Shown here piece after piece: positions 1 through 43,204 of a DNA stretch of 43,204 bases. Positions within the stretch are counted from its first letter, which is position 1. Every line of letters begins with the position of its first letter. The stretch is from a virus. The position numbers were made by a program, and so were the translations under genes. The notes beneath the pieces are model-generated. The model was not told the DNA's origin, ran no database searches, and was given only the letters and a program-made list of their open reading frames with translations. Location of the stretch: the IMG/VR virus record IMGVR_UViG_3300046003_001770, positions 1-43,204 of that record; one strand, 5' to 3'.

Positions 1-109
1 ATTCAGACCGAATCCAAGAAGGCCAACCGCTTAACCTTCGTGGCGCTTTCGAGGCTGCACAGAATATCCCTGTGGCCGGTGATGCGCTATCCGGGGTGAT
101 GGCAGCTTA
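1..109. repeat. Exact terminal repeat of 41179-41287
   Basis: These 109 bases are identical to 41179-41287. After that the two copies differ by scattered, mostly synonymous substitutions for about 65 bases and then become unrelated. The repeat marks where one shared backbone branches into two alternative effector segments. Confidence 0.97.
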
Positions 110-1037
110 TGACGCTGCAAAAGGTGATTATCCAAGTGCTGCTATGAATGCTTTGGGTGTGTTGCCGTTTGTTTCGGCAGGGATGATTAAAGGCGTAGGG
201 AAATCGGCTGATGCTTTGCGGAATGCTACGGTGAACGCCCCAAATCCAACGAAATACGAACTGGCGCACGAAACAGCCCGTAAGAACGCCGTAGTGATGC
301 TTGGCTTGCCGGAGACGAATACGGCTATGGATAGGGCTAGGGCGATGGGGTTTGATACGCCTGTTTATCACGGTACAACCTCAGACGTTCCGCAGTTCGA
401 CATGAAATATTACGGCTCTGATGGTGTTGCCTATGGCACGCCATCCGTATTCACTAGCACTGATACGGCATTGGCTTCTGATTACGCTTTAAACAAGTTT
501 GACAGAGATATAGCAAACCCAATAAAAGAAATGGAAGCGTTTAAACGCGCTCAACCAGGATTTTATGATGATGAATACGAAAGACTTTATTCAAACGTAA
601 AACAGTCATTTGGCAATGTGAAATCACAAGGGCGTGGCGAATTAGGAGGAGGCGCTAACGTAATGCCGCTTATGGTTATGGGCGATTTGAAGAATGTAGA
701 TTCTGGCGGCAAGCATTTTATGCAAGCAATCCCTGATGAATTGCGTAATGCTAAAACTCAAGGATTTGATGGCGTTTCGTTCTCAAATGTGATTGATGGC
801 GCAAGCCCAAGAACAATGACGCCAAATAACGTAACAACGGTGTTTAACCCTGCAAATTTGCGCTCACGCTTCGCTGCATTCGATCCAGCCCGTCGCCATG
901 AAGCCGACCTACTAGGCCACATTAACCCAACGCTACTAGGCGCAATGGGTGCAGGTGCTACTGGCGCAGCGGTTGGTGCTACTCAATTACCAGATGAATA
1001 CAAGAGCGCAATAGCTAATGCGTTCTCAGGGAGATAA
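1..1037 (+). CDS. Virion-associated polymorphic effector, ADP-ribosyltransferase-like C-terminus (5' end cut by window edge)
   Basis: The reading frame is open from base 3, so the start lies outside the window. The full N-terminus is seen in the second copy of this gene at 41115. The first roughly 58 visible residues match that copy (motifs QNIPVAGDALSGVMAAYDAA and GVLPFVS); the rest is unrelated to it. The C-terminal part has a VYHGTTSDVPQFD motif, then YGTPSVFTSTDTALASDYA and a late TVFNPANLRSRFAAFDP. This order is that of the ADP-ribosyltransferase domain of phage polyvalent proteins (ART-PolyVal type). The Glu usually found just before the last strand is not evident (NNVTTVF), so activity is uncertain. 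A small hydrophobic Gly/Ala stretch is near the C-terminus. The position between head-completion and stabilisation genes suggests a protein packaged in the virion and ejected into the host; that is inference. Confidence 0.7.
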   Translation, partial: SDRIQEGQPLNLRGAFEAAQNIPVAGDALSGVMAAYDAAKGDYPSAAMNALGVLPFVSAGMIKGVGKSADALRNATVNAPNPTKYELAHETARKNAVVMLGLPETNTAMDRARAMGFDTPVYHGTTSDVPQFDMKYYGSDGVAYGTPSVFTSTDTALASDYALNKFDRDIANPIKEMEAFKRAQPGFYDDEYERLYSNVKQSFGNVKSQGRGELGGGANVMPLMVMGDLKNVDSGGKHFMQAIPDELRNAKTQGFDGVSFSNVIDGASPRTMTPNNVTTVFNPANLRSRFAAFDPARRHEADLLGHINPTLLGAMGAGATGAAVGATQLPDEYKSAIANAFSGR

Positions 1038-1039
1038 TC

Positions 1040-2608
1040 ATAGCAGCTATCACCTTCAGCGACTTCTCGTCGGGTTTGGATTTACGCAAAGGCGCATCAG
1101 TTTCAGATGCTAACCGGCTTCGTGTTCTAACGAATTGCTATGTAACCACAGGCAAGACGATCCGCAAGCGTCCCGGCCTTTCAGTAGTTGCTACGCTTGA
1201 GTCAGGAACAAAAGGGCTACGCGCTGCCGGTGGGAAGCTAAATACTTTCCATGCAACTGGCTCAATTACCCATTCTGATACGCGGTTCAAAGCGAACAAG
1301 ATAGCGCATCCGACATTGCCTGCAATGGAAGTGTCAAAGATTCATTACGCTGATGTGTTTAACGGCTTCCTGTACGTTTCAGCGGAATATAACGATGGCT
1401 CAATTAAACACCATTATGTTGATGATCCGTCGGCACTAACCGCATGGGTTACGCTAACCGCATTGACCGCAGGGTTATATCGCCGTCCGGTAACGTCTAA
1501 CGGTTTCCGTTATGAAGTCACCACAGGTGGCACAACTGGCGCAACTGAACCAACATGGCCGACAACTATCGGCGCTACGGTAACTGATGGAACAGTAGTT
1601 TTCACTTGTCGCGGTACTGAAATCGTTGATACGAATTGCCCGAATACAGCCGCAGTCGTTAAGAAATCATCAAAGATATTCGCCACGTCTAACGATGTGG
1701 TTAGATTCTGCAAGACTTCTACGCCTAGAGATTGGACTACTGCCAGCGATGCAGGCTTCCTTGGTGTTGGCATTCAGCAGTCAGGCGCAACTAATCCGAC
1801 TTCGCTCGGTGAGTACGCCGGTAATCTGGTGGTGTTCTTCAAGGACTCGTCGCAGGTTTGGACGGTTGATCCTGATCCGTCAAAGATGGTGTTTGTTCAG
1901 GGTTTGGATGTCGGTTGTCCATATCCGAACGGTGCTGCTAACATGGCTGGCGATGTGTTCTGTGCTTCCTATGACGGAATACGATCAATCACCACACAAT
2001 CGACCACAGGCAACATGATTGACGTTGATGTGGGTTCGCCTATCGACTCAGTGACTAAACCTGAATTCACGGCGAATGCAGACATTAGAGCGTTCTACTT
2101 CCGTGGTTCAGGTCAGTATTGGGCTATTAAAGGATCAATCGCTTTCGTCTATTCGTTCTCGCGTACTTCTAAGATTTCCGCATGGTCTAAATACGTTTTC
2201 CCATTCGCAATCAATGATGTGACAGAGCTAGACGGTGATCTATACATGAGGTCAGGAAGCACCGTTTATAAACTTGATGAAAACGTCTATACCGATGCTG
2301 GCACAGAGTTTGAGGTGAATATTGAATTCCCTTATCTCGACTTCAAGACCCCTGGCGTTCTCAAGCAGATTATGAGCATGGACACGGTTATGCTCGGATC
2401 TGCTGACATGCAGGTTAAGTTCGACGCTCGTCAGCCTGATTTCATCACGCCATCAATATATATGGAAGGTGACACAAGGCCTGGAGATCTAACCGCAGTA
2501 GAAATCGTTTCTGTCGGTATCGCGCCTGTGATTACGTCTAAAAACTCAGAGCAGTTTGAGTTACACGCAATCACTTTTTATTACGAGAATTTAGCCGCTA
2601 TTAGCTGA
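1040..2608 (+). CDS. Tail/packaged-DNA stabilisation protein (P22 gp10-like)
   Basis: About 522 residues if read from the ATA codon at 1040. The other haplotype begins with ATG at 43034 and gives MPALSLTDFSSGLDLRKGAS, and here the same frame reads AAITFSDFSSGLDLRKGAS after ATA. A Shine-Dalgarno GGGAG lies at 1029-1033, six bases before ATA. The next standard start in frame is TTG at 1076, with no ribosome site, and it would lose the conserved N-terminus. The N-terminal pattern (DFSSGLDLRKG, DANRL, RKRPGL) and about 510-aa length are typical of podovirus stabilisation/tail accessory proteins that plug the portal and form the stem for the tail. The gene overlaps the next by TGATG. Family assignment rests on pattern and order. 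Confidence 0.7.
   Translation: MAAITFSDFSSGLDLRKGASVSDANRLRVLTNCYVTTGKTIRKRPGLSVVATLESGTKGLRAAGGKLNTFHATGSITHSDTRFKANKIAHPTLPAMEVSKIHYADVFNGFLYVSAEYNDGSIKHHYVDDPSALTAWVTLTALTAGLYRRPVTSNGFRYEVTTGGTTGATEPTWPTTIGATVTDGTVVFTCRGTEIVDTNCPNTAAVVKKSSKIFATSNDVVRFCKTSTPRDWTTASDAGFLGVGIQQSGATNPTSLGEYAGNLVVFFKDSSQVWTVDPDPSKMVFVQGLDVGCPYPNGAANMAGDVFCASYDGIRSITTQSTTGNMIDVDVGSPIDSVTKPEFTANADIRAFYFRGSGQYWAIKGSIAFVYSFSRTSKISAWSKYVFPFAINDVTELDGDLYMRSGSTVYKLDENVYTDAGTEFEVNIEFPYLDFKTPGVLKQIMSMDTVMLGSADMQVKFDARQPDFITPSIYMEGDTRPGDLTAVEIVSVGIAPVITSKNSEQFELHAITFYYENLAAIS
1085..1210. repeat. Exact repeat of window end 43079-43204
   Basis: 126 bases identical to the last 126 bases of the window; the preceding base differs. 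Both lie at the same codons of the stabilisation-protein gene. With the 1-109 repeat this closes the circle. Confidence 0.97.
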
Positions 2609-3060
2609 TGATTGTCAAAGCTACTTGGCCGGATATTTTAGAAGTCTGCCTGAATCTCAGAAAAGAAGATTACGACGAAGTAATGCTTACCCGATGGACG
2701 GAAAGCGAATACGACTTAGCGTCTGATTTCGCTCATTCTCCCGGTGGAAAGTTTGCAGTCATCTATAACGATAAGCCTGTTTGCATCTTTGGCGTATCTC
2801 CTAGAACGCCAGGAGTTAATCAAGGCTGGCTAGTTGGTACAGATGAAATCGGCAAAGCTGGCGTTGAAGTCGCTCACGCTTGCAAGAAAGTAATCAAAAC
2901 AGCCTTTGATAATGAAGTGCATAGGATTCATGCGTATTCGTCAGAGTTTCACCATCAAGCCCATGAATGGCTAGAGCTTATCGGGTTCAAGCGTGAATCA
3001 ACGATGAAATCCTTTGGTAAGGATGGCTCTGACTTCTACTGTTATGCGGTGACTAAATGA
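2608..3060 (+). CDS. GNAT-fold virion protein (T7 gp13 / DUF2833-like)
   Basis: 150 residues; ATG overlaps the upstream stop (TGATG) and the end overlaps the next start (ATGA). The pattern with an N-terminal MIVKATWPDILEVCLNLRKED, a central WLVGTDE strand and a C-terminal HEWLELIGFKRE fits the acetyltransferase-like small internal virion proteins of T7-like phages (DUF2833). In those phages the protein is needed for virion assembly rather than known acetylation. Placement directly before internal/ejection proteins supports a virion role. Confidence 0.6.
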   Translation: MIVKATWPDILEVCLNLRKEDYDEVMLTRWTESEYDLASDFAHSPGGKFAVIYNDKPVCIFGVSPRTPGVNQGWLVGTDEIGKAGVEVAHACKKVIKTAFDNEVHRIHAYSSEFHHQAHEWLELIGFKRESTMKSFGKDGSDFYCYAVTK

Positions 3061-3473
3061 CTCCGCTATTCCTCACTTCTCCTGAGTTACTTGAAGAATA
3101 TTGGGATAGTGCGGCAATTCACTTTGAGCCAGTCGTAAGAGATGCGGCAAGAGGTGAATTCACTGTCGAAGATATTAAGCATCTGTGCGAACAGAAACGC
3201 GCTACGACTGCGGTTGTTATCGAAGATGGGCAAGTCATCCTTGCGCTGGCGTTTGAGTTTATCCATTACCCGCAGATAAGCGCCTGCAATATCATGGCGC
3301 TTGGTGGTACTAGGCTAACTGAAGCCGAAAACGAGTTTTTTGTCACCTTCAGAGAATGGTGCAAAAGTATGAATGTCACGGTAATTGAGGCTTCGTGTTC
3401 CTCTGTCATGTCTAGGCTTCTGCGGCGATATGGATTCGCTAAAACGTATGAAGTCGTGAGGTTATCTGTATGA
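3057..3473 (+). CDS. Second GNAT-like small virion protein
   Basis: 138 residues, coupled on both sides by 4-base overlaps. It has an N-terminal acidic helix, a VVIEDGQVILALAFEFI strand pair and a C-terminal SRLLRRYGFAKTYEVVRL, the usual end of a GNAT fold. No clear acetyl-CoA loop (Q/RxxGxG/A) is visible, so it may be structural only. It follows another GNAT-like gene and may be a diverged partner. Confidence 0.5.
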   Translation: MTPLFLTSPELLEEYWDSAAIHFEPVVRDAARGEFTVEDIKHLCEQKRATTAVVIEDGQVILALAFEFIHYPQISACNIMALGGTRLTEAENEFFVTFREWCKSMNVTVIEASCSSVMSRLLRRYGFAKTYEVVRLSV

Positions 3474-4186
3474 GTCACGATCCTATCTTTTTCACCGTGC
3501 CAAGCGGTAATACCAAATGCTCTCGCGTTCTTTTCAAGGGAGGAGGCGGCGGTGGCGGTGATGGCGGCGCAGCAGATCGTGAGGCGCAGAGACAGCAGAG
3601 GATTGCTGCCGGAACTGATGCAGTAAATTCAATCTTTGGCATGGGCAACAGTGGCGCGCAACAACAGCGCCAAGCCATGTATGACACGACAAAGAACGAC
3701 ACGCGCAGTTTCTTCTCTAGCCAGCTTGAAGAAGATAAAGCAGCGGCGGCTCGGCAACTTGATTTCCAAAAGGCACGACAAGGCATTGTCGGTTCTTCTC
3801 AAGCTAACGACATGGATTCAGAGTTCCAGAAACGCTATGACCGTGGATTGCTTGATGTTTCTAACCGCGCAGAAAATGCCGCTACTCAATTCCGCACATC
3901 TGACGAACAAGCTCGATTGGGCTTGATTGCAAAGGTCGTAGCCGGATTGGATCAAGGTTCAGCCGCACAAAACGCCATGAGTACGCTGCAGACTAACCAG
4001 AATGCAGCGAAAGAGGCTTATCAGTCTCAGCGTATGGGTAACGTCTTTGCTGACCTTCTCGGGACGTACCAGCAAGGCCAGTTTAATCAAGGTATGCAGG
4101 CTGGCAAACAGCAAGGCACGAATCAGTATGGTAATTACACGCCTGCCGCAGAAGGTATTAGCGGCACTGTTTCGCAGAATTACTAA
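3470..4186 (+). CDS. Internal virion protein, Gly-rich N-terminus
   Basis: 238 residues, start overlapping the upstream stop by ATGA. Residues about 24-32 are almost all glycine (FKGGGGGGGDGG). The rest is Gln/Ala-rich and predicted helical (RQLDFQKARQGIVGSSQAND). No enzyme motif is visible. Long helical, Ala/Gln-rich proteins in this genome position are internal core or ejection proteins in podoviruses. No specific family name is claimed. Confidence 0.55.
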   Translation: MSHDPIFFTVPSGNTKCSRVLFKGGGGGGGDGGAADREAQRQQRIAAGTDAVNSIFGMGNSGAQQQRQAMYDTTKNDTRSFFSSQLEEDKAAAARQLDFQKARQGIVGSSQANDMDSEFQKRYDRGLLDVSNRAENAATQFRTSDEQARLGLIAKVVAGLDQGSAAQNAMSTLQTNQNAAKEAYQSQRMGNVFADLLGTYQQGQFNQGMQAGKQQGTNQYGNYTPAAEGISGTVSQNY

Positions 4187-4188
4187 TC

Positions 4189-4938
4189 ATGTGTGACGGA
4201 TATTCATGGGTGTATGCGGTAGCGGCGGCGGCGGCTGCGGCTTACGGCTCAAAGACTCAAGCTGATGCAGCTAATGATGCGGCAGATAAGCAAGCGGCTG
4301 CTATGAACGCAGCAATGGAGCAGCAAGATCAGTTTAATCGAAAGGCTGAAGGTAAAGCCCTAGAGAACGCAGATCAGTACGATATGACAGACCGCACACA
4401 GCGGTTTGAAGATACTCGTCAGCAGGCCGGTGACTCTCTTGCTCAGTCGCTTATCAAGTCGCGTGAAGAAGGCGCAACGCCAGATCAATCAGTTGGTAAG
4501 TTGTCTGAGTCTTTCACAGCCGATAGAGCGTCAAAGATGGCTGACCAGTTCCAGCAATCAGTAGATAACGCTCGGCTCATGGGAAATATGCGCGGCACTC
4601 AAGACATGATCGGCAACGAAGCGATTATGAATGCTGACTACGCTTCGCAGTTGAACACCATTGGGCGCAATGCTAACGGGTCGTACAACGCTGCACAGCC
4701 TGGAATTCTGCAAGCTGGCAAGGTTGATTCTGGCAAGGTTGCTACAGGCGCACTTCTTCAATCGCTCGGAACTTCTTATTTAAGTGGGGCGGCATCTAGT
4801 GGTCTAGGAAGTGCTTTTGGAAGCACAAGCCCAACTATGTCAGGTGCAGGAACAGCATCAGAGAATTGGATTGACTCAGGCGGGCTTATGAATAGCTCTA
4901 CAAAGTCCAACAGCGGCTCAATGTTTAATTTCAGGTGA
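4189..4938 (+). CDS. Internal virion/ejection protein (T7 gp14-like)
   Basis: 249 residues, Ala-rich near the N-terminus (WVYAVAAAAAAAYGSKTQAD), then a long polar helical body and a Gly/Ser-rich tail. The arrangement (short hydrophobic N-terminal segment followed by Ala/Gln-rich helices) resembles T7 gp14-type proteins that enter the host outer membrane during DNA ejection. It sits in a run of four virion genes with 2-4-base spacing. Confidence 0.55.
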   Translation: MCDGYSWVYAVAAAAAAAYGSKTQADAANDAADKQAAAMNAAMEQQDQFNRKAEGKALENADQYDMTDRTQRFEDTRQQAGDSLAQSLIKSREEGATPDQSVGKLSESFTADRASKMADQFQQSVDNARLMGNMRGTQDMIGNEAIMNADYASQLNTIGRNANGSYNAAQPGILQAGKVDSGKVATGALLQSLGTSYLSGAASSGLGSAFGSTSPTMSGAGTASENWIDSGGLMNSSTKSNSGSMFNFR

Positions 4939-4941
4939 TAT

Positions 4942-6378
4942 ATGGCTAATCCATACGCACAAGCAGCATCAATAGCCGCACCATATACCGGAATAGGCAA
5001 CCAGATCATGCAAGGCGCAAACGCCTATGAGATGGGCAAAAACAAGATGCAGTCAGAGATGGCGAAGCAATTTGCTATGCAGGCTCACGCCGATCTGTAC
5101 GGGGCGCAAGCTGGCAAGGCTAGGGAAGAAGCGATGGGGCTTGAACAAGCTCGGATGAATCGCTCTCCGCAAGGTGTAAATAAGATGGCATCCGTATTTG
5201 CCGGTCTAAATGAACCACAATCCAGAGAAATGCAAGCCTATCAGTCAAATGGAAATTGGGGCGTTGATAAGGGTTATTCCTTGCCTGCCGACCAAGAGGG
5301 GCCGGTAACGCCTGACGTGCAGAAATCAGCGCCTCAGTGGTATTCGCCACAGGTTCAGAGCAAATACAACATGGGGCAACTTGCAGGCATGGCTAATGCA
5401 AGCGCAACGGGTAAAACTGACGGTGTGAAACTGTTCGAGGAAATGCTTAACCAAGGCCGAATCGGTGATGCACTAGCCAAGAATCCGCAAGCATTGAACG
5501 CGCTACAAGCTGCTATGAAGGGCGAGATGTTTAACGCTACAACTCGCGGCGTATTGAGCCAAGAAACAGGCCAAGAAGCAGTCAATAAAGACTGGCAAAG
5601 CGCAGAAAGAGCCTTGGCTAATCAACGCAACGCTTCAGCCTCTAACTCGATGGCTAGTCGTGATCTGACTCGTTCAAAGATTGGACAAGGCGAAACCAAA
5701 ACGCTTGTCGATGGAACAGTATTAACGACTGGTATTCCTTCCGGTAAAGAATGGAAGTACGACGCAGGTTCAGACGAGTTTGTAGCACCTCCTACGCCTG
5801 AATTCCCGAATGGTCGCAGAAGTGGCAACCTTGCCAAGCTGAATGCTGCTAAGTCGCTTGAGTATGTCCTTAATCAGTTTGATAACGACATTAGTGGAAA
5901 GCCTCCTGTTGAAGGCAAAACAAAATCAGTAATGGATGCAACAAGTCAAGGTGGATGGCTAGGGCTAGAGGGTCAGATTGGCAGATACACAGATACTCAA
6001 CTTGCCAAGAAATTTGACAATCTTAGAGAGCAACTTTCAACAGAACTAAGAACGATTTACCGTATTCCAGGCGAAGGCGCTTTGTCTGACAAAGAACAGG
6101 CTCAATACGGTATTCAGTTGCCAGACGTTAAGAATTCAAAAGAGCTTAACAATGCAATTCGGAATGATCTTAGAGCCAGAACAAGTATTCGCATGGATCA
6201 ATCGGCTAACCCGCTTGAGCCTAGAGCGCAACAGCAACAAAATAAGCAATCAGCTAATCATTCTCAGGACAAAACATCATTGCTGCGAGATGCAAAAGAA
6301 GCAATCGGCAAAGGTGCAGACAGAGCAGCGGTAATAAAAGAACTGAAACGGCTTGGTGTTGATGGAGGATCAATCTAA
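4942..6378 (+). CDS. Putative DNA ejection protein
   Basis: 478 residues, Ala/Gln-rich and mostly helical; no catalytic motif seen. The N-terminus (MANPYAQAASIAAPYTGIGN) is like many podovirus injection proteins. The C-terminus is charged (DGGSI end). The ATG follows TATATG with GGTG upstream. The next gene starts on its final base (TAATG), indicating coupled translation. Function is inferred from composition and position between the internal proteins and the tail fibre. Confidence 0.55.
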   Translation: MANPYAQAASIAAPYTGIGNQIMQGANAYEMGKNKMQSEMAKQFAMQAHADLYGAQAGKAREEAMGLEQARMNRSPQGVNKMASVFAGLNEPQSREMQAYQSNGNWGVDKGYSLPADQEGPVTPDVQKSAPQWYSPQVQSKYNMGQLAGMANASATGKTDGVKLFEEMLNQGRIGDALAKNPQALNALQAAMKGEMFNATTRGVLSQETGQEAVNKDWQSAERALANQRNASASNSMASRDLTRSKIGQGETKTLVDGTVLTTGIPSGKEWKYDAGSDEFVAPPTPEFPNGRRSGNLAKLNAAKSLEYVLNQFDNDISGKPPVEGKTKSVMDATSQGGWLGLEGQIGRYTDTQLAKKFDNLREQLSTELRTIYRIPGEGALSDKEQAQYGIQLPDVKNSKELNNAIRNDLRARTSIRMDQSANPLEPRAQQQQNKQSANHSQDKTSLLRDAKEAIGKGADRAAVIKELKRLGVDGGSI

Positions 6379-8432
6379 TGGGCGCGTTTGACCATCTTGT
6401 TCCGTCGCAAGAGGAACCAAAAGGAAACGCATTCTCTAGCCTTATTCCTAGCGCACCAGTAGATAGGACAAGACAAGCCATTGCACCGCAAGAATTAAGC
6501 ATTGGCGAGCGTCTTGTTTCTGCCTTGCCAAAGAAAGCACAAGATTGGCTGTCTAATCCGTCTATCGCCGGCGTTGGTCTAGGCAAAGGATCGTCTGTAA
6601 ATGGCATGATGCTAGGTGCTGCTGATCCTGTTGTTGGTGCTGCTCAGTTGCTAACGGGTGGGCAGTCAAGCCTAGTTAATCAAGCCATTGACCAGAAAAA
6701 TGCAGAATACGAACAGGCTAAATTAAGCCAAGGGCGTGATGGTTTCGATGCTGCTCGTTTAGTTGGAAATATTGCATCTCCAGCTAATCTAGCTGTGGCT
6801 TACGCTGCTCCTGTTAATGCCGCTACTAAGGCTGGAATGGCTTTACAAGGCGCAAAGGCCGGTGCTTTAGGTTCTGCTGTTGCTCCAGTTGAGAACGCAG
6901 ACAATAGCTTTGTCGGTGAAAAGTTGCTTCAAACTGGAATCGGTGCGGCAGGTGGTGCAGCACTAGCGCCGGTTGCATCAAAGTTCGGTGATATGCTAAC
7001 CAGAAAAGTTGTCGGACTTTCTGAGCCTGAGATCATCCATCGCACTGATAATTTCTTGCTTGAGGCGGTTAATCGTCTAAAAGCTGACGGTGTAACACTT
7101 AACGCATTTGACTTGGATAACCTGCGTAATCAAGTTGCACAGTCATTGCGTAATGGTGTTGAAGTTGATCCGGCTGCTTTGGCTAGAAAGCTAGACTTTG
7201 AAAAGCTAGGTATGCAGCCTACGCTTGGTCAGATTACCCGAGATCCGGCTCAGTTTTCTAATGAGAAAAACCTGCGTGGCGTGGCTGGAGTAGGCGAGCC
7301 ATTGATGCAACGCTTTGAATCTCAAGCGCAGCGACTGCAAGAGTTAATTACAGGTAAGTCTGCTGGTGCGGCTGATGAATTCACCGCAGGTCAGAATTTA
7401 ATGCAGTCTCTTAGAGGTGTTGATGACGGTCTAAATGCCCGTGTGAATGAAGCCTATGGCAAAGCAAAGGATCATTTAGGACGCGCTGCACCAATGGATT
7501 CTGCAAAGTTCAGCAACGATGCTAACGATGCGATCAATCTTGAGATGCTTAACGGAGCATTGCCGCCACAAGCAAGGGATTTGCTGAACAAAATTACCAC
7601 TGGAGAAATTCCATTTAATGTCAATTCTGCCGTGATGATTGACAAGCGGTTTAGTGGATTACAGAGGGATTTGACTGCATCTGGAAACAAGGAGGGCGCT
7701 CTGGCTGTTGGCAAATTGAGAACAGCGTTAAACGATGCGCCAATCGCCGATAACGTAGGCGAAGATGCAAAGAAGATGTTTGACTCCGCTAGAGGATTGG
7801 CTAGGGATCGTTTCAGAACGCATGAAGCAGCACCGGCTTTAAAGGCTGCTGTTGATGGCGATGTTTCAGCACAGGACTTTGTTAAGCGTTACCTAGTAAA
7901 TGGCAAGGCAGAGGATGTTATTGCGTTGTCAAAATTGATGCCTCCTGACGCTAAAGAAGAGGCCAGGAAACAGCTTGCTACAGCACTTGAACGCGCAGCA
8001 TTTGGGCAGAATCAAACAGGTGATAAAGCATTTGCTCAAGAGTCATTTGCTAAGTTCATCAATCAGCCAGGAATGAAGCAAAAGCTAGGCGCTTTTTTCG
8101 CTCCGAATGACATTCAGGAGATTGAGCGGATTGGCAGGGTTGGAGCTTATACATCAAGTTTCCCTGCTAATAACGTAGTCAATACTTCAAACACCGCAGG
8201 CGCAATGATGAACCTGTTAAGCAGAATTCCCGGTGTTCCTTCAAGCGTTAATCTACTAAATGCAGCTAGAACTACAGCCGGTAATTACTCTGCTGTTAAT
8301 TCAGCGATGGCGGCGAATCCTGGAACAAAAGCGACAAGCATTAGCCCAGAACAAACCAAACTCCTCTCTAGGATTTTGGGGTACGGGGTGGGAGGGGTCA
8401 GCGGGGCGACTGGAACGGGTATAGGGAACTGA
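6378..8432 (+). CDS. Large DNA ejection/internal protein
   Basis: 684 residues, the largest protein of the ejection block. The N-terminal third is Ala/Gly/Val-rich with weakly hydrophobic stretches (ASPANLAVAYAAPVNAA; TGIGAAGGAALAPVAS); the middle is helical and charged. No lysozyme or peptidase motif is visible, so a peptidoglycan-cleaving role is not claimed. The C-terminus is Gly-rich (GYGVGGVSGATGTGIGN) and is encoded by an unusual G-run segment. The start overlaps the previous stop. Confidence 0.55.
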   Translation: MGAFDHLVPSQEEPKGNAFSSLIPSAPVDRTRQAIAPQELSIGERLVSALPKKAQDWLSNPSIAGVGLGKGSSVNGMMLGAADPVVGAAQLLTGGQSSLVNQAIDQKNAEYEQAKLSQGRDGFDAARLVGNIASPANLAVAYAAPVNAATKAGMALQGAKAGALGSAVAPVENADNSFVGEKLLQTGIGAAGGAALAPVASKFGDMLTRKVVGLSEPEIIHRTDNFLLEAVNRLKADGVTLNAFDLDNLRNQVAQSLRNGVEVDPAALARKLDFEKLGMQPTLGQITRDPAQFSNEKNLRGVAGVGEPLMQRFESQAQRLQELITGKSAGAADEFTAGQNLMQSLRGVDDGLNARVNEAYGKAKDHLGRAAPMDSAKFSNDANDAINLEMLNGALPPQARDLLNKITTGEIPFNVNSAVMIDKRFSGLQRDLTASGNKEGALAVGKLRTALNDAPIADNVGEDAKKMFDSARGLARDRFRTHEAAPALKAAVDGDVSAQDFVKRYLVNGKAEDVIALSKLMPPDAKEEARKQLATALERAAFGQNQTGDKAFAQESFAKFINQPGMKQKLGAFFAPNDIQEIERIGRVGAYTSSFPANNVVNTSNTAGAMMNLLSRIPGVPSSVNLLNAARTTAGNYSAVNSAMAANPGTKATSISPEQTKLLSRILGYGVGGVSGATGTGIGN

Positions 8433-8501
8433 AGCAATGATCCATCCCCATAAAGCTATTCCAATCGGTGCAGCCAAATATTTAAGCCATTCGTAGTCCA
8501 T
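8301..8501 (-). CDS. Possible antisense small membrane protein
   Basis: 66 codons on the minus strand, starting ATG at 8501 after AGGA with about 6-base spacing. The N-terminus MDYEWLKYLAAPIGIALWGW looks like a single membrane segment after a short acidic-aromatic start, as in small phage lysis-associated proteins. The last two thirds overlap the 3' end of the ejection gene antisense and look like ordinary shadow sequence. The start is only 12 bases from the divergent tail-fibre gene. Chance is a real alternative. Confidence 0.25.
   Translation of the reverse strand: MDYEWLKYLAAPIGIALWGWIIASVPYTRSSRPADPSHPVPQNPREEFGLFWANACRFCSRIRRHR
8378..8406 (+). other. G-quadruplex-like G-run cluster
   Basis: Five G-runs occur in 29 bases: 8378-8381, 8385-8388, 8390-8392, 8394-8397 and 8403-8406, with loops of 1-5 bases. 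This fits the usual quadruplex pattern on the plus strand and is unlike the surrounding sequence. It encodes the Gly-rich end of the ejection protein just before the fibre genes. Confidence 0.5.
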
Positions 8502-8512
8502 AGGGTTCCTAT

Positions 8513-9625
8513 ATGTCACAACCAACACCATACACGCCAACTACTGATTTCAGTCAGCAAGAAGCAAACAACGCATCAGGACGATCAACGGTCAATACTG
8601 TTGCGCTAGATGCTGAGTTTGCGAACATTGATACTACACTAGACCAGACTCTTGCAAATCTCCAGTTGATTCAACGTGATGACGGGAAACTTGCTGATCT
8701 TGTGACTCAGTTACATACGTTGAGTCCTGAAGTATTGAACCTTATTGGTGATTTCAGGCTAACGGGTTTATGGGTTGTTTCTACTGATTACGCTGTCGGG
8801 GACATTGCAACATACGACATTTACACTTATGTCTGTCAGACTGCTCACAATTCAGGGCTTACGTTTGACGGTCAATATTGGAAGCAGTTCGGATTTAGTG
8901 GCGGCGGTGATGCGGCTCAAGCTGCTGCTGAGTCTCTTGCAAGCGCTAATGCTGCCGCTGCCTCTGCTTTATCGGCTTCAGGTTCAGCGAGTACAGCAAG
9001 CGGTAATGCGACTACTGCAACAACTCAAGCTGGATTGGCCTCTGCAAGTGCAATAGCGGCTGATGCTAGTGCTGATGCTGCGGCTATCAGTGAAACTAAT
9101 GCTGTCAATGCGGCTAACGATGCTGAAACTGCTGCGGCTAACTTGCCAAATGCAACAACGGCAGGCGCCAACAAGTTCATTCAAAGCAATGGAACAGGTA
9201 CGGCATGGGAGTACAAAACAGACTCACAGGCCAGGTCATCATTGGGCTTGGTAATCGGTACAAATGTCCAAGCCTATGACGTTGATACAGCCAAGACTGG
9301 TGTAGCTCAAACATGGTCAGCAACGCAACGCACTCAAGAAACTACCGATAACGACGGCAGCTTTGATCTCAACGCGGCGCTTGATTTTGAATGCACACCG
9401 ACTGCTGGATTCACGCTGACCTTTACGAACATCCCCGCATCGCCAAATGTTCAGCGCGGTTCAATCCTTTTGGTTAATGGTTCAAACTACGCAGTCGCGG
9501 CACACGCAAACACCAAAGTCACTTCTTCCCTGCTGACTACGATCAGCGCAACTGGGACGTACATTCTGGCTTACGAAACCCGCAACGGTTTGGCCTATGT
9601 GACTTCAGCCGGGGCATTCGCATGA
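8513..9625 (+). CDS. Tail fibre protein, virion-anchoring part
   Basis: 370 residues. The N-terminus (SQPTPYTPTTDFSQQEANNA, then VALDAEFANIDTTLDQTLAN) is the short virion-binding helix pattern of podovirus fibres. Residues about 125-235 are Ala/Ser/Thr-rich heptad-like sequence, a likely trimeric coiled shaft. The end is beta-rich (FTNIPASPNVQRGSILLVNG). It overlaps the next gene by 4 bases, suggesting a two-part fibre. Confidence 0.7.
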   Translation: MSQPTPYTPTTDFSQQEANNASGRSTVNTVALDAEFANIDTTLDQTLANLQLIQRDDGKLADLVTQLHTLSPEVLNLIGDFRLTGLWVVSTDYAVGDIATYDIYTYVCQTAHNSGLTFDGQYWKQFGFSGGGDAAQAAAESLASANAAAASALSASGSASTASGNATTATTQAGLASASAIAADASADAAAISETNAVNAANDAETAAANLPNATTAGANKFIQSNGTGTAWEYKTDSQARSSLGLVIGTNVQAYDVDTAKTGVAQTWSATQRTQETTDNDGSFDLNAALDFECTPTAGFTLTFTNIPASPNVQRGSILLVNGSNYAVAAHANTKVTSSLLTTISATGTYILAYETRNGLAYVTSAGAFA

Positions 9626-12000
9626 CCGGATTTCTAGGCGGCTCGCTGATTGGTGTGGGTCAAGGTGGTGTGGATACTGGCGACATTCAGAAGTCGCTGC
9701 GGTTTGCTGCGAGTCGTTCGACTTATTTGAGTAGGACTCCAAGCGTTACTGGCAACCGTAAGACTTGGACATGGAGCGGATGGATTAAGCGCGGAGCGTT
9801 GTCATCTGCCGGTATCCGCCATACATTTTTTCTAAGTGGGACAACCGAGTACGTAATTTTCTACTTTGAGACAGATGACGCATTAGTGGTCGCTATGAAT
9901 AATGGCGTGCTGAGTATGCAGAAGATAACCACTATGGTTTTCCGTGATCCATCAGCCCATTTTCACCTAACGGTAAGCACAGATACGACCATAGCATCTG
10001 CTTTGGCTAGAACAAAAGTCTACGTTAATGGGGTAGAGGTCACATCGTTTTCGGTTGATGTAAATGGTTTTGCTCAAAATTACGATACTTTCATGAGCAA
10101 TACTGTTTTGCACACGCTTGGAACAAACCAGTTAGTAGCTAATTGGTACTTCGATGGTCATCTATCCCGCGTTTGCTTCGTGGATGGCCAAGCACTAACC
10201 CCAAGTTCATTCGGCTATCAAAACACCGAGATAAATGAATGGGTAAGCAAGTCCCAGTCAGCCGTCAAAGCAGTTGTCGATGCCGGTGGTGCTAATAGCT
10301 TCATGCTTGATTTTGATGATGGATCAACACTAACCACGCTTGGCTATGACAAATCATCTAAGGGCAACAACTGGACGTTAAACAACCACAGTCTGACTGC
10401 GGGAGTTAATTACGACTGGATGGACGATGTGCCGGGGAATTCGTTTGCTACTTGGAACACCCTTGATAAAGGGACTTCGCTTGTTATTGCAGAGGGCGGG
10501 ACACTTGTTGGGGTAAGCGGGACTGCACTCCAAACAGTTCGCACTACGATTTCGCTACCGAGTAGTGGCGATTTCTATGCCGAGGTCACTGCTGGTATAA
10601 ACACAATACTCGTTGGTGTAGCGAAATCAGAAGCCACATTGTTAAATTGGCTCGGAAGTGATGCTAACGGGTGGTCGTACAACTCAAATAATGGGCAGAA
10701 GTACAACAACGGATCGGGCTCGGCTTATGGTGCAACGTACACCACTGGTGACGTTATCGGTATCAAATTCAGCAGCGGAGCAGGGTCGCTTGAGTTTTTG
10801 AAGAACAACGTGAGCCAAGGTGTTGCTTTTACGGGACTTTCTGGGCAGCTATTCATCAGCGTCGGTTGTGTTTCATTTATGGGTTCTACCTATATCAACT
10901 TCGGCCAGCGTCCTTTCGCTTACACACCACCAACAGGATTCAAAGCACTCAGTCAGCGGAACTTACCTACGCCGAGCATCCTAAAGCCTAATTTGCATTT
11001 TGATGTGAAGTTGCATACGGGTAACGGGGCAACTCAGAGTGTTACAGGGGTTAGTTTTAAACCTGATCTGGTTTGGATCAAGGGTAGAAATGTCGCGTAC
11101 AGCCATGTGCTGACTGACTCTGTACGTGGTGCACAGCTTGTCCTGTACTCCGACTTGACCAGCGCTGAAGCCGGAACAACTTATGCAAACGTAAGCTCTT
11201 TCAACGTCGATGGTTTTTCTCTTGGAACAACTAGCAGCACGAACATCACCAACGGTTCTACGGTAACTTATGCTGATTGGCTCTGGAAAGCTGGTGGCGC
11301 AGCAGTAACCAATACCGCTGGCTCAATCTCAAGTCAGGTATCTGCTAATACCGCTGCTGGGTTCTCGATTGTTACCTATACAGGTACTGGTGCTAATGCT
11401 ACGGTGGGGCATGGTCTTGGTGTTGCGCCGAAGATGGTAATTACCAAGCAGCGCGGCAGCACCGGGAATTGGGGTGTCTATCACTCAGGTTTGACCAGTG
11501 CGACGTATGCAGTGTGGCTAAATTCCACTAACCCGCAAGGCTCACAGCCGATCATGTGGAATAGTACCGCCCCATCATCAACTGTGTTTTCAATCGGCAC
11601 GACCAACACTGATACCAACACATCGGCTGGAACGTTCGTAGCCTACTGCTTCGCAGAAATCGCAGGCTATTCCAAAATCGGTAGCTATACCGGCAATGGC
11701 TCGACTGATGGACCATTTGTGCATTGTGGATTCAAGCCACGGTTCGTGCTAATCAAACGGACTGATGCCGGTGCTGAAGGTTGGATACAACTAGACACAG
11801 CAAGGGATACCTACAACGTAGAGCAGCTATATCTACTAGCTAATTCTAGCGGTGTTGAAGCAACCTTACCATTATTAGACGCGGTAGCAACAGGTTTCAA
11901 GTTACGCACAAACGGGGCTTCTGGTGGAAATGTTTCAGGAGCAACCTACGTTTTCTACGTCGTAGCCGAAACCACTGGCAAGTACAGTAACGCAAAATAA
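9622..12000 (+). CDS. Receptor-binding tail protein with LamG- and SPRY-like domains
   Basis: 792 residues. The first part (to about residue 215) has a concanavalin/LamG-like pattern (TWTWSGWIKRG; VYVNGVEVTSFSV; YFDGHLSRVCFVDGQALTPS). A second beta domain (about 300-430) has SPRY-like blocks (GDFYAEVTAG; GVAKSEATLLNWLG; IGIKFSSGAGSLEFLKNNV). Two repeated blocks follow, each with a FKPDLVWIK or FKPRFVLIK type motif, as seen in phage tail lectins. No hydrolase motif is seen, so it probably binds surface sugars rather than cutting them. It starts by ATGA overlap with the fibre gene. Confidence 0.65.
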   Translation: MTGFLGGSLIGVGQGGVDTGDIQKSLRFAASRSTYLSRTPSVTGNRKTWTWSGWIKRGALSSAGIRHTFFLSGTTEYVIFYFETDDALVVAMNNGVLSMQKITTMVFRDPSAHFHLTVSTDTTIASALARTKVYVNGVEVTSFSVDVNGFAQNYDTFMSNTVLHTLGTNQLVANWYFDGHLSRVCFVDGQALTPSSFGYQNTEINEWVSKSQSAVKAVVDAGGANSFMLDFDDGSTLTTLGYDKSSKGNNWTLNNHSLTAGVNYDWMDDVPGNSFATWNTLDKGTSLVIAEGGTLVGVSGTALQTVRTTISLPSSGDFYAEVTAGINTILVGVAKSEATLLNWLGSDANGWSYNSNNGQKYNNGSGSAYGATYTTGDVIGIKFSSGAGSLEFLKNNVSQGVAFTGLSGQLFISVGCVSFMGSTYINFGQRPFAYTPPTGFKALSQRNLPTPSILKPNLHFDVKLHTGNGATQSVTGVSFKPDLVWIKGRNVAYSHVLTDSVRGAQLVLYSDLTSAEAGTTYANVSSFNVDGFSLGTTSSTNITNGSTVTYADWLWKAGGAAVTNTAGSISSQVSANTAAGFSIVTYTGTGANATVGHGLGVAPKMVITKQRGSTGNWGVYHSGLTSATYAVWLNSTNPQGSQPIMWNSTAPSSTVFSIGTTNTDTNTSAGTFVAYCFAEIAGYSKIGSYTGNGSTDGPFVHCGFKPRFVLIKRTDAGAEGWIQLDTARDTYNVEQLYLLANSSGVEATLPLLDAVATGFKLRTNGASGGNVSGATYVFYVVAETTGKYSNAK

Positions 12001-12009
12001 GGAAATCAA

Positions 12010-12492
12010 ATGTTTATTCTCAAATCAAACCAGAAGCGTTGTAATCCAGAAGCGGCTTACGTTGATGCTAACGGTACTCGCCGCACAAAGATGCTCCCAG
12101 AACTCTACACAGAGATTCCTGAGCCAGCCGCACCGGAAGATTACTCAACGGACTTGTACTACCGCACCGAGCAAGATGATGCGCCGTATGTAATTTATAC
12201 GCGAAAGTCTGACGAGCAGATAGCCGCTATCAACCAAGCTAAAGCGAAGCATGTACGCGCACAAGAGGTCAGCGAGATCGTTGTCACTACCGCAGCGGGG
12301 AATCAATTCGACGGTCACGAGGATGCACAAAACCGAATGAATCGTGCGGTCAATATCCTGACTGACGCTGATCTAGTTCCTTGGGTTCTCGCGGATAACA
12401 CCGTGATGACTGTGGGTAAGGCTGAATTGCTTGAAGCCCTTCGCTTGTCCGGTATGGCTCAATCTGCACTGTGGGCGAAGCCCTACTTATGA
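12010..12492 (+). CDS. Tail fibre assembly chaperone (DUF4376-like)
   Basis: 160 residues with a GGAAATCAA ribosome-site region before ATG. The C-terminal half (FDGHEDAQNRMNRAVNIL, then WVLADNTVMTVGKAELLEAL) is the DUF4376 pattern of fibre assembly proteins, which normally follow the fibre gene as here. Confidence 0.7.
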   Translation: MFILKSNQKRCNPEAAYVDANGTRRTKMLPELYTEIPEPAAPEDYSTDLYYRTEQDDAPYVIYTRKSDEQIAAINQAKAKHVRAQEVSEIVVTTAAGNQFDGHEDAQNRMNRAVNILTDADLVPWVLADNTVMTVGKAELLEALRLSGMAQSALWAKPYL

Positions 12493-13013
12493 TCCGCTAT
12501 CTCGCTTACCTGCTGCTGTACATCCCAGTCCAGATATTCGCTTATCTGATTACTCCGCTGTTGCCGTTGTTTGCTGTTGGTAGATATGGCCCGATAGATA
12601 ACGCTAACCGTCAGGGGTATGAGTCAAGGCTTCCGCTTTGGTTGGCGTGGTTTGATACGCCTGACAACTGTCTATTGGGTGATGATAACTTTTACCGGCT
12701 CAATGGTGGCGGCTACTGGTCTAAGGTTAGCTGGTTGTACAGAAACAGTCTGTACGGCTTCAAGTGGTCAGTCCTAGCCGCACCAGCAAATAACAAGGTC
12801 TGTATGGCCATCGAAGGCCCGACTAACCTAAACCACCACACCAAGACATTCGGTGTCATGCGTATCAAGCGTGGTGATGGCTACTGGCAATATAAGTGCG
12901 TCAAGCCGTTTATGGGTCGCGTATTGATCCTGAATATGGGCTGGCTGTTGGATGATCCGAGTCAGGAAAAGGCGCTGTTTATGTGTAGTCCTCGCATTAA
13001 GAAACTGTCATAA
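12489..13013 (+). CDS. Membrane-anchored phage protein (DUF7338-like)
   Basis: 174 residues from ATG 12489, which overlaps the previous stop (ATGA). The N-terminus is a strong hydrophobic segment (YLAYLLLYIPVQIFAYLITP, then LLPLFAV). The soluble part has RLPLWLAWFDTPDN, LLGDDNFY and YRNSLYGFKW, a pattern seen in an uncharacterised family next to phage fibre genes. Function unknown; membrane location is read from the sequence. It is the last gene of the rightward late block. Confidence 0.6.
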   Translation: MIRYLAYLLLYIPVQIFAYLITPLLPLFAVGRYGPIDNANRQGYESRLPLWLAWFDTPDNCLLGDDNFYRLNGGGYWSKVSWLYRNSLYGFKWSVLAAPANNKVCMAIEGPTNLNHHTKTFGVMRIKRGDGYWQYKCVKPFMGRVLILNMGWLLDDPSQEKALFMCSPRIKKLS

Positions 13014-13227
13014 ATTCTTTCTACAAAGTTGCAAAACGATAGGCTGGAAACGGCCTGTTTTCGTTGAGTATTATCCCGTCTTTGTAGAAAGAAAACTGAC
13101 CGCAAACGCCCGTAGATAGGGTGTTTCTGGTCAATTCTCTTATATAGTAGTAGGATTATATATGGTGTCAGTTTTAATGCGGGTTTCGAGAGTTTTTTGT
13201 AGAACGCCCTACATTCTTTCTACAAAA
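13014..13227. other. Probable attP region with arm-type and core-type integrase sites
   Basis: Motif TTCTTTCTACAAAG occurs at 13015-13028, inverted and perfect at 13080-13093, again as TTCTTTCTACAAAA at 13214-13227, and as a shorter inverted form at 13193-13204. Between them lies an imperfect inverted pair, TGACCGCAAACGCCC (13097-13111) and GGGTGTTTCTGGTCA (13119-13133), around a 7-base centre GTAGATA, as expected for a core site with 7-base overlap. The integrase stop lies inside the last arm copy. Role is inferred from layout. Confidence 0.55.
13041..13061 (+). terminator. Weak intrinsic terminator after the fibre operon
   Basis: Stem AGGCT/GGCCT (13041-13045 with 13052-13056, one G-T pair), loop GGAAAC, followed by GTTTTC. 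The T-run is short; placement at the end of the late rightward genes supports it. Confidence 0.35.
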
Positions 13228-14212
13228 TATTCCTAAGCGGCTCAACAATCTTAGCTTCTTCCAGCTTGATATAGCTGTCTGACATAGCCTTTGTGGTGTG
13301 TCCGAGCAGTGATTGATAGTCTTGACCGCCTCGTTTTGCATCGGTAGCAGACTTGCCGCGAATGTCGTGAAAATGCACATCGTCAATCCCTGCTTCTTCC
13401 CTTGCTTTCACCCACCATAGGTTAATTTGCTGGTATTGGTATTGCTGGCCGCGCATTGTGCAGAGCAAGAATAGACCACGGACAGGGCGGGGAATGGCTT
13501 TGGCGTTATCAATCGCTAGTTTCATCGCATCATTCCACTGAAACAACTGCAATGCCTTGGTTTTCCCTTGCCGAATGAGCAGGCCGTCTTTGGATATATG
13601 CTCAAGCCGAATTGCAAGCACATCGCCGACTCTTGAGCCTGTGCAGTAGGACAAGTCCATCACAGCCCGCAATACGGGGCTTGCGTGGCTTCGTATGGCG
13701 ATATATTCCTCGTTTGTGATGTACCGCTTACGCCCGGTTGTTTTAACAGCACTAATGGCGTTTGCGTGATTCACATCAATAGCGCCACGTCGAACAGCAA
13801 GGTTCATCGCGGTTTTGATAATCGACTTGCCGGTATTGGCATTGACTGGCGAATGGTGTTTATCCTGCCATGCCGCTATGTGGTGAGGGCGAATATCCTG
13901 CACGTTGAAATCAGAAAAAATTACTTTCAACTGCTTAACCACAGATCGGTATTGCTTCTTTGTGTTTGGAGAAAGTACATCGTACTCTTTGGACTCCATC
14001 CACAGATCAATATAGCGTGATAGTGAATGTTCTCCGGTAACGCCAGATTCAATGCTGGCCCATTTATTACGGGCCGCATCAATGTCTTTGCCTAGATTGA
14101 TCCACTTTCTAGGCGTGGTCGTTGTGACGTAGTAGTACGTTCCCGACTTCAAGTGCATCCGGGGCGGTAAGTTCAGCAGTGATTGTCTGCGCCTTCCCAT
14201 AAGACTAATCAT
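13220..14212 (-). CDS. int: Tyrosine integrase
   Basis: 330 residues from ATG 14212 after GAGGGAGAG; an in-frame ATG 27 bases upstream is less well placed. The catalytic domain shows the Arg in CTGSRVGDVL, Lys in QGKTKALQ, HxxR in FHDIRGKSATDA, the His in LLGHTTKAMS and the nucleophile Tyr in SDSYIKLE. An N-terminal arm-binding region and a SAM-like core-binding region precede. It would recombine attP with a chromosomal attB. It is the last gene of the leftward early transcript and reads into the attP region. Confidence 0.92.
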   Translation of the reverse strand: MISLMGRRRQSLLNLPPRMHLKSGTYYYVTTTTPRKWINLGKDIDAARNKWASIESGVTGEHSLSRYIDLWMESKEYDVLSPNTKKQYRSVVKQLKVIFSDFNVQDIRPHHIAAWQDKHHSPVNANTGKSIIKTAMNLAVRRGAIDVNHANAISAVKTTGRKRYITNEEYIAIRSHASPVLRAVMDLSYCTGSRVGDVLAIRLEHISKDGLLIRQGKTKALQLFQWNDAMKLAIDNAKAIPRPVRGLFLLCTMRGQQYQYQQINLWWVKAREEAGIDDVHFHDIRGKSATDAKRGGQDYQSLLGHTTKAMSDSYIKLEEAKIVEPLRNIL

Positions 14213-14213
14213 C

Positions 14214-14426
14214 TTAGGCTCTCCCTCGTAATGATTCAAGGTGCATCACTGGCTCACGCTTCATCTGAATGCCTGACATCCTAGACTCAGCGTATGCCCT
14301 AGAAACAACAACGCGGCCATTAGCCGCGCTTTCGTACTTCCATTGATGCCTATCTAGCCATCGTCGTTGCCAGCCTGCCGTAGCGTAGCCGGTGAGGGTG
14401 GCTATCTCACTCTGAGTTAGGAACAT
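14214..14426 (-). CDS. DUF4224 protein, possible excisionase/recombination directionality factor
   Basis: 70 residues from ATG 14426 with GGAGG upstream (minus strand). The N-terminal FLTQSEIATLTGYATAGWQ and RRWLDRHQWKYE are the DUF4224 pattern, a small protein found just upstream of phage integrases. An excisionase role is inferred from size and place. The start overlaps the previous gene by 20 bases. Confidence 0.7.
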   Translation of the reverse strand: MFLTQSEIATLTGYATAGWQRRWLDRHQWKYESAANGRVVVSRAYAESRMSGIQMKREPVMHLESLRGRA

Positions 14427-14580
14427 TGTCAGCCTCCATAAGACTAGAGGCCGGTTTATCAGCCTCTTTTGGTTCTTTCTTCCCGAATATGAGATCAAAC
14501 CCATCGTCGAAGTTTCGCCTGGCCTCGTCGCTGCCTAGCTTCGTGGCGATCTTGTCGCCGGTAATTTCATTTGTACTCAT
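14407..14580 (-). CDS. Small acidic hypothetical protein
   Basis: 57 residues from ATG 14580; a longer in-frame start at 14625 lies within the upstream gene. Sequence includes KIATKLGSDEARRNFDDGFD and an acidic tail. Coupled by overlap to both neighbours. No family recognised. Confidence 0.5.
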   Translation of the reverse strand: MSTNEITGDKIATKLGSDEARRNFDDGFDLIFGKKEPKEADKPASSLMEADNVPNSE

Positions 14581-14675
14581 TTCGTTATCCAGTATATAAA
14601 CATCACTGCACACACCGTAACGCATATCGGGGTTACGATATGTTCACCAATAACCTGCATTAGTTCTGGTGTCAT
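14577..14675 (-). CDS. 32-aa membrane peptide
   Basis: ATG 14675 follows GGAGG in the minus strand with 6-base spacing. The peptide is one membrane helix (VTPICVTVCAVMFIYWITK). Its stop overlaps the next start and its start overlaps the previous stop. Tight coupling and a good ribosome site make it likely real despite its length. Confidence 0.5.
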   Translation of the reverse strand: MTPELMQVIGEHIVTPICVTVCAVMFIYWITK

Positions 14676-14917
14676 TTCAAAACCTCCTTGCAGCGGTTGA
14701 GTGCTTTACGCAGATCAGGCCAATCTTCAGGGCATTGGCTACTTGCATCTTCCAGAAAATCCATCGCTTCAACCAGCGCAGCGCGGAGTTGCAAAATCTC
14801 GTCAGCCAGCGCCCCGAACTTCTTGGAGTCAGCCAACGCCTGATCTCCTTCTGCGCTACCAGCAAGTTCTAGGGCCATCTGTTGTTTGATCTGTTGCCAA
14901 TCTCTAGCGGGGTGCAT
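14672..14917 (-). CDS. Small helical early protein, paralogue of next gene
   Basis: 81 residues. It contains LRAALVEAMDFLEDA and LRKALNRCKEVLK. The upstream neighbour has LRAALVDIDKWL and ASLTRCKEVLDAP at matching positions, and the two 3' ends share the DNA CCTCCTTGCAGCGG on the plus strand. This is a tandem duplication. Function unknown. Confidence 0.6.
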   Translation of the reverse strand: MHPARDWQQIKQQMALELAGSAEGDQALADSKKFGALADEILQLRAALVEAMDFLEDASSQCPEDWPDLRKALNRCKEVLK

Positions 14918-15122
14918 CTAATACCTCCTTGCAGCGGGTGAGTGAAGCCTTGCAGTATTTGTGACCGTCGCCGTCAAGCGGGATGTACGCTAGTGCAATG
15001 GACAGCCACTTATCAATATCAACCAGCGCGGCGCGGAGTTCGCGGTTCTCTGCGGCTGGCTCAATATCAATCAGGCCAAGTTTCACTTGCTCAAGAAACA
15101 GCTTGTAGTTTGGCTTACTCAT
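14904..15122 (-). CDS. Small helical early protein, tandem paralogue
   Basis: 72 residues. Shares the LRAALV and TRCKEVL blocks with the following gene. The centre (WLSIALAYIPLDGDGHKYC) differs. Start overlaps the membrane-peptide stop (ATGA). Function unknown. Confidence 0.6.
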   Translation of the reverse strand: MSKPNYKLFLEQVKLGLIDIEPAAENRELRAALVDIDKWLSIALAYIPLDGDGHKYCKASLTRCKEVLDAPR

Positions 15123-15211
15123 TTCAAAATCCTCTCAATAACAGGCCACCACAGAGGGATTGCGTATAGAAGCGTGATAAACACACAGACGATAGCTACC
15201 ATCTTGCTCAT
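15119..15211 (-). CDS. 30-aa membrane peptide
   Basis: ATG at 15211 overlaps the previous stop and the peptide ends in the next start. It is almost wholly a membrane helix (MVAIVCVFITLLYAIPLWWP). A GGAGGAAGC sequence precedes the start on the minus strand. Role unknown. Confidence 0.5.
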   Translation of the reverse strand: MSKMVAIVCVFITLLYAIPLWWPVIERILK

Positions 15212-15483
15212 GCTTCCTCCTTCTGCGCTGCGAAGTACGGATAATCACGGTCAATAACCAATGTTTGATCTGTTCCGAGGAACGCTTTGCTGTGCCAGTT
15301 AATTAGGGATTTACGCATCTCTAGTCCTTCCTTCTTGCACTCGGCAAGCTGCGCCTTGAGTGAATCTCGCTCATCCCTGAAGCTAAGATTACGTAGTAGT
15401 TCGTTATCTGCCTTGAGTGAGGCGATTTCATTTTCCTGCTCGCTGATGCGTTCCTTAAACAGCACTTCTTGTAGGTAGTCCAT
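15208..15483 (-). CDS. Coiled-coil early protein
   Basis: 91 residues, with a clear heptad pattern over the first 60 (ERISEQENEIASLKADNELL). The C-terminal part (WHSKAFLGTDQTLVIDRDYP) is globular-like. No family recognised. It is one of two adjacent coiled-coil proteins and may bind the other. Confidence 0.55.
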   Translation of the reverse strand: MDYLQEVLFKERISEQENEIASLKADNELLRNLSFRDERDSLKAQLAECKKEGLEMRKSLINWHSKAFLGTDQTLVIDRDYPYFAAQKEEA

Positions 15484-15486
15484 CGC

Positions 15487-15975
15487 TTAGTCCTTTCGTG
15501 CGTAGAGTGACGTATTACCAACCAGACCGCTTGTTGCGAATACACAATCGTCCATAACATTTTTCGCTGTACCGAAAATCTGATAGCGATCCTTCTCCCA
15601 CTGCTCCAAATAACTGGTGCTTGGTGGGGTGGATTTTGTTACGTACAGAACCTCTTGGATTTTCACGTAGTTCTTTCTTGCTTGTTCGGCTCGTTCAGCA
15701 GAGAAATTCTTTCCGTAAGAACCTTCGGCTTCATACATAAGACGCTCGATAGTGGGCTTAATAAAGTTGATTACATCTTGCAGCTTACTAATTCTTTTAT
15801 CTTTACTGGCTATCTCAGCCTCTCGCTCGGCAAGTGCAACCCGTAGAGATAGAATCTCCTCATGGTCTTGTGTGCGTAGTTCAAACTGTTCAGTATTGAC
15901 TTGAACCATTCCGGCAAGGTCTTTGCGGAGTTGGGTGATTTCATCTTCTAGTGCTTCAAAATCAGGACTTAACAT
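15487..15975 (-). CDS. Coiled-coil early protein
   Basis: 162 residues. Long coiled coil at about 5-75 (LEDEITQLRKDLAGMVQ; LREREAEIASKDKR-like spacing), then a more polar C-terminus. Three bases separate it from the next gene. No known domain seen. Confidence 0.55.
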   Translation of the reverse strand: MLSPDFEALEDEITQLRKDLAGMVQVNTEQFELRTQDHEEILSLRVALAEREAEIASKDKRISKLQDVINFIKPTIERLMYEAEGSYGKNFSAERAEQARKNYVKIQEVLYVTKSTPPSTSYLEQWEKDRYQIFGTAKNVMDDCVFATSGLVGNTSLYARKD

Positions 15976-15977
15976 CT

Positions 15978-16241
15978 CTATTCCTCCGAAGAAACTAGCG
16001 GCAGGGCGATTAGCTTTCTTGATGCGTATGTTTTAACGCCTACCTGTATTACTGAGCCGTGTTGAGCAACGGAAGTACATTTCCCATCATCATTAAACAT
16101 ACCGTGACCAACAACCTCACATTCAGCCTCAACCGCTTTGAGCAGGGCGTGGGCGAAAGCCGGAACTTGCGGGTGATTACAGTTCGCCTCAATTGCCGCA
16201 CCAATAATCATTTTTTGAAACCGTTCTTTGCTAATTGTCAT
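15978..16241 (-). CDS. Hypothetical early protein
   Basis: 87 residues. N-terminal helix (KERFQKMIIGAAIEANCNHP), then beta-like C-terminus (GSVIQVGVKTYASRKLIALP). Overlaps the previous stop by ATGA. No family recognised. Confidence 0.55.
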   Translation of the reverse strand: MTISKERFQKMIIGAAIEANCNHPQVPAFAHALLKAVEAECEVVGHGMFNDDGKCTSVAQHGSVIQVGVKTYASRKLIALPLVSSEE

Positions 16242-16423
16242 TTCGTAACTCCCTCTGGTAGCGCATAGGTAATAATTGTTGATTCAAGAAAGTACATAGG
16301 CTCAAGCTCGTTCAGTAGAGCGAGATAGCCAGCACGAAATGTCTGATAGTCAAACTTATCTTGGCGAATGTCCTCTAGTTTTCTATGTGCAGCGAAAGCC
16401 TCACGAATCTTTTGCTCAGTCAT
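16238..16423 (-). CDS. Hypothetical early protein
   Basis: 61 residues; the pattern IREAFAAHRKLEDIRQDKFD with YQTFRAGYLALL is common in small proteins of leftward phage operons. Starts in an ATGA overlap with the 37-aa gene. Function unknown. Confidence 0.5.
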   Translation of the reverse strand: MTEQKIREAFAAHRKLEDIRQDKFDYQTFRAGYLALLNELEPMYFLESTIITYALPEGVTK

Positions 16424-16533
16424 TCGCTCACCCCATGCAACACTTGGAACATCCGAGCGATGCGATCAGCACCAACAGCCTTGAACGCTGCGAGTTCTGC
16501 CTCCGCAGCGGCGAGGCGTTCTGTTAAGTTCAT
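16420..16533 (-). CDS. 37-aa early peptide
   Basis: Starts ATG 16533 inside the previous stop (ATGA) and ends in the next start. Sequence is helical (NLTERLAAAEAELAAFKAVG). Retained because both ends fit the coupled operon exactly. Role unknown. Confidence 0.4.
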   Translation of the reverse strand: MNLTERLAAAEAELAAFKAVGADRIARMFQVLHGVSE

Positions 16534-17156
16534 GCAACCTCCCAAATAGTTAGCGGATTTCCCACCCCGCCTAGCCTGGTCTTTCCAGCCTTTTTAATCA
16601 GTCCATCCTTTTCCATCCGGTATAGCGTTGTGGTAACGCCGCCTACCGTTGTTTTGTTGGTCTTTGCAATCGACACCGATGTGTTTATTCCTGACGAAAT
16701 CATTTTTAAATAGCCAAGCCGAATATCTGCGTTCTTCTTCGATCGACGTGATGGGATGGCCTGTTTTGCATCGGCGCTAATCCTGCTTTTCAAATAATCA
16801 GGATCAATGTTCGCGTCGAAATATCTGGATTTGCTTTTCTTTGTGTCGTAACGATTTACTGTTCCTTCAGTCACTAGGTCATTCAGATATTCCCTGACGC
16901 AATTAACTGACCGATACATTTCAGCGGCGATCTCGCTGCAAGTTTCGCATCCGTCACATATAAGCTGATATATAGCCTTTTTCATAATGTCGGCTCTTGG
17001 CGGCACTGGCTCATTCAGTTTTTGCTGGTAAGCATGGTCTATTGTCACTGGCTTGATAAAGGCGTCTAGCTTTGGCCTGTCTAGCGAATGAATGCTTCTT
17101 GTACCAACTGGAGGGACAAACGCTTTAATTCCTAGCGTATAGACTAGCGTGTTCAT
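16530..17156 (-). CDS. Protein with two winged-helix-like DNA-binding domains
   Basis: 208 residues. One wHTH-like segment at about 60-105 (AIYQLICDGCETCSEIAAEM, then VNCVREYLNDLVTEGTVNRY). A second at about 145-208 (YLKMISSGINTSVSIAKTNK, then TTLYRMEKDGLIKKAG). The shape suggests a regulator or replication-accessory protein. It overlaps the next gene on both sides. No specific family is named. Confidence 0.5.
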   Translation of the reverse strand: MNTLVYTLGIKAFVPPVGTRSIHSLDRPKLDAFIKPVTIDHAYQQKLNEPVPPRADIMKKAIYQLICDGCETCSEIAAEMYRSVNCVREYLNDLVTEGTVNRYDTKKSKSRYFDANIDPDYLKSRISADAKQAIPSRRSKKNADIRLGYLKMISSGINTSVSIAKTNKTTVGGVTTTLYRMEKDGLIKKAGKTRLGGVGNPLTIWEVA

Positions 17157-17347
17157 GCTTCAACCTCATGGCTTGGCGCTGCTGTGCAGCATGGTTTCCC
17201 GTATCGCGTCATGACGTAATAACCATCATCCTGAATTGCTGAAATAACTAGGGCATCCCCGATTGCGAATGCCCCTTTTAAGATTACTGATTGCCCGACT
17301 TCGTGATGGCTAAGTCGTGGCGTTGGTGTGTGGCTATTTTTTTCCAT
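17153..17347 (-). CDS. Small beta-rich early protein
   Basis: 64 residues, with a strand pattern GQSVILKGAFAIGDALVISA and YYVMTRYGKPCC. Start overlaps the end of the previous gene by 14 bases. No family recognised. Confidence 0.5.
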   Translation of the reverse strand: MEKNSHTPTPRLSHHEVGQSVILKGAFAIGDALVISAIQDDGYYVMTRYGKPCCTAAPSHEVEA

Positions 17348-17537
17348 CTTTGATCCTTGAAATAGCGGCCTCTACGTAAATCGAAGCGTCCATCAATTCG
17401 AGCTGGAGATGGCGCAGCCAATCAATCAGCATCAGGTCATCGCGCTCTGTGGTAACGCCGTATTTCTTCAGTCCTACTTGGCTACGGGTTAGTAGGGCTT
17501 CGCGTACAGCTTCGACGTGTTTATCTTGGGATTTCAT
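17334..17537 (-). CDS. Small MazG-like/NTP-pyrophosphohydrolase-fold early protein (tentative)
   Basis: 67 residues. The pattern RSQVGLKKYGVTTERDDL followed by WLRHLQLELMDASIYVEAAI resembles small phage proteins with a MazG-like helix pair (acidic helix ELMDA). The full set of acidic metal ligands is not clear. Coupled to both neighbours. Confidence 0.45.
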   Translation of the reverse strand: MKSQDKHVEAVREALLTRSQVGLKKYGVTTERDDLMLIDWLRHLQLELMDASIYVEAAISRIKDGKK

Positions 17538-17700
17538 GCTGTTCCAGTGCGGATTTAATTAATTGCATCGTCGCTTCTAGCTCAATTATATGGATGATGT
17601 TGTCGCCATAAACAGATATATGCTTGCTGTTCATTTCGCGCAGTTCCTTGTTTTCAAGTTCAAGTCGAAGCATCTTCTGTTTCTCTTGCTTAGTCATCAT
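17521..17700 (-). CDS. 59-aa coiled-coil early protein
   Basis: Starts ATGATG at 17700, overlapping the previous stop; ends 17 bases inside the next gene. The first half is a charged coiled coil (QKMLRLELENKELREMN). It lies in the same frame phase and coupling style as its neighbours. Function unknown. Confidence 0.5.
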   Translation of the reverse strand: MMTKQEKQKMLRLELENKELREMNSKHISVYGDNIIHIIELEATMQLIKSALEQHEIPR

Positions 17701-17872
17701 TCACCTCAATAAAGCAATCTTCCTTCACGCACTTGTAAAGACTCACTGGCGGCAATTCGTCAAGCTTGAAGTCGGTGCGAATAGCCAAGTGCCTGGCGCA
17801 TGCGTATGACTTTTCGCAGAGCGTTCGGTCATCACGCCGGCCAAGGCAGCGGGTGGTTTTGTTGTCGATCAT
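17690..17872 (-). CDS. Cys-containing small early protein
   Basis: 60 residues with C-x8-C-x5-C and a late C-x4-C (TTRCLGRRDDRTLC, YKCVKEDCF), possibly a small metal-binding fold. ATG overlaps the methyltransferase stop. No family recognised. Confidence 0.5.
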   Translation of the reverse strand: MIDNKTTRCLGRRDDRTLCEKSYACARHLAIRTDFKLDELPPVSLYKCVKEDCFIEVNDD

Positions 17873-18792
17873 GCTGCGTCCATATCAAATAAAGTGCCGT
17901 GTGATTGCTTTGCACTGGTGATGTTTTTAACTGCCTGATTGAAGTAGGCTGTTTTCAATTCGCTGCCTACAAACTTGCGGCCTGCTTTGATTGCAACATA
18001 ACCAGTCGATCCAACACCGCTATACGGGTCAAAAATCACATCGCCAGGATTGCTCCATAACTGAACAGCACGTTCAATCAGATCAAGTGCCATTGGGCAT
18101 ACATGGCGTTCATCTTCTGCCTCTCGTGCTGCTTTGGCATTCAACGTATTGGAGAAATTAATATCCATCCATACGGGGCTTGCATATCGCCTCCATCGTT
18201 CATGGCTCAGTGTTCCGTGTGTCGGTTCATTCTCGCCAATGAAATATTCCAAGCCATTGTTATGCGCTACTGGCTCTGGGTTTTCTCCATCCTTGCGGAA
18301 GGCAAGAAGGTATTGCGGGATACCTGCGCGGCTTCTTGAGGAGTCTTTACAAAGCTGTTTGTGCATCAATCCTAGCGCCTTGGTGCGCGTTGCTTCGATC
18401 AGCGGGTCTTTCCATGCACAGTGTTCAGAGTGAAAGATAAAGCCAGCGCGTTTGAATGCTGCAATCACATCGCCCCGAAAGTCTTTCAGTCCGATATATC
18501 CGTCCCGTTCTTTCATGGCTGGAATATTCATCACATCAACGCAAACAATCCGGCCAGGCTTAGTTGCTCGTAATAGGCCAGCGATTAGAAAATCAAAATG
18601 CTCATAAAACTGATTGTCATTCGCTGAATTGCCCATGTCTCGGTCGCTGTTTGAGTATGTATAAAGCGATGCGTAAGGCGGCGAGAAAATGGAAAGGTGT
18701 AGCGAGTTTTCAGGAAGTGAATTAACCACTTCAATGCAATCCGCATTCCAGAGCGTCCAGTTGTCGCCGCTTGCTTGGTTCAATACTTTCAT
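17869..18792 (-). CDS. DNA methyltransferase, beta class (N4-cytosine or N6-adenine)
   Basis: 307 residues. Catalytic motif IV SPPY at 37-40 precedes the cofactor motif I DPYSGVGSTG at 255-264, the order of the beta class. The C-terminal FVGSELKTAYFNQA is typical of this family. SPPY favours N4-cytosine but does not prove it. The start overlaps the helicase stop by 4 bases, so the pair is co-translated. No restriction endonuclease is beside it, so protection from host restriction or regulation is more likely than a complete restriction system. Confidence 0.85.
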   Translation of the reverse strand: MKVLNQASGDNWTLWNADCIEVVNSLPENSLHLSIFSPPYASLYTYSNSDRDMGNSANDNQFYEHFDFLIAGLLRATKPGRIVCVDVMNIPAMKERDGYIGLKDFRGDVIAAFKRAGFIFHSEHCAWKDPLIEATRTKALGLMHKQLCKDSSRSRAGIPQYLLAFRKDGENPEPVAHNNGLEYFIGENEPTHGTLSHERWRRYASPVWMDINFSNTLNAKAAREAEDERHVCPMALDLIERAVQLWSNPGDVIFDPYSGVGSTGYVAIKAGRKFVGSELKTAYFNQAVKNITSAKQSHGTLFDMDAA

Positions 18793-20162
18793 GCTGCCAT
18801 CCTCAAAAAGTCAGGAATAGTCATCGCCACTTTTGGCTCGTATTCGGTTTTGTTTCGTACCGTTCCGCCGTGTAATGCAGCGGCGTTTAGGTCTTTCATG
18901 TGTTCGATCATGTTGTTGTAGGTTTCCTCCGCTTCGCGTTCTTTACGCTTGATATTGGAAACCACAGCGCCTTCTGTCTCAGCGGTTATTACATGAACAT
19001 TGACCGGCTTTGTTTGACCGAATCGCCAGCAACGGCGAATCGACTGGTATAGCTGTTCGTATGAGTCAGACAGTCCGACATAAGCCATGTCTGCACAGTG
19101 CTGAAAGTTAAGACCAAGGCCCATGATCTTTGGCTTGGAAACAATCACGCGAATCGAACCATCTAAAAAACCGGCTATTGCTTTCTCTTTGTGTTCGTCT
19201 GTGTCGCTGCCTTGAACTTCAACAGCGCCAGGTATCGCAGCGGCAAGTTGTTCAGATTCGTTATTTAAGTTGCACCAAACTAGGAATGGCTTGTCGCTGG
19301 CATTCACAATGTCGGCACATGCTCTGACTCGATCCTCTATCGAGTCGCGCCTTGCTTGCTGTCTCTCTTGAAGCGTTTGAGCTTCAACAGCGAATAGAAA
19401 CCCGCTAGACGGTGTATGCACTTTTACGCATTGCTCATGCATGTGAAGCGGTGGCAGTACAAAGCCATCATCGCTATAACCAAGGTCTGAAGGCTTGCGA
19501 ATCATTACTGCCCATGAAGCCATCCATGACCAGAATGCGGCCTGTGCATGGCCCTTAACTCGCCATTTAGAAGTATCTCCACCGTCATGCGTGAAATACA
19601 TCGCAAGCATTTCAGAGCGAGTCATTACGCCTAAAAACTCAGCCTGAGTACCTAGCTCCATGACATCATTAGGGGCTGGTGTGGCGCTACTGCACAAGCG
19701 GAAAGGCGTATTCTTAAACGCTTCGATCATCCATGTTGAGTAAGCGCCTGATGAGTTCTTTAGAATTGATGATTCATCCAAAGCAACCGCGCCGTATTGC
19801 TCAATATGGAAGTTTTCAAGCCGTTCATAGTTGATCACAGTGATGCGCTTTTTAACCTGCGATTGATCTTTAGCGTAAGACAGATCAATGCCGAACTTAT
19901 CAGCCTCACGGACAAACTGATGCGCTACTGCTAAAGGAGCAACAATCAAGGCTTCATGTGGTTGTCTGGTTGCCCACTCCATCTGCATTGGGCCTTTGCC
20001 TAATCCGCAATCAGCAAACAATGCAGCGCGGCCTCGTTTTAATGCCCACTTAACCATGTCCGACTGGTGAGAGTGAAGCATTGGATTCAGGTTAGGAACT
20101 TCGATTAAACCTGTTGGCGGGTCGATTGATTGCTTTCGCTTAATGAATTCCATGTAGTTCAT
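18789..20162 (-). CDS. SNF2-type (SF2) helicase
   Basis: 457 residues. Walker A region ADCGLGKGPMQ at about 50-60, Walker B/DExx as ALDESSILKNSS near 126, motif III CSSATPAPND, C-terminal helicase motifs SKPKIMGLGLNFQ and QSIRRCWRFGQTKP. The gene pair with a DNA methyltransferase is a recurring phage arrangement. Likely action is ATP-driven DNA translocation or remodelling. Starts by ATGA overlap with the previous gene. Confidence 0.85.
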   Translation of the reverse strand: MNYMEFIKRKQSIDPPTGLIEVPNLNPMLHSHQSDMVKWALKRGRAALFADCGLGKGPMQMEWATRQPHEALIVAPLAVAHQFVREADKFGIDLSYAKDQSQVKKRITVINYERLENFHIEQYGAVALDESSILKNSSGAYSTWMIEAFKNTPFRLCSSATPAPNDVMELGTQAEFLGVMTRSEMLAMYFTHDGGDTSKWRVKGHAQAAFWSWMASWAVMIRKPSDLGYSDDGFVLPPLHMHEQCVKVHTPSSGFLFAVEAQTLQERQQARRDSIEDRVRACADIVNASDKPFLVWCNLNNESEQLAAAIPGAVEVQGSDTDEHKEKAIAGFLDGSIRVIVSKPKIMGLGLNFQHCADMAYVGLSDSYEQLYQSIRRCWRFGQTKPVNVHVITAETEGAVVSNIKRKEREAEETYNNMIEHMKDLNAAALHGGTVRNKTEYEPKVAMTIPDFLRMAA

Positions 20163-20398
20163 TTGCTATTCAACTCCGTGAATCTTCGGTGGTTAAGCGG
20201 GGCGGGGTATGTTCCGCCGTTCATGTTGGTTAGCGTGTGCTGCATAGCTTCGTTGAGAATCAGATACTCCTGACTCAACAGGCCGAAGGCTGAACACATG
20301 CGCTCCATCTCTGTTTTGACCCGTTCCGTTTTGTTGGCTAGGTCTAAGAGAATCTGAGCCTGGACGCTGATGCTTGGGGCGTAGGGTTGTTCGGTCAT
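20159..20398 (-). CDS. Hypothetical helical early protein
   Basis: 79 residues; helical centre (ILLDLANKTERVKTEMERMC; LSQEYLILNEAMQHTLTNM). Overlaps both neighbours by 4 bases. No family recognised. Confidence 0.5.
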   Translation of the reverse strand: MTEQPYAPSISVQAQILLDLANKTERVKTEMERMCSAFGLLSQEYLILNEAMQHTLTNMNGGTYPAPLNHRRFTELNSK

Positions 20399-20736
20399 CG
20401 CGTAATTCCCGTAGCACTAAGGCCACAGAAAAATAATTCCTCGCCTATCCATAGCGGTGAATCACCTTTGGTTAGACACTTAGCTAAGATTCGGCGCAGT
20501 TCCTCAATCTCTCCCGCCTGCGCTGTAACCTTCGCAGCGACTCGGTTATCAGCTACTGCCTGACTAGAATTAGCCTCGGCTGACAAAAGATAGAGAACAC
20601 AAGCGCAGCACGTTAAAAAGGCCATCGCTCGGATGACCTTGTGTGCATGCCAGCGTAATCCTGACATTGACCAAGCTAGACGGTGTGGCAGGTTGTTTCG
20701 CTTGAGTTGGTGATAGTGAATGATTCGTCCGATCAT
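20395..20736 (-). CDS. Single-pass membrane early protein
   Basis: 113 residues from ATG 20736, which overlaps the previous stop. Basic N-terminus (RIIHYHQLKRNNLPHRLAW), one membrane segment (AMAFLTCCACVLYLLSAEA), then a coiled-coil-like tail (AKVTAQAGEIEELRRILAK). The topology is like an inner-membrane spanin, but it is in an early operon, so this is not claimed. Function unknown. Confidence 0.5.
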   Translation of the reverse strand: MIGRIIHYHQLKRNNLPHRLAWSMSGLRWHAHKVIRAMAFLTCCACVLYLLSAEANSSQAVADNRVAAKVTAQAGEIEELRRILAKCLTKGDSPLWIGEELFFCGLSATGITR

Positions 20737-20879
20737 AGGTACTCCACGCATGCAAGGAAAACCAATAAGATGATGATGTTGCAACCTGCGCCTACAATCA
20801 GACCGGCCAGCATGTCATCGTGTTCTTGTGCAATTTTCTCTAGCCGTTTTACTTCGGCTTGAAAGCTAATCGTCGTCAT
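20733..20879 (-). CDS. 48-aa tail-anchored membrane protein
   Basis: Start chosen at ATG 20879 because GGGAG precedes it and it overlaps the previous gene's stop. A charged helix (ISFQAEVKRLEKIAQEHDDM) is followed by a C-terminal membrane segment (IIILLVFLACVEYL). Function unknown. Confidence 0.5.
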   Translation of the reverse strand: MTTISFQAEVKRLEKIAQEHDDMLAGLIVGAGCNIIILLVFLACVEYL

Positions 20880-21042
20880 TTTCAACTCCCTCAGCATCGT
20901 ATGTTTCGTTGTATTTGGTATCTCGTATCTGCCACTCTGTAGCAGGCATTCGGATAAAGTCGCGGTCATGCCGGTTCTCAAGCATGATCTTTCCGGTACT
21001 CTTTTCGATTAGTTGGTATCGAACCAATTCGTCGTAGGCCAT
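20866..21042 (-). CDS. 58-aa early protein
   Basis: Start at the second of two ATG codons (21042), four bases after a strong GGAGG; the first ATG (21045) is too close. The sequence reads MAYDELVRYQLIEKSTGKIM onward and ends in an acidic tail. It is the first gene after the terminator at 21058-21084, so it is expressed only by read-through or from an unseen promoter. Confidence 0.55.
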   Translation of the reverse strand: MAYDELVRYQLIEKSTGKIMLENRHDRDFIRMPATEWQIRDTKYNETYDAEGVENDDD

Positions 21043-21057
21043 CATTCCTCCGGTCGC

Positions 21058-21084
21058 AAAAAAAGCCCATTGCTTGAATGGGCT
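21058..21084 (-). terminator. Strong intrinsic terminator
   Basis: On the minus strand: perfect 8-bp stem AGCCCATT/AATGGGCT (21077-21084 with 21064-21071), 5-base loop, then seven T. It ends the non-coding RNA region and stands between the recombination genes and the helicase/methyltransferase/integrase genes. Confidence 0.9.
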
Positions 21085-21376
21085 GGTTGTATGTCCCGCT
21101 TACGATACTGCGGGGATTGTGCCGCTCTGAACTACAGAGCCTTAGACTCAGCTAGACTGAATCTCAATCCGATCAAGCTGTGTTGATGGCGGGTGCTGAT
21201 CTCCCGCTTTCCGCATCGGCTTCACCTGCGGCCATAACCGTCGTTACTCAGCCGTAACATTCACCAACATCAAAGAGTCCTCCCGCCTAGATTCGAAAAA
21301 AATCACGCTCAAGAGATTTGCTAGGCAATAGGATGTTTAAAGTCTGAAACCACGACTGTCAGAGGACTCTTTATTG
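21085..21376 (-). ncRNA. Structured non-coding RNA / attenuator-like leader
   Basis: A 408-base gap (21085-21492) holds no long gene. On the minus strand it folds into a chain of perfect stems. The outer 11-bp stem is AAAGAGTCCTC/GAGGACTCTTT (21362-21372 with 21272-21282). Inside it are GCCTAG/CTAGGC (21285-21290 with 21321-21326), AAATC/GATTT (21300-21304 with 21315-21319) and a 4-bp AGTC/GACT. Then come GTTAC/GTAAC, CCGCA/TGCGG, GCGGG/CCCGC, GCTCTG/CAGAGC (21124-21140) and CCCGC/GCGGG (21095-21114), followed by the terminator. Another hairpin CCCTA/TAGGG lies at 21441-21455. No tRNA loop or known riboswitch consensus was recognised. Confidence 0.55.
21244..21270 (-). CDS. Possible 8-aa leader peptide
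   Basis: Minus strand GGGAGG (21279-21284) is 8 bases before ATG 21270, which reads MLVNVTAE and stops. Four bases of the ribosome site are inside the 11-bp outer stem, and the peptide's last codons form the GTTAC/GTAAC hairpin, so translation and folding would compete. Candidate only. Confidence 0.35.
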   Translation of the reverse strand: MLVNVTAE

Positions 21377-21492
21377 TTGAGACTGCTTACGTCCAGTCAG
21401 TCGGCCTCTTGGCTGATTCCATCAGGCTAATGTTTGACTCCCTACTGAGTAGGGCCAGAGGTAGAGACACCGATCAGCGCGGCTTATGACAA

Positions 21493-21816
21493 TCAGTAAT
21501 CTGCTCGTTTGGCAAAAGGGATGTCATCACCTAGCGGCGGTGCAGCTTGTGCGCTACGCTGTTGTGCTGGTTGGCTCATCGCTTTAACTGCTAGGCCAGT
21601 AACGTACTCGCCAAACTGCTTGTCCATGAACAGGTAATTAAACCAAGTGCCATCGTCCATTTTTGAGCTTGGGCCTGATACAAACTGACCATTTGAACAG
21701 CTGGCCAGCTTGCAGTTCTTAATCGCAAGTAGCACTTTGTCAGCCTTAACCAAGGCAATGCCGAATGTCTTACCTGACTTAGACGGCTCAATATTTACTT
21801 CTACGGGGAATTGCAT
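21493..21816 (-). CDS. Single-stranded DNA-binding protein-like
   Basis: 107 residues. An N-terminal beta-rich part (FPVEVNIEPSKSGKTFGIAL; WFNYLFMDKQFGEYVTG) and a disordered Gln/Ala/Pro-rich tail with the acidic DDIPF motif near the C-terminus, the hallmark of SSB tails. DDIPF is followed by six residues, unlike host SSB where it is terminal. Directly follows the annealing-protein gene, forming a recombination pair. Likely coats ssDNA during replication. Confidence 0.65.
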   Translation of the reverse strand: MQFPVEVNIEPSKSGKTFGIALVKADKVLLAIKNCKLASCSNGQFVSGPSSKMDDGTWFNYLFMDKQFGEYVTGLAVKAMSQPAQQRSAQAAPPLGDDIPFAKRADY

Positions 21817-22476
21817 TTATTGCTCCTTGTTTTCTGCTTTGAACTTCTTGATTGCGCTTCGTACCTTTGAATCGAGCAAAGACCATACTGCTATCTTTTC
21901 CTCGGCTTCTAGGTGTTTCTTTTCCAGCATATCGACCACTTCATTGATAGGCTTACCACTGTCAAAATGGACTTGGATACCTTCGGCAAACTCTTTGATA
22001 AATCGCTGTTCTTCAAGAGTGAATGACTCAAGAGCGCCAGCGGTAGGCGTTACGCCTTTGGCTGATGCTGCCTTTGCTAATGCTTCGGCTTCGCCTTCTG
22101 GAATATCCTCACCCGCATAGATGTAAAGCCCAAGACCATGCAGAGCGATAGCCTTTGCTAAGCAGCGTTGCATTGCGGTATTGACTGCGAATGCGTCTGG
22201 ATTGGCGATTGCTTGGTTGCGGTGGTTCATTACTGGAAGCTGTGAAGTCATCGCCTTACCAAAGGCTGTAACGGTGCAGAAAACCATCACCGTGTCATTC
22301 CATCGCATCGGATCTTTGTATTCCCATGTAGCCATTGGGTCAGCCTTTAGAAGCTCTGAAACCGCCCATGCCCACGATAGGTAAGAAAGGTTATTTTTCT
22401 TCTCTACATGGTCATTCACGTTAATTGCAGAAAGCCGCTGGAATGGCGACTCGGTTACTTCAATTCGCTTGTTCAT
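21817..22476 (-). CDS. Single-strand annealing protein, DUF1071 (Sak-type)
   Basis: 219 residues. Central LSYLSWAWAVSELLKADPMA, NDTVMVFCTVTAFGKAM and NTAMQRCLAKAIALHGLGLY are the DUF1071 signatures. This family belongs to the phage recombinases of the Rad52/Sak group. It is followed by an SSB-like protein, its usual partner. It would act in recombination-dependent replication and circularisation. No exonuclease partner is evident nearby. Confidence 0.8.
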   Translation of the reverse strand: MNKRIEVTESPFQRLSAINVNDHVEKKNNLSYLSWAWAVSELLKADPMATWEYKDPMRWNDTVMVFCTVTAFGKAMTSQLPVMNHRNQAIANPDAFAVNTAMQRCLAKAIALHGLGLYIYAGEDIPEGEAEALAKAASAKGVTPTAGALESFTLEEQRFIKEFAEGIQVHFDSGKPINEVVDMLEKKHLEAEEKIAVWSLLDSKVRSAIKKFKAENKEQ

Positions 22477-22664
22477 AGCCTGTTCTCCTTCAATTCTTTA
22501 CGTCTTAAATCTGCCTGCTCATACATTTGCTCGGCGTAGCCATCGCGCTTGTGTTCAGGTAGTTGCGATTGATGCCAGTGATATTCGTCATGCGCCGCCA
22601 TCATTTCTTCTTCAGAGCAGCGCATTTCATCGTCTGGTTCGTCTATCCAGCAATCGTTACTCAT
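22473..22664 (-). CDS. Acidic small early protein
   Basis: 63 residues, rich in Asp/Glu and His (WIDEPDDEMRCSEEEMMAAH; DEYHWHQSQLPEHKRDGY). Overlaps both neighbours by 4 bases. DNA-mimic-like charge could suit an inhibitor, but no such family is recognised. Confidence 0.5.
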   Translation of the reverse strand: MSNDCWIDEPDDEMRCSEEEMMAAHDEYHWHQSQLPEHKRDGYAEQMYEQADLRRKELKENRL

Positions 22665-22945
22665 GCTGCCTCCCGCATATCTTCAGCTTTACGCTCTTGT
22701 GCGTATTCGATCTCGCCATTCCAATCATCTACGCAGTAGGGGATGACCTCGGAATCAATGAAGTCATCGGTAAGATCAACCTCAGTGCCATTTACGCCAC
22801 CGAACTTGATCCAGCCAATCGTTGCAAATTCACCGCATCCAGGTTCAAACTGAGTCTGTTTGACTCCTTTGTGGTAGCGGTAGGAGATCGTTAATTCCTG
22901 TTCTCCTAGAACGCCGCAATCAACAAGCATTGTGCAGATAGTCAT
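22661..22945 (-). CDS. First gene of the leftward early operon, hypothetical
   Basis: 94 residues. GAGGAG precedes ATG 22945 by about 8 bases on the minus strand. The sequence is acidic and beta-like (GCGEFATIGWIKFGGVNGTE; VDLTDDFIDSEVIPYCVDDW). It is the first translated gene after the 525-nt leader. No family recognised. Confidence 0.55.
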   Translation of the reverse strand: MTICTMLVDCGVLGEQELTISYRYHKGVKQTQFEPGCGEFATIGWIKFGGVNGTEVDLTDDFIDSEVIPYCVDDWNGEIEYAQERKAEDMREAA

Positions 22946-22961
22946 TTCCGTATCTCCTCTG

Positions 22962-22973
22962 TGTAAAAGAGCG
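22962..22973 (-). promoter_or_regulatory. boxA-like element 2
   Basis: Minus strand CGCTCTTTTACA, one mismatch to CGCTCTTTAACA, 16 bases before the first start codon. Confidence 0.5.
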
Positions 22974-23370
22974 AACCAGACTCAACAGGGCTGTTCTATT
23001 CCCAATCTGATCCGCTGAAAAGTTAAGTACCGTTTTGCCGAAGGGCTGTTTTTCCCGCAGCACTCCTTGAGATGGTGAAACGGCACTACACAGGCGGCTA
23101 AAGGCTTCTCGTTGCGCGGGAAACTTCCTTTCGGTTAAGGTTAATAACCGCCTGCGTACTGCTGTCGTCACAATCAAAGAAGCTCAACGCTAAGCACGTC
23201 TGCCATTCCAGCGCCTTCCGAACTTCTTTGAATGTGTGGCCTCGTTAGAAGCCACTCACACCTACGTCTGATCGTCCTATTTGCGGGGAGCCTTCACGAC
23301 TTCGCCATCAGATCGGTGTTTGTTTATTACTTTGTGCTATCGGAATAAACCGATACACAGGATTCCTGTC

Positions 23371-23382
23371 TGTTAAAGAGCG
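23371..23382 (-). promoter_or_regulatory. boxA-like element 1 (nut-like site)
   Basis: Minus strand CGCTCTTTAACA matches the boxA consensus of rrn and lambdoid antitermination sites. It begins about 88 bases after the inferred start of the leftward transcript. A 13-base palindrome ACAGGATTCCTGT and the TATCGG/CCGATA hairpin follow immediately, in the place of boxB or put-type hairpins. Confidence 0.65.
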
Positions 23383-23476
23383 TCTTACTCAACTGCGGCT
23401 GACCGAATCGCTGTGCTGCTTGGCTATCTGTCCCGGCATTACCGGCTGCGGCTTCGTTGTTTTGTTGCGTTGATGA

Positions 23477-23505
23477 ATTATCAGACTTCCGATATTTGTT
23501 GTCAA
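23477..23505 (-). promoter_or_regulatory. Leftward early promoter (PL-like)
   Basis: Minus strand -35 TTGACA (23500-23505), 17-base spacer, -10 GATAAT (23477-23482). Start expected near 23470. GCTATATTT at 23514-23522, just upstream, is shared with the rightward promoter and is a likely operator half. Confidence 0.8.
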
Positions 23506-23531
23506 TAGGCATCGCTATATTTTTTTACGAA

Positions 23532-23548
23532 AGCACCTAGCGGGTGCT
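23532..23548 (-). terminator. Hairpin after repressor gene
   Basis: Stem AGCACC/GGTGCT with 5-base loop, 13 bases after the repressor stop on the minus strand; only TTTCG follows, so termination may be weak. It separates the repressor transcript from the leftward promoter. Confidence 0.45.
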
Positions 23549-23560
23549 ATCGAATCTCCT

Positions 23561-23887
23561 TTATTTCTGAGTGATTGCCATAGCCTTAGCTGCGGCTATA
23601 AGTGCGGCGCGTGAATTCTGATTAAGTTGATTGAACGTATCAATCAATGCTTCCTGGTCGCTAGTAGCGTCTTTTATGTTCTCAGGGCCAGTTCCATCTA
23701 ATAGATATTCTGGTGTTGTTTGCAAAACGGCTGCAATCCGCATTAGTTCATCTGCTCGGTGCTTTGTCGTAACGTTTCGCTCGTAGTCAGATATGGTCGC
23801 CTGCGATACTTTCGCAAGTGACGCAAGTTTTGCTTGTGTCAGCTTCATTTTTTTTCTTAGTTCCCTGATTCGTAATCCGAACGTCAT
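23561..23887 (-). CDS. Phage repressor (cI-like, HTH_3/Xre)
   Basis: 108 residues; ATG 23887 with GGAGG 10 bases upstream. HTH at about 6-60 (IRELRKKMKLTQAKLASLAK, VSQATISDYERNV, LQTTPEYLLDG). The C-terminus is a short helical tail (LIDTFNQLNQNSRAALIAAA). There is no LexA-type peptidase domain, so it is not cleaved by the usual RecA-stimulated route; induction must work otherwise. It lies divergent from cro, the normal switch arrangement, and its promoter overlaps a palindromic operator, so it probably controls itself. Confidence 0.85.
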   Translation of the reverse strand: MTFGLRIRELRKKMKLTQAKLASLAKVSQATISDYERNVTTKHRADELMRIAAVLQTTPEYLLDGTGPENIKDATSDQEALIDTFNQLNQNSRAALIAAAKAMAITQK

Positions 23888-23910
23888 TGTATCCGTACCT
23901 CCATAAATTA

Positions 23911-23939
23911 AGTATAGGCGCGGCTATATGGTGTTACAA
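23911..23939 (-). promoter_or_regulatory. Repressor promoter (PRM-like)
   Basis: Minus strand -35 TTGTAA (23934-23939), 17-base spacer, -10 TATACT (23911-23916). The expected start is near 23904, just before the GGAGG of the repressor gene. Confidence 0.7.
23913..23928. promoter_or_regulatory. Palindromic operator
   Basis: TATAGGCGCGGCTATA is a near-perfect 16-bp palindrome (one mismatched pair). It covers the repressor -10 and spacer. Related GCTATA half-sites occur at 23979 and 23514. Confidence 0.6.
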
Positions 23940-23957
23940 ATTTTAATAGGTATGGCT

Positions 23958-23986
23958 TTGCTTTTATTTATCGGAAGTGCTATATT
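23958..23986 (+). promoter_or_regulatory. Rightward early promoter (PR-like)
   Basis: -35 TTGCTT (23958-23963), 17-base spacer, -10 TATATT (23981-23986). The -10 is inside GCTATATTT (23979-23987), the shared operator half. Start near 23993, before cro. Confidence 0.75.
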
Positions 23987-24011
23987 TGCTCGGTATTGAA
24001 TAGAGGTGTTT

Positions 24012-24218
24012 ATGAATCCGAGACAGGTTGTAGATCACTTTGGAACGCAGACAGCAACAGCCGATGCGCTTGGTATTGCTCAGTCTAGCGTTGCTGGCTG
24101 GATTGATGCTGGTGAAGTTCCTGAGCCTCGCCAATACCAGATTGAATTGGCAACGGGTGGGATGCTTCGGGCTGATAAGCCAGCATTGAGAATTAACAAG
24201 GCGAAGTCTGCGGCCTAA
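24012..24218 (+). CDS. Cro-like repressor (YdaS-type HTH)
   Basis: 68 residues. ATG 24012 chosen because AGAGG is 5 bases upstream; a GTG two codons earlier falls in that ribosome site. HTH pattern DHFGTQTATADALGIAQSSV, then AGWIDAGEVPEPRQYQIELA, is typical of Cro/YdaS. First gene of the rightward transcript, opposite the repressor. Confidence 0.8.
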   Translation: MNPRQVVDHFGTQTATADALGIAQSSVAGWIDAGEVPEPRQYQIELATGGMLRADKPALRINKAKSAA

Positions 24219-24233
24219 ATAGCAGACAAAACA

Positions 24234-24272
24234 AAGCCAGCGTCAACGGTGCGCTAACACCTCGGCTGGCTT
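24234..24272 (+). promoter_or_regulatory. Intergenic hairpin after cro
   Basis: Perfect 8-bp stem AAGCCAGC/GCTGGCTT around a 23-base loop, no T-run. May slow or regulate transcription, or protect RNA ends. Confidence 0.35.
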
Positions 24273-24293
24273 CAAAGTAACGGAGTAATTGTA

Positions 24294-24572
24294 ATGCAAA
24301 ACCTATTAAACGCAAAAGAAAAGCTAATCCAGCTTGTTGATTGCAGCCTTGACGATGTTGTTAATTTAGTCGAAATACATGCAAAGCATTATCACGATGG
24401 ACACTTCACAGTTATGTCATTCACAACTGGCGTAAAAGCCATGTTTGGAACTGTCGATCTTGATACTGGATATGGTAGAGAAGCCGTAAACAATCTTCCA
24501 GCATATTCTGATACTCACATTGCTCTTTGCTACTTGCTTGCAAACGACGAAAACTATGTGGTCGGTGCATGA
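24294..24572 (+). CDS. Hypothetical early protein
   Basis: 92 residues; GGAG precedes ATG by about 9 bases. The sequence (LLNAKEKLIQLVDCSLDDVV; ALCYLLANDENYVVGA) shows no known motif. It stands where lambdoid phages carry cII but has no HTH. Overlaps the next gene. Confidence 0.55.
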   Translation: MQNLLNAKEKLIQLVDCSLDDVVNLVEIHAKHYHDGHFTVMSFTTGVKAMFGTVDLDTGYGREAVNNLPAYSDTHIALCYLLANDENYVVGA

Positions 24573-24997
24573 TGAGTAAATTAGATCATTTACGTAAGCA
24601 AGTGTGGGAAGTTGATTGCGGTGGAAGCTACAAACTAGCAATGCTTTACCTTGCCGAAAAAACAAGGGCCGGAGTTGCAAAGGTAAAAATCAAGGACATT
24701 GCTTCTGCATGCTGTGTATCAGAGCGCAGAGCGCAATACATTGTAGGAGAGTTGGTAAGTGATGGTTATGTGCATATCGTTGGAAACGAAAACGGTGGAT
24801 GCAGCAAGCCAAGAATTTACAAAATAACAAACAAAAAGGGTGAACAATTCAGCGCCCTTAAAGGGTGCAATAAAGTTCACCCGCTATATATATGTGTACA
24901 CAAAGAAGTTCGCCGTGATGGAAAACCGCCCAACCAAGGACTGATTTCTGCCAACGATGCGGAGATAAATAACCTTCTCTTGGCTAGGGGGCTTTGA
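24569..24997 (+). CDS. wHTH protein, possible replication initiator
   Basis: 142 residues from ATG 24569 (ATGATG, overlapping the stop before it; 24572 is also possible). A winged helix at about 25-70 (LAMLYLAEKTRAGVAKVKIK, CCVSERRAQYIVGELVSDGY). Two Cys pairs are present. Immediately upstream of helicase and primase genes, which suits an origin-binding or loader protein. The origin itself is not visible. Confidence 0.5.
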   Translation: MMSKLDHLRKQVWEVDCGGSYKLAMLYLAEKTRAGVAKVKIKDIASACCVSERRAQYIVGELVSDGYVHIVGNENGGCSKPRIYKITNKKGEQFSALKGCNKVHPLYICVHKEVRRDGKPPNQGLISANDAEINNLLLARGL

Positions 24998-26556
24998 TGA
25001 AACTTCGCCCATTCCAAGAGTCAGCTATTCAGCAATGCCGCGATGCTCTTTCATCGGGAAATAAGCGGATTGTGTTCTATGCGCCAACTGGTGCAGGAAA
25101 GTCGGTAATAGCCGAATCCCTAACCAAGCTATCCCTTGGTCGGGGAAAAAGGGTAGCGATTATTGCTAACCGTGTTCAGTTGGTTAAGCAGATGGCAGAT
25201 CGCTTTGCTGCTTCAGGTATCAGCTACGGGATTCTTCAAGGTGGAAACACAAACAACATTCACCTGCCAGTAGTCATCTGTTCGATTAACACGGTTGATA
25301 AGCGCGGTCTGCCTGATTGTGACGTAATCATCATTGACGAAGGCCATGCTTGCGCCGGTTCAAAGATGTACCGCGATTTGATCTTCCAGCGTAACAACGT
25401 ACCTGTAATAGCCCTAACAGCTACGCCATTCAGCAAAGGAATGGCTAAGCCTTACAAGGAACTAGAAAACGAGCCTTTGTTTCAGCACATGGTGATTGCC
25501 GAGACAATCAAAGGGCTGATCTCGCTAGGGTTCCTTGTTGATTGCGAAATCTACGCACCGTCTGAGCCTGATTTATCCGGCGTGAAGATGGTTAAAAACG
25601 CATTCGGTGAAAAAGACTATTCCGACATGAGCAAGGAATTAGCCGAGGCGGTAGATCAGCCTTCCTTGGTTGGGGATATTGTCCAGCACTGGCACAAATT
25701 GGCAGAAGGCAAGCCAACTATCTGCTTTGCTACTTCAATCACCCACAGCAAGCACATTGTTGAGCAGTTCAGAGCAACAGGCGTGACGGCAGAGCATATC
25801 GACTGCTACATGCATGAGGATGATAAAGAACGCATCACACGTGAATTCAAGGCCGGTAAATTCACTGTTCTATCAAACGTGGCGCTACTTGCTGAAGGGT
25901 TTGATTATCCGGCTTGCGAAGTAATGATTCTGGCCCGGCCTACACGCTCTTTGATTCGCTATATCCAGATGGTTGGTCGCATCCTTAGACCATTTCACGG
26001 TAAAGACCGTGGGCTATTGCTAGATCATTCTGGCTCAGTTCGTCATCTTGGATTTCCGACAGATGATCTCCCGCTTGAATTGGATGATGGAAGTGTCACC
26101 AGTAAGACCAAGAAAGAGATCGAAGAACCCAAGCCGAAGAAGTGCGCAAAGTGCCATTACCTTAAACCGCCAAAGATGGCGAAATGCCCAAAGTGCGGAT
26201 TTGAAGCTGTACGCACTGCCGAAGAAATCGATATTGAAGCAGGCGAGTTGGTAAAGCTGGAAAAGAAGCCAAAGCAAGACAAGAAATCGAAACAAGCAAC
26301 CTATTCAGAATGCTTGGGTATGGCCTCTATGCGCGGTAAGGATGTTCATTGGGCTGATGGCCTATACAAACACATTACAGGCGTTTGGCCGCGCTCTCTG
26401 TTGGTTATAGAGGCTATTCCATCTAACGAAACAATCGGTAAAGAGAAACAGCGCCGCATTGCTTACGCAAAACGGATGGAGAGCAATAAATCTCCTGCGC
26501 TAGAGCGTCTGGCCGCTTTGAAATCATTAGTCGGAGGCAATCATGCTGCCGGTTAG
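24997..26556 (+). CDS. DExH-box SF2 helicase with C-terminal zinc ribbon
   Basis: 519 residues from ATG 24997, five bases after AGGGG. Walker A APTGAGKS at 29-36, DEGH at 114-117, motif III ALTATPFSKGM, and motif VI region YIQMVGRILRPF. A CxxC pair set CAKCHYLKPPKMAKCPKCGF at about 380-400 is a zinc ribbon. Probably unwinds DNA at the fork with the primase encoded next. It is the usual phage replacement for a DnaB loader scheme in this class. Confidence 0.88.
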   Translation: MKLRPFQESAIQQCRDALSSGNKRIVFYAPTGAGKSVIAESLTKLSLGRGKRVAIIANRVQLVKQMADRFAASGISYGILQGGNTNNIHLPVVICSINTVDKRGLPDCDVIIIDEGHACAGSKMYRDLIFQRNNVPVIALTATPFSKGMAKPYKELENEPLFQHMVIAETIKGLISLGFLVDCEIYAPSEPDLSGVKMVKNAFGEKDYSDMSKELAEAVDQPSLVGDIVQHWHKLAEGKPTICFATSITHSKHIVEQFRATGVTAEHIDCYMHEDDKERITREFKAGKFTVLSNVALLAEGFDYPACEVMILARPTRSLIRYIQMVGRILRPFHGKDRGLLLDHSGSVRHLGFPTDDLPLELDDGSVTSKTKKEIEEPKPKKCAKCHYLKPPKMAKCPKCGFEAVRTAEEIDIEAGELVKLEKKPKQDKKSKQATYSECLGMASMRGKDVHWADGLYKHITGVWPRSLLVIEAIPSNETIGKEKQRRIAYAKRMESNKSPALERLAALKSLVGGNHAAG

Positions 26557-27472
26557 AGAAATTGCCCAAGGAAAATGGCCTGGAATACTCAAGGCTATTG
26601 GCATTGAAGAGAAGTATCTAAAAAACAAACACGGCCCATGCCCTGTGTGCGAAGGGCGGGACAGATTCCGCTTTGATGATAAACAGGGGTCAGGGTCTTT
26701 CTATTGTTCATCGTGCGGGGCAGGTGATGGTGTGCGCCTAGTGATGATTTTTAAGAATCTGGATTTTAAAAATGCAGCCATGGAGATAGAAGAAGCCGCA
26801 GGGTTCGTCAAATCATCACGATACGAAGAGAAAAAAACCGATGACTACCTGAAAGGACGGCTTAGAAAGCTGTTTTTAGGCTCTCAGCCGGTCACGCATG
26901 GCGATCCGGTCACTGAATACCTTGAAAAGCGGGGGATTCGACTGGCCTATATCCCGCCAAGCCTGCGCTATCACCCGGCGCTGACGTATTACCGCGACGG
27001 TGAGTCAGAGGTCGATGGTGCGTTTGACGCGATGCTGGCTGTTATCTCAGCACCAGATGGCAGTGGCGCAACGATTCACCGGACATGGTTACAGGGTGGT
27101 GATAAAGCGCCGGTATCAAGCCCACGGAAGATCGCACAGGGATTGCCGATTAAGGGCGGGGCAATTCGCCTGACACCTGTTGCAGAAACGCTTGGTATTG
27201 CTGAAGGCGTAGAGACAGCACTAGCCGCTAGTTTGTTATTTGGTGTTCCGACATGGGCATGTGTTTCAGCCGGTGGTGTTGAGTCTTTCATTCCACCTGT
27301 TGAGTGCAAGAGCTTGATTGTGTTTGGTGATAACGATGAGAACTTTACCGGACAGGCTGCTGCGTACAAGTTAGCCAATAGATTATCGCTGGCCGGGCTA
27401 AAGGTAGAGGTCAGATTGCCAAAAATAGCCGGTACAGATTGGGCTGATGCTATCGGAGGTTCAAATGCCTAA
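26543..27472 (+). CDS. DNA primase (zinc-binding plus Toprim, P4 alpha-like)
   Basis: 309 residues, overlapping the helicase gene by 14 bases. Zinc motif CPVCEGRDRF and FYCSSCGAGDG at about 33-63. Toprim domain with acidic motifs IAEGVETALAA and IVFGDNDEN. The end TDWADAIGG matches P4-type primases. There is no helicase domain in this protein; that function is in the gene upstream. Confidence 0.85.
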   Translation: MLPVREIAQGKWPGILKAIGIEEKYLKNKHGPCPVCEGRDRFRFDDKQGSGSFYCSSCGAGDGVRLVMIFKNLDFKNAAMEIEEAAGFVKSSRYEEKKTDDYLKGRLRKLFLGSQPVTHGDPVTEYLEKRGIRLAYIPPSLRYHPALTYYRDGESEVDGAFDAMLAVISAPDGSGATIHRTWLQGGDKAPVSSPRKIAQGLPIKGGAIRLTPVAETLGIAEGVETALAASLLFGVPTWACVSAGGVESFIPPVECKSLIVFGDNDENFTGQAAAYKLANRLSLAGLKVEVRLPKIAGTDWADAIGGSNA

Positions 27473-27665
27473 CCAAACAATAACGAGTGTATTCGCAGAA
27501 ATAGAACGGCAGCGGGTTGTCATGGAGGCAAAACACTGTGTTGAGTTCTACAACATCACAGAGCGCCGCGAGTATTTGGAATCTGTGCAGAAGTGGCGCG
27601 GTGAAGTAGGTCGCAAGTGCATGGAAAAAGCCATCATCCAAGAATGGGAGTCACGCAAGAAATGA
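27465..27665 (+). CDS. Hypothetical early protein
   Basis: 66 residues from ATG 27465 after GGAGG. Charged helix (ITSVFAEIERQRVVMEAKHC; YLESVQKWRGEVGRKCMEKA). Overlaps the primase end and the next start. No family recognised. Confidence 0.55.
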   Translation: MPNQTITSVFAEIERQRVVMEAKHCVEFYNITERREYLESVQKWRGEVGRKCMEKAIIQEWESRKK

Positions 27666-27991
27666 CCGAAGAAATCGACATTTTCAAAGTCTTGGATTTC
27701 ATGCGCGATAACTCTCACGCATATGCCAAGGCCAAAGCAGAGCGCCAATACCTCGAAAACTATCGTAAGACGGTCAAGGCTCAACAAATGAAGCTACACC
27801 TAAGCCTACCCATTAGCGCGCAGGAGCGAGAGGCATACGCAAGCGATGCAATGATTGAGACAGACAAGGCAATTCAGATCGCCACAGAGGAAGAAGCCAA
27901 GCTCTATTGGTTGCTTTCGTCAGCACAAGTTAAGGCTGATGTGTGGCGCTCACTGTCTGCTAGTCAGCGCATGGAGGTTAAGAACCTGTGA
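27662..27991 (+). CDS. Hypothetical helical protein
   Basis: 109 residues from ATG 27662 (ATGA overlap). Long charged helices (AKAKAERQYLENYRKTVKAQ; IQIATEEEAKLYWLLSSAQV). This resembles small phage proteins that accompany recombination genes; no motif identified. Confidence 0.5.
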   Translation: MTEEIDIFKVLDFMRDNSHAYAKAKAERQYLENYRKTVKAQQMKLHLSLPISAQEREAYASDAMIETDKAIQIATEEEAKLYWLLSSAQVKADVWRSLSASQRMEVKNL

Positions 27992-28248
27992 GCAAGCGAG
28001 ATCACATTGGGCGAGTAAAGGAACTTCCTTGCTCTGTATGCGGTGCATCTGGCCCATCAGACGCGCATCATATTCTTGCAGGTAGAACACCTGGCAGAAA
28101 GTCGCCTGATTTCCTAGTCATCCCGCTATGCAAAGACTGCCACCAAGGAAGCCACAACGGTATTCACGGACAGCGCCGCATGTGGGACGTGATGAAGAAG
28201 TCTGAGCAGGATTGTTTAGCTGACACGATAGAAAGGCTCTTTTACTGA
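27988..28248 (+). CDS. HNH-type zinc nuclease-like (DUF968/Ref-like)
   Basis: 86 residues, GTG start with GGAGG 10 bases upstream. Motifs CSVCGASGPSDAHHIL and PLCKDCHQGSH give two CxxC pairs and HH, the pattern of Ref/DUF968 HNH proteins in phage NinB-RusA regions. It would cut or process recombination intermediates. Next to RusA, as expected. Confidence 0.7.
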   Translation: MSKRDHIGRVKELPCSVCGASGPSDAHHILAGRTPGRKSPDFLVIPLCKDCHQGSHNGIHGQRRMWDVMKKSEQDCLADTIERLFY

Positions 28249-28604
28249 TGATCTCTTTTGAATTCCCATATCCACCTAGCGTTAATCACTACTGGGGTCA
28301 GTGCGGAAAGCGCAAGTACATCACAAAACGCGGCATTGACTTCAGGTCAAGCATATCTGGATTAGTTGCAGATAAGGCGCAGGAAACAATCACGCATGAG
28401 ATTGAAGCGTTTGTAACGCTATACCCGCCAGATAAACGCAGGCGCGATTTAGATAATCCAATGAAGGCATTACTTGATGCCATGCAAGAGGCAGGCGTCT
28501 ATGACGATGACTGCCAGATCAAAAAACTAACCATTGAAATGCGTAATCCGATTAAAGGCGGCAAGTGCTGCGTTGTAATCGTTAAGGGGGAAACCAATGG
28601 CTGA
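28248..28604 (+). CDS. rusA: Holliday junction resolvase RusA
   Basis: 118 residues. N-terminal FPYPPSVNHYW and the acidic active-site block RRDLDNPMKALLDAMQEAGV followed by DDDCQI are RusA hallmarks. Starts on the last base of the previous stop. Resolves branched DNA before packaging. Confidence 0.92.
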   Translation: MISFEFPYPPSVNHYWGQCGKRKYITKRGIDFRSSISGLVADKAQETITHEIEAFVTLYPPDKRRRDLDNPMKALLDAMQEAGVYDDDCQIKKLTIEMRNPIKGGKCCVVIVKGETNG

Positions 28605-28812
28605 CGAATGCGATATCGCACAGCACCAGGTTGATATGTTCCTAACAGCATCGCTCCTGAAGCACCAGCAACGATTGAACCAAGTAGGCGACATAGAAGC
28701 CGAGACATGCAACGGATGCAGCTACGCAACTAAATCCTCATGGGGTAGGAGATGTGATGGGTGGCGTGATTGCCGGGAAGATTTAGATCGTGGATCGAAA
28801 GGGAGAGCATGA
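28597..28812 (+). CDS. TraR/DksA-like small zinc-finger protein (atypical)
   Basis: 71 residues. An N-terminal helix (ADECDIAQHQVDMFLTASLL) leads to TCNGCSYATKSSWGRRCDGW and CREDLDR, the layout of TraR-type C4 fingers that bind in the RNA polymerase channel. Cys spacing differs from the standard finger. May modify host transcription. Overlaps RusA and the next gene. Confidence 0.55.
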   Translation: MADECDIAQHQVDMFLTASLLKHQQRLNQVGDIEAETCNGCSYATKSSWGRRCDGWRDCREDLDRGSKGRA

Positions 28813-29060
28813 GCCTAACAAAGAAGATCGTTCAATCAACCAGATTCAATCAAACCGTAGCCGACATAGTTCGAGCCACAGGCGCAAAGCCAAATACGGT
28901 CAGAGTCGTTCTAAGACGCGCTGCGGTCAAAGGAGTAATCCACATAGACAGGTTCTATCGTGGGAAGTCTGCAAGGACGATAAAAGTCATTAGTCACGAT
29001 GAAGGAATAGAGGCTAGGTTAAACGGATTGATTTGTGGATTATGTGGGAGTGCGAAATGA
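28809..29060 (+). CDS. HTH DNA-binding protein
   Basis: 83 residues from ATG 28809 (ATGA overlap, GGGAGAG upstream). wHTH pattern TRFNQTVADIVRATGAKPNT, VRVVLRRAAVKGVIHIDRFY. Positioned just before the packaging genes, so it could be a late-gene regulator; inference from position only. Confidence 0.5.
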   Translation: MSLTKKIVQSTRFNQTVADIVRATGAKPNTVRVVLRRAAVKGVIHIDRFYRGKSARTIKVISHDEGIEARLNGLICGLCGSAK

Positions 29061-29440
29061 GTGATAAGAATCCAGTGGGTAGGCCAAGAAAGATTAAATC
29101 ACCGGAAGAATTTGATTCTTTGGTGGATTCATATCTTGCTATGTGCCGAGCTAATGAAGAACCGATTCTGCTAACTGGAATGATCCTTGCGCTAGGGTTG
29201 TGCAGCAAAGAAGCGTTCTATTTGTACGAAACATATCCAGAATTTCTTGACTCTGTAAAAAGGGCGAGAATGCTGGTCGAATCAGAATACGAGAAACGCC
29301 TGAATGTTAATAGTTCGGCAGCAGGGCCGATCTTTGCACTGAAAAACTTCGGATGGAAAGATAAGGTTGAGCAGGAGATGTACGGGAAAGATGGTGGGCC
29401 GGTTCAGGTTCAGCCTGTATTGCAGATTGTTACGTCTTGA
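29057..29440 (+). CDS. terS: Terminase small subunit
   Basis: 127 residues from ATG 29057, overlapping the previous stop. GRPRKIKSPEEFDSLVDSYL, then TGMILALGLCSKEAFYLYET and FALKNFGWKDK are the pattern of P22 gp3-type small terminases. It selects the packaging site. A headful mechanism, consistent with a circular assembly, is likely but not shown. Confidence 0.82.
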   Translation: MSDKNPVGRPRKIKSPEEFDSLVDSYLAMCRANEEPILLTGMILALGLCSKEAFYLYETYPEFLDSVKRARMLVESEYEKRLNVNSSAAGPIFALKNFGWKDKVEQEMYGKDGGPVQVQPVLQIVTS

Positions 29441-29442
29441 AC

Positions 29443-29583
29443 ATGAAAATGTTTTTCATGTACTTATTTGGTCATAAATGCCATTTACAGAGAGAGCGGA
29501 TTACTTTCGCTGGAATGGTCGGTTTGTCATGGAGGTGTTCAAAATGCGGAAAGTTTTATCACGTTTTAGGTGGTAAGCGTTAA
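29443..29583 (+). CDS. 46-aa Cys/His protein (DUF1660-like)
   Basis: Starts at ATG 29443 and ends in TAATG shared with the large terminase start. Contains FGHKCHLQ and WRCSKCGKFYHVLGG, a single zinc-knuckle-like pattern as in DUF1660 prophage proteins. A perfect 9-bp hairpin ACATGAAAA/TTTTCATGT covers its start codon, so its expression may be controlled by folding. Confidence 0.5.
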   Translation: MKMFFMYLFGHKCHLQRERITFAGMVGLSWRCSKCGKFYHVLGGKR

Positions 29584-31031
29584 TGCGCCTTGAACTACAC
29601 CCAAAGCAATCGCTAGCATTTAAAAGCGATGCGACAGAAATACTCTACGGTGGTGCTGCGGGTGGTGGTAAGTCTCACTTGATGCGAGTCTGTGCTATTG
29701 GGTGGTGCGTAGATATTCCTGGGCTTCAGGTTTATCTGTTCCGTAGAACCTACCCTGACTTGTGGAAGAATCACATGGAAGGGCCAAGTAGCTTTCCTGC
29801 GTTGCTTGGTGAGTGGATTGCTAGTGGATTCTGCAAGCTGAATCTGTCTGATGGTCAGGTGATATTCGGTAATGGCTCAAAGATTCACCTATGCCACTGC
29901 CAGAATGAGAAAGACGTATTCAAGTATCAAGGTGCAGAGATTCATGCGCTGCTGATTGATGAACTGACACACTTCAGCGAATCAATCTATCGCTTCCTTC
30001 GTGGTCGTTGTCGATTGGGTGCGTTCTCTAAGTCAATCCCGAAGCAATGGGAAGGTCAATTTCCTAGAATACTTGCCGGTGCGAATCCTGGCGGCATTGG
30101 TCATCACTTCGTAAAAGCTACGTTCATTGATGGCGTTGTTCCGCTAGTTAAACGGGTGATGGTTCCTAAAGATGGCGGTATGTTGCGCCAGTACATTCCA
30201 GCAAGGCTTGACGATAACCCAACAATGGATGACGGTTATGCTGACAAGCTGTCTGGATTGGGAAACGAGGCGCTAGTCAGGGCGATGCTTGATGGTGATT
30301 GGGAAATCATCGCTGGTGCGTACTTCACAGAGTTCAGCCGTGAAAAGCATGTGGTCAAGCCCTTCACAATCCCGATGCACTGGACAAGGTATAGAGCATT
30401 TGACTGGGGTTCAGCTAAACCATTTGCCTGTTATTGGATAGCTGTCTCTGATGGCACTATTCCGGCATATCCTCACGGCGCTTTGATCGTCTATCGAGAA
30501 TATTACGGCATGAAAGACGGAGAGCCGAACAAGGGCTTGAAAATGCCTGCTGATAAGGTTGCTCAAGAGATTTACAAGCGCGACCAGAAAGAAACCACTA
30601 GCACAGGTGGATTCGGTGTAGCTGATCCGGCGATGTTCGCCGAGGATGGCGGGCCTTCTATCGCAGAGGCAATGCGTAAGATGGATGTTCGGTGGCGACC
30701 AGCAGACAACAAACGCAAAGCCGGATGGGAGCAGATACGAATCAGGCTGAATGGCGATGATGATGGTAAGCCGCTGCTGTTCATGTTTGAGACTTGCGTT
30801 CATCTAATCCGCACACTTCCTGCGCTTCAACACGATGACCACGACCCTGAAGATGTGAATAGCGACCAAGAGGATCATGGTCCTGACTCATTGAGATATG
30901 GCTGCATGGCTAGGCCAATAGTCAGAGAAGGAATGAAGCCGACCAAAGGGCCAAAGGTAGGCACATTCGCACATCTGCTAGAAATGACAGACGAGCGAAA
31001 AGAGCCTAGCAAGTACCGATCTCTACGCTAG
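29583..31031 (+). CDS. terL: Terminase large subunit
   Basis: 482 residues. ATPase Walker A GGAAGGGKS at 23-31, Walker B ALLIDELTHF near 122-131, coupling segment AGANPGGIGHHF. The nuclease domain has FDWGSAKPFACYW and GVADPAMFAEDGG with metal-binding Asp residues. It docks on the portal and packages DNA into the prohead. Confidence 0.92.
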   Translation: MRLELHPKQSLAFKSDATEILYGGAAGGGKSHLMRVCAIGWCVDIPGLQVYLFRRTYPDLWKNHMEGPSSFPALLGEWIASGFCKLNLSDGQVIFGNGSKIHLCHCQNEKDVFKYQGAEIHALLIDELTHFSESIYRFLRGRCRLGAFSKSIPKQWEGQFPRILAGANPGGIGHHFVKATFIDGVVPLVKRVMVPKDGGMLRQYIPARLDDNPTMDDGYADKLSGLGNEALVRAMLDGDWEIIAGAYFTEFSREKHVVKPFTIPMHWTRYRAFDWGSAKPFACYWIAVSDGTIPAYPHGALIVYREYYGMKDGEPNKGLKMPADKVAQEIYKRDQKETTSTGGFGVADPAMFAEDGGPSIAEAMRKMDVRWRPADNKRKAGWEQIRIRLNGDDDGKPLLFMFETCVHLIRTLPALQHDDHDPEDVNSDQEDHGPDSLRYGCMARPIVREGMKPTKGPKVGTFAHLLEMTDERKEPSKYRSLR

Positions 31032-31032
31032 G

Positions 31033-31064
31033 TTTTGTCACCTTGATTCGGTGCGCTTTATAAA
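31033..31064 (+). promoter_or_regulatory. Late promoter-like element, copy 1
   Basis: TTTTGTCACCTTGATTC with TTGTCA as -35 (31035-31040), 18-base spacer and TATAAA -10 (31059-31064). Same element at 38541-38572 and, without the -10, at 38081-38097. Predicted start falls on or next to the following gene's ATG. Confidence 0.6.
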
Positions 31065-31070
31065 TGGCGC

Positions 31071-31385
31071 ATGAACGAATTACTGCGCGTGTGTTCCGGT
31101 CTGAGTGCTACTCGACCACAGATCGACTTAGAGCAATTGCTGGCTCTGGAGTCGCCTTCTGCTACGTTTGAAGCCCATATCCCTGCTGAACAAGGCCGGG
31201 ATTATTGGGTTTATACCGTTGATGGCAAAACGCTTGAAGGTGAAGCGATTGTCGTCAGGGCTTCATTACCAGGCCAAGCTGAAGCAATGGCGCAAGAAGG
31301 TCTGAGCGACACGATAACCGCAGCGAGAAAATACAACGCCAACACAGGCTTACAAGCCGAGGTGTCGGTTAAAGGTGTCGAATGA
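31071..31385 (+). CDS. Hypothetical protein between terminase and portal
   Basis: 104 residues. There is no Shine-Dalgarno before ATG 31071, which lies about 7 bases after the -10 of the element above, so it may be translated from a leaderless message. Sequence has EAHIPAEQGRDYWVYTVDGK and QAEAMAQEGLSDTITAARKY. Overlaps the portal start (ATGA). No family recognised. Confidence 0.5.
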   Translation: MNELLRVCSGLSATRPQIDLEQLLALESPSATFEAHIPAEQGRDYWVYTVDGKTLEGEAIVVRASLPGQAEAMAQEGLSDTITAARKYNANTGLQAEVSVKGVE

Positions 31386-33787
31386 GCTACGCTGACGAAT
31401 CCAACGAAGAAGCCGAACAATCCGACCAGCAAAAAGCCCTTGCTAAACAGTGGGGCAAGCGTTTAGAGAAGGCGCTTAAACAGCGCAAAGATGACAAGGT
31501 AGAGAAACGCTACAAAGAGTTTCGCGCTTATGTCCGTGGCGATGTTGGTGATGATGGCGAAGCTGGATTAGTCCGTACCAATATCATTCACGCTAACTTT
31601 GCCGCTATCCTGCCGCAGATTTACGCTAAGAACCCAGAGATAGCCGTTACGCCGACTGAGGCAGTTGGTACGGTAGTTCCTTGGGTTCCTGCATTCTGTA
31701 AGACACTTCAATCCGTTCTAGGTCGTAAATTCACAACAGAAGGCCGACTGAAGAAGCGCGCCAAGTCTGCTATCCGTTCAGCGATGACGACTTCTACCGG
31801 ATGGATGAAGGTCAGTTGGCAGAAGGATGTCCGTACTGATCCGCTTATCGAGAACCGGATTAACGACACTCAGGACAATCTACAGCGCATCAAGTACCTG
31901 ATTGACGAGATCAAGGAAGATGATGACTCACGCTGCGAACTAGAAGCCAAGCAGGGCGAGCTAGAACAGCAGATAAAGGCATTGCAGCAACAGGTAGAAG
32001 TCAAGACCGTTTCAGGCATTGCGCTTGACCGTGTGCTGACAGAAGATATTTTCGTCATTGACGATACGATCTATGACTTCGACCAGTACGAACAAGCTGA
32101 AGCTATTGCTCATCGTGTGTGGATGACTACTGAGCAATATGAGGAAACATTCGGTAAGGATGTTCCCAAGACTTCAAACAAGTACGGCGCAGACAAGAAA
32201 GAATCCAGTTCAACAGCAGAGGATGACAAAGTTCTCCTGGTCGCTGTGTTTGAAGTTTGGAACAAGACATCGAATACCGTCTATACGTTGTGCGCTGGCG
32301 CTGATGAATGGGCGCGTGATCCATACATTCCTGAATCACTAGGTAAGCGGTTCTATCCGTTCTTTGCTCTCGCGTTCAATCCGATTGATGGAAGTGTTGA
32401 ACCTGTCTCTGATGCAGAAATGCTCATTGAGCTACAGGACGAATACAACACGACTCGGACGAACTACGCTGAACACCGCAAGGAGAACTTGCCTGTTCGT
32501 GTCTATCGCAAGTCCGGTGATCTGACAGACAGCGACATTAACGCACTTGCGAATCGTTCAGCGAATCAGTGGGTGGGCTTAGAAGGCGATCCGACTCAGC
32601 CAATTGAACGAGATATTGCGATTCTTCAGAATCCTCCGGTTGATCCGAATACCTATGACGTTCAGCCGATTCTCCGCGACGCTGAGATGGTTCTTGGGGC
32701 GGGTGATGCTGCCAAAGGATCAATAAACAAGGCCAAGACTGCTACCGAAGCCGAGATTATGGCGCAAGGTCTGCAAAGCCGTGTGGCAGAGCGCCAGGAT
32801 GTTGTAGAGGATTGGATTGCGGAGATGGCTCAGTACGCTGCTGAGCTTTGCTTGCAAGAGATGAGCGCAGAGCAAGTACAGCGCATTGCTGGTCAGGATG
32901 CCGTTTGGCCTCAGATGGACAAGGAACAAATCTTTGATCTCGTGAATATCGAGATTCGCGCCGGTTCAGCAGGCCGTCCGAACAAAGCCAAAGAACGTGA
33001 GCAGTGGGGCCAAATGCTTCCACAAATCCAGCAGTCTGTTACTCAGATTGCACAGCTACGCGAACAAGGTCAAAACGATATGGCCGATTCCATGATGAAA
33101 CTCATGGAAGAAACGCTTCGCCGGTTCGATGAACGGATTGATATTGAATCGTTCATGCCTGCCAAGAAGGAAGAAGGTCAAGAGCCACAGATTCCGCCTG
33201 AAGTTCAGCAACAAATGCAACAGGCGCAAGAGCAAATGCAGATGTTGCAACAGGAAAATGAGCAATTGAAGCAAGTTGCACAGGGTAAGCAAGCCGATAT
33301 GGAGATTGCTAACCAAAATATCGACTTCCAGATGAAGAAAGCAGGCGCAGAAATCGAGCAAAAGGCTCAATTAGCGCAGCAAGACGCTGAAATTCGTCTG
33401 CAAGAAGCTCAAATCAAGGCTGAGGCTGATATGCAGTCCAAAATTGCTATTGCACAGCTAAATGCCGAGTTGGAACGCGAAAAGATCGCTTCTCAGGAGC
33501 GTATTGAGCTTGCCAAATCAATGATGCAGGCCAGCACACAACGCTCACATATGGCACAAGAGAGCGCCATAGAAGGCGAACAGCAAGCCTCCGAACAAAT
33601 GAACACTGAAGCCATGAATCAGATGGCTGAAATGCTCAAAGCCATGCAAGAGGCTATCGGGACGATGGGGCAGCAGTTCTCACAGTCGCTAACCGGACTG
33701 CACAGCCAAATGAACGCACCTAAGCGAGTAATCCGCGATCAAGAGGGGAACATGGTAGGCGTTGAGACTGTGCAGGTTATGCAATGA
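31382..33787 (+). CDS. Portal protein (P22 gp1-like)
   Basis: 801 residues. Early motif RTNIIHANFAAILPQIYAKN, then WMKVSWQKDV and YDVQPILRDAEMVLG are typical of podovirus portals. Residues about 600-770 form a very long Gln-rich coiled coil (QQMQQAQEQMQMLQQENEQL), consistent with the extended barrel of P22-type portals. It is the dodecameric ring for DNA entry and exit. It overlaps both neighbours. Confidence 0.85.
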   Translation: MSYADESNEEAEQSDQQKALAKQWGKRLEKALKQRKDDKVEKRYKEFRAYVRGDVGDDGEAGLVRTNIIHANFAAILPQIYAKNPEIAVTPTEAVGTVVPWVPAFCKTLQSVLGRKFTTEGRLKKRAKSAIRSAMTTSTGWMKVSWQKDVRTDPLIENRINDTQDNLQRIKYLIDEIKEDDDSRCELEAKQGELEQQIKALQQQVEVKTVSGIALDRVLTEDIFVIDDTIYDFDQYEQAEAIAHRVWMTTEQYEETFGKDVPKTSNKYGADKKESSSTAEDDKVLLVAVFEVWNKTSNTVYTLCAGADEWARDPYIPESLGKRFYPFFALAFNPIDGSVEPVSDAEMLIELQDEYNTTRTNYAEHRKENLPVRVYRKSGDLTDSDINALANRSANQWVGLEGDPTQPIERDIAILQNPPVDPNTYDVQPILRDAEMVLGAGDAAKGSINKAKTATEAEIMAQGLQSRVAERQDVVEDWIAEMAQYAAELCLQEMSAEQVQRIAGQDAVWPQMDKEQIFDLVNIEIRAGSAGRPNKAKEREQWGQMLPQIQQSVTQIAQLREQGQNDMADSMMKLMEETLRRFDERIDIESFMPAKKEEGQEPQIPPEVQQQMQQAQEQMQMLQQENEQLKQVAQGKQADMEIANQNIDFQMKKAGAEIEQKAQLAQQDAEIRLQEAQIKAEADMQSKIAIAQLNAELEREKIASQERIELAKSMMQASTQRSHMAQESAIEGEQQASEQMNTEAMNQMAEMLKAMQEAIGTMGQQFSQSLTGLHSQMNAPKRVIRDQEGNMVGVETVQVMQ

Positions 33788-34191
33788 ACGACCACGAAAT
33801 CAGCCAACCAATGCACCAGCCAATTTACGACAGGCGCACTCCCATGCCATGCAGTGACCATGAAAAACGCCTAGCTTTAACTGAGCAAGCGGTTATGTCC
33901 ATAAAGCAAACGTCTGAGGGCATGACAACCAAGCTTGACTTGATCCTAGCTCAGATAACAAAGGTGGCAATCCTTGAGGAAAAGCATTCAAACCTGCTAA
34001 TCGACAATGACCGGGCGCACAGCAAGATTGCTGATGTGACTGACAAGCTGGACAAGCTGGCAGAAGAATCACGCGGTTTTATGAACTACACCAAAGGGCA
34101 AAACAAGGTGCTTTGGGCTATCGGTTCTGTGGTTCTCGGCTTGTTAATCAAGGCGCTTTTCTTTGCTGCAAATAACGGGATGACGCACTGA
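33784..34191 (+). CDS. Membrane protein with coiled coil, possible holin or lysis regulator
   Basis: 135 residues. Helical coiled part (VAILEEKHSNLLIDNDRAHS; VTDKLDKLAEESRGFM) and one C-terminal membrane segment (VLWAIGSVVLGLLIKALFFA). Directly before the endolysin. Such tail-anchored proteins can act in lysis timing. It starts in ATGA overlap with the portal gene. Confidence 0.5.
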   Translation: MNDHEISQPMHQPIYDRRTPMPCSDHEKRLALTEQAVMSIKQTSEGMTTKLDLILAQITKVAILEEKHSNLLIDNDRAHSKIADVTDKLDKLAEESRGFMNYTKGQNKVLWAIGSVVLGLLIKALFFAANNGMTH

Positions 34192-34625
34192 TGATGCTGT
34201 CAAAGTACTTCGCGCTCGATGAAATGATTGCAAGCCAAACAGCTACGCGCAGACACATCGACAACACACCAAACTCTGAGCAGCTACAGAACCTTAAAGA
34301 AACCTGCATGCAGGCTGACAAGGTGCGAGCGTTTCTCGGTGGGCCGATGTTCATCTCGTCCGGGTTCCGCTCTGCAAAGCTGAATGCTGCTATTGGCGGG
34401 GCTAGGACATCAAGCCACTTACGCGGGGAGGCGCTGGACTTTACATGCCCTTCATTCGGTACGCCAAAGGAAGTATTCGTGGCGCTCAGTAACTCAGGAA
34501 TTTTGTTCGATCAGTTGATCCTTGAGTATCCAGAATCAACAGGTGCATGGGTGCATATCGGTTTCGGTTCCGAGATGCGTAATGAAAAACTCGTCTATGA
34601 CGGTCATTCGTATCGGATTATCTAA
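34191..34625 (+). CDS. Endolysin, peptidase M15 family
   Basis: 144 residues. Zinc site HxxGxAxD in SSHLRGEALDF and the second His in WVHIGFGSE. GFRSAKLNAAIGG is the usual preceding strand. It cuts peptide cross-links in peptidoglycan. No signal peptide is seen, so export depends on a holin, a likely role for the next gene. Confidence 0.88.
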   Translation: MMLSKYFALDEMIASQTATRRHIDNTPNSEQLQNLKETCMQADKVRAFLGGPMFISSGFRSAKLNAAIGGARTSSHLRGEALDFTCPSFGTPKEVFVALSNSGILFDQLILEYPESTGAWVHIGFGSEMRNEKLVYDGHSYRII

Positions 34626-35152
34626 TGGAACCCCTCTCAATAATTCTCGGTTTAGCGCAGTTTGCTCCGCAACTCATCAAGTGGGTGACAGGTAATGATA
34701 AAGCCTCAGAAGTCGCAGCAATCGCAGTGGATGTGGCACAAAAGGTCACAGGAACAAAGAGCGCAGAGTCAGCAATCAAACAACTCGGTCTCGATCCCGC
34801 AGCCGCAGCTGCATTCGCCGACAAGCTCCAAGAGCGAGAAGCCGACCTGACCAAAGCATATTTGGCTGACGTTGGTAACGCTAGGGCTATGCAGGTTGCT
34901 GCACTGCAACAGGATGACCTATTCAGCAAGCGGTTTGTCTATTACTTCGCTATCGCGTGGTCACTGTTTGCAATGCTGTACTTCGCTTTTGTCACCTTCG
35001 GCACAGTACCAGAAAGTGGTACGCGAATGGCTGACACGATCCTCGGTGTGCTTATCGGGACTGTGATTACAGGCTTCTTTAATTTCTTCTTCGGTTCGTC
35101 GGCTCGTTCTGCCGCCAAGGACGTAACCATTCAAAAGCTATCAGGTAAGTAA
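34625..35152 (+). CDS. Holin-like membrane protein (GTA 3TM holin type)
   Basis: 175 residues. N-terminal weakly hydrophobic helix (PLSIILGLAQFAPQLIKWVT), middle amphipathic helix, and two C-terminal membrane segments (YFAIAWSLFAMLYFAFVTFG; ILGVLIGTVITGFFNFFFGS). This matches the holin-of-3TMs family. Starts on the last base of the endolysin stop. No spanin was recognised nearby. Confidence 0.7.
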   Translation: MEPLSIILGLAQFAPQLIKWVTGNDKASEVAAIAVDVAQKVTGTKSAESAIKQLGLDPAAAAAFADKLQEREADLTKAYLADVGNARAMQVAALQQDDLFSKRFVYYFAIAWSLFAMLYFAFVTFGTVPESGTRMADTILGVLIGTVITGFFNFFFGSSARSAAKDVTIQKLSGK

Positions 35153-35161
35153 GGAGTAACA

Positions 35162-35599
35162 ATGTCAAAATCAAACGCCACCGAGAACGATTTTGTAAAG
35201 TTCGTTTTCAATGCCGTTGCTATGCCCGCATATGGCGCGGCGTTACAGCTCAACTTTCATACCGCTGACCCAGGAGAAGGCGGCACGGCAACGACCAATG
35301 AGCCAACGCCAACCACCTACGCGGCGCAGACTGTCACCCGCGACGGCGCTGGCTGGACGATCTGTGACACGGACGGCACGCCCAATGCGTCAGGTAGCGC
35401 GGCAAAGAGCGCGGTCGACGTGGTGTTTCCAGAAGTCGAGAGCGGTTTTGTCGGCACTGAAACATGGACGCACGGCAGCGTTTCCGTCGTAGCCACCGGC
35501 CAGATTCTCTATTCCGGCGCGCTGACGCAATCAATTATCGTGTCGGCGCTATCAACGCCGCGTTTCCCGGCTGGCACTGTGCTGTTCAAGGAGGATTGA
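35162..35599 (+). CDS. Accessory virion protein of a G+C-rich cassette
   Basis: 145 residues with GGAG before ATG. The pattern LQLNFHTADPGEGG, TTNEPTPTTYAAQTV and ILYSGALTQSIIV is common in small phage proteins near head/tail genes, annotated as tail-fibre-like. Base use is visibly richer in G+C than the genes on either side. Virion role likely, function unknown. Confidence 0.55.
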   Translation: MSKSNATENDFVKFVFNAVAMPAYGAALQLNFHTADPGEGGTATTNEPTPTTYAAQTVTRDGAGWTICDTDGTPNASGSAAKSAVDVVFPEVESGFVGTETWTHGSVSVVATGQILYSGALTQSIIVSALSTPRFPAGTVLFKED

Positions 35600-35600
35600 G

Positions 35601-36224
35601 ATGGCGCATTCATTCACCCAAGTACCTCCAGACAGCACCGGAAACAAGTTACAAATGCGCCAATATGTGCGCGGGGCTAACACCGTACAAAGTCAGGGGG
35701 TTCATTTCGACGGCCTGCCATCGTTTCGATTGATGATCCCGGCCATCGTGCCGGCTGCGAACAAGTACCACATTGTCTTACGCAACAACACAGGGTCAGC
35801 ACAGACTATCTTCTTGAATGGCCTGTACTGCGTACCTGACGGGGTTACTGCTGTGACTGGTGTTATTAACCAGTTCAATGCACGCCGCGTTACAGGCACG
35901 CCGACACTAACGGCGGTCACACCGTTGCAGTTCAACACCGCTGACCCGGCACTGGCTAACGTCGTTGCTGGTCATACGGCAACGGCTGGCCTGTCTGATT
36001 CCTCAATCATTACGCCGTTCGTCGTGTCGTCGGAAGAAAATACAGCAGTCCCGACCAACACCAATATGCAGCTTCCTTACCTTGCCAACCTTCTAGCACC
36101 AATGTACCAATACGGGCGACCGTGGGCATTGCGACCAGACGAGGGTTTTGCGGTAAAGCAGATCGGCGCTGGCACTGTCGGCACTGTCTCTTGGATTCTG
36201 GACTTTTCAGTCGAGGCTGATTGA
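35601..36224 (+). CDS. Hypothetical virion-type protein of the cassette
   Basis: 207 residues, beta-rich (FRLMIPAIVPAANKYHIVLR; FAVKQIGAGTVGTVSWILDF). No catalytic motif. G+C-rich like its neighbours. Overlaps the next start by 4 bases. Function unknown. Confidence 0.5.
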   Translation: MAHSFTQVPPDSTGNKLQMRQYVRGANTVQSQGVHFDGLPSFRLMIPAIVPAANKYHIVLRNNTGSAQTIFLNGLYCVPDGVTAVTGVINQFNARRVTGTPTLTAVTPLQFNTADPALANVVAGHTATAGLSDSSIITPFVVSSEENTAVPTNTNMQLPYLANLLAPMYQYGRPWALRPDEGFAVKQIGAGTVGTVSWILDFSVEAD

Positions 36225-36709
36225 TGCCGCTGGCCTCGCTCGCCGCCTTGCAGTGGTACGGACCGGCTTGTGCCGCGATGGTTGTATCGGATAGCCAAGG
36301 GACGCTGCACGCGGCGACACCGGCCCGTTTCGTTAGGGCTGGCGTGCAAGTTACCGGCGCCGGCTCGGTGGAAGTCATGCGGCCATATCGTTGCCGCAAT
36401 GCGGCCATAGATGCGGGTGGGCTTGGTACGGCGCAGATGACACCAAAGCGTTGGGTGCGAACCGGCCTTTCTGTTGCGGTGAATGAACTGACGGCATCTG
36501 ATGTCGAGGGCGCACTGCTCAACATGCGGATTGATGGCGGCGTGACATTCGTGCAGGCCATGCGTGCCATCCTCGCGGTTGCTGCCGGTAATGCGTCAGG
36601 GCTGGAAGGTTCCGCCCCAGTGTTCAAAGCGCAGGACGGCACGACAACGCGCATTGCTGCGACGTATTCGGCTGGCAATCGCACGATTACCACTCTCGAC
36701 CTTGAGTAG
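36221..36709 (+). CDS. Hypothetical virion-type protein of the cassette
   Basis: 162 residues. The C-terminal half (NMRIDGGVTFVQAMRAILAV; GTTTRIAATYSAGNRTITTL) belongs to a widespread phage protein family of unknown role. Last gene of the G+C-rich block. Some upstream minus-strand open frame here is a composition artefact. Confidence 0.55.
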   Translation: MMPLASLAALQWYGPACAAMVVSDSQGTLHAATPARFVRAGVQVTGAGSVEVMRPYRCRNAAIDAGGLGTAQMTPKRWVRTGLSVAVNELTASDVEGALLNMRIDGGVTFVQAMRAILAVAAGNASGLEGSAPVFKAQDGTTTRIAATYSAGNRTITTLDLE

Positions 36710-36712
36710 AGC

Positions 36713-37084
36713 ATGGCTGCCACAGGTAAATGGCTAGGCAAGTTTGTAGGTAAATGGCTCGGCTCGACTGATGGCGCAACCACTGGCCCGAACTATGTAG
36801 ATGCTGGCATTGTTGTATCTGGATTGGGGTCTGTTTCAATGTCCCCAGTTATTGACTCCAAACATGTAACTAACCTCGCTTCATTGGGTGGCTTTGCACC
36901 GGCTTACAAAAAGCCAGAAGAATTACCAGAAGAAGTTGAAATAGTCGAAGAGGCTATTCCAGAAGCCTACATCTCACGCATTCGTAACGAATTCTTGTCT
37001 GAGGCACTTGCTAAAGACTTGATAAACCGCGCTAAACAGCGCAAATCAAGGGCAGAAGAAGAAGCCCTACTTTTAATCCTATAA
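36713..37084 (+). CDS. Hypothetical protein before scaffold
   Basis: 123 residues. N-terminal ATGKWLGKFVGKWLG basic-aromatic repeat, Pro/Glu-rich centre (KKPEELPEEVEIVEEAIPEA), basic helical end. Base use returns to that of the rest of the genome. May be an accessory head protein. No family recognised. Confidence 0.5.
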   Translation: MAATGKWLGKFVGKWLGSTDGATTGPNYVDAGIVVSGLGSVSMSPVIDSKHVTNLASLGGFAPAYKKPEELPEEVEIVEEAIPEAYISRIRNEFLSEALAKDLINRAKQRKSRAEEEALLLIL

Positions 37085-37095
37085 GGGAATAGCAA

Positions 37096-38031
37096 ATGTC
37101 TGAACTTGATGTGAATGAATCGGAAGCCATCACCGAAGTAGAAAACGAAGCGCCAGAAGTTGAAAGCAATGAACCGGATTCTATGCTTGAGGCTATCCAG
37201 GAAGGTCTTAAAACAGATGAGCCGGAAGCTGAAGAAGTAAAAGAGCCAGAAGTAAAGCCTGAAGAAGTCGCAAAAGAGCCTGAAAACGAGGATGAGCCGC
37301 CTGAAGGTATCTCAAAGAAGGCGCAAGAGCGTTTCCGCAATCTGACCTCACGATTGAAAGAAAAGGATGCAGAAGTAGAGCATCTAAGCCGTGATCTCGG
37401 CAATATCCGCACCATGATGCAGGAAACCGGCGGCAAGCCTGAAGATTTCGCCAAGACGTTTGAATACATCCGATCTATTAACAAGGGTGATTTTGATAAT
37501 GCTCGGTCTATTCTTGAAGATCAGATCAAGCAACTAACGGTAATCACCGGCAAGCCATTTGCTAACGTCGATCCACTGTCTAGCCATCCTGACCTACGGG
37601 AACGGGTTAATTCCTATCAAATGGACGAACCTACCGCGCTAGAAATGGCTCGTCATCGTGCAATGCAGCAAGCACAGATCAAAGAACAGCAAGAGTATCA
37701 ACAACGAACACAAAGCCAGCAATACAATGAACAGGTGCGTAACAACGCTATTGCTCAGATTGATCGCATGGGTAGCGAATGGGCTAAGTCTGACCCTGAC
37801 TACGCCATGAAAGAAGGCATGATTACAGCTCAAGCCAAGGAGATTATGAATAACTTTCCTCCGCAGCAATGGCCTGCTCAAGTTCGGTTGATGTATCAAA
37901 CCATCTCGTCAATGCCGGTTCAGCGCCATGTTTCGACTACGCCTGCACCGTTACGGGCATCCGGTCAGTCTGCCGGTCAGCGTCAGCCTACTTCCATGCT
38001 TGAAGCCTTGCAAAATGGTCTAGGTTACTAA
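37096..38031 (+). CDS. Scaffold protein
   Basis: 311 residues. Strongly acidic N-terminus (ESEAITEVENEAPEVESNEP), central KAQERFRNLTSRLKEKDAEV coiled coil, Gln-rich middle, and a mixed C-terminus. Acid-rich coiled-coil proteins just before the capsid gene are scaffolds. It guides prohead assembly and is then lost. GGGAATAG precedes ATG. Confidence 0.75.
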   Translation: MSELDVNESEAITEVENEAPEVESNEPDSMLEAIQEGLKTDEPEAEEVKEPEVKPEEVAKEPENEDEPPEGISKKAQERFRNLTSRLKEKDAEVEHLSRDLGNIRTMMQETGGKPEDFAKTFEYIRSINKGDFDNARSILEDQIKQLTVITGKPFANVDPLSSHPDLRERVNSYQMDEPTALEMARHRAMQQAQIKEQQEYQQRTQSQQYNEQVRNNAIAQIDRMGSEWAKSDPDYAMKEGMITAQAKEIMNNFPPQQWPAQVRLMYQTISSMPVQRHVSTTPAPLRASGQSAGQRQPTSMLEALQNGLGY

Positions 38032-38052
38032 ACCAAATAAGCACACACCAAG

Positions 38053-38077
38053 AGCCTCGATTCGTCGGGGCTTTTTT
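38053..38077 (+). terminator. Intrinsic terminator after scaffold gene
   Basis: Stem AGCCTCGA/TCGGGGCT (8 pairs, one G-T), TTCG tetraloop, six T. Divides scaffold from capsid transcription, so the capsid gene needs its own promoter. Confidence 0.9.
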
Positions 38078-38080
38078 ACG

Positions 38081-38097
38081 TTTTGTCACCTTGAATC
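38081..38097 (+). promoter_or_regulatory. Late element, copy 2 (no -10)
   Basis: TTTTGTCACCTTGAATC, identical to copy 3, 3 bases after the terminator. No TATAAA is found at the 18-base distance, so it may be a binding site rather than a promoter. Confidence 0.5.
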
Positions 38098-38162
38098 TAT
38101 ATGCGGAACATGATGCTTGTCGGATTTGGCGGTCTGACATTGAGAGGCAGGTATAATGTTGC

Positions 38163-38272
38163 ATCACCCCAGTATTTAGCAGGGCGGTGTGGATCAAAAG
38201 CATTTCTTGCCTGTTCTCTCAATGCCTAGATTCGCCTCGCCAAGGCCCGCCCTGCTAAGCATTGGGGTTTTT
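38163..38272 (+). ncRNA. Candidate small RNA between scaffold and capsid genes
   Basis: A perfect TATAAT lies at 38152-38157 (no good -35 seen). The RNA would begin near 38163. A 21-base arm at 38167-38187 pairs with 38247-38267 (CCCCA and TAGCAGGGCGG blocks exact), around a 59-base loop, and five T follow. Loop and upstream sequences can also pair (CATTGAGAG 38138-38146 with CTCTCAATG 38216-38224). No known RNA family recognised. Confidence 0.5.
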
Positions 38273-38540
38273 CTTTGGCATCCGTCCGCAAGTGACGCGA
38301 TAGACAATGATCCTGAATGGGATAGCTGCACCGGAAACACTGCCCCTACTGCGCCCGTAGGCGAGGCATCCAAACTGTAAGCGAGGTATTGGAATAGTCC
38401 GGTTGTACAGGTGCGAGACAAGCAGCCGGATGAATGAATCGCTTGGTCATGCCGCACTTGGTTCAATGAAGCATTACATCATTTGAATGGAGTAAGTCGA
38501 TAAACATCTTTGCTTATCGCCCTTGGGGAACCTATGCCCA
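38273..38540 (+). other. Non-coding stretch upstream of the capsid promoter
   Basis: No convincing gene; open frames here lack ribosome sites and disagree with phage codon use. One 6-bp hairpin CGATAA/TTATCG is at 38498-38519. Otherwise nothing recognised, including tRNA and group I intron motifs. Confidence 0.5.
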
Positions 38541-38572
38541 TTTTGTCACCTTGAATCACTCGGATTTATAAA
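38541..38572 (+). promoter_or_regulatory. Late promoter-like element, copy 3, for capsid genes
   Basis: TTTTGTCACCTTGAATC with TTGTCA (38543-38548), 18-base spacer and TATAAA (38567-38572). It lies after the terminator and 110 bases before the capsid gene. Confidence 0.6.
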
Positions 38573-38613
38573 GTCATCAGATGTATTCGGATTCATCTCC
38601 GAGATTGTTCTGC

Positions 38614-38652
38614 ATGGCTGAATTTACCCGTCGCCGCCAGCGGGAAAAGTAG
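38614..38652 (+). CDS. Possible 12-aa Arg-rich leader peptide
   Basis: Reads MAEFTRRRQREK and stops 31 bases before the capsid start. It is in the 5' untranslated part of the capsid message. No Shine-Dalgarno, so evidence is weak. Confidence 0.2.
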   Translation: MAEFTRRRQREK

Positions 38653-38683
38653 TTTTTTCCTTAAATTTCTTAGGAGCTTTATC

Positions 38684-39751
38684 GTGGCATTTTCCGCACA
38701 AGAGCTACAGGACGCTGGCAAGATTGCGCTTGATTTCTATTTGAAAAAAGCGCCAATCGACCAGGTAGCTATCGAACGTCCGTTGATGAAAGCCCTTATG
38801 GGCAAAAAGAAGTCATTCCCCGGTGGTAAGCAGTACATCGTAGAGCAGCTTCGTTACCGTTATCAGTCTAACTTCCAGTGGTTCAATGGTGCTTCTGTTG
38901 TCTCGTACAACAAGCGTGTGACCGTTGAACAAGCACAGTTCCCGTGGCGTTCTGCTCACGATGGCTTCAGCCTTGACGAAGATCGTCTGGCACAGAATGG
39001 CATTGTGATTGACGATAACAGCAAGGGCGGCAACGCTTCCCAAGCTGAACAGGTTCAACTGACCAACCTGCTGCAAGAGCAGACCGAAACTCTGCGTCTT
39101 GGTTTCGAAGAAAAGTTCTCGATGTTCTTGCATCTTGACGGTTCTTCTTCTACCGATGCTGTGGCTGGTCTGGATAGCATCGTTTCCACCACGCCTACCT
39201 CTGGCACTGTTGGCGGTATTGATCGTTCTGTCTCCGGTAACATTTACTGGCGCAACAACGTATCTACCGGCCTGACCGCTGTTACGACTCAAGCAACCGC
39301 TATTACTTTCCTTGCTGCTATGGAAACCCAGTGGCGCGCTTGTATCAAAAACGGTGGCCGGCCTGATCTGATCTTCGCTGGTGCAACCTTCATCGACAAT
39401 TACATTGCCGCAATGAACTACACCGGCCAGACCATTCAGTACGCTGGTGGCGAAGTCCGTAAGCTTGATGGCGGTATCGGTGGCATCTACTTTAAGGGCA
39501 TTGAGATTCAATGGTGCCCTGAGTTTGATGACAACTTCGGCGGGTTTGTTTCTCCGGCTATCCACTGGACGAAGCGTTGCTACTTTATCAACTCCAAGCA
39601 TCTGACCCTGCGTCCGATGGATGGTCAAGATATGGTTACTCGCAAGCCTCCGCGCGTCTATGACAAGTATGTCTATTACTGGGCGCTAACGTGGCGTGGT
39701 TCTTTGACCACTAACCGCGCAAATGCACACAGCGTTTTGTCATTGACCTAA
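38684..39751 (+). CDS. Major capsid protein
   Basis: 355 residues, GTG start with AGGAG 7 bases before. Pattern includes KKSFPGGKQYIVEQLRYRYQ, AHDGFSLDEDRLAQNGI, and C-terminal YDKYVYYWALTWRGSLTTNR, as in HK97-fold capsids of this order. Position after scaffold and before head-completion genes fits. Codon use is strongly biased, as for a very highly expressed gene. Confidence 0.82.
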   Translation: MAFSAQELQDAGKIALDFYLKKAPIDQVAIERPLMKALMGKKKSFPGGKQYIVEQLRYRYQSNFQWFNGASVVSYNKRVTVEQAQFPWRSAHDGFSLDEDRLAQNGIVIDDNSKGGNASQAEQVQLTNLLQEQTETLRLGFEEKFSMFLHLDGSSSTDAVAGLDSIVSTTPTSGTVGGIDRSVSGNIYWRNNVSTGLTAVTTQATAITFLAAMETQWRACIKNGGRPDLIFAGATFIDNYIAAMNYTGQTIQYAGGEVRKLDGGIGGIYFKGIEIQWCPEFDDNFGGFVSPAIHWTKRCYFINSKHLTLRPMDGQDMVTRKPPRVYDKYVYYWALTWRGSLTTNRANAHSVLSLT

Positions 39752-39765
39752 TAGGAGATATAGAA

Positions 39766-40110
39766 ATGGCACTCTCAACTGTATCCCTAGGCGCTGCTCT
39801 GACCTCTGCAACCGCGAATGCTGGCGTTAAGCCAGAAGATTCAAACGCAAACTTCTTGCGTGGTGCAAACGTCCTGGCAATCATTCAACCTACTAACGGC
39901 GCTTTCGTCGGCACTGCAAAGATTCAGGGTACTAACGCTGATCTTGACTCTGTTGCTGACGGTTCCGCTACTTGGACTGACCTCTTGACCTTCGTTGCTC
40001 CGGCTTCAAACTCAGGTTCTAAGGTCGGTATGGTTGCTGCATATCGTCGTATGCGCGTTACCTGTACCGTTTTCACCAGCGGTTCTGTTGAAGCTCTGAT
40101 CGTAGCTTAA
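39766..40110 (+). CDS. Probable capsid decoration or accessory protein
   Basis: 114 residues, AGGAG before ATG. All-beta, small-residue-rich (LAIIQPTNGAFVGTAKIQGT; GSKVGMVAAYRRMRVTCTVF). Same strong codon bias as the capsid gene, same transcript, then a terminator. A decoration role is inferred. Confidence 0.55.
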   Translation: MALSTVSLGAALTSATANAGVKPEDSNANFLRGANVLAIIQPTNGAFVGTAKIQGTNADLDSVADGSATWTDLLTFVAPASNSGSKVGMVAAYRRMRVTCTVFTSGSVEALIVA

Positions 40111-40117
40111 CGATTGC

Positions 40118-40150
40118 AAGCCCTGCCGGTCACAAGCTGGCGGGGCTTTT
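40118..40150 (+). terminator. Intrinsic terminator after capsid pair
   Basis: Stem AAGCCCTGCC/GGCGGGGCTT (one G-T pair), 11-base loop, TTTT. Would limit read-through from the highly expressed capsid genes. Confidence 0.8.
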
Positions 40151-40168
40151 CACCTTTAAGGAGTGTAA

Positions 40169-40483
40169 ATGTTAGCAAAGCACGTACAAGTCACCGTTCG
40201 CCGTGATATGGCTGAAGTTATCGGGACTGCCGTTTTTGAACATGAGATCGAAATCCTCCGCGATATTCATGGTTATTCCAATGTTGAAGAAGTCTCAGAT
40301 ATTAGCTTTGAGCCTATCGAAATCGACTCAAACGAAGAATTCGACCGTCTGGCTATGGTCTATGGGCGTAATGATGAAGGGCATCTCTATGTTGAGCGTG
40401 TCATTGGTCGTAGCCCGAAACAGCTAGAAGCCTTGGCTTATAAGAAGCCTGGCCGCAAGCCAAAGGAAGTTGAAGAAGTATGA
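40169..40483 (+). CDS. Hypothetical head-related protein
   Basis: 104 residues, AAGGAG before ATG. Acidic centre (NVEEVSDISFEPIEIDSNEE) and a basic Pro-Gly end (KKPGRKPKEVEEV). Overlaps the next start by ATGA. Function unknown; between capsid and head-completion genes. Confidence 0.55.
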   Translation: MLAKHVQVTVRRDMAEVIGTAVFEHEIEILRDIHGYSNVEEVSDISFEPIEIDSNEEFDRLAMVYGRNDEGHLYVERVIGRSPKQLEALAYKKPGRKPKEVEEV

Positions 40484-41115
40484 TTTACAAGACCTTGGGC
40501 GAGTTACGCGGCGACCTTTCACGGCGTTTGGGTTTCGGCGCTCAAGGTTCTTCAGGTATCAATTCATCTCTGCTCGATACGTTCTTGCAGAATGCTCAGG
40601 ATCAGCTATTTGCTGCTTTTGAATGGCGCAATCTCATTAAATACGACGAGAAAGTGTGCGGCGTAGGTCAGACCGAATACGACTGGGCTACTGACTGCGA
40701 TCCTACCCATATTAGAAGCATCGCTGTCTTTGATGGATCGCGTTGGGTTCCAATGAATGAAGGTATTGATTGGGATATGCGCTCACAAGACACTACGTCT
40801 ATTCCGAGTCGGTATGAGCGTTACGGGCAAATGGAAATCTGGCCTGTCCCTGATAGCCAATACACCATTAGACGTTATTACGTTGCCACTCCAGCGAGAT
40901 TCACGCAGGACAATGACCGCGCTTCGATTGATGACGGTCTAGTGTTTCTCCATGCTGTGACCAATGCAAAACTTCACTACAAGCAGAATGACGGTGAAGC
41001 CTATGCCAACCAGTTGAACGCCATGCTAACCAAGCTGAAAGCGAAGAATCGCGGTCAGGCAGTGGTTAGTCGTGGATTGCAAGGTGAAACACCAGCTAGA
41101 CCAAGGGTTGAATAA
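40480..41115 (+). CDS. Head-completion/tail accessory protein (P22 gp4-like)
   Basis: 211 residues. Pattern TLGELRGDLSRRLGFGAQGS, FLQNAQDQLFAAFEWRNLIK, IWPVPDSQYTIRRYYV, and C-terminal AMLTKLKAKNR. This is the common podovirus adaptor that follows capsid genes. It seals the portal and accepts the stabilisation protein. Starts by ATGA overlap. Confidence 0.7.
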   Translation: MIYKTLGELRGDLSRRLGFGAQGSSGINSSLLDTFLQNAQDQLFAAFEWRNLIKYDEKVCGVGQTEYDWATDCDPTHIRSIAVFDGSRWVPMNEGIDWDMRSQDTTSIPSRYERYGQMEIWPVPDSQYTIRRYYVATPARFTQDNDRASIDDGLVFLHAVTNAKLHYKQNDGEAYANQLNAMLTKLKAKNRGQAVVSRGLQGETPARPRVE

Positions 41116-42176
41116 TGGCTGGACTAGGTGAAATGTTCGGTGCTTCGTTTGCTACGGTGAACGGACAAAAACCGCGAAATTCAGACCGAATCCAAGAAGG
41201 CCAACCGCTTAACCTTCGTGGCGCTTTCGAGGCTGCACAGAATATCCCTGTGGCCGGTGATGCGCTATCCGGGGTGATGGCAGCTTACGACGCAGCCAAA
41301 GGTGATTATCCAAGTGCTGCTATGAATGCTTTGGGTGTGCTGCCGTTTGTGTCTGGTACGTTCATTGGCAAAGGTGCAAAGACTTGGGATGCGCTGAAAG
41401 CTGCTGACGCAGAAAAGCGTATTGCAGCCGGTGATGATGTTCGCAAGGTATGGAAAGAGACAGGCACGTTTAAAGGGCCGGATGGTCACTTGCGGCAAGA
41501 AATACCGGACAACAAAGCGAAGATTCATAGAGGAAACGTAAGCGATCCTGAGCAATTCATGGATGTTTTCCATGAGGCGCAGGTTAGAGAAACTGGCGTT
41601 CCGCTTGGTAATGCTTTATTCCATCAAAAAGCATATGAAGCCTACCCGCAAACGTCAGCATTAAGATTTAAGGTGTCTGGCGATAACCCGTCGATTAACG
41701 GCTCGTATGATGAATTTGGAAAGACCATATCAATTACAGACCCGTATGCAGCAAAGCAAGGCGCGGGAAGTTCTGCTGAAAGCGTAACTCTCCACGAACT
41801 ACAACACGCTATCCAAGGGCGCGAAGGATGGGCAAAAGGTGGTAATCCTGAAAGCATGGGTCTTAAAGACCTTCTTCCGCACGATAGATCGCGGGTTGAA
41901 GACATAAGAACTAGAGCAGCAAAACTTGATTCGCTAGGTTTTTACGATGCTGCTCAAGAAATGCGTCGAAACCTAAATGCCATGTCTCCAGATTACAAGA
42001 ACAGGGCTTATCGGACGTTAGCCGGTGAAGCCGAAGCGCGCGCCACCCAAGCACGCATGAACATGAACATGGAACAGCGGTTAAACACTTACCCGCTTGA
42101 TTCATACGATGTTCCGGTAGATCAGTTGATTATTCGCGGAAATACGCCTATCGGCGCAGCATTTGGAGGTAAATAA
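41115..42176 (+). CDS. Virion-associated polymorphic effector, metallopeptidase-like C-terminus
   Basis: 353 residues. The N-terminal 75 or so (MAGLGEMFGASFATVNGQKP onwards) is common to the copy at 1-1037. The C-terminus differs: VTLHELQHAIQGREGWAKGGN contains HExxH, and YRTLAGEAEARATQARMNM supplies a downstream Glu, then DSYDVPVDQLIIRG. This is the pattern of zinc-peptidase-like domains of phage polyvalent proteins (LPD23-type). A protease or similar delivered with the DNA is likely. TAATG couples it to the adaptor gene. Confidence 0.72.
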   Translation: MAGLGEMFGASFATVNGQKPRNSDRIQEGQPLNLRGAFEAAQNIPVAGDALSGVMAAYDAAKGDYPSAAMNALGVLPFVSGTFIGKGAKTWDALKAADAEKRIAAGDDVRKVWKETGTFKGPDGHLRQEIPDNKAKIHRGNVSDPEQFMDVFHEAQVRETGVPLGNALFHQKAYEAYPQTSALRFKVSGDNPSINGSYDEFGKTISITDPYAAKQGAGSSAESVTLHELQHAIQGREGWAKGGNPESMGLKDLLPHDRSRVEDIRTRAAKLDSLGFYDAAQEMRRNLNAMSPDYKNRAYRTLAGEAEARATQARMNMNMEQRLNTYPLDSYDVPVDQLIIRGNTPIGAAFGGK

Positions 42177-42210
42177 ATGGCCGCTATCACATTATCCACG
42201 GCCTCTAGTG
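42177..42210 (+). pseudogene. Remnant 5' end of the stabilisation-protein gene
   Basis: ATGGCCGCTATCACA reads MAAIT and continues LSTASSG, resembling the (I)AAITFSDFSSG start at 1040. It directly follows the effector stop with no gap. Beyond it the sequence is the HNH element. A new intact start is at 43034. Confidence 0.5.
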
Positions 42211-42983
42211 GTGACTGCTTTTTCAACAGTCCATCCACGTTTAAGCCTGTTTCTGATAGTGTCTCTGCTTATTCCAAGTCGTTTAGCCCAAGTGCTATGC
42301 GGCAAAGATTCTCCGTTGTATGTAAGAAGTTCGGAATCTTTGTGCGTTGTTCCTCGCCAGTTGCAAGCCTTTCCAGACTTAATAGTCAGCGCATCTTCAA
42401 CGCTCCAGCCGTAAAGGTCAATTCTTTGCCTAATGAGAGAAACGGACATTCCTGTTTCTTCGCTCCAGTCAGACAGGCACTTGGTTTGTCCGTTGAAAGT
42501 CAAAAGGTGATTAACGCTTGTGTTCCTAAGTTGAACCTTCTGCGTAGTCCATCTGCAATTGTTAGGCTCATAGTTTCCATCGTTGTTGATCCTATCAATA
42601 GAGTGCTTTGGTGTCGGTCTGCCTCCCATGTCAGAAAAGAAGTTTTCAAAACTCTGCCATCTGTCGCAAACAGAAATTCCTCGCCCTCCGTATATCGGAT
42701 AGAAAATATTGTTTGGATTTGTGCATCTGTGTTTCATGCCGTACCAGATTTTATGTTCAGGAAACTTTGTAAACCCATGAGTTACTCCGCTTCTTGCTGC
42801 CGCGCAGGATTGGCAAGACTGAATAATTCCTTGTTTTTCAGCCCACCTCATTTGAGCGTTTTTCCTTGAATGAATAACTCCGCATTCGCATTGGCAAATA
42901 CTGTATTTAGGCCTACTTTCATCTGCTCTAAGGACAGTCCATTTACCAAAACCCTGTCCGGTCAAATCCATAATCTTAACCAT
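42192..42983 (-). CDS. HNH homing-type endonuclease
   Basis: 263 residues. MDLTGQGFGKWTVLRADE then two CxxC-like pairs (CQCECG; SCQSC) at the N-terminus. The nuclease core is YGGRGISVCDRWQSFENFF, HSIDRINNDGNYEPNNCRWT, a common free-standing phage HNH pattern. The C-terminus has two small HTH-like repeats (TKCLSDWSEETGMSVSLIRQ; STWAKRLGISRDTIRNRLKR) for DNA binding. AGGAG precedes ATG. It is antisense to all late genes, has its own -10, and sits at the start of the stabilisation gene, as a mobile endonuclease gene would. Confidence 0.8.
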   Translation of the reverse strand: MVKIMDLTGQGFGKWTVLRADESRPKYSICQCECGVIHSRKNAQMRWAEKQGIIQSCQSCAAARSGVTHGFTKFPEHKIWYGMKHRCTNPNNIFYPIYGGRGISVCDRWQSFENFFSDMGGRPTPKHSIDRINNDGNYEPNNCRWTTQKVQLRNTSVNHLLTFNGQTKCLSDWSEETGMSVSLIRQRIDLYGWSVEDALTIKSGKACNWRGTTHKDSELLTYNGESLPHSTWAKRLGISRDTIRNRLKRGWTVEKAVTTRGRG

Positions 42984-43010
42984 TTTGCACTCCTAGTAAA
43001 ATCTAGTGCA

Positions 43011-43016
43011 ATTATA
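43011..43016 (-). promoter_or_regulatory. -10 of endonuclease promoter
   Basis: Minus strand TATAAT preceded by TG, about 28 bases before the ATG; no clear -35. Confidence 0.4.
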
Positions 43017-43033
43017 CATTAGAGTGAATGTAA

Positions 43034-43204
43034 ATGCCTGCATTGTCGCTAACTGATTTCTCTTCCGGCCTCGACCTCCGCAAAGGCGCATCAGTTTCAG
43101 ATGCTAACCGGCTTCGTGTTCTAACGAATTGCTATGTAACCACAGGCAAGACGATCCGCAAGCGTCCCGGCCTTTCAGTAGTTGCTACGCTTGAGTCAGG
43201 AACA
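43034..43204 (+). CDS. Stabilisation protein, second haplotype (cut by window end)
   Basis: 57 codons visible from ATG 43034: MPALSLTDFSSGLDLRKGAS. From base 43079 it is identical to 1085-1210. Before that it encodes almost the same residues with different codons (DFSSGLDL). The upstream ribosome site is poor (GAGTG). Confidence 0.75.
   Translation, partial: MPALSLTDFSSGLDLRKGASVSDANRLRVLTNCYVTTGKTIRKRPGLSVVATLESGT

Follow-up and report, generated by a model that had tools for sequence, protein, structure and literature searches.

Organization of the left early operon and its untranslated spacer

The window, that is, the whole stretch of DNA analysed here, is a 43-kb IMG/VR virus record with the gene layout of a lambdoid temperate phage. 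Its left side is transcribed leftward and codes for an HTH repressor, a Sak annealase, a SpoVG-like protein, an SNF2 helicase, a DNA methyltransferase and an integrase, and its right side carries the genes for a replication helicase and primase, RusA, terminase and portal. The part of the left side that concerns us comprises the following features:

21817–22476, minus strand: Sak-type single-strand annealing protein
21493–21816, minus strand: SpoVG-like gene, directly upstream of the spacer (Pfam match weak, scoring under the curated cut-off)
21057–21492, minus strand: untranslated spacer of ~450 nt, from the stop of the SpoVG-like gene to the end of the terminator
21057–21084, minus strand: intrinsic terminator with an 8-bp stem, a 5-nt loop and U7
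20866–21045, minus strand: gene for a 59-aa protein of unknown function, the first past the terminator
18789–20162, minus strand: SNF2-type helicase, downstream of the terminator

The original prediction had placed an unrecognised, folded and non-coding RNA between the recombination genes and the helicase, methyltransferase and integrase genes. Both the placement and the description hold. The Sak annealase and SpoVG-like genes lie on one side of the spacer and the helicase, methyltransferase and integrase genes on the other; no ORF of more than 27 codons is wholly contained in the minus strand of 21057–21492; the ten longest six-frame spacer fragments gave zero PHROG matches; and an Rfam search of the spacer returned nothing above the gathering score, the sole match being a sub-threshold one of SpF51 to the terminator region. 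We rejected a pseudogene on the strength of the same PHROG result, and a tRNA or tmRNA was likewise rejected; as for a mobile element, the phage holds no second copy of the spacer sequence. The gap contains no promoter-like site. Hence, the spacer is probably co-transcribed, and the genes downstream would need either read-through or an unrecognised promoter.

The terminator and its distribution in Sak-bearing loci

The perfect intrinsic terminator that had been proposed to end the fold is indeed present, and it lies just beyond the 21085–21376 interval originally described. The sequence AGCCCATTCAAGCAATGGGCTTTTTTT (21084–21057) folds at -10.2 kcal/mol with a pairing probability (P) of about 0.95, and no other minus-strand site in the window qualifies as a strict intrinsic terminator. 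It is polar, with a U-run on the minus strand only, and the GGAGG of the 59-aa gene (21051–21047) comes straight after that U-run. Among Sak-bearing loci, 3/60 have a strict sense terminator at most 2.5 kb downstream, against 0.2 expected; the Sak-then-terminator arrangement is thus enriched, not general.

Structure of the spacer

Upstream of the terminator, we delineated a branched element and a chain of hairpins, together with a candidate short reading frame and its ribosome-binding site:

21265–21379, minus strand: 115-nt branched element with a 17-pair outer helix (one A-A mismatch), an inner 6–7-bp arm and a weak second arm
21279–21284, minus strand: GGGAGG, resembling a Shine-Dalgarno sequence, within the paired 3' arm of the helices
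21244–21270, minus strand: candidate 8-codon ORF, MLVNVTAE-stop with an ATG start, probably not meaningful
21085–21264, minus strand: hairpin chain, best at 21164–21157/21151–21144 and 21140–21135/21129–21124

The arms of the outer helix (21379–21362 and 21282–21265) enclose 79 nt. Its core, AAAGAGTCCTC/GAGGACTCTTT, is a perfect 11-bp stem (P 0.99), which extends to CAACAATAAAGAGTCCTC/GAGGACTCTTTGATGTTG with 16/18 Watson-Crick pairs and, on the minus strand, one U-G pair. The extended form is the only inverted repeat of such quality in the 43-kb window and was equalled in 0/300 shuffles of the gap and 1/6 shuffles of the whole window; plain perfect 11-bp inverted repeats are common, with 4 in the window versus 0–2 in its shuffled copies. 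Within the helix, the inner arm GCCTAG/CTAGGC (21326–21321/21290–21285) is also well defined (P 0.97). Hence, the proposed multibranch fold stands as regards its 11-bp outer stem and one inner arm, but the second arm is a weak helix of 4–6 bp. The run of five perfect stems envisaged further downstream survives in part: AGATTCAG/CTGAGTCT (P 0.88) and GCTCTG/CAGAGC (P 0.75) are favoured. For stems of the GCGGG/CCCGC type, the probabilities scored belong to other pairings of the same sequences.

When compared with shuffled sequence, the block 21057–21379 folds with the same z-score, -4.2, on the minus and plus strands. The branched element (21265–21379) gives -3.5 and -3.9, respectively, and the hairpin chain (21085–21264) -3.7 and -2.2; no surplus of structure is seen over the gap's first 113 nt (z +0.3). 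In a window-wide scan of 300-nt windows, at least 10/430 reached -3.3 or lower. As a stretch rich in inverted repeats, the fold is therefore genuine, but since the two strands score equally and other windows fold equally well, it does not on its own argue for a functional RNA.

Homologues and mosaicism

We searched for homologues of the spacer by several routes, none of which recovered one. These were blastn in phages, plasmids and E. coli; protein searches with the SpoVG-like product (IMG/VR and genomes) and with the small downstream product (IMG/VR); 80 Sak-bearing loci; relatives of the portal and of the replication helicase; and sets of 369 genomes searched by DNA and 274 by covariance model. 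Single-sequence covariance models run over 0.7 Mb of related loci found no match, DNA patterns of the stem hit IMG/VR only by chance, in unrelated sequence without the partner arm, and relatives of the SNF2 helicase share only the helicase-methyltransferase cassette. Even the close relatives are mosaic in the spacer region, and none of their contigs extends over the element.

The two genes flanking the spacer (20866–21045 and 21493–21816, minus strand) have almost no relatives in the collections searched, the SpoVG-like protein finding only matches of 33–50%. The SNF2-helicase and DNA-methyltransferase pair (17869–20162, minus strand) behaves like a mobile cassette: it is ~78–90% identical in phages with unrelated neighbouring genes and only ~36% identical in G401, an otherwise close relative whose portal is 86% identical.

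The mosaicism of this pair makes a module junction at the spacer likely. One alternative is that the 18-nt inverted repeat is a DNA-level feature and the folding incidental: the repeat might bind a protein, mark a past recombination event or be left over from an element inserted at a module boundary. The equal folding surplus of the two DNA strands and the heavy mosaicism, with the helicase-methyltransferase pair occurring in phages with unrelated upstream genes, are in keeping with such an origin. However, the hairpins of 21085–21264 are better on the transcribed strand (z -3.7 vs -2.2), one pair of the stem is a U-G that is good only in the minus-strand RNA, and there is neither a flanking target duplication discernible by eye nor a second copy; we accordingly regard this explanation as improbable.

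Another alternative, which we consider rather unlikely, is that the spacer specifies a discrete, trans-acting phage small RNA of 323 nt (~21379–21057), whose ends would come from RNase III cleavage of the operon transcript at the 17-pair helix and from termination. The structured block has boundaries that would suit such a molecule, with a z-score of -4.2 between the long helix, preceded by the unstructured 5' 113 nt (z +0.3), and the terminator. But it has no promoter of its own, no homologue and no identified target, and its fold surplus is shared equally by both strands. That the same 323-nt block might be a phage RNA of a kind not described before, cut from the early transcript at the long helix, ending at the terminator and acting either in trans or as a new terminator-proximal antitermination element that controls the helicase, methyltransferase and integrase genes, seems to us highly doubtful.

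Lack of support for an attenuation switch

An attenuator requires two mutually exclusive states that are tied to the terminator. The original prediction interpreted the spacer in this way, as a cis-acting device whose fold changes in response to a ligand or when the 8-codon leader is translated, which decides whether the terminator forms. Several aspects of the locus lend themselves to this interpretation: an intrinsic terminator directly ahead of the ribosome-binding site of the next gene, a Shine-Dalgarno sequence buried in a very stable stem and an excess of folding. In having a short ORF, hairpins and a terminator before the next gene, the spacer also resembles the translation-coupled attenuators of trp, his and pyrBI, but it differs from them in the lack of a competing antiterminator and of regulatory codons and in its spacing, which is wrong for such a mechanism.

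The alternative structure that would exclude the terminator is what we failed to find. The best duplexes between upstream sequence and either terminator arm equal those of shuffled sequence (48–54% of shuffles do as well), and forbidding the terminator costs about 8.5–10.7 kcal/mol. The masked ribosome site does exist in that the 3' arm of the helices takes up GGGAGG and MLVNVTAE-stop begins with an ATG, but a strong Shine-Dalgarno plus ATG turns up in 17% of spacer shuffles. Nor does the leader peptide contain a run of regulatory codons. Its last codons had been thought to form the next hairpin, GTTAC/GTAAC, which reaches a P of only about 0.06; GTAAC instead pairs preferentially with the following GTTAT (P 0.70). 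Moreover, the stop of the peptide lies ~160 nt upstream of the terminator with stable hairpins in between, so that its translation does not overlap any switch, and no homologues are at hand to show covariation. We therefore reject the proposed switch, though we accept that the distal genes are preceded by a terminator: no competing partner for the terminator arms rises above chance, the terminator is nearly always formed (P 0.95), the leader hairpin is disfavoured, a Shine-Dalgarno plus ATG often arises by chance and the peptide is too far away for the position of the ribosome to have an effect. Attenuation at this site is thus very improbable.

The operon leader and a proposed nut-type antitermination

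A different kind of control is suggested by the other end of the operon, ~2.4 kb upstream of the terminator:

23477–23505, minus strand: presumed left promoter, TTGACA, 17, GATAAT, 11/12 (a consensus match only)
23371–23382, minus strand: canonical boxA CGCTCTTTAACA with a short hairpin after it, a nut-like signal
22960–23470, minus strand: untranslated folded leader of the left operon, ~510 nt, with a second boxA-like site at 22973–22960

The boxA (23382–23371) lies ~90 nt past the expected start, between the promoter and the first gene, and the terminator lies downstream of genes of the operon on the same strand, as in nut-type systems. The fold of the leader (22960–23470) is strand-specific, with a z-score of -4.2 on the minus strand versus +0.1 on the plus strand. 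G401, alone among 40 related records, has a matching leader core: its leader aligns at 66% over 126 nt in a single weak alignment (E 0.027) and has a similar boxA-like core, ACTCTTTAAAA, the common core being GCCGCAGTTG...CTCTTTAA. The G401 contig begins inside the operon and so says nothing of a terminator at the same place.

As a possible functional phage RNA, nut- or put-like, the leader 22960–23470 is more promising than the folded spacer. HK022, also a temperate phage, has its put antitermination elements as structured RNA close to the left promoter, and an RNA of this kind could give protein-free read-through of terminators. The put elements act from the leader, whereas the spacer fold sits just before the terminator; the candidate counterpart of put in this phage would be the leader.

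In lambdoid phages, the early genes are generally situated beyond terminators and depend on antitermination (PMC6256539), and the Nus-dependent nutL/nutR sites offer a system for comparison (PMC11893012). The strong, polar and sole minus-strand terminator, the lack of a promoter in the gap, the 11/12 promoter with its exact boxA and the lambdoid layout together lead us to favour antitermination of the nut type, in which intra-operon terminators are normal and with which the leader boxA and the G401 core also fit. On balance, we think it somewhat probable that the spacer is a folded untranslated region ending in an intra-operon terminator within the left early operon of a temperate, lambda-like phage, and that this terminator is overridden by antitermination. 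The points that count against this are the lack of an N-like protein among the identified genes, for which no dedicated search was made, the hairpin after boxA (ACAGG-AAT-CCTGT), whose 3-nt loop is unlike lambda boxB, the single and weak match of G401, and the occurrence of the arrangement in 3/60 Sak loci. Lambda tL-type intra-operon terminators with nut/boxA signals are similar in their leftward early operon with recombination genes first, internal terminator and leader boxA; the present locus differs in that a long folded untranslated spacer precedes the terminator and in that neither an N gene nor a boxB of the lambda type has been recognised.

Four features can be read directly from the DNA, namely the non-coding gap, the stem, the polar terminator and the boxA of the leader, and it is from these that we infer termination in vivo, antitermination and processing. 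Under antitermination of this type, RNA polymerase would start near 23470, transcribe the recombination genes and stop by default at about 21057. The distal helicase, methyltransferase and integrase genes would be read only after the polymerase had been made termination-resistant at the boxA leader, or else through leakage past the terminator. The likeliest role of the 17-pair helix and the hairpins would then be in stabilising or processing the proximal mRNA at its 3' end, with RNase III a plausible participant, rather than in sensing; the spacer may also yield a small RNA. If this is correct, the phage, an uncultured one with a boxA leader, would be one more temperate phage that splits its early operon by a terminator which antitermination must override. 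The case is useful mainly as a caution: an attenuator does not follow from strong folding combined with a hidden ribosome site and a terminator.

Other structured regions of the window

On the plus strand, the only strict terminator of the window is at 38072, and a perfect 11-bp inverted repeat lies ~100 bp beyond it, at 38176–38258. The gap adjoining the integrase gene (13014–13219) is among the strongest-folding places of the window on both strands, and it contains several direct and inverted copies of TTCTTTCTACAAA, which are possibly the integrase arm-binding sites of attP.

Follow-up and report, generated by a model that had tools for sequence, protein, structure and literature searches.

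A candidate rrn-type boxA antitermination leader in a phage early operon

The window analysed here is a 43,204-nucleotide stretch of viral DNA (positions 1 to 43,204 of IMG/VR record IMGVR_UViG_3300046003_001770) from a phage with integrase and repressor-type genes. A leftward early operon lies on its minus strand, as do all features described below unless noted. The operon begins at the promoter that the first-pass annotation had read, TTGACA-17-GATAAT (23505-23477), which matches the consensus at 11 of 12 positions and is the best of five promoter-like sites within 13100-25000; since 15.7 such sites would be expected there by chance, their number is by itself no evidence. The promoter is followed by an untranslated leader of 525 nt (about 23470 to 22946). 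An open reading frame at 23327-23512 has its start upstream of the transcript and no PHROG match, and the leader contains no plausible gene until 22945. The first gene of the operon (22661-22945) encodes a 94-aa protein that has no PHROG or Pfam match, no relative in IMG/VR, and only three R/K among its first 35 residues, in agreement with the initial statement that no Arg-rich N-like gene is convincing. It is followed by genes for an acidic 63-aa protein (22473-22664), a Sak-like single-strand annealing protein (21817-22476; phrog_8492, phrog_659), and a 107-aa protein whose only match, to SpoVG, is sub-threshold (21493-21816). A genome scan found 15 distant relatives of the Sak-like protein in other phyla, and the repressor has five distant relatives; a boxA near the Sak-like gene is not conserved in that gene's relatives.

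Past these genes the operon contains a second noncoding folded stretch (21056-21492; ~440 nt, z -2.78), which includes a long helix with arms at 21362-21379 and 21265-21282. It ends in an intrinsic terminator inside the operon (21084-21058), made of a hairpin at 21084-21064 and a T run to 21058, where a terminator had been noted at the outset. Further along the same strand, a helicase and methyltransferase pair (17869-20162) is 78-90% identical to pairs in the otherwise different phage records L161-L166. At the record's two ends, the proteins encoded at 72-1037 and 41115-42176 on the plus strand have an N-terminal stretch, GDALSGVMAAYDAAKGDYPSAAMNALGVLPFVS, in common and differ at their C-termini, as if they were a virion protein with exchangeable domains.

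An exact copy of the rrn-type boxA (CGCTCTTTAACA; consensus YGCTCTTTAACA) is located early in the transcript at 23382-23371. This site, boxA1, lies 94 nt past the -10 hexamer, or at about +88, the position first assigned to it, and is the sole exact copy in the window, where 0.008 copies would be expected by chance on both strands under a dinucleotide model. The second boxA that had been placed at the end of the 525-nt leader is also present: boxA2 (CGCTCTTTTACA, 22973-22962) carries one mismatch and stands one base ahead of AGAGGAGA. Sites with at most one mismatch number two in the window against 0.27 expected, and both fall within the one leader, where 0.0016 are expected. When two mismatches are allowed there is no excess, with four sites found against 4.4 expected. 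A search for two boxA sites at the window's spacing matched one 118-kb record, in which each boxA has its own promoter, and this is a different layout from that of the window. In that phage record (L214, G063; 118,537 bases), two exact boxA sites each lie ~17-27 nt behind the -10 of a TTGACA promoter, and the pair is present near both record ends.

From boxA1 to the first start codon, the leader RNA runs untranslated and folded for 437 nt. The predicted fold of the leader, at -178.7 kcal/mol, has a z-score of -3.87, and none of 100 shuffles folded as well. The two hairpins that had been reported after boxA1 both exist directly 3' of it in sequence and predicted folds (23369-23357 and 23355-23338), but they are small among larger ones. 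These larger elements are a predicted hairpin ACACCGATCTGA...TCAGACGTAGGTGT (23258-23319), a hairpin GUGGCUUC-UAAC-GAGGCCAC (23236-23255), and two long helices, CACAUUCAAAGAAG...CUUCUUUGAUUGUG (23169-23236), which would resemble an RNase III substrate, and GCAGGCGGUUA...UAGCCGCCUGU (23090-23155), which encloses the motif CGAAAGGAAG. The terminal leader hairpin (22954-23022) holds boxA2 and also the Shine-Dalgarno of the first gene, which is evident in the sequence at 22953-22960; its GAGGAG pairs with CUUUUC, and its unpaired value in the leader fold is 0.28. Neither the leader nor the second noncoding stretch (21492-21056) has a match above the gathering score in Rfam.

By DNA similarity the leader stands alone in the collections searched. 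A blastn query with 22600-24100 returned no match among 50,697 phage records, no leader relative was found by blastn or nhmmer among the loci collected, and comparison with 41 records gave chance-level pieces only. A probe of 16 bases around boxA1 gave 13 hits in IMG/VR, each judged unrelated. Relatives of the capsid were found at 45 IMG/VR loci, whose early regions, where read, differ from the window's. Among 38 records (the window and 37 capsid relatives), a relaxed promoter-boxA pattern matched only the window and one relative, G003; a reversed-pattern control and a shorter promoter-boxA spacing each matched none of the 38. G003 is 90% identical to the window in capsid and 88% in terminase, the nearest in both among records that include an early region, and its early genes differ from the window's. 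Two records with still nearer capsids (G001 and G002, 97-98%) are both fragments and have no pattern match.

The promoter of G003 is identical to the early promoter of the window in both hexamers and in spacing, and the 5' leaders of the two are similar (1 of 1000 shuffles scored as high). The boxA core of G003, CGCTCTTTA, lies 121 nt from the -10 and 334 nt ahead of the first gene; the site matches boxA in its core only (CGCTCTTTAGCC, two mismatches). G003 also has the UAAC-loop hairpin and its closing UUC/GAG, on a stem that differs yet still pairs, and the L213 leader likewise has the same loop on a changed stem. Behind this hairpin in an intergenic stretch of G003, CGAAAGGAAG recurs with its flanks inside an intercistronic hairpin, a match that none of 500 shuffles equalled; 5 of 500 shuffles did as well against three G003 noncoding stretches together, and 231 of 500 against the G003 leader alone. 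These modules are thus common to both phages, lying in the leader of the window and between genes in G003. The comparison with relatives that the first-pass annotation had proposed thus finds the promoter, the boxA core, and the hairpin motifs kept in G003, and the promoter-boxA module absent from the other 36 of 37 capsid relatives, many of which are fragments.

A wider set of leaders was collected from IMG/VR with the full pattern TTGACA-16/18-NATANT-60/90-CGCTCTTTAACA, which matched 21 stretches, ~19 of them distinct, against a chance expectation of ~0.3 (arithmetic from the 13 matches of the 16-base boxA1 probe). In these stretches boxA and the first likely start codon are about 220 to 690 nt apart. 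In L200, L202, and L209 the -10 is followed by TCATYCAACGCA at the same place as TCAT-CAACGCA, the first transcribed stretch of the window (23455-23476); this stretch was no part of the search pattern, is in register in all of these, and is less exact in G003. In a free local alignment of the window with L200 alone, 62 of 1000 shuffles scored as high, which is not significant. Folding was compared in 18 leaders, comprising 16 of the 21 pattern stretches, the window, and G003, with first starts chosen by eye; left out were L193 and L198, which nearly duplicate L206 and L205, L201, which lacks a clear first gene, and L207 and L208, which lie at contig ends. A z-score of -2 or below was obtained for 15 of the 18, the exceptions being L199, L211, and L213, and the mean was -3.29 for leaders versus -0.72 for equal stretches past the first start codon (Wilcoxon p 0.0008). 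The hairpins differ from leader to leader, and boxA is the recurrent element. One hairpin, with its loop around GUAGUCAGUC or a short form of it, is common to five leaders; all six pairs hold in all five, and three of the six change on both sides, a modest test given five related sequences. The leaders of L196, L197, L204, L210, and L212 share hairpins AAACCGYCGCU-stem-AGAARC and GUAGUCAGUC, with compensatory stem changes.

None of the 10 first genes searched, out of 16, matched an N family. The first genes of L204 and L212 are basic, with nine and eight R/K in 35 residues, which leaves room for an unrecognised N in these two. A small protein of CxxCG...KSNYM type (~65-75 aa) recurs among the first genes (L194, L197, L206, L210, L212, and L213), and its L206 copy has no match in annotated phages. 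Two candidate traits of the class were dropped. A second boxA is absent from the 21 other leaders, some of which end early; G003 was outside that scan. Concealment of the first Shine-Dalgarno in all leaders was also rejected, as unpaired values were 0.59 for first genes and 0.51 for later genes (p 0.07), and the window and L209 are the only leaders for which it may hold. When leaders were compared with annotated phages, 54-56% of the L205 leader aligned at ~88% with nine Bordetella avium phages (IFTN1-9), and four other leaders had no match. The Rfam family Burkholderiales-2 matches L205 at 2538-2612 on the minus strand, the complement of the boxA leader, and occurs in the Bordetella phages IFTN1-9. 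The family may be a known RNA motif whose orientation was assigned backwards.

Among isolated phages whose early regions were read directly, the exact 12-mer is present in the early leaders of T7 (413-424, L220), T3 (780-791, L223), gh-1 (727-738, L224), KN3-1, and IFTN4. A one-mismatch form, TGCTCTTTAACA, is found in K1F and KP32, and SP6 has three one-mismatch sites, at 655, 925, and 1535 (L226), in successive leaders; the early region of phiKMV has no boxA. T7, KN3-1, and IFTN4 were known beforehand or found through boxA and are a biased sample, whereas T3, gh-1, K1F, SP6, KP32, and phiKMV were picked by name with the outcome not foreknown, and five of these six were positive. In IFTN4, 479 nt separate the exact boxA from the gene that follows on the same strand; the operon includes genes for an HNH protein, an antirepressor, and exonuclease VIII. 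In T3 and gh-1 an annotated RNase III site comes after boxA. To our knowledge, no N is known in T7-type phages. In the open literature we found no paper on boxA in T7-group early leaders, a search in which subscription journals were mostly outside and older T7 notes may exist, nor one on rrn-type boxA in phage early leaders that lack N.

The sequence elements, the fold, the recurrence, and the form of boxA are read directly from the DNA, and they make it probable, in our judgment, that this is an rrn-type antitermination leader served by host Nus factors with no phage N protein. The rrn form of boxA is a tight binding site for NusB-S10, and lambda's weaker boxA is helped by N; this, together with the lack of a recognisable N gene, favours antitermination by host factors only. 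Host sigma-70 polymerase would initiate at 23505-23477, and NusB-S10 would bind boxA1 as it emerges in the transcript. Acting with NusA and NusG, and probably also with SuhB, NusB-S10 would make the elongating polymerase resistant to Rho, allowing it to cross the ~440 nt of untranslated, hairpin-rich leader, the similar noncoding region at 21492-21056, and the remainder of the leftward operon. The long helices would most likely serve RNase III processing or RNA stability, in line with the RNase III sites annotated after boxA in T3 and gh-1. Because rrn complexes confer resistance mainly to Rho, the mechanism leaves read-through of the intrinsic terminator at 21058 unexplained, and that terminator is weak evidence for it.

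The first-pass label of a nut-like leader is right in the broad sense that a boxA lies in an early leader. Taken in the strict lambda sense, boxA1 and one of the adjacent hairpins, as boxB, would form a nut site for an unrecognised N-type protein. Two small hairpins do adjoin boxA1, as boxB follows boxA in lambda, and a terminator lies downstream, as the tL terminator does in lambda. We regard this reading as unlikely, since boxA is of the rrn form and not lambda's, the hairpins after boxA1 lack the lambda boxB loop, no Arg-rich N gene is adjacent, the genes past the leader lack both an Arg-rich character and any match to N, and in other phages the module precedes unrelated first genes. The window's small proteins of no known family could nonetheless include an N of a new kind. 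The initial annotation had left the mechanism as either RNA-based, as at the put sites of HK022, or dependent on Nus factors as in rrn leaders. If put-like, the folded leader RNA would itself bind RNA polymerase and confer terminator resistance, with boxA incidental, and the strong fold, the downstream intrinsic terminator, and the lack of an apparent N gene would all suit such a role. Against this, the leader has no similarity to any annotated phage, and the recurrent element is boxA while hairpins vary between leaders. No blastn match to put was found in the phage collection, although short structured sites could escape blastn, and HK022 22000-32000, a stretch that may not hold the put sites fully, contains no boxA of either form. 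As the 12-mer has the rrn and not the lambda form and recurs behind strong sigma-70 promoters in many phage leaders, among them those of T7-type phages, the Nus-factor alternative is the better supported of the two; put RNA gained no support and seems very unlikely.

It is also quite unlikely, in our estimate, that the leader is mainly a noncoding RNA acting in trans, an ornate phage RNA whose synthesis boxA only secures. Its 525 nt, its strong fold, and a second such stretch at 21492-21056 would be in keeping with that role, but no large RNA in Rfam is matched, the hairpins form modules that change from phage to phage, and in G003 the same motifs stand between genes. The most mundane account, that the boxA1 12-mer arose by chance in a mere untranslated region, could draw on G003 keeping the boxA core only and on the other capsid relatives having no boxA; with 0.008 exact copies expected and the arrangement recurring in many phages, it is hardly credible. 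A further proposal is compatible with the rrn-type reading and concerns boxA2, which with the terminal hairpin might form a suhB-like translational switch in which NusB-S10 hides the first Shine-Dalgarno. In suhB, boxA is reported to lie 6 nt from the Shine-Dalgarno, and Nus factors to repress translation (PMC5725501). The adjacency of boxA2 to the Shine-Dalgarno and the pairing of the latter in the predicted fold speak for such a switch, while the mismatch in boxA2, its absence from the other leaders, and the finding that first Shine-Dalgarno pairing is no class trait speak against it, and we consider translational control by boxA2 possible but doubtful.

Taken together, the layout common to the T7 group and other phages suggests that these phages may borrow host machinery instead of a lambda-style N. 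With confidence a little short of even, we propose that many phages, from T7-like to temperate, run their early operons by the host rRNA antitermination complex alone, using an rrn-type boxA, a long modular folded leader, Rho resistance, and no N; such leaders would be an undescribed class of phage regulatory RNA, of which Burkholderiales-2 would be one misoriented fragment. Antitermination by boxA in phages is taught via lambda N. If an N-independent rrn-type version acts in the early leaders of T7, T3, and many uncultivated and temperate phages, early phage transcription would commonly depend directly on NusB, S10, and SuhB, and the escape of untranslated, hairpin-rich early RNAs from Rho would be explained.

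Several known systems share parts of this arrangement. Lambda nutL/nutR with N also place a boxA in a leftward early operon leader with a terminator downstream; the lambda boxA forms, CGCTCTTACACA and CGCTCTTAAAAA, differ from the rrn form at two positions, and in the window no N was found and the leader is much longer. The E. coli suhB 5' UTR has a boxA beside the Shine-Dalgarno, as boxA2 is in the window, but boxA2 has one mismatch and closer spacing and precedes a phage gene. Rfam RF02917 (Burkholderiales-2 RNA) matches just after boxA in the L205 leader, but the family has the opposite orientation, and the window contains no match to it. A boxA ahead of CRISPR arrays similarly guards an untranslated transcript, in that case with no phage operon, and in Legionella a boxA in front of the array is reported to give ~10-fold more array RNA (PMC7862264). 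The rrn operon leader, with its NusB/S10/NusA/NusG/SuhB complex, agrees with the window in the letters of boxA and in the location of the site in a long untranslated structured RNA; it differs in that the window leader drives a phage mRNA with no rRNA following, and boxB and boxC were not identified in the window. The T7-group leaders (T7, T3, gh-1, K1F, SP6, and KP32) have the same order of parts as the window, namely a sigma-70 promoter, an rrn-type boxA, hairpins, and the first early gene. These phages are lytic, unlike the window phage with its integrase and repressor-type genes, the T7 leader has ~100 nt after boxA compared to 437 nt in the window, and the blastn search of the 50,697 phage records with 22600-24100 gave no match to T7-group leaders at the DNA level. 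The element is best classified as an rrn-type boxA leader of a phage early operon that has the T7-group order of parts and no DNA similarity to that group.
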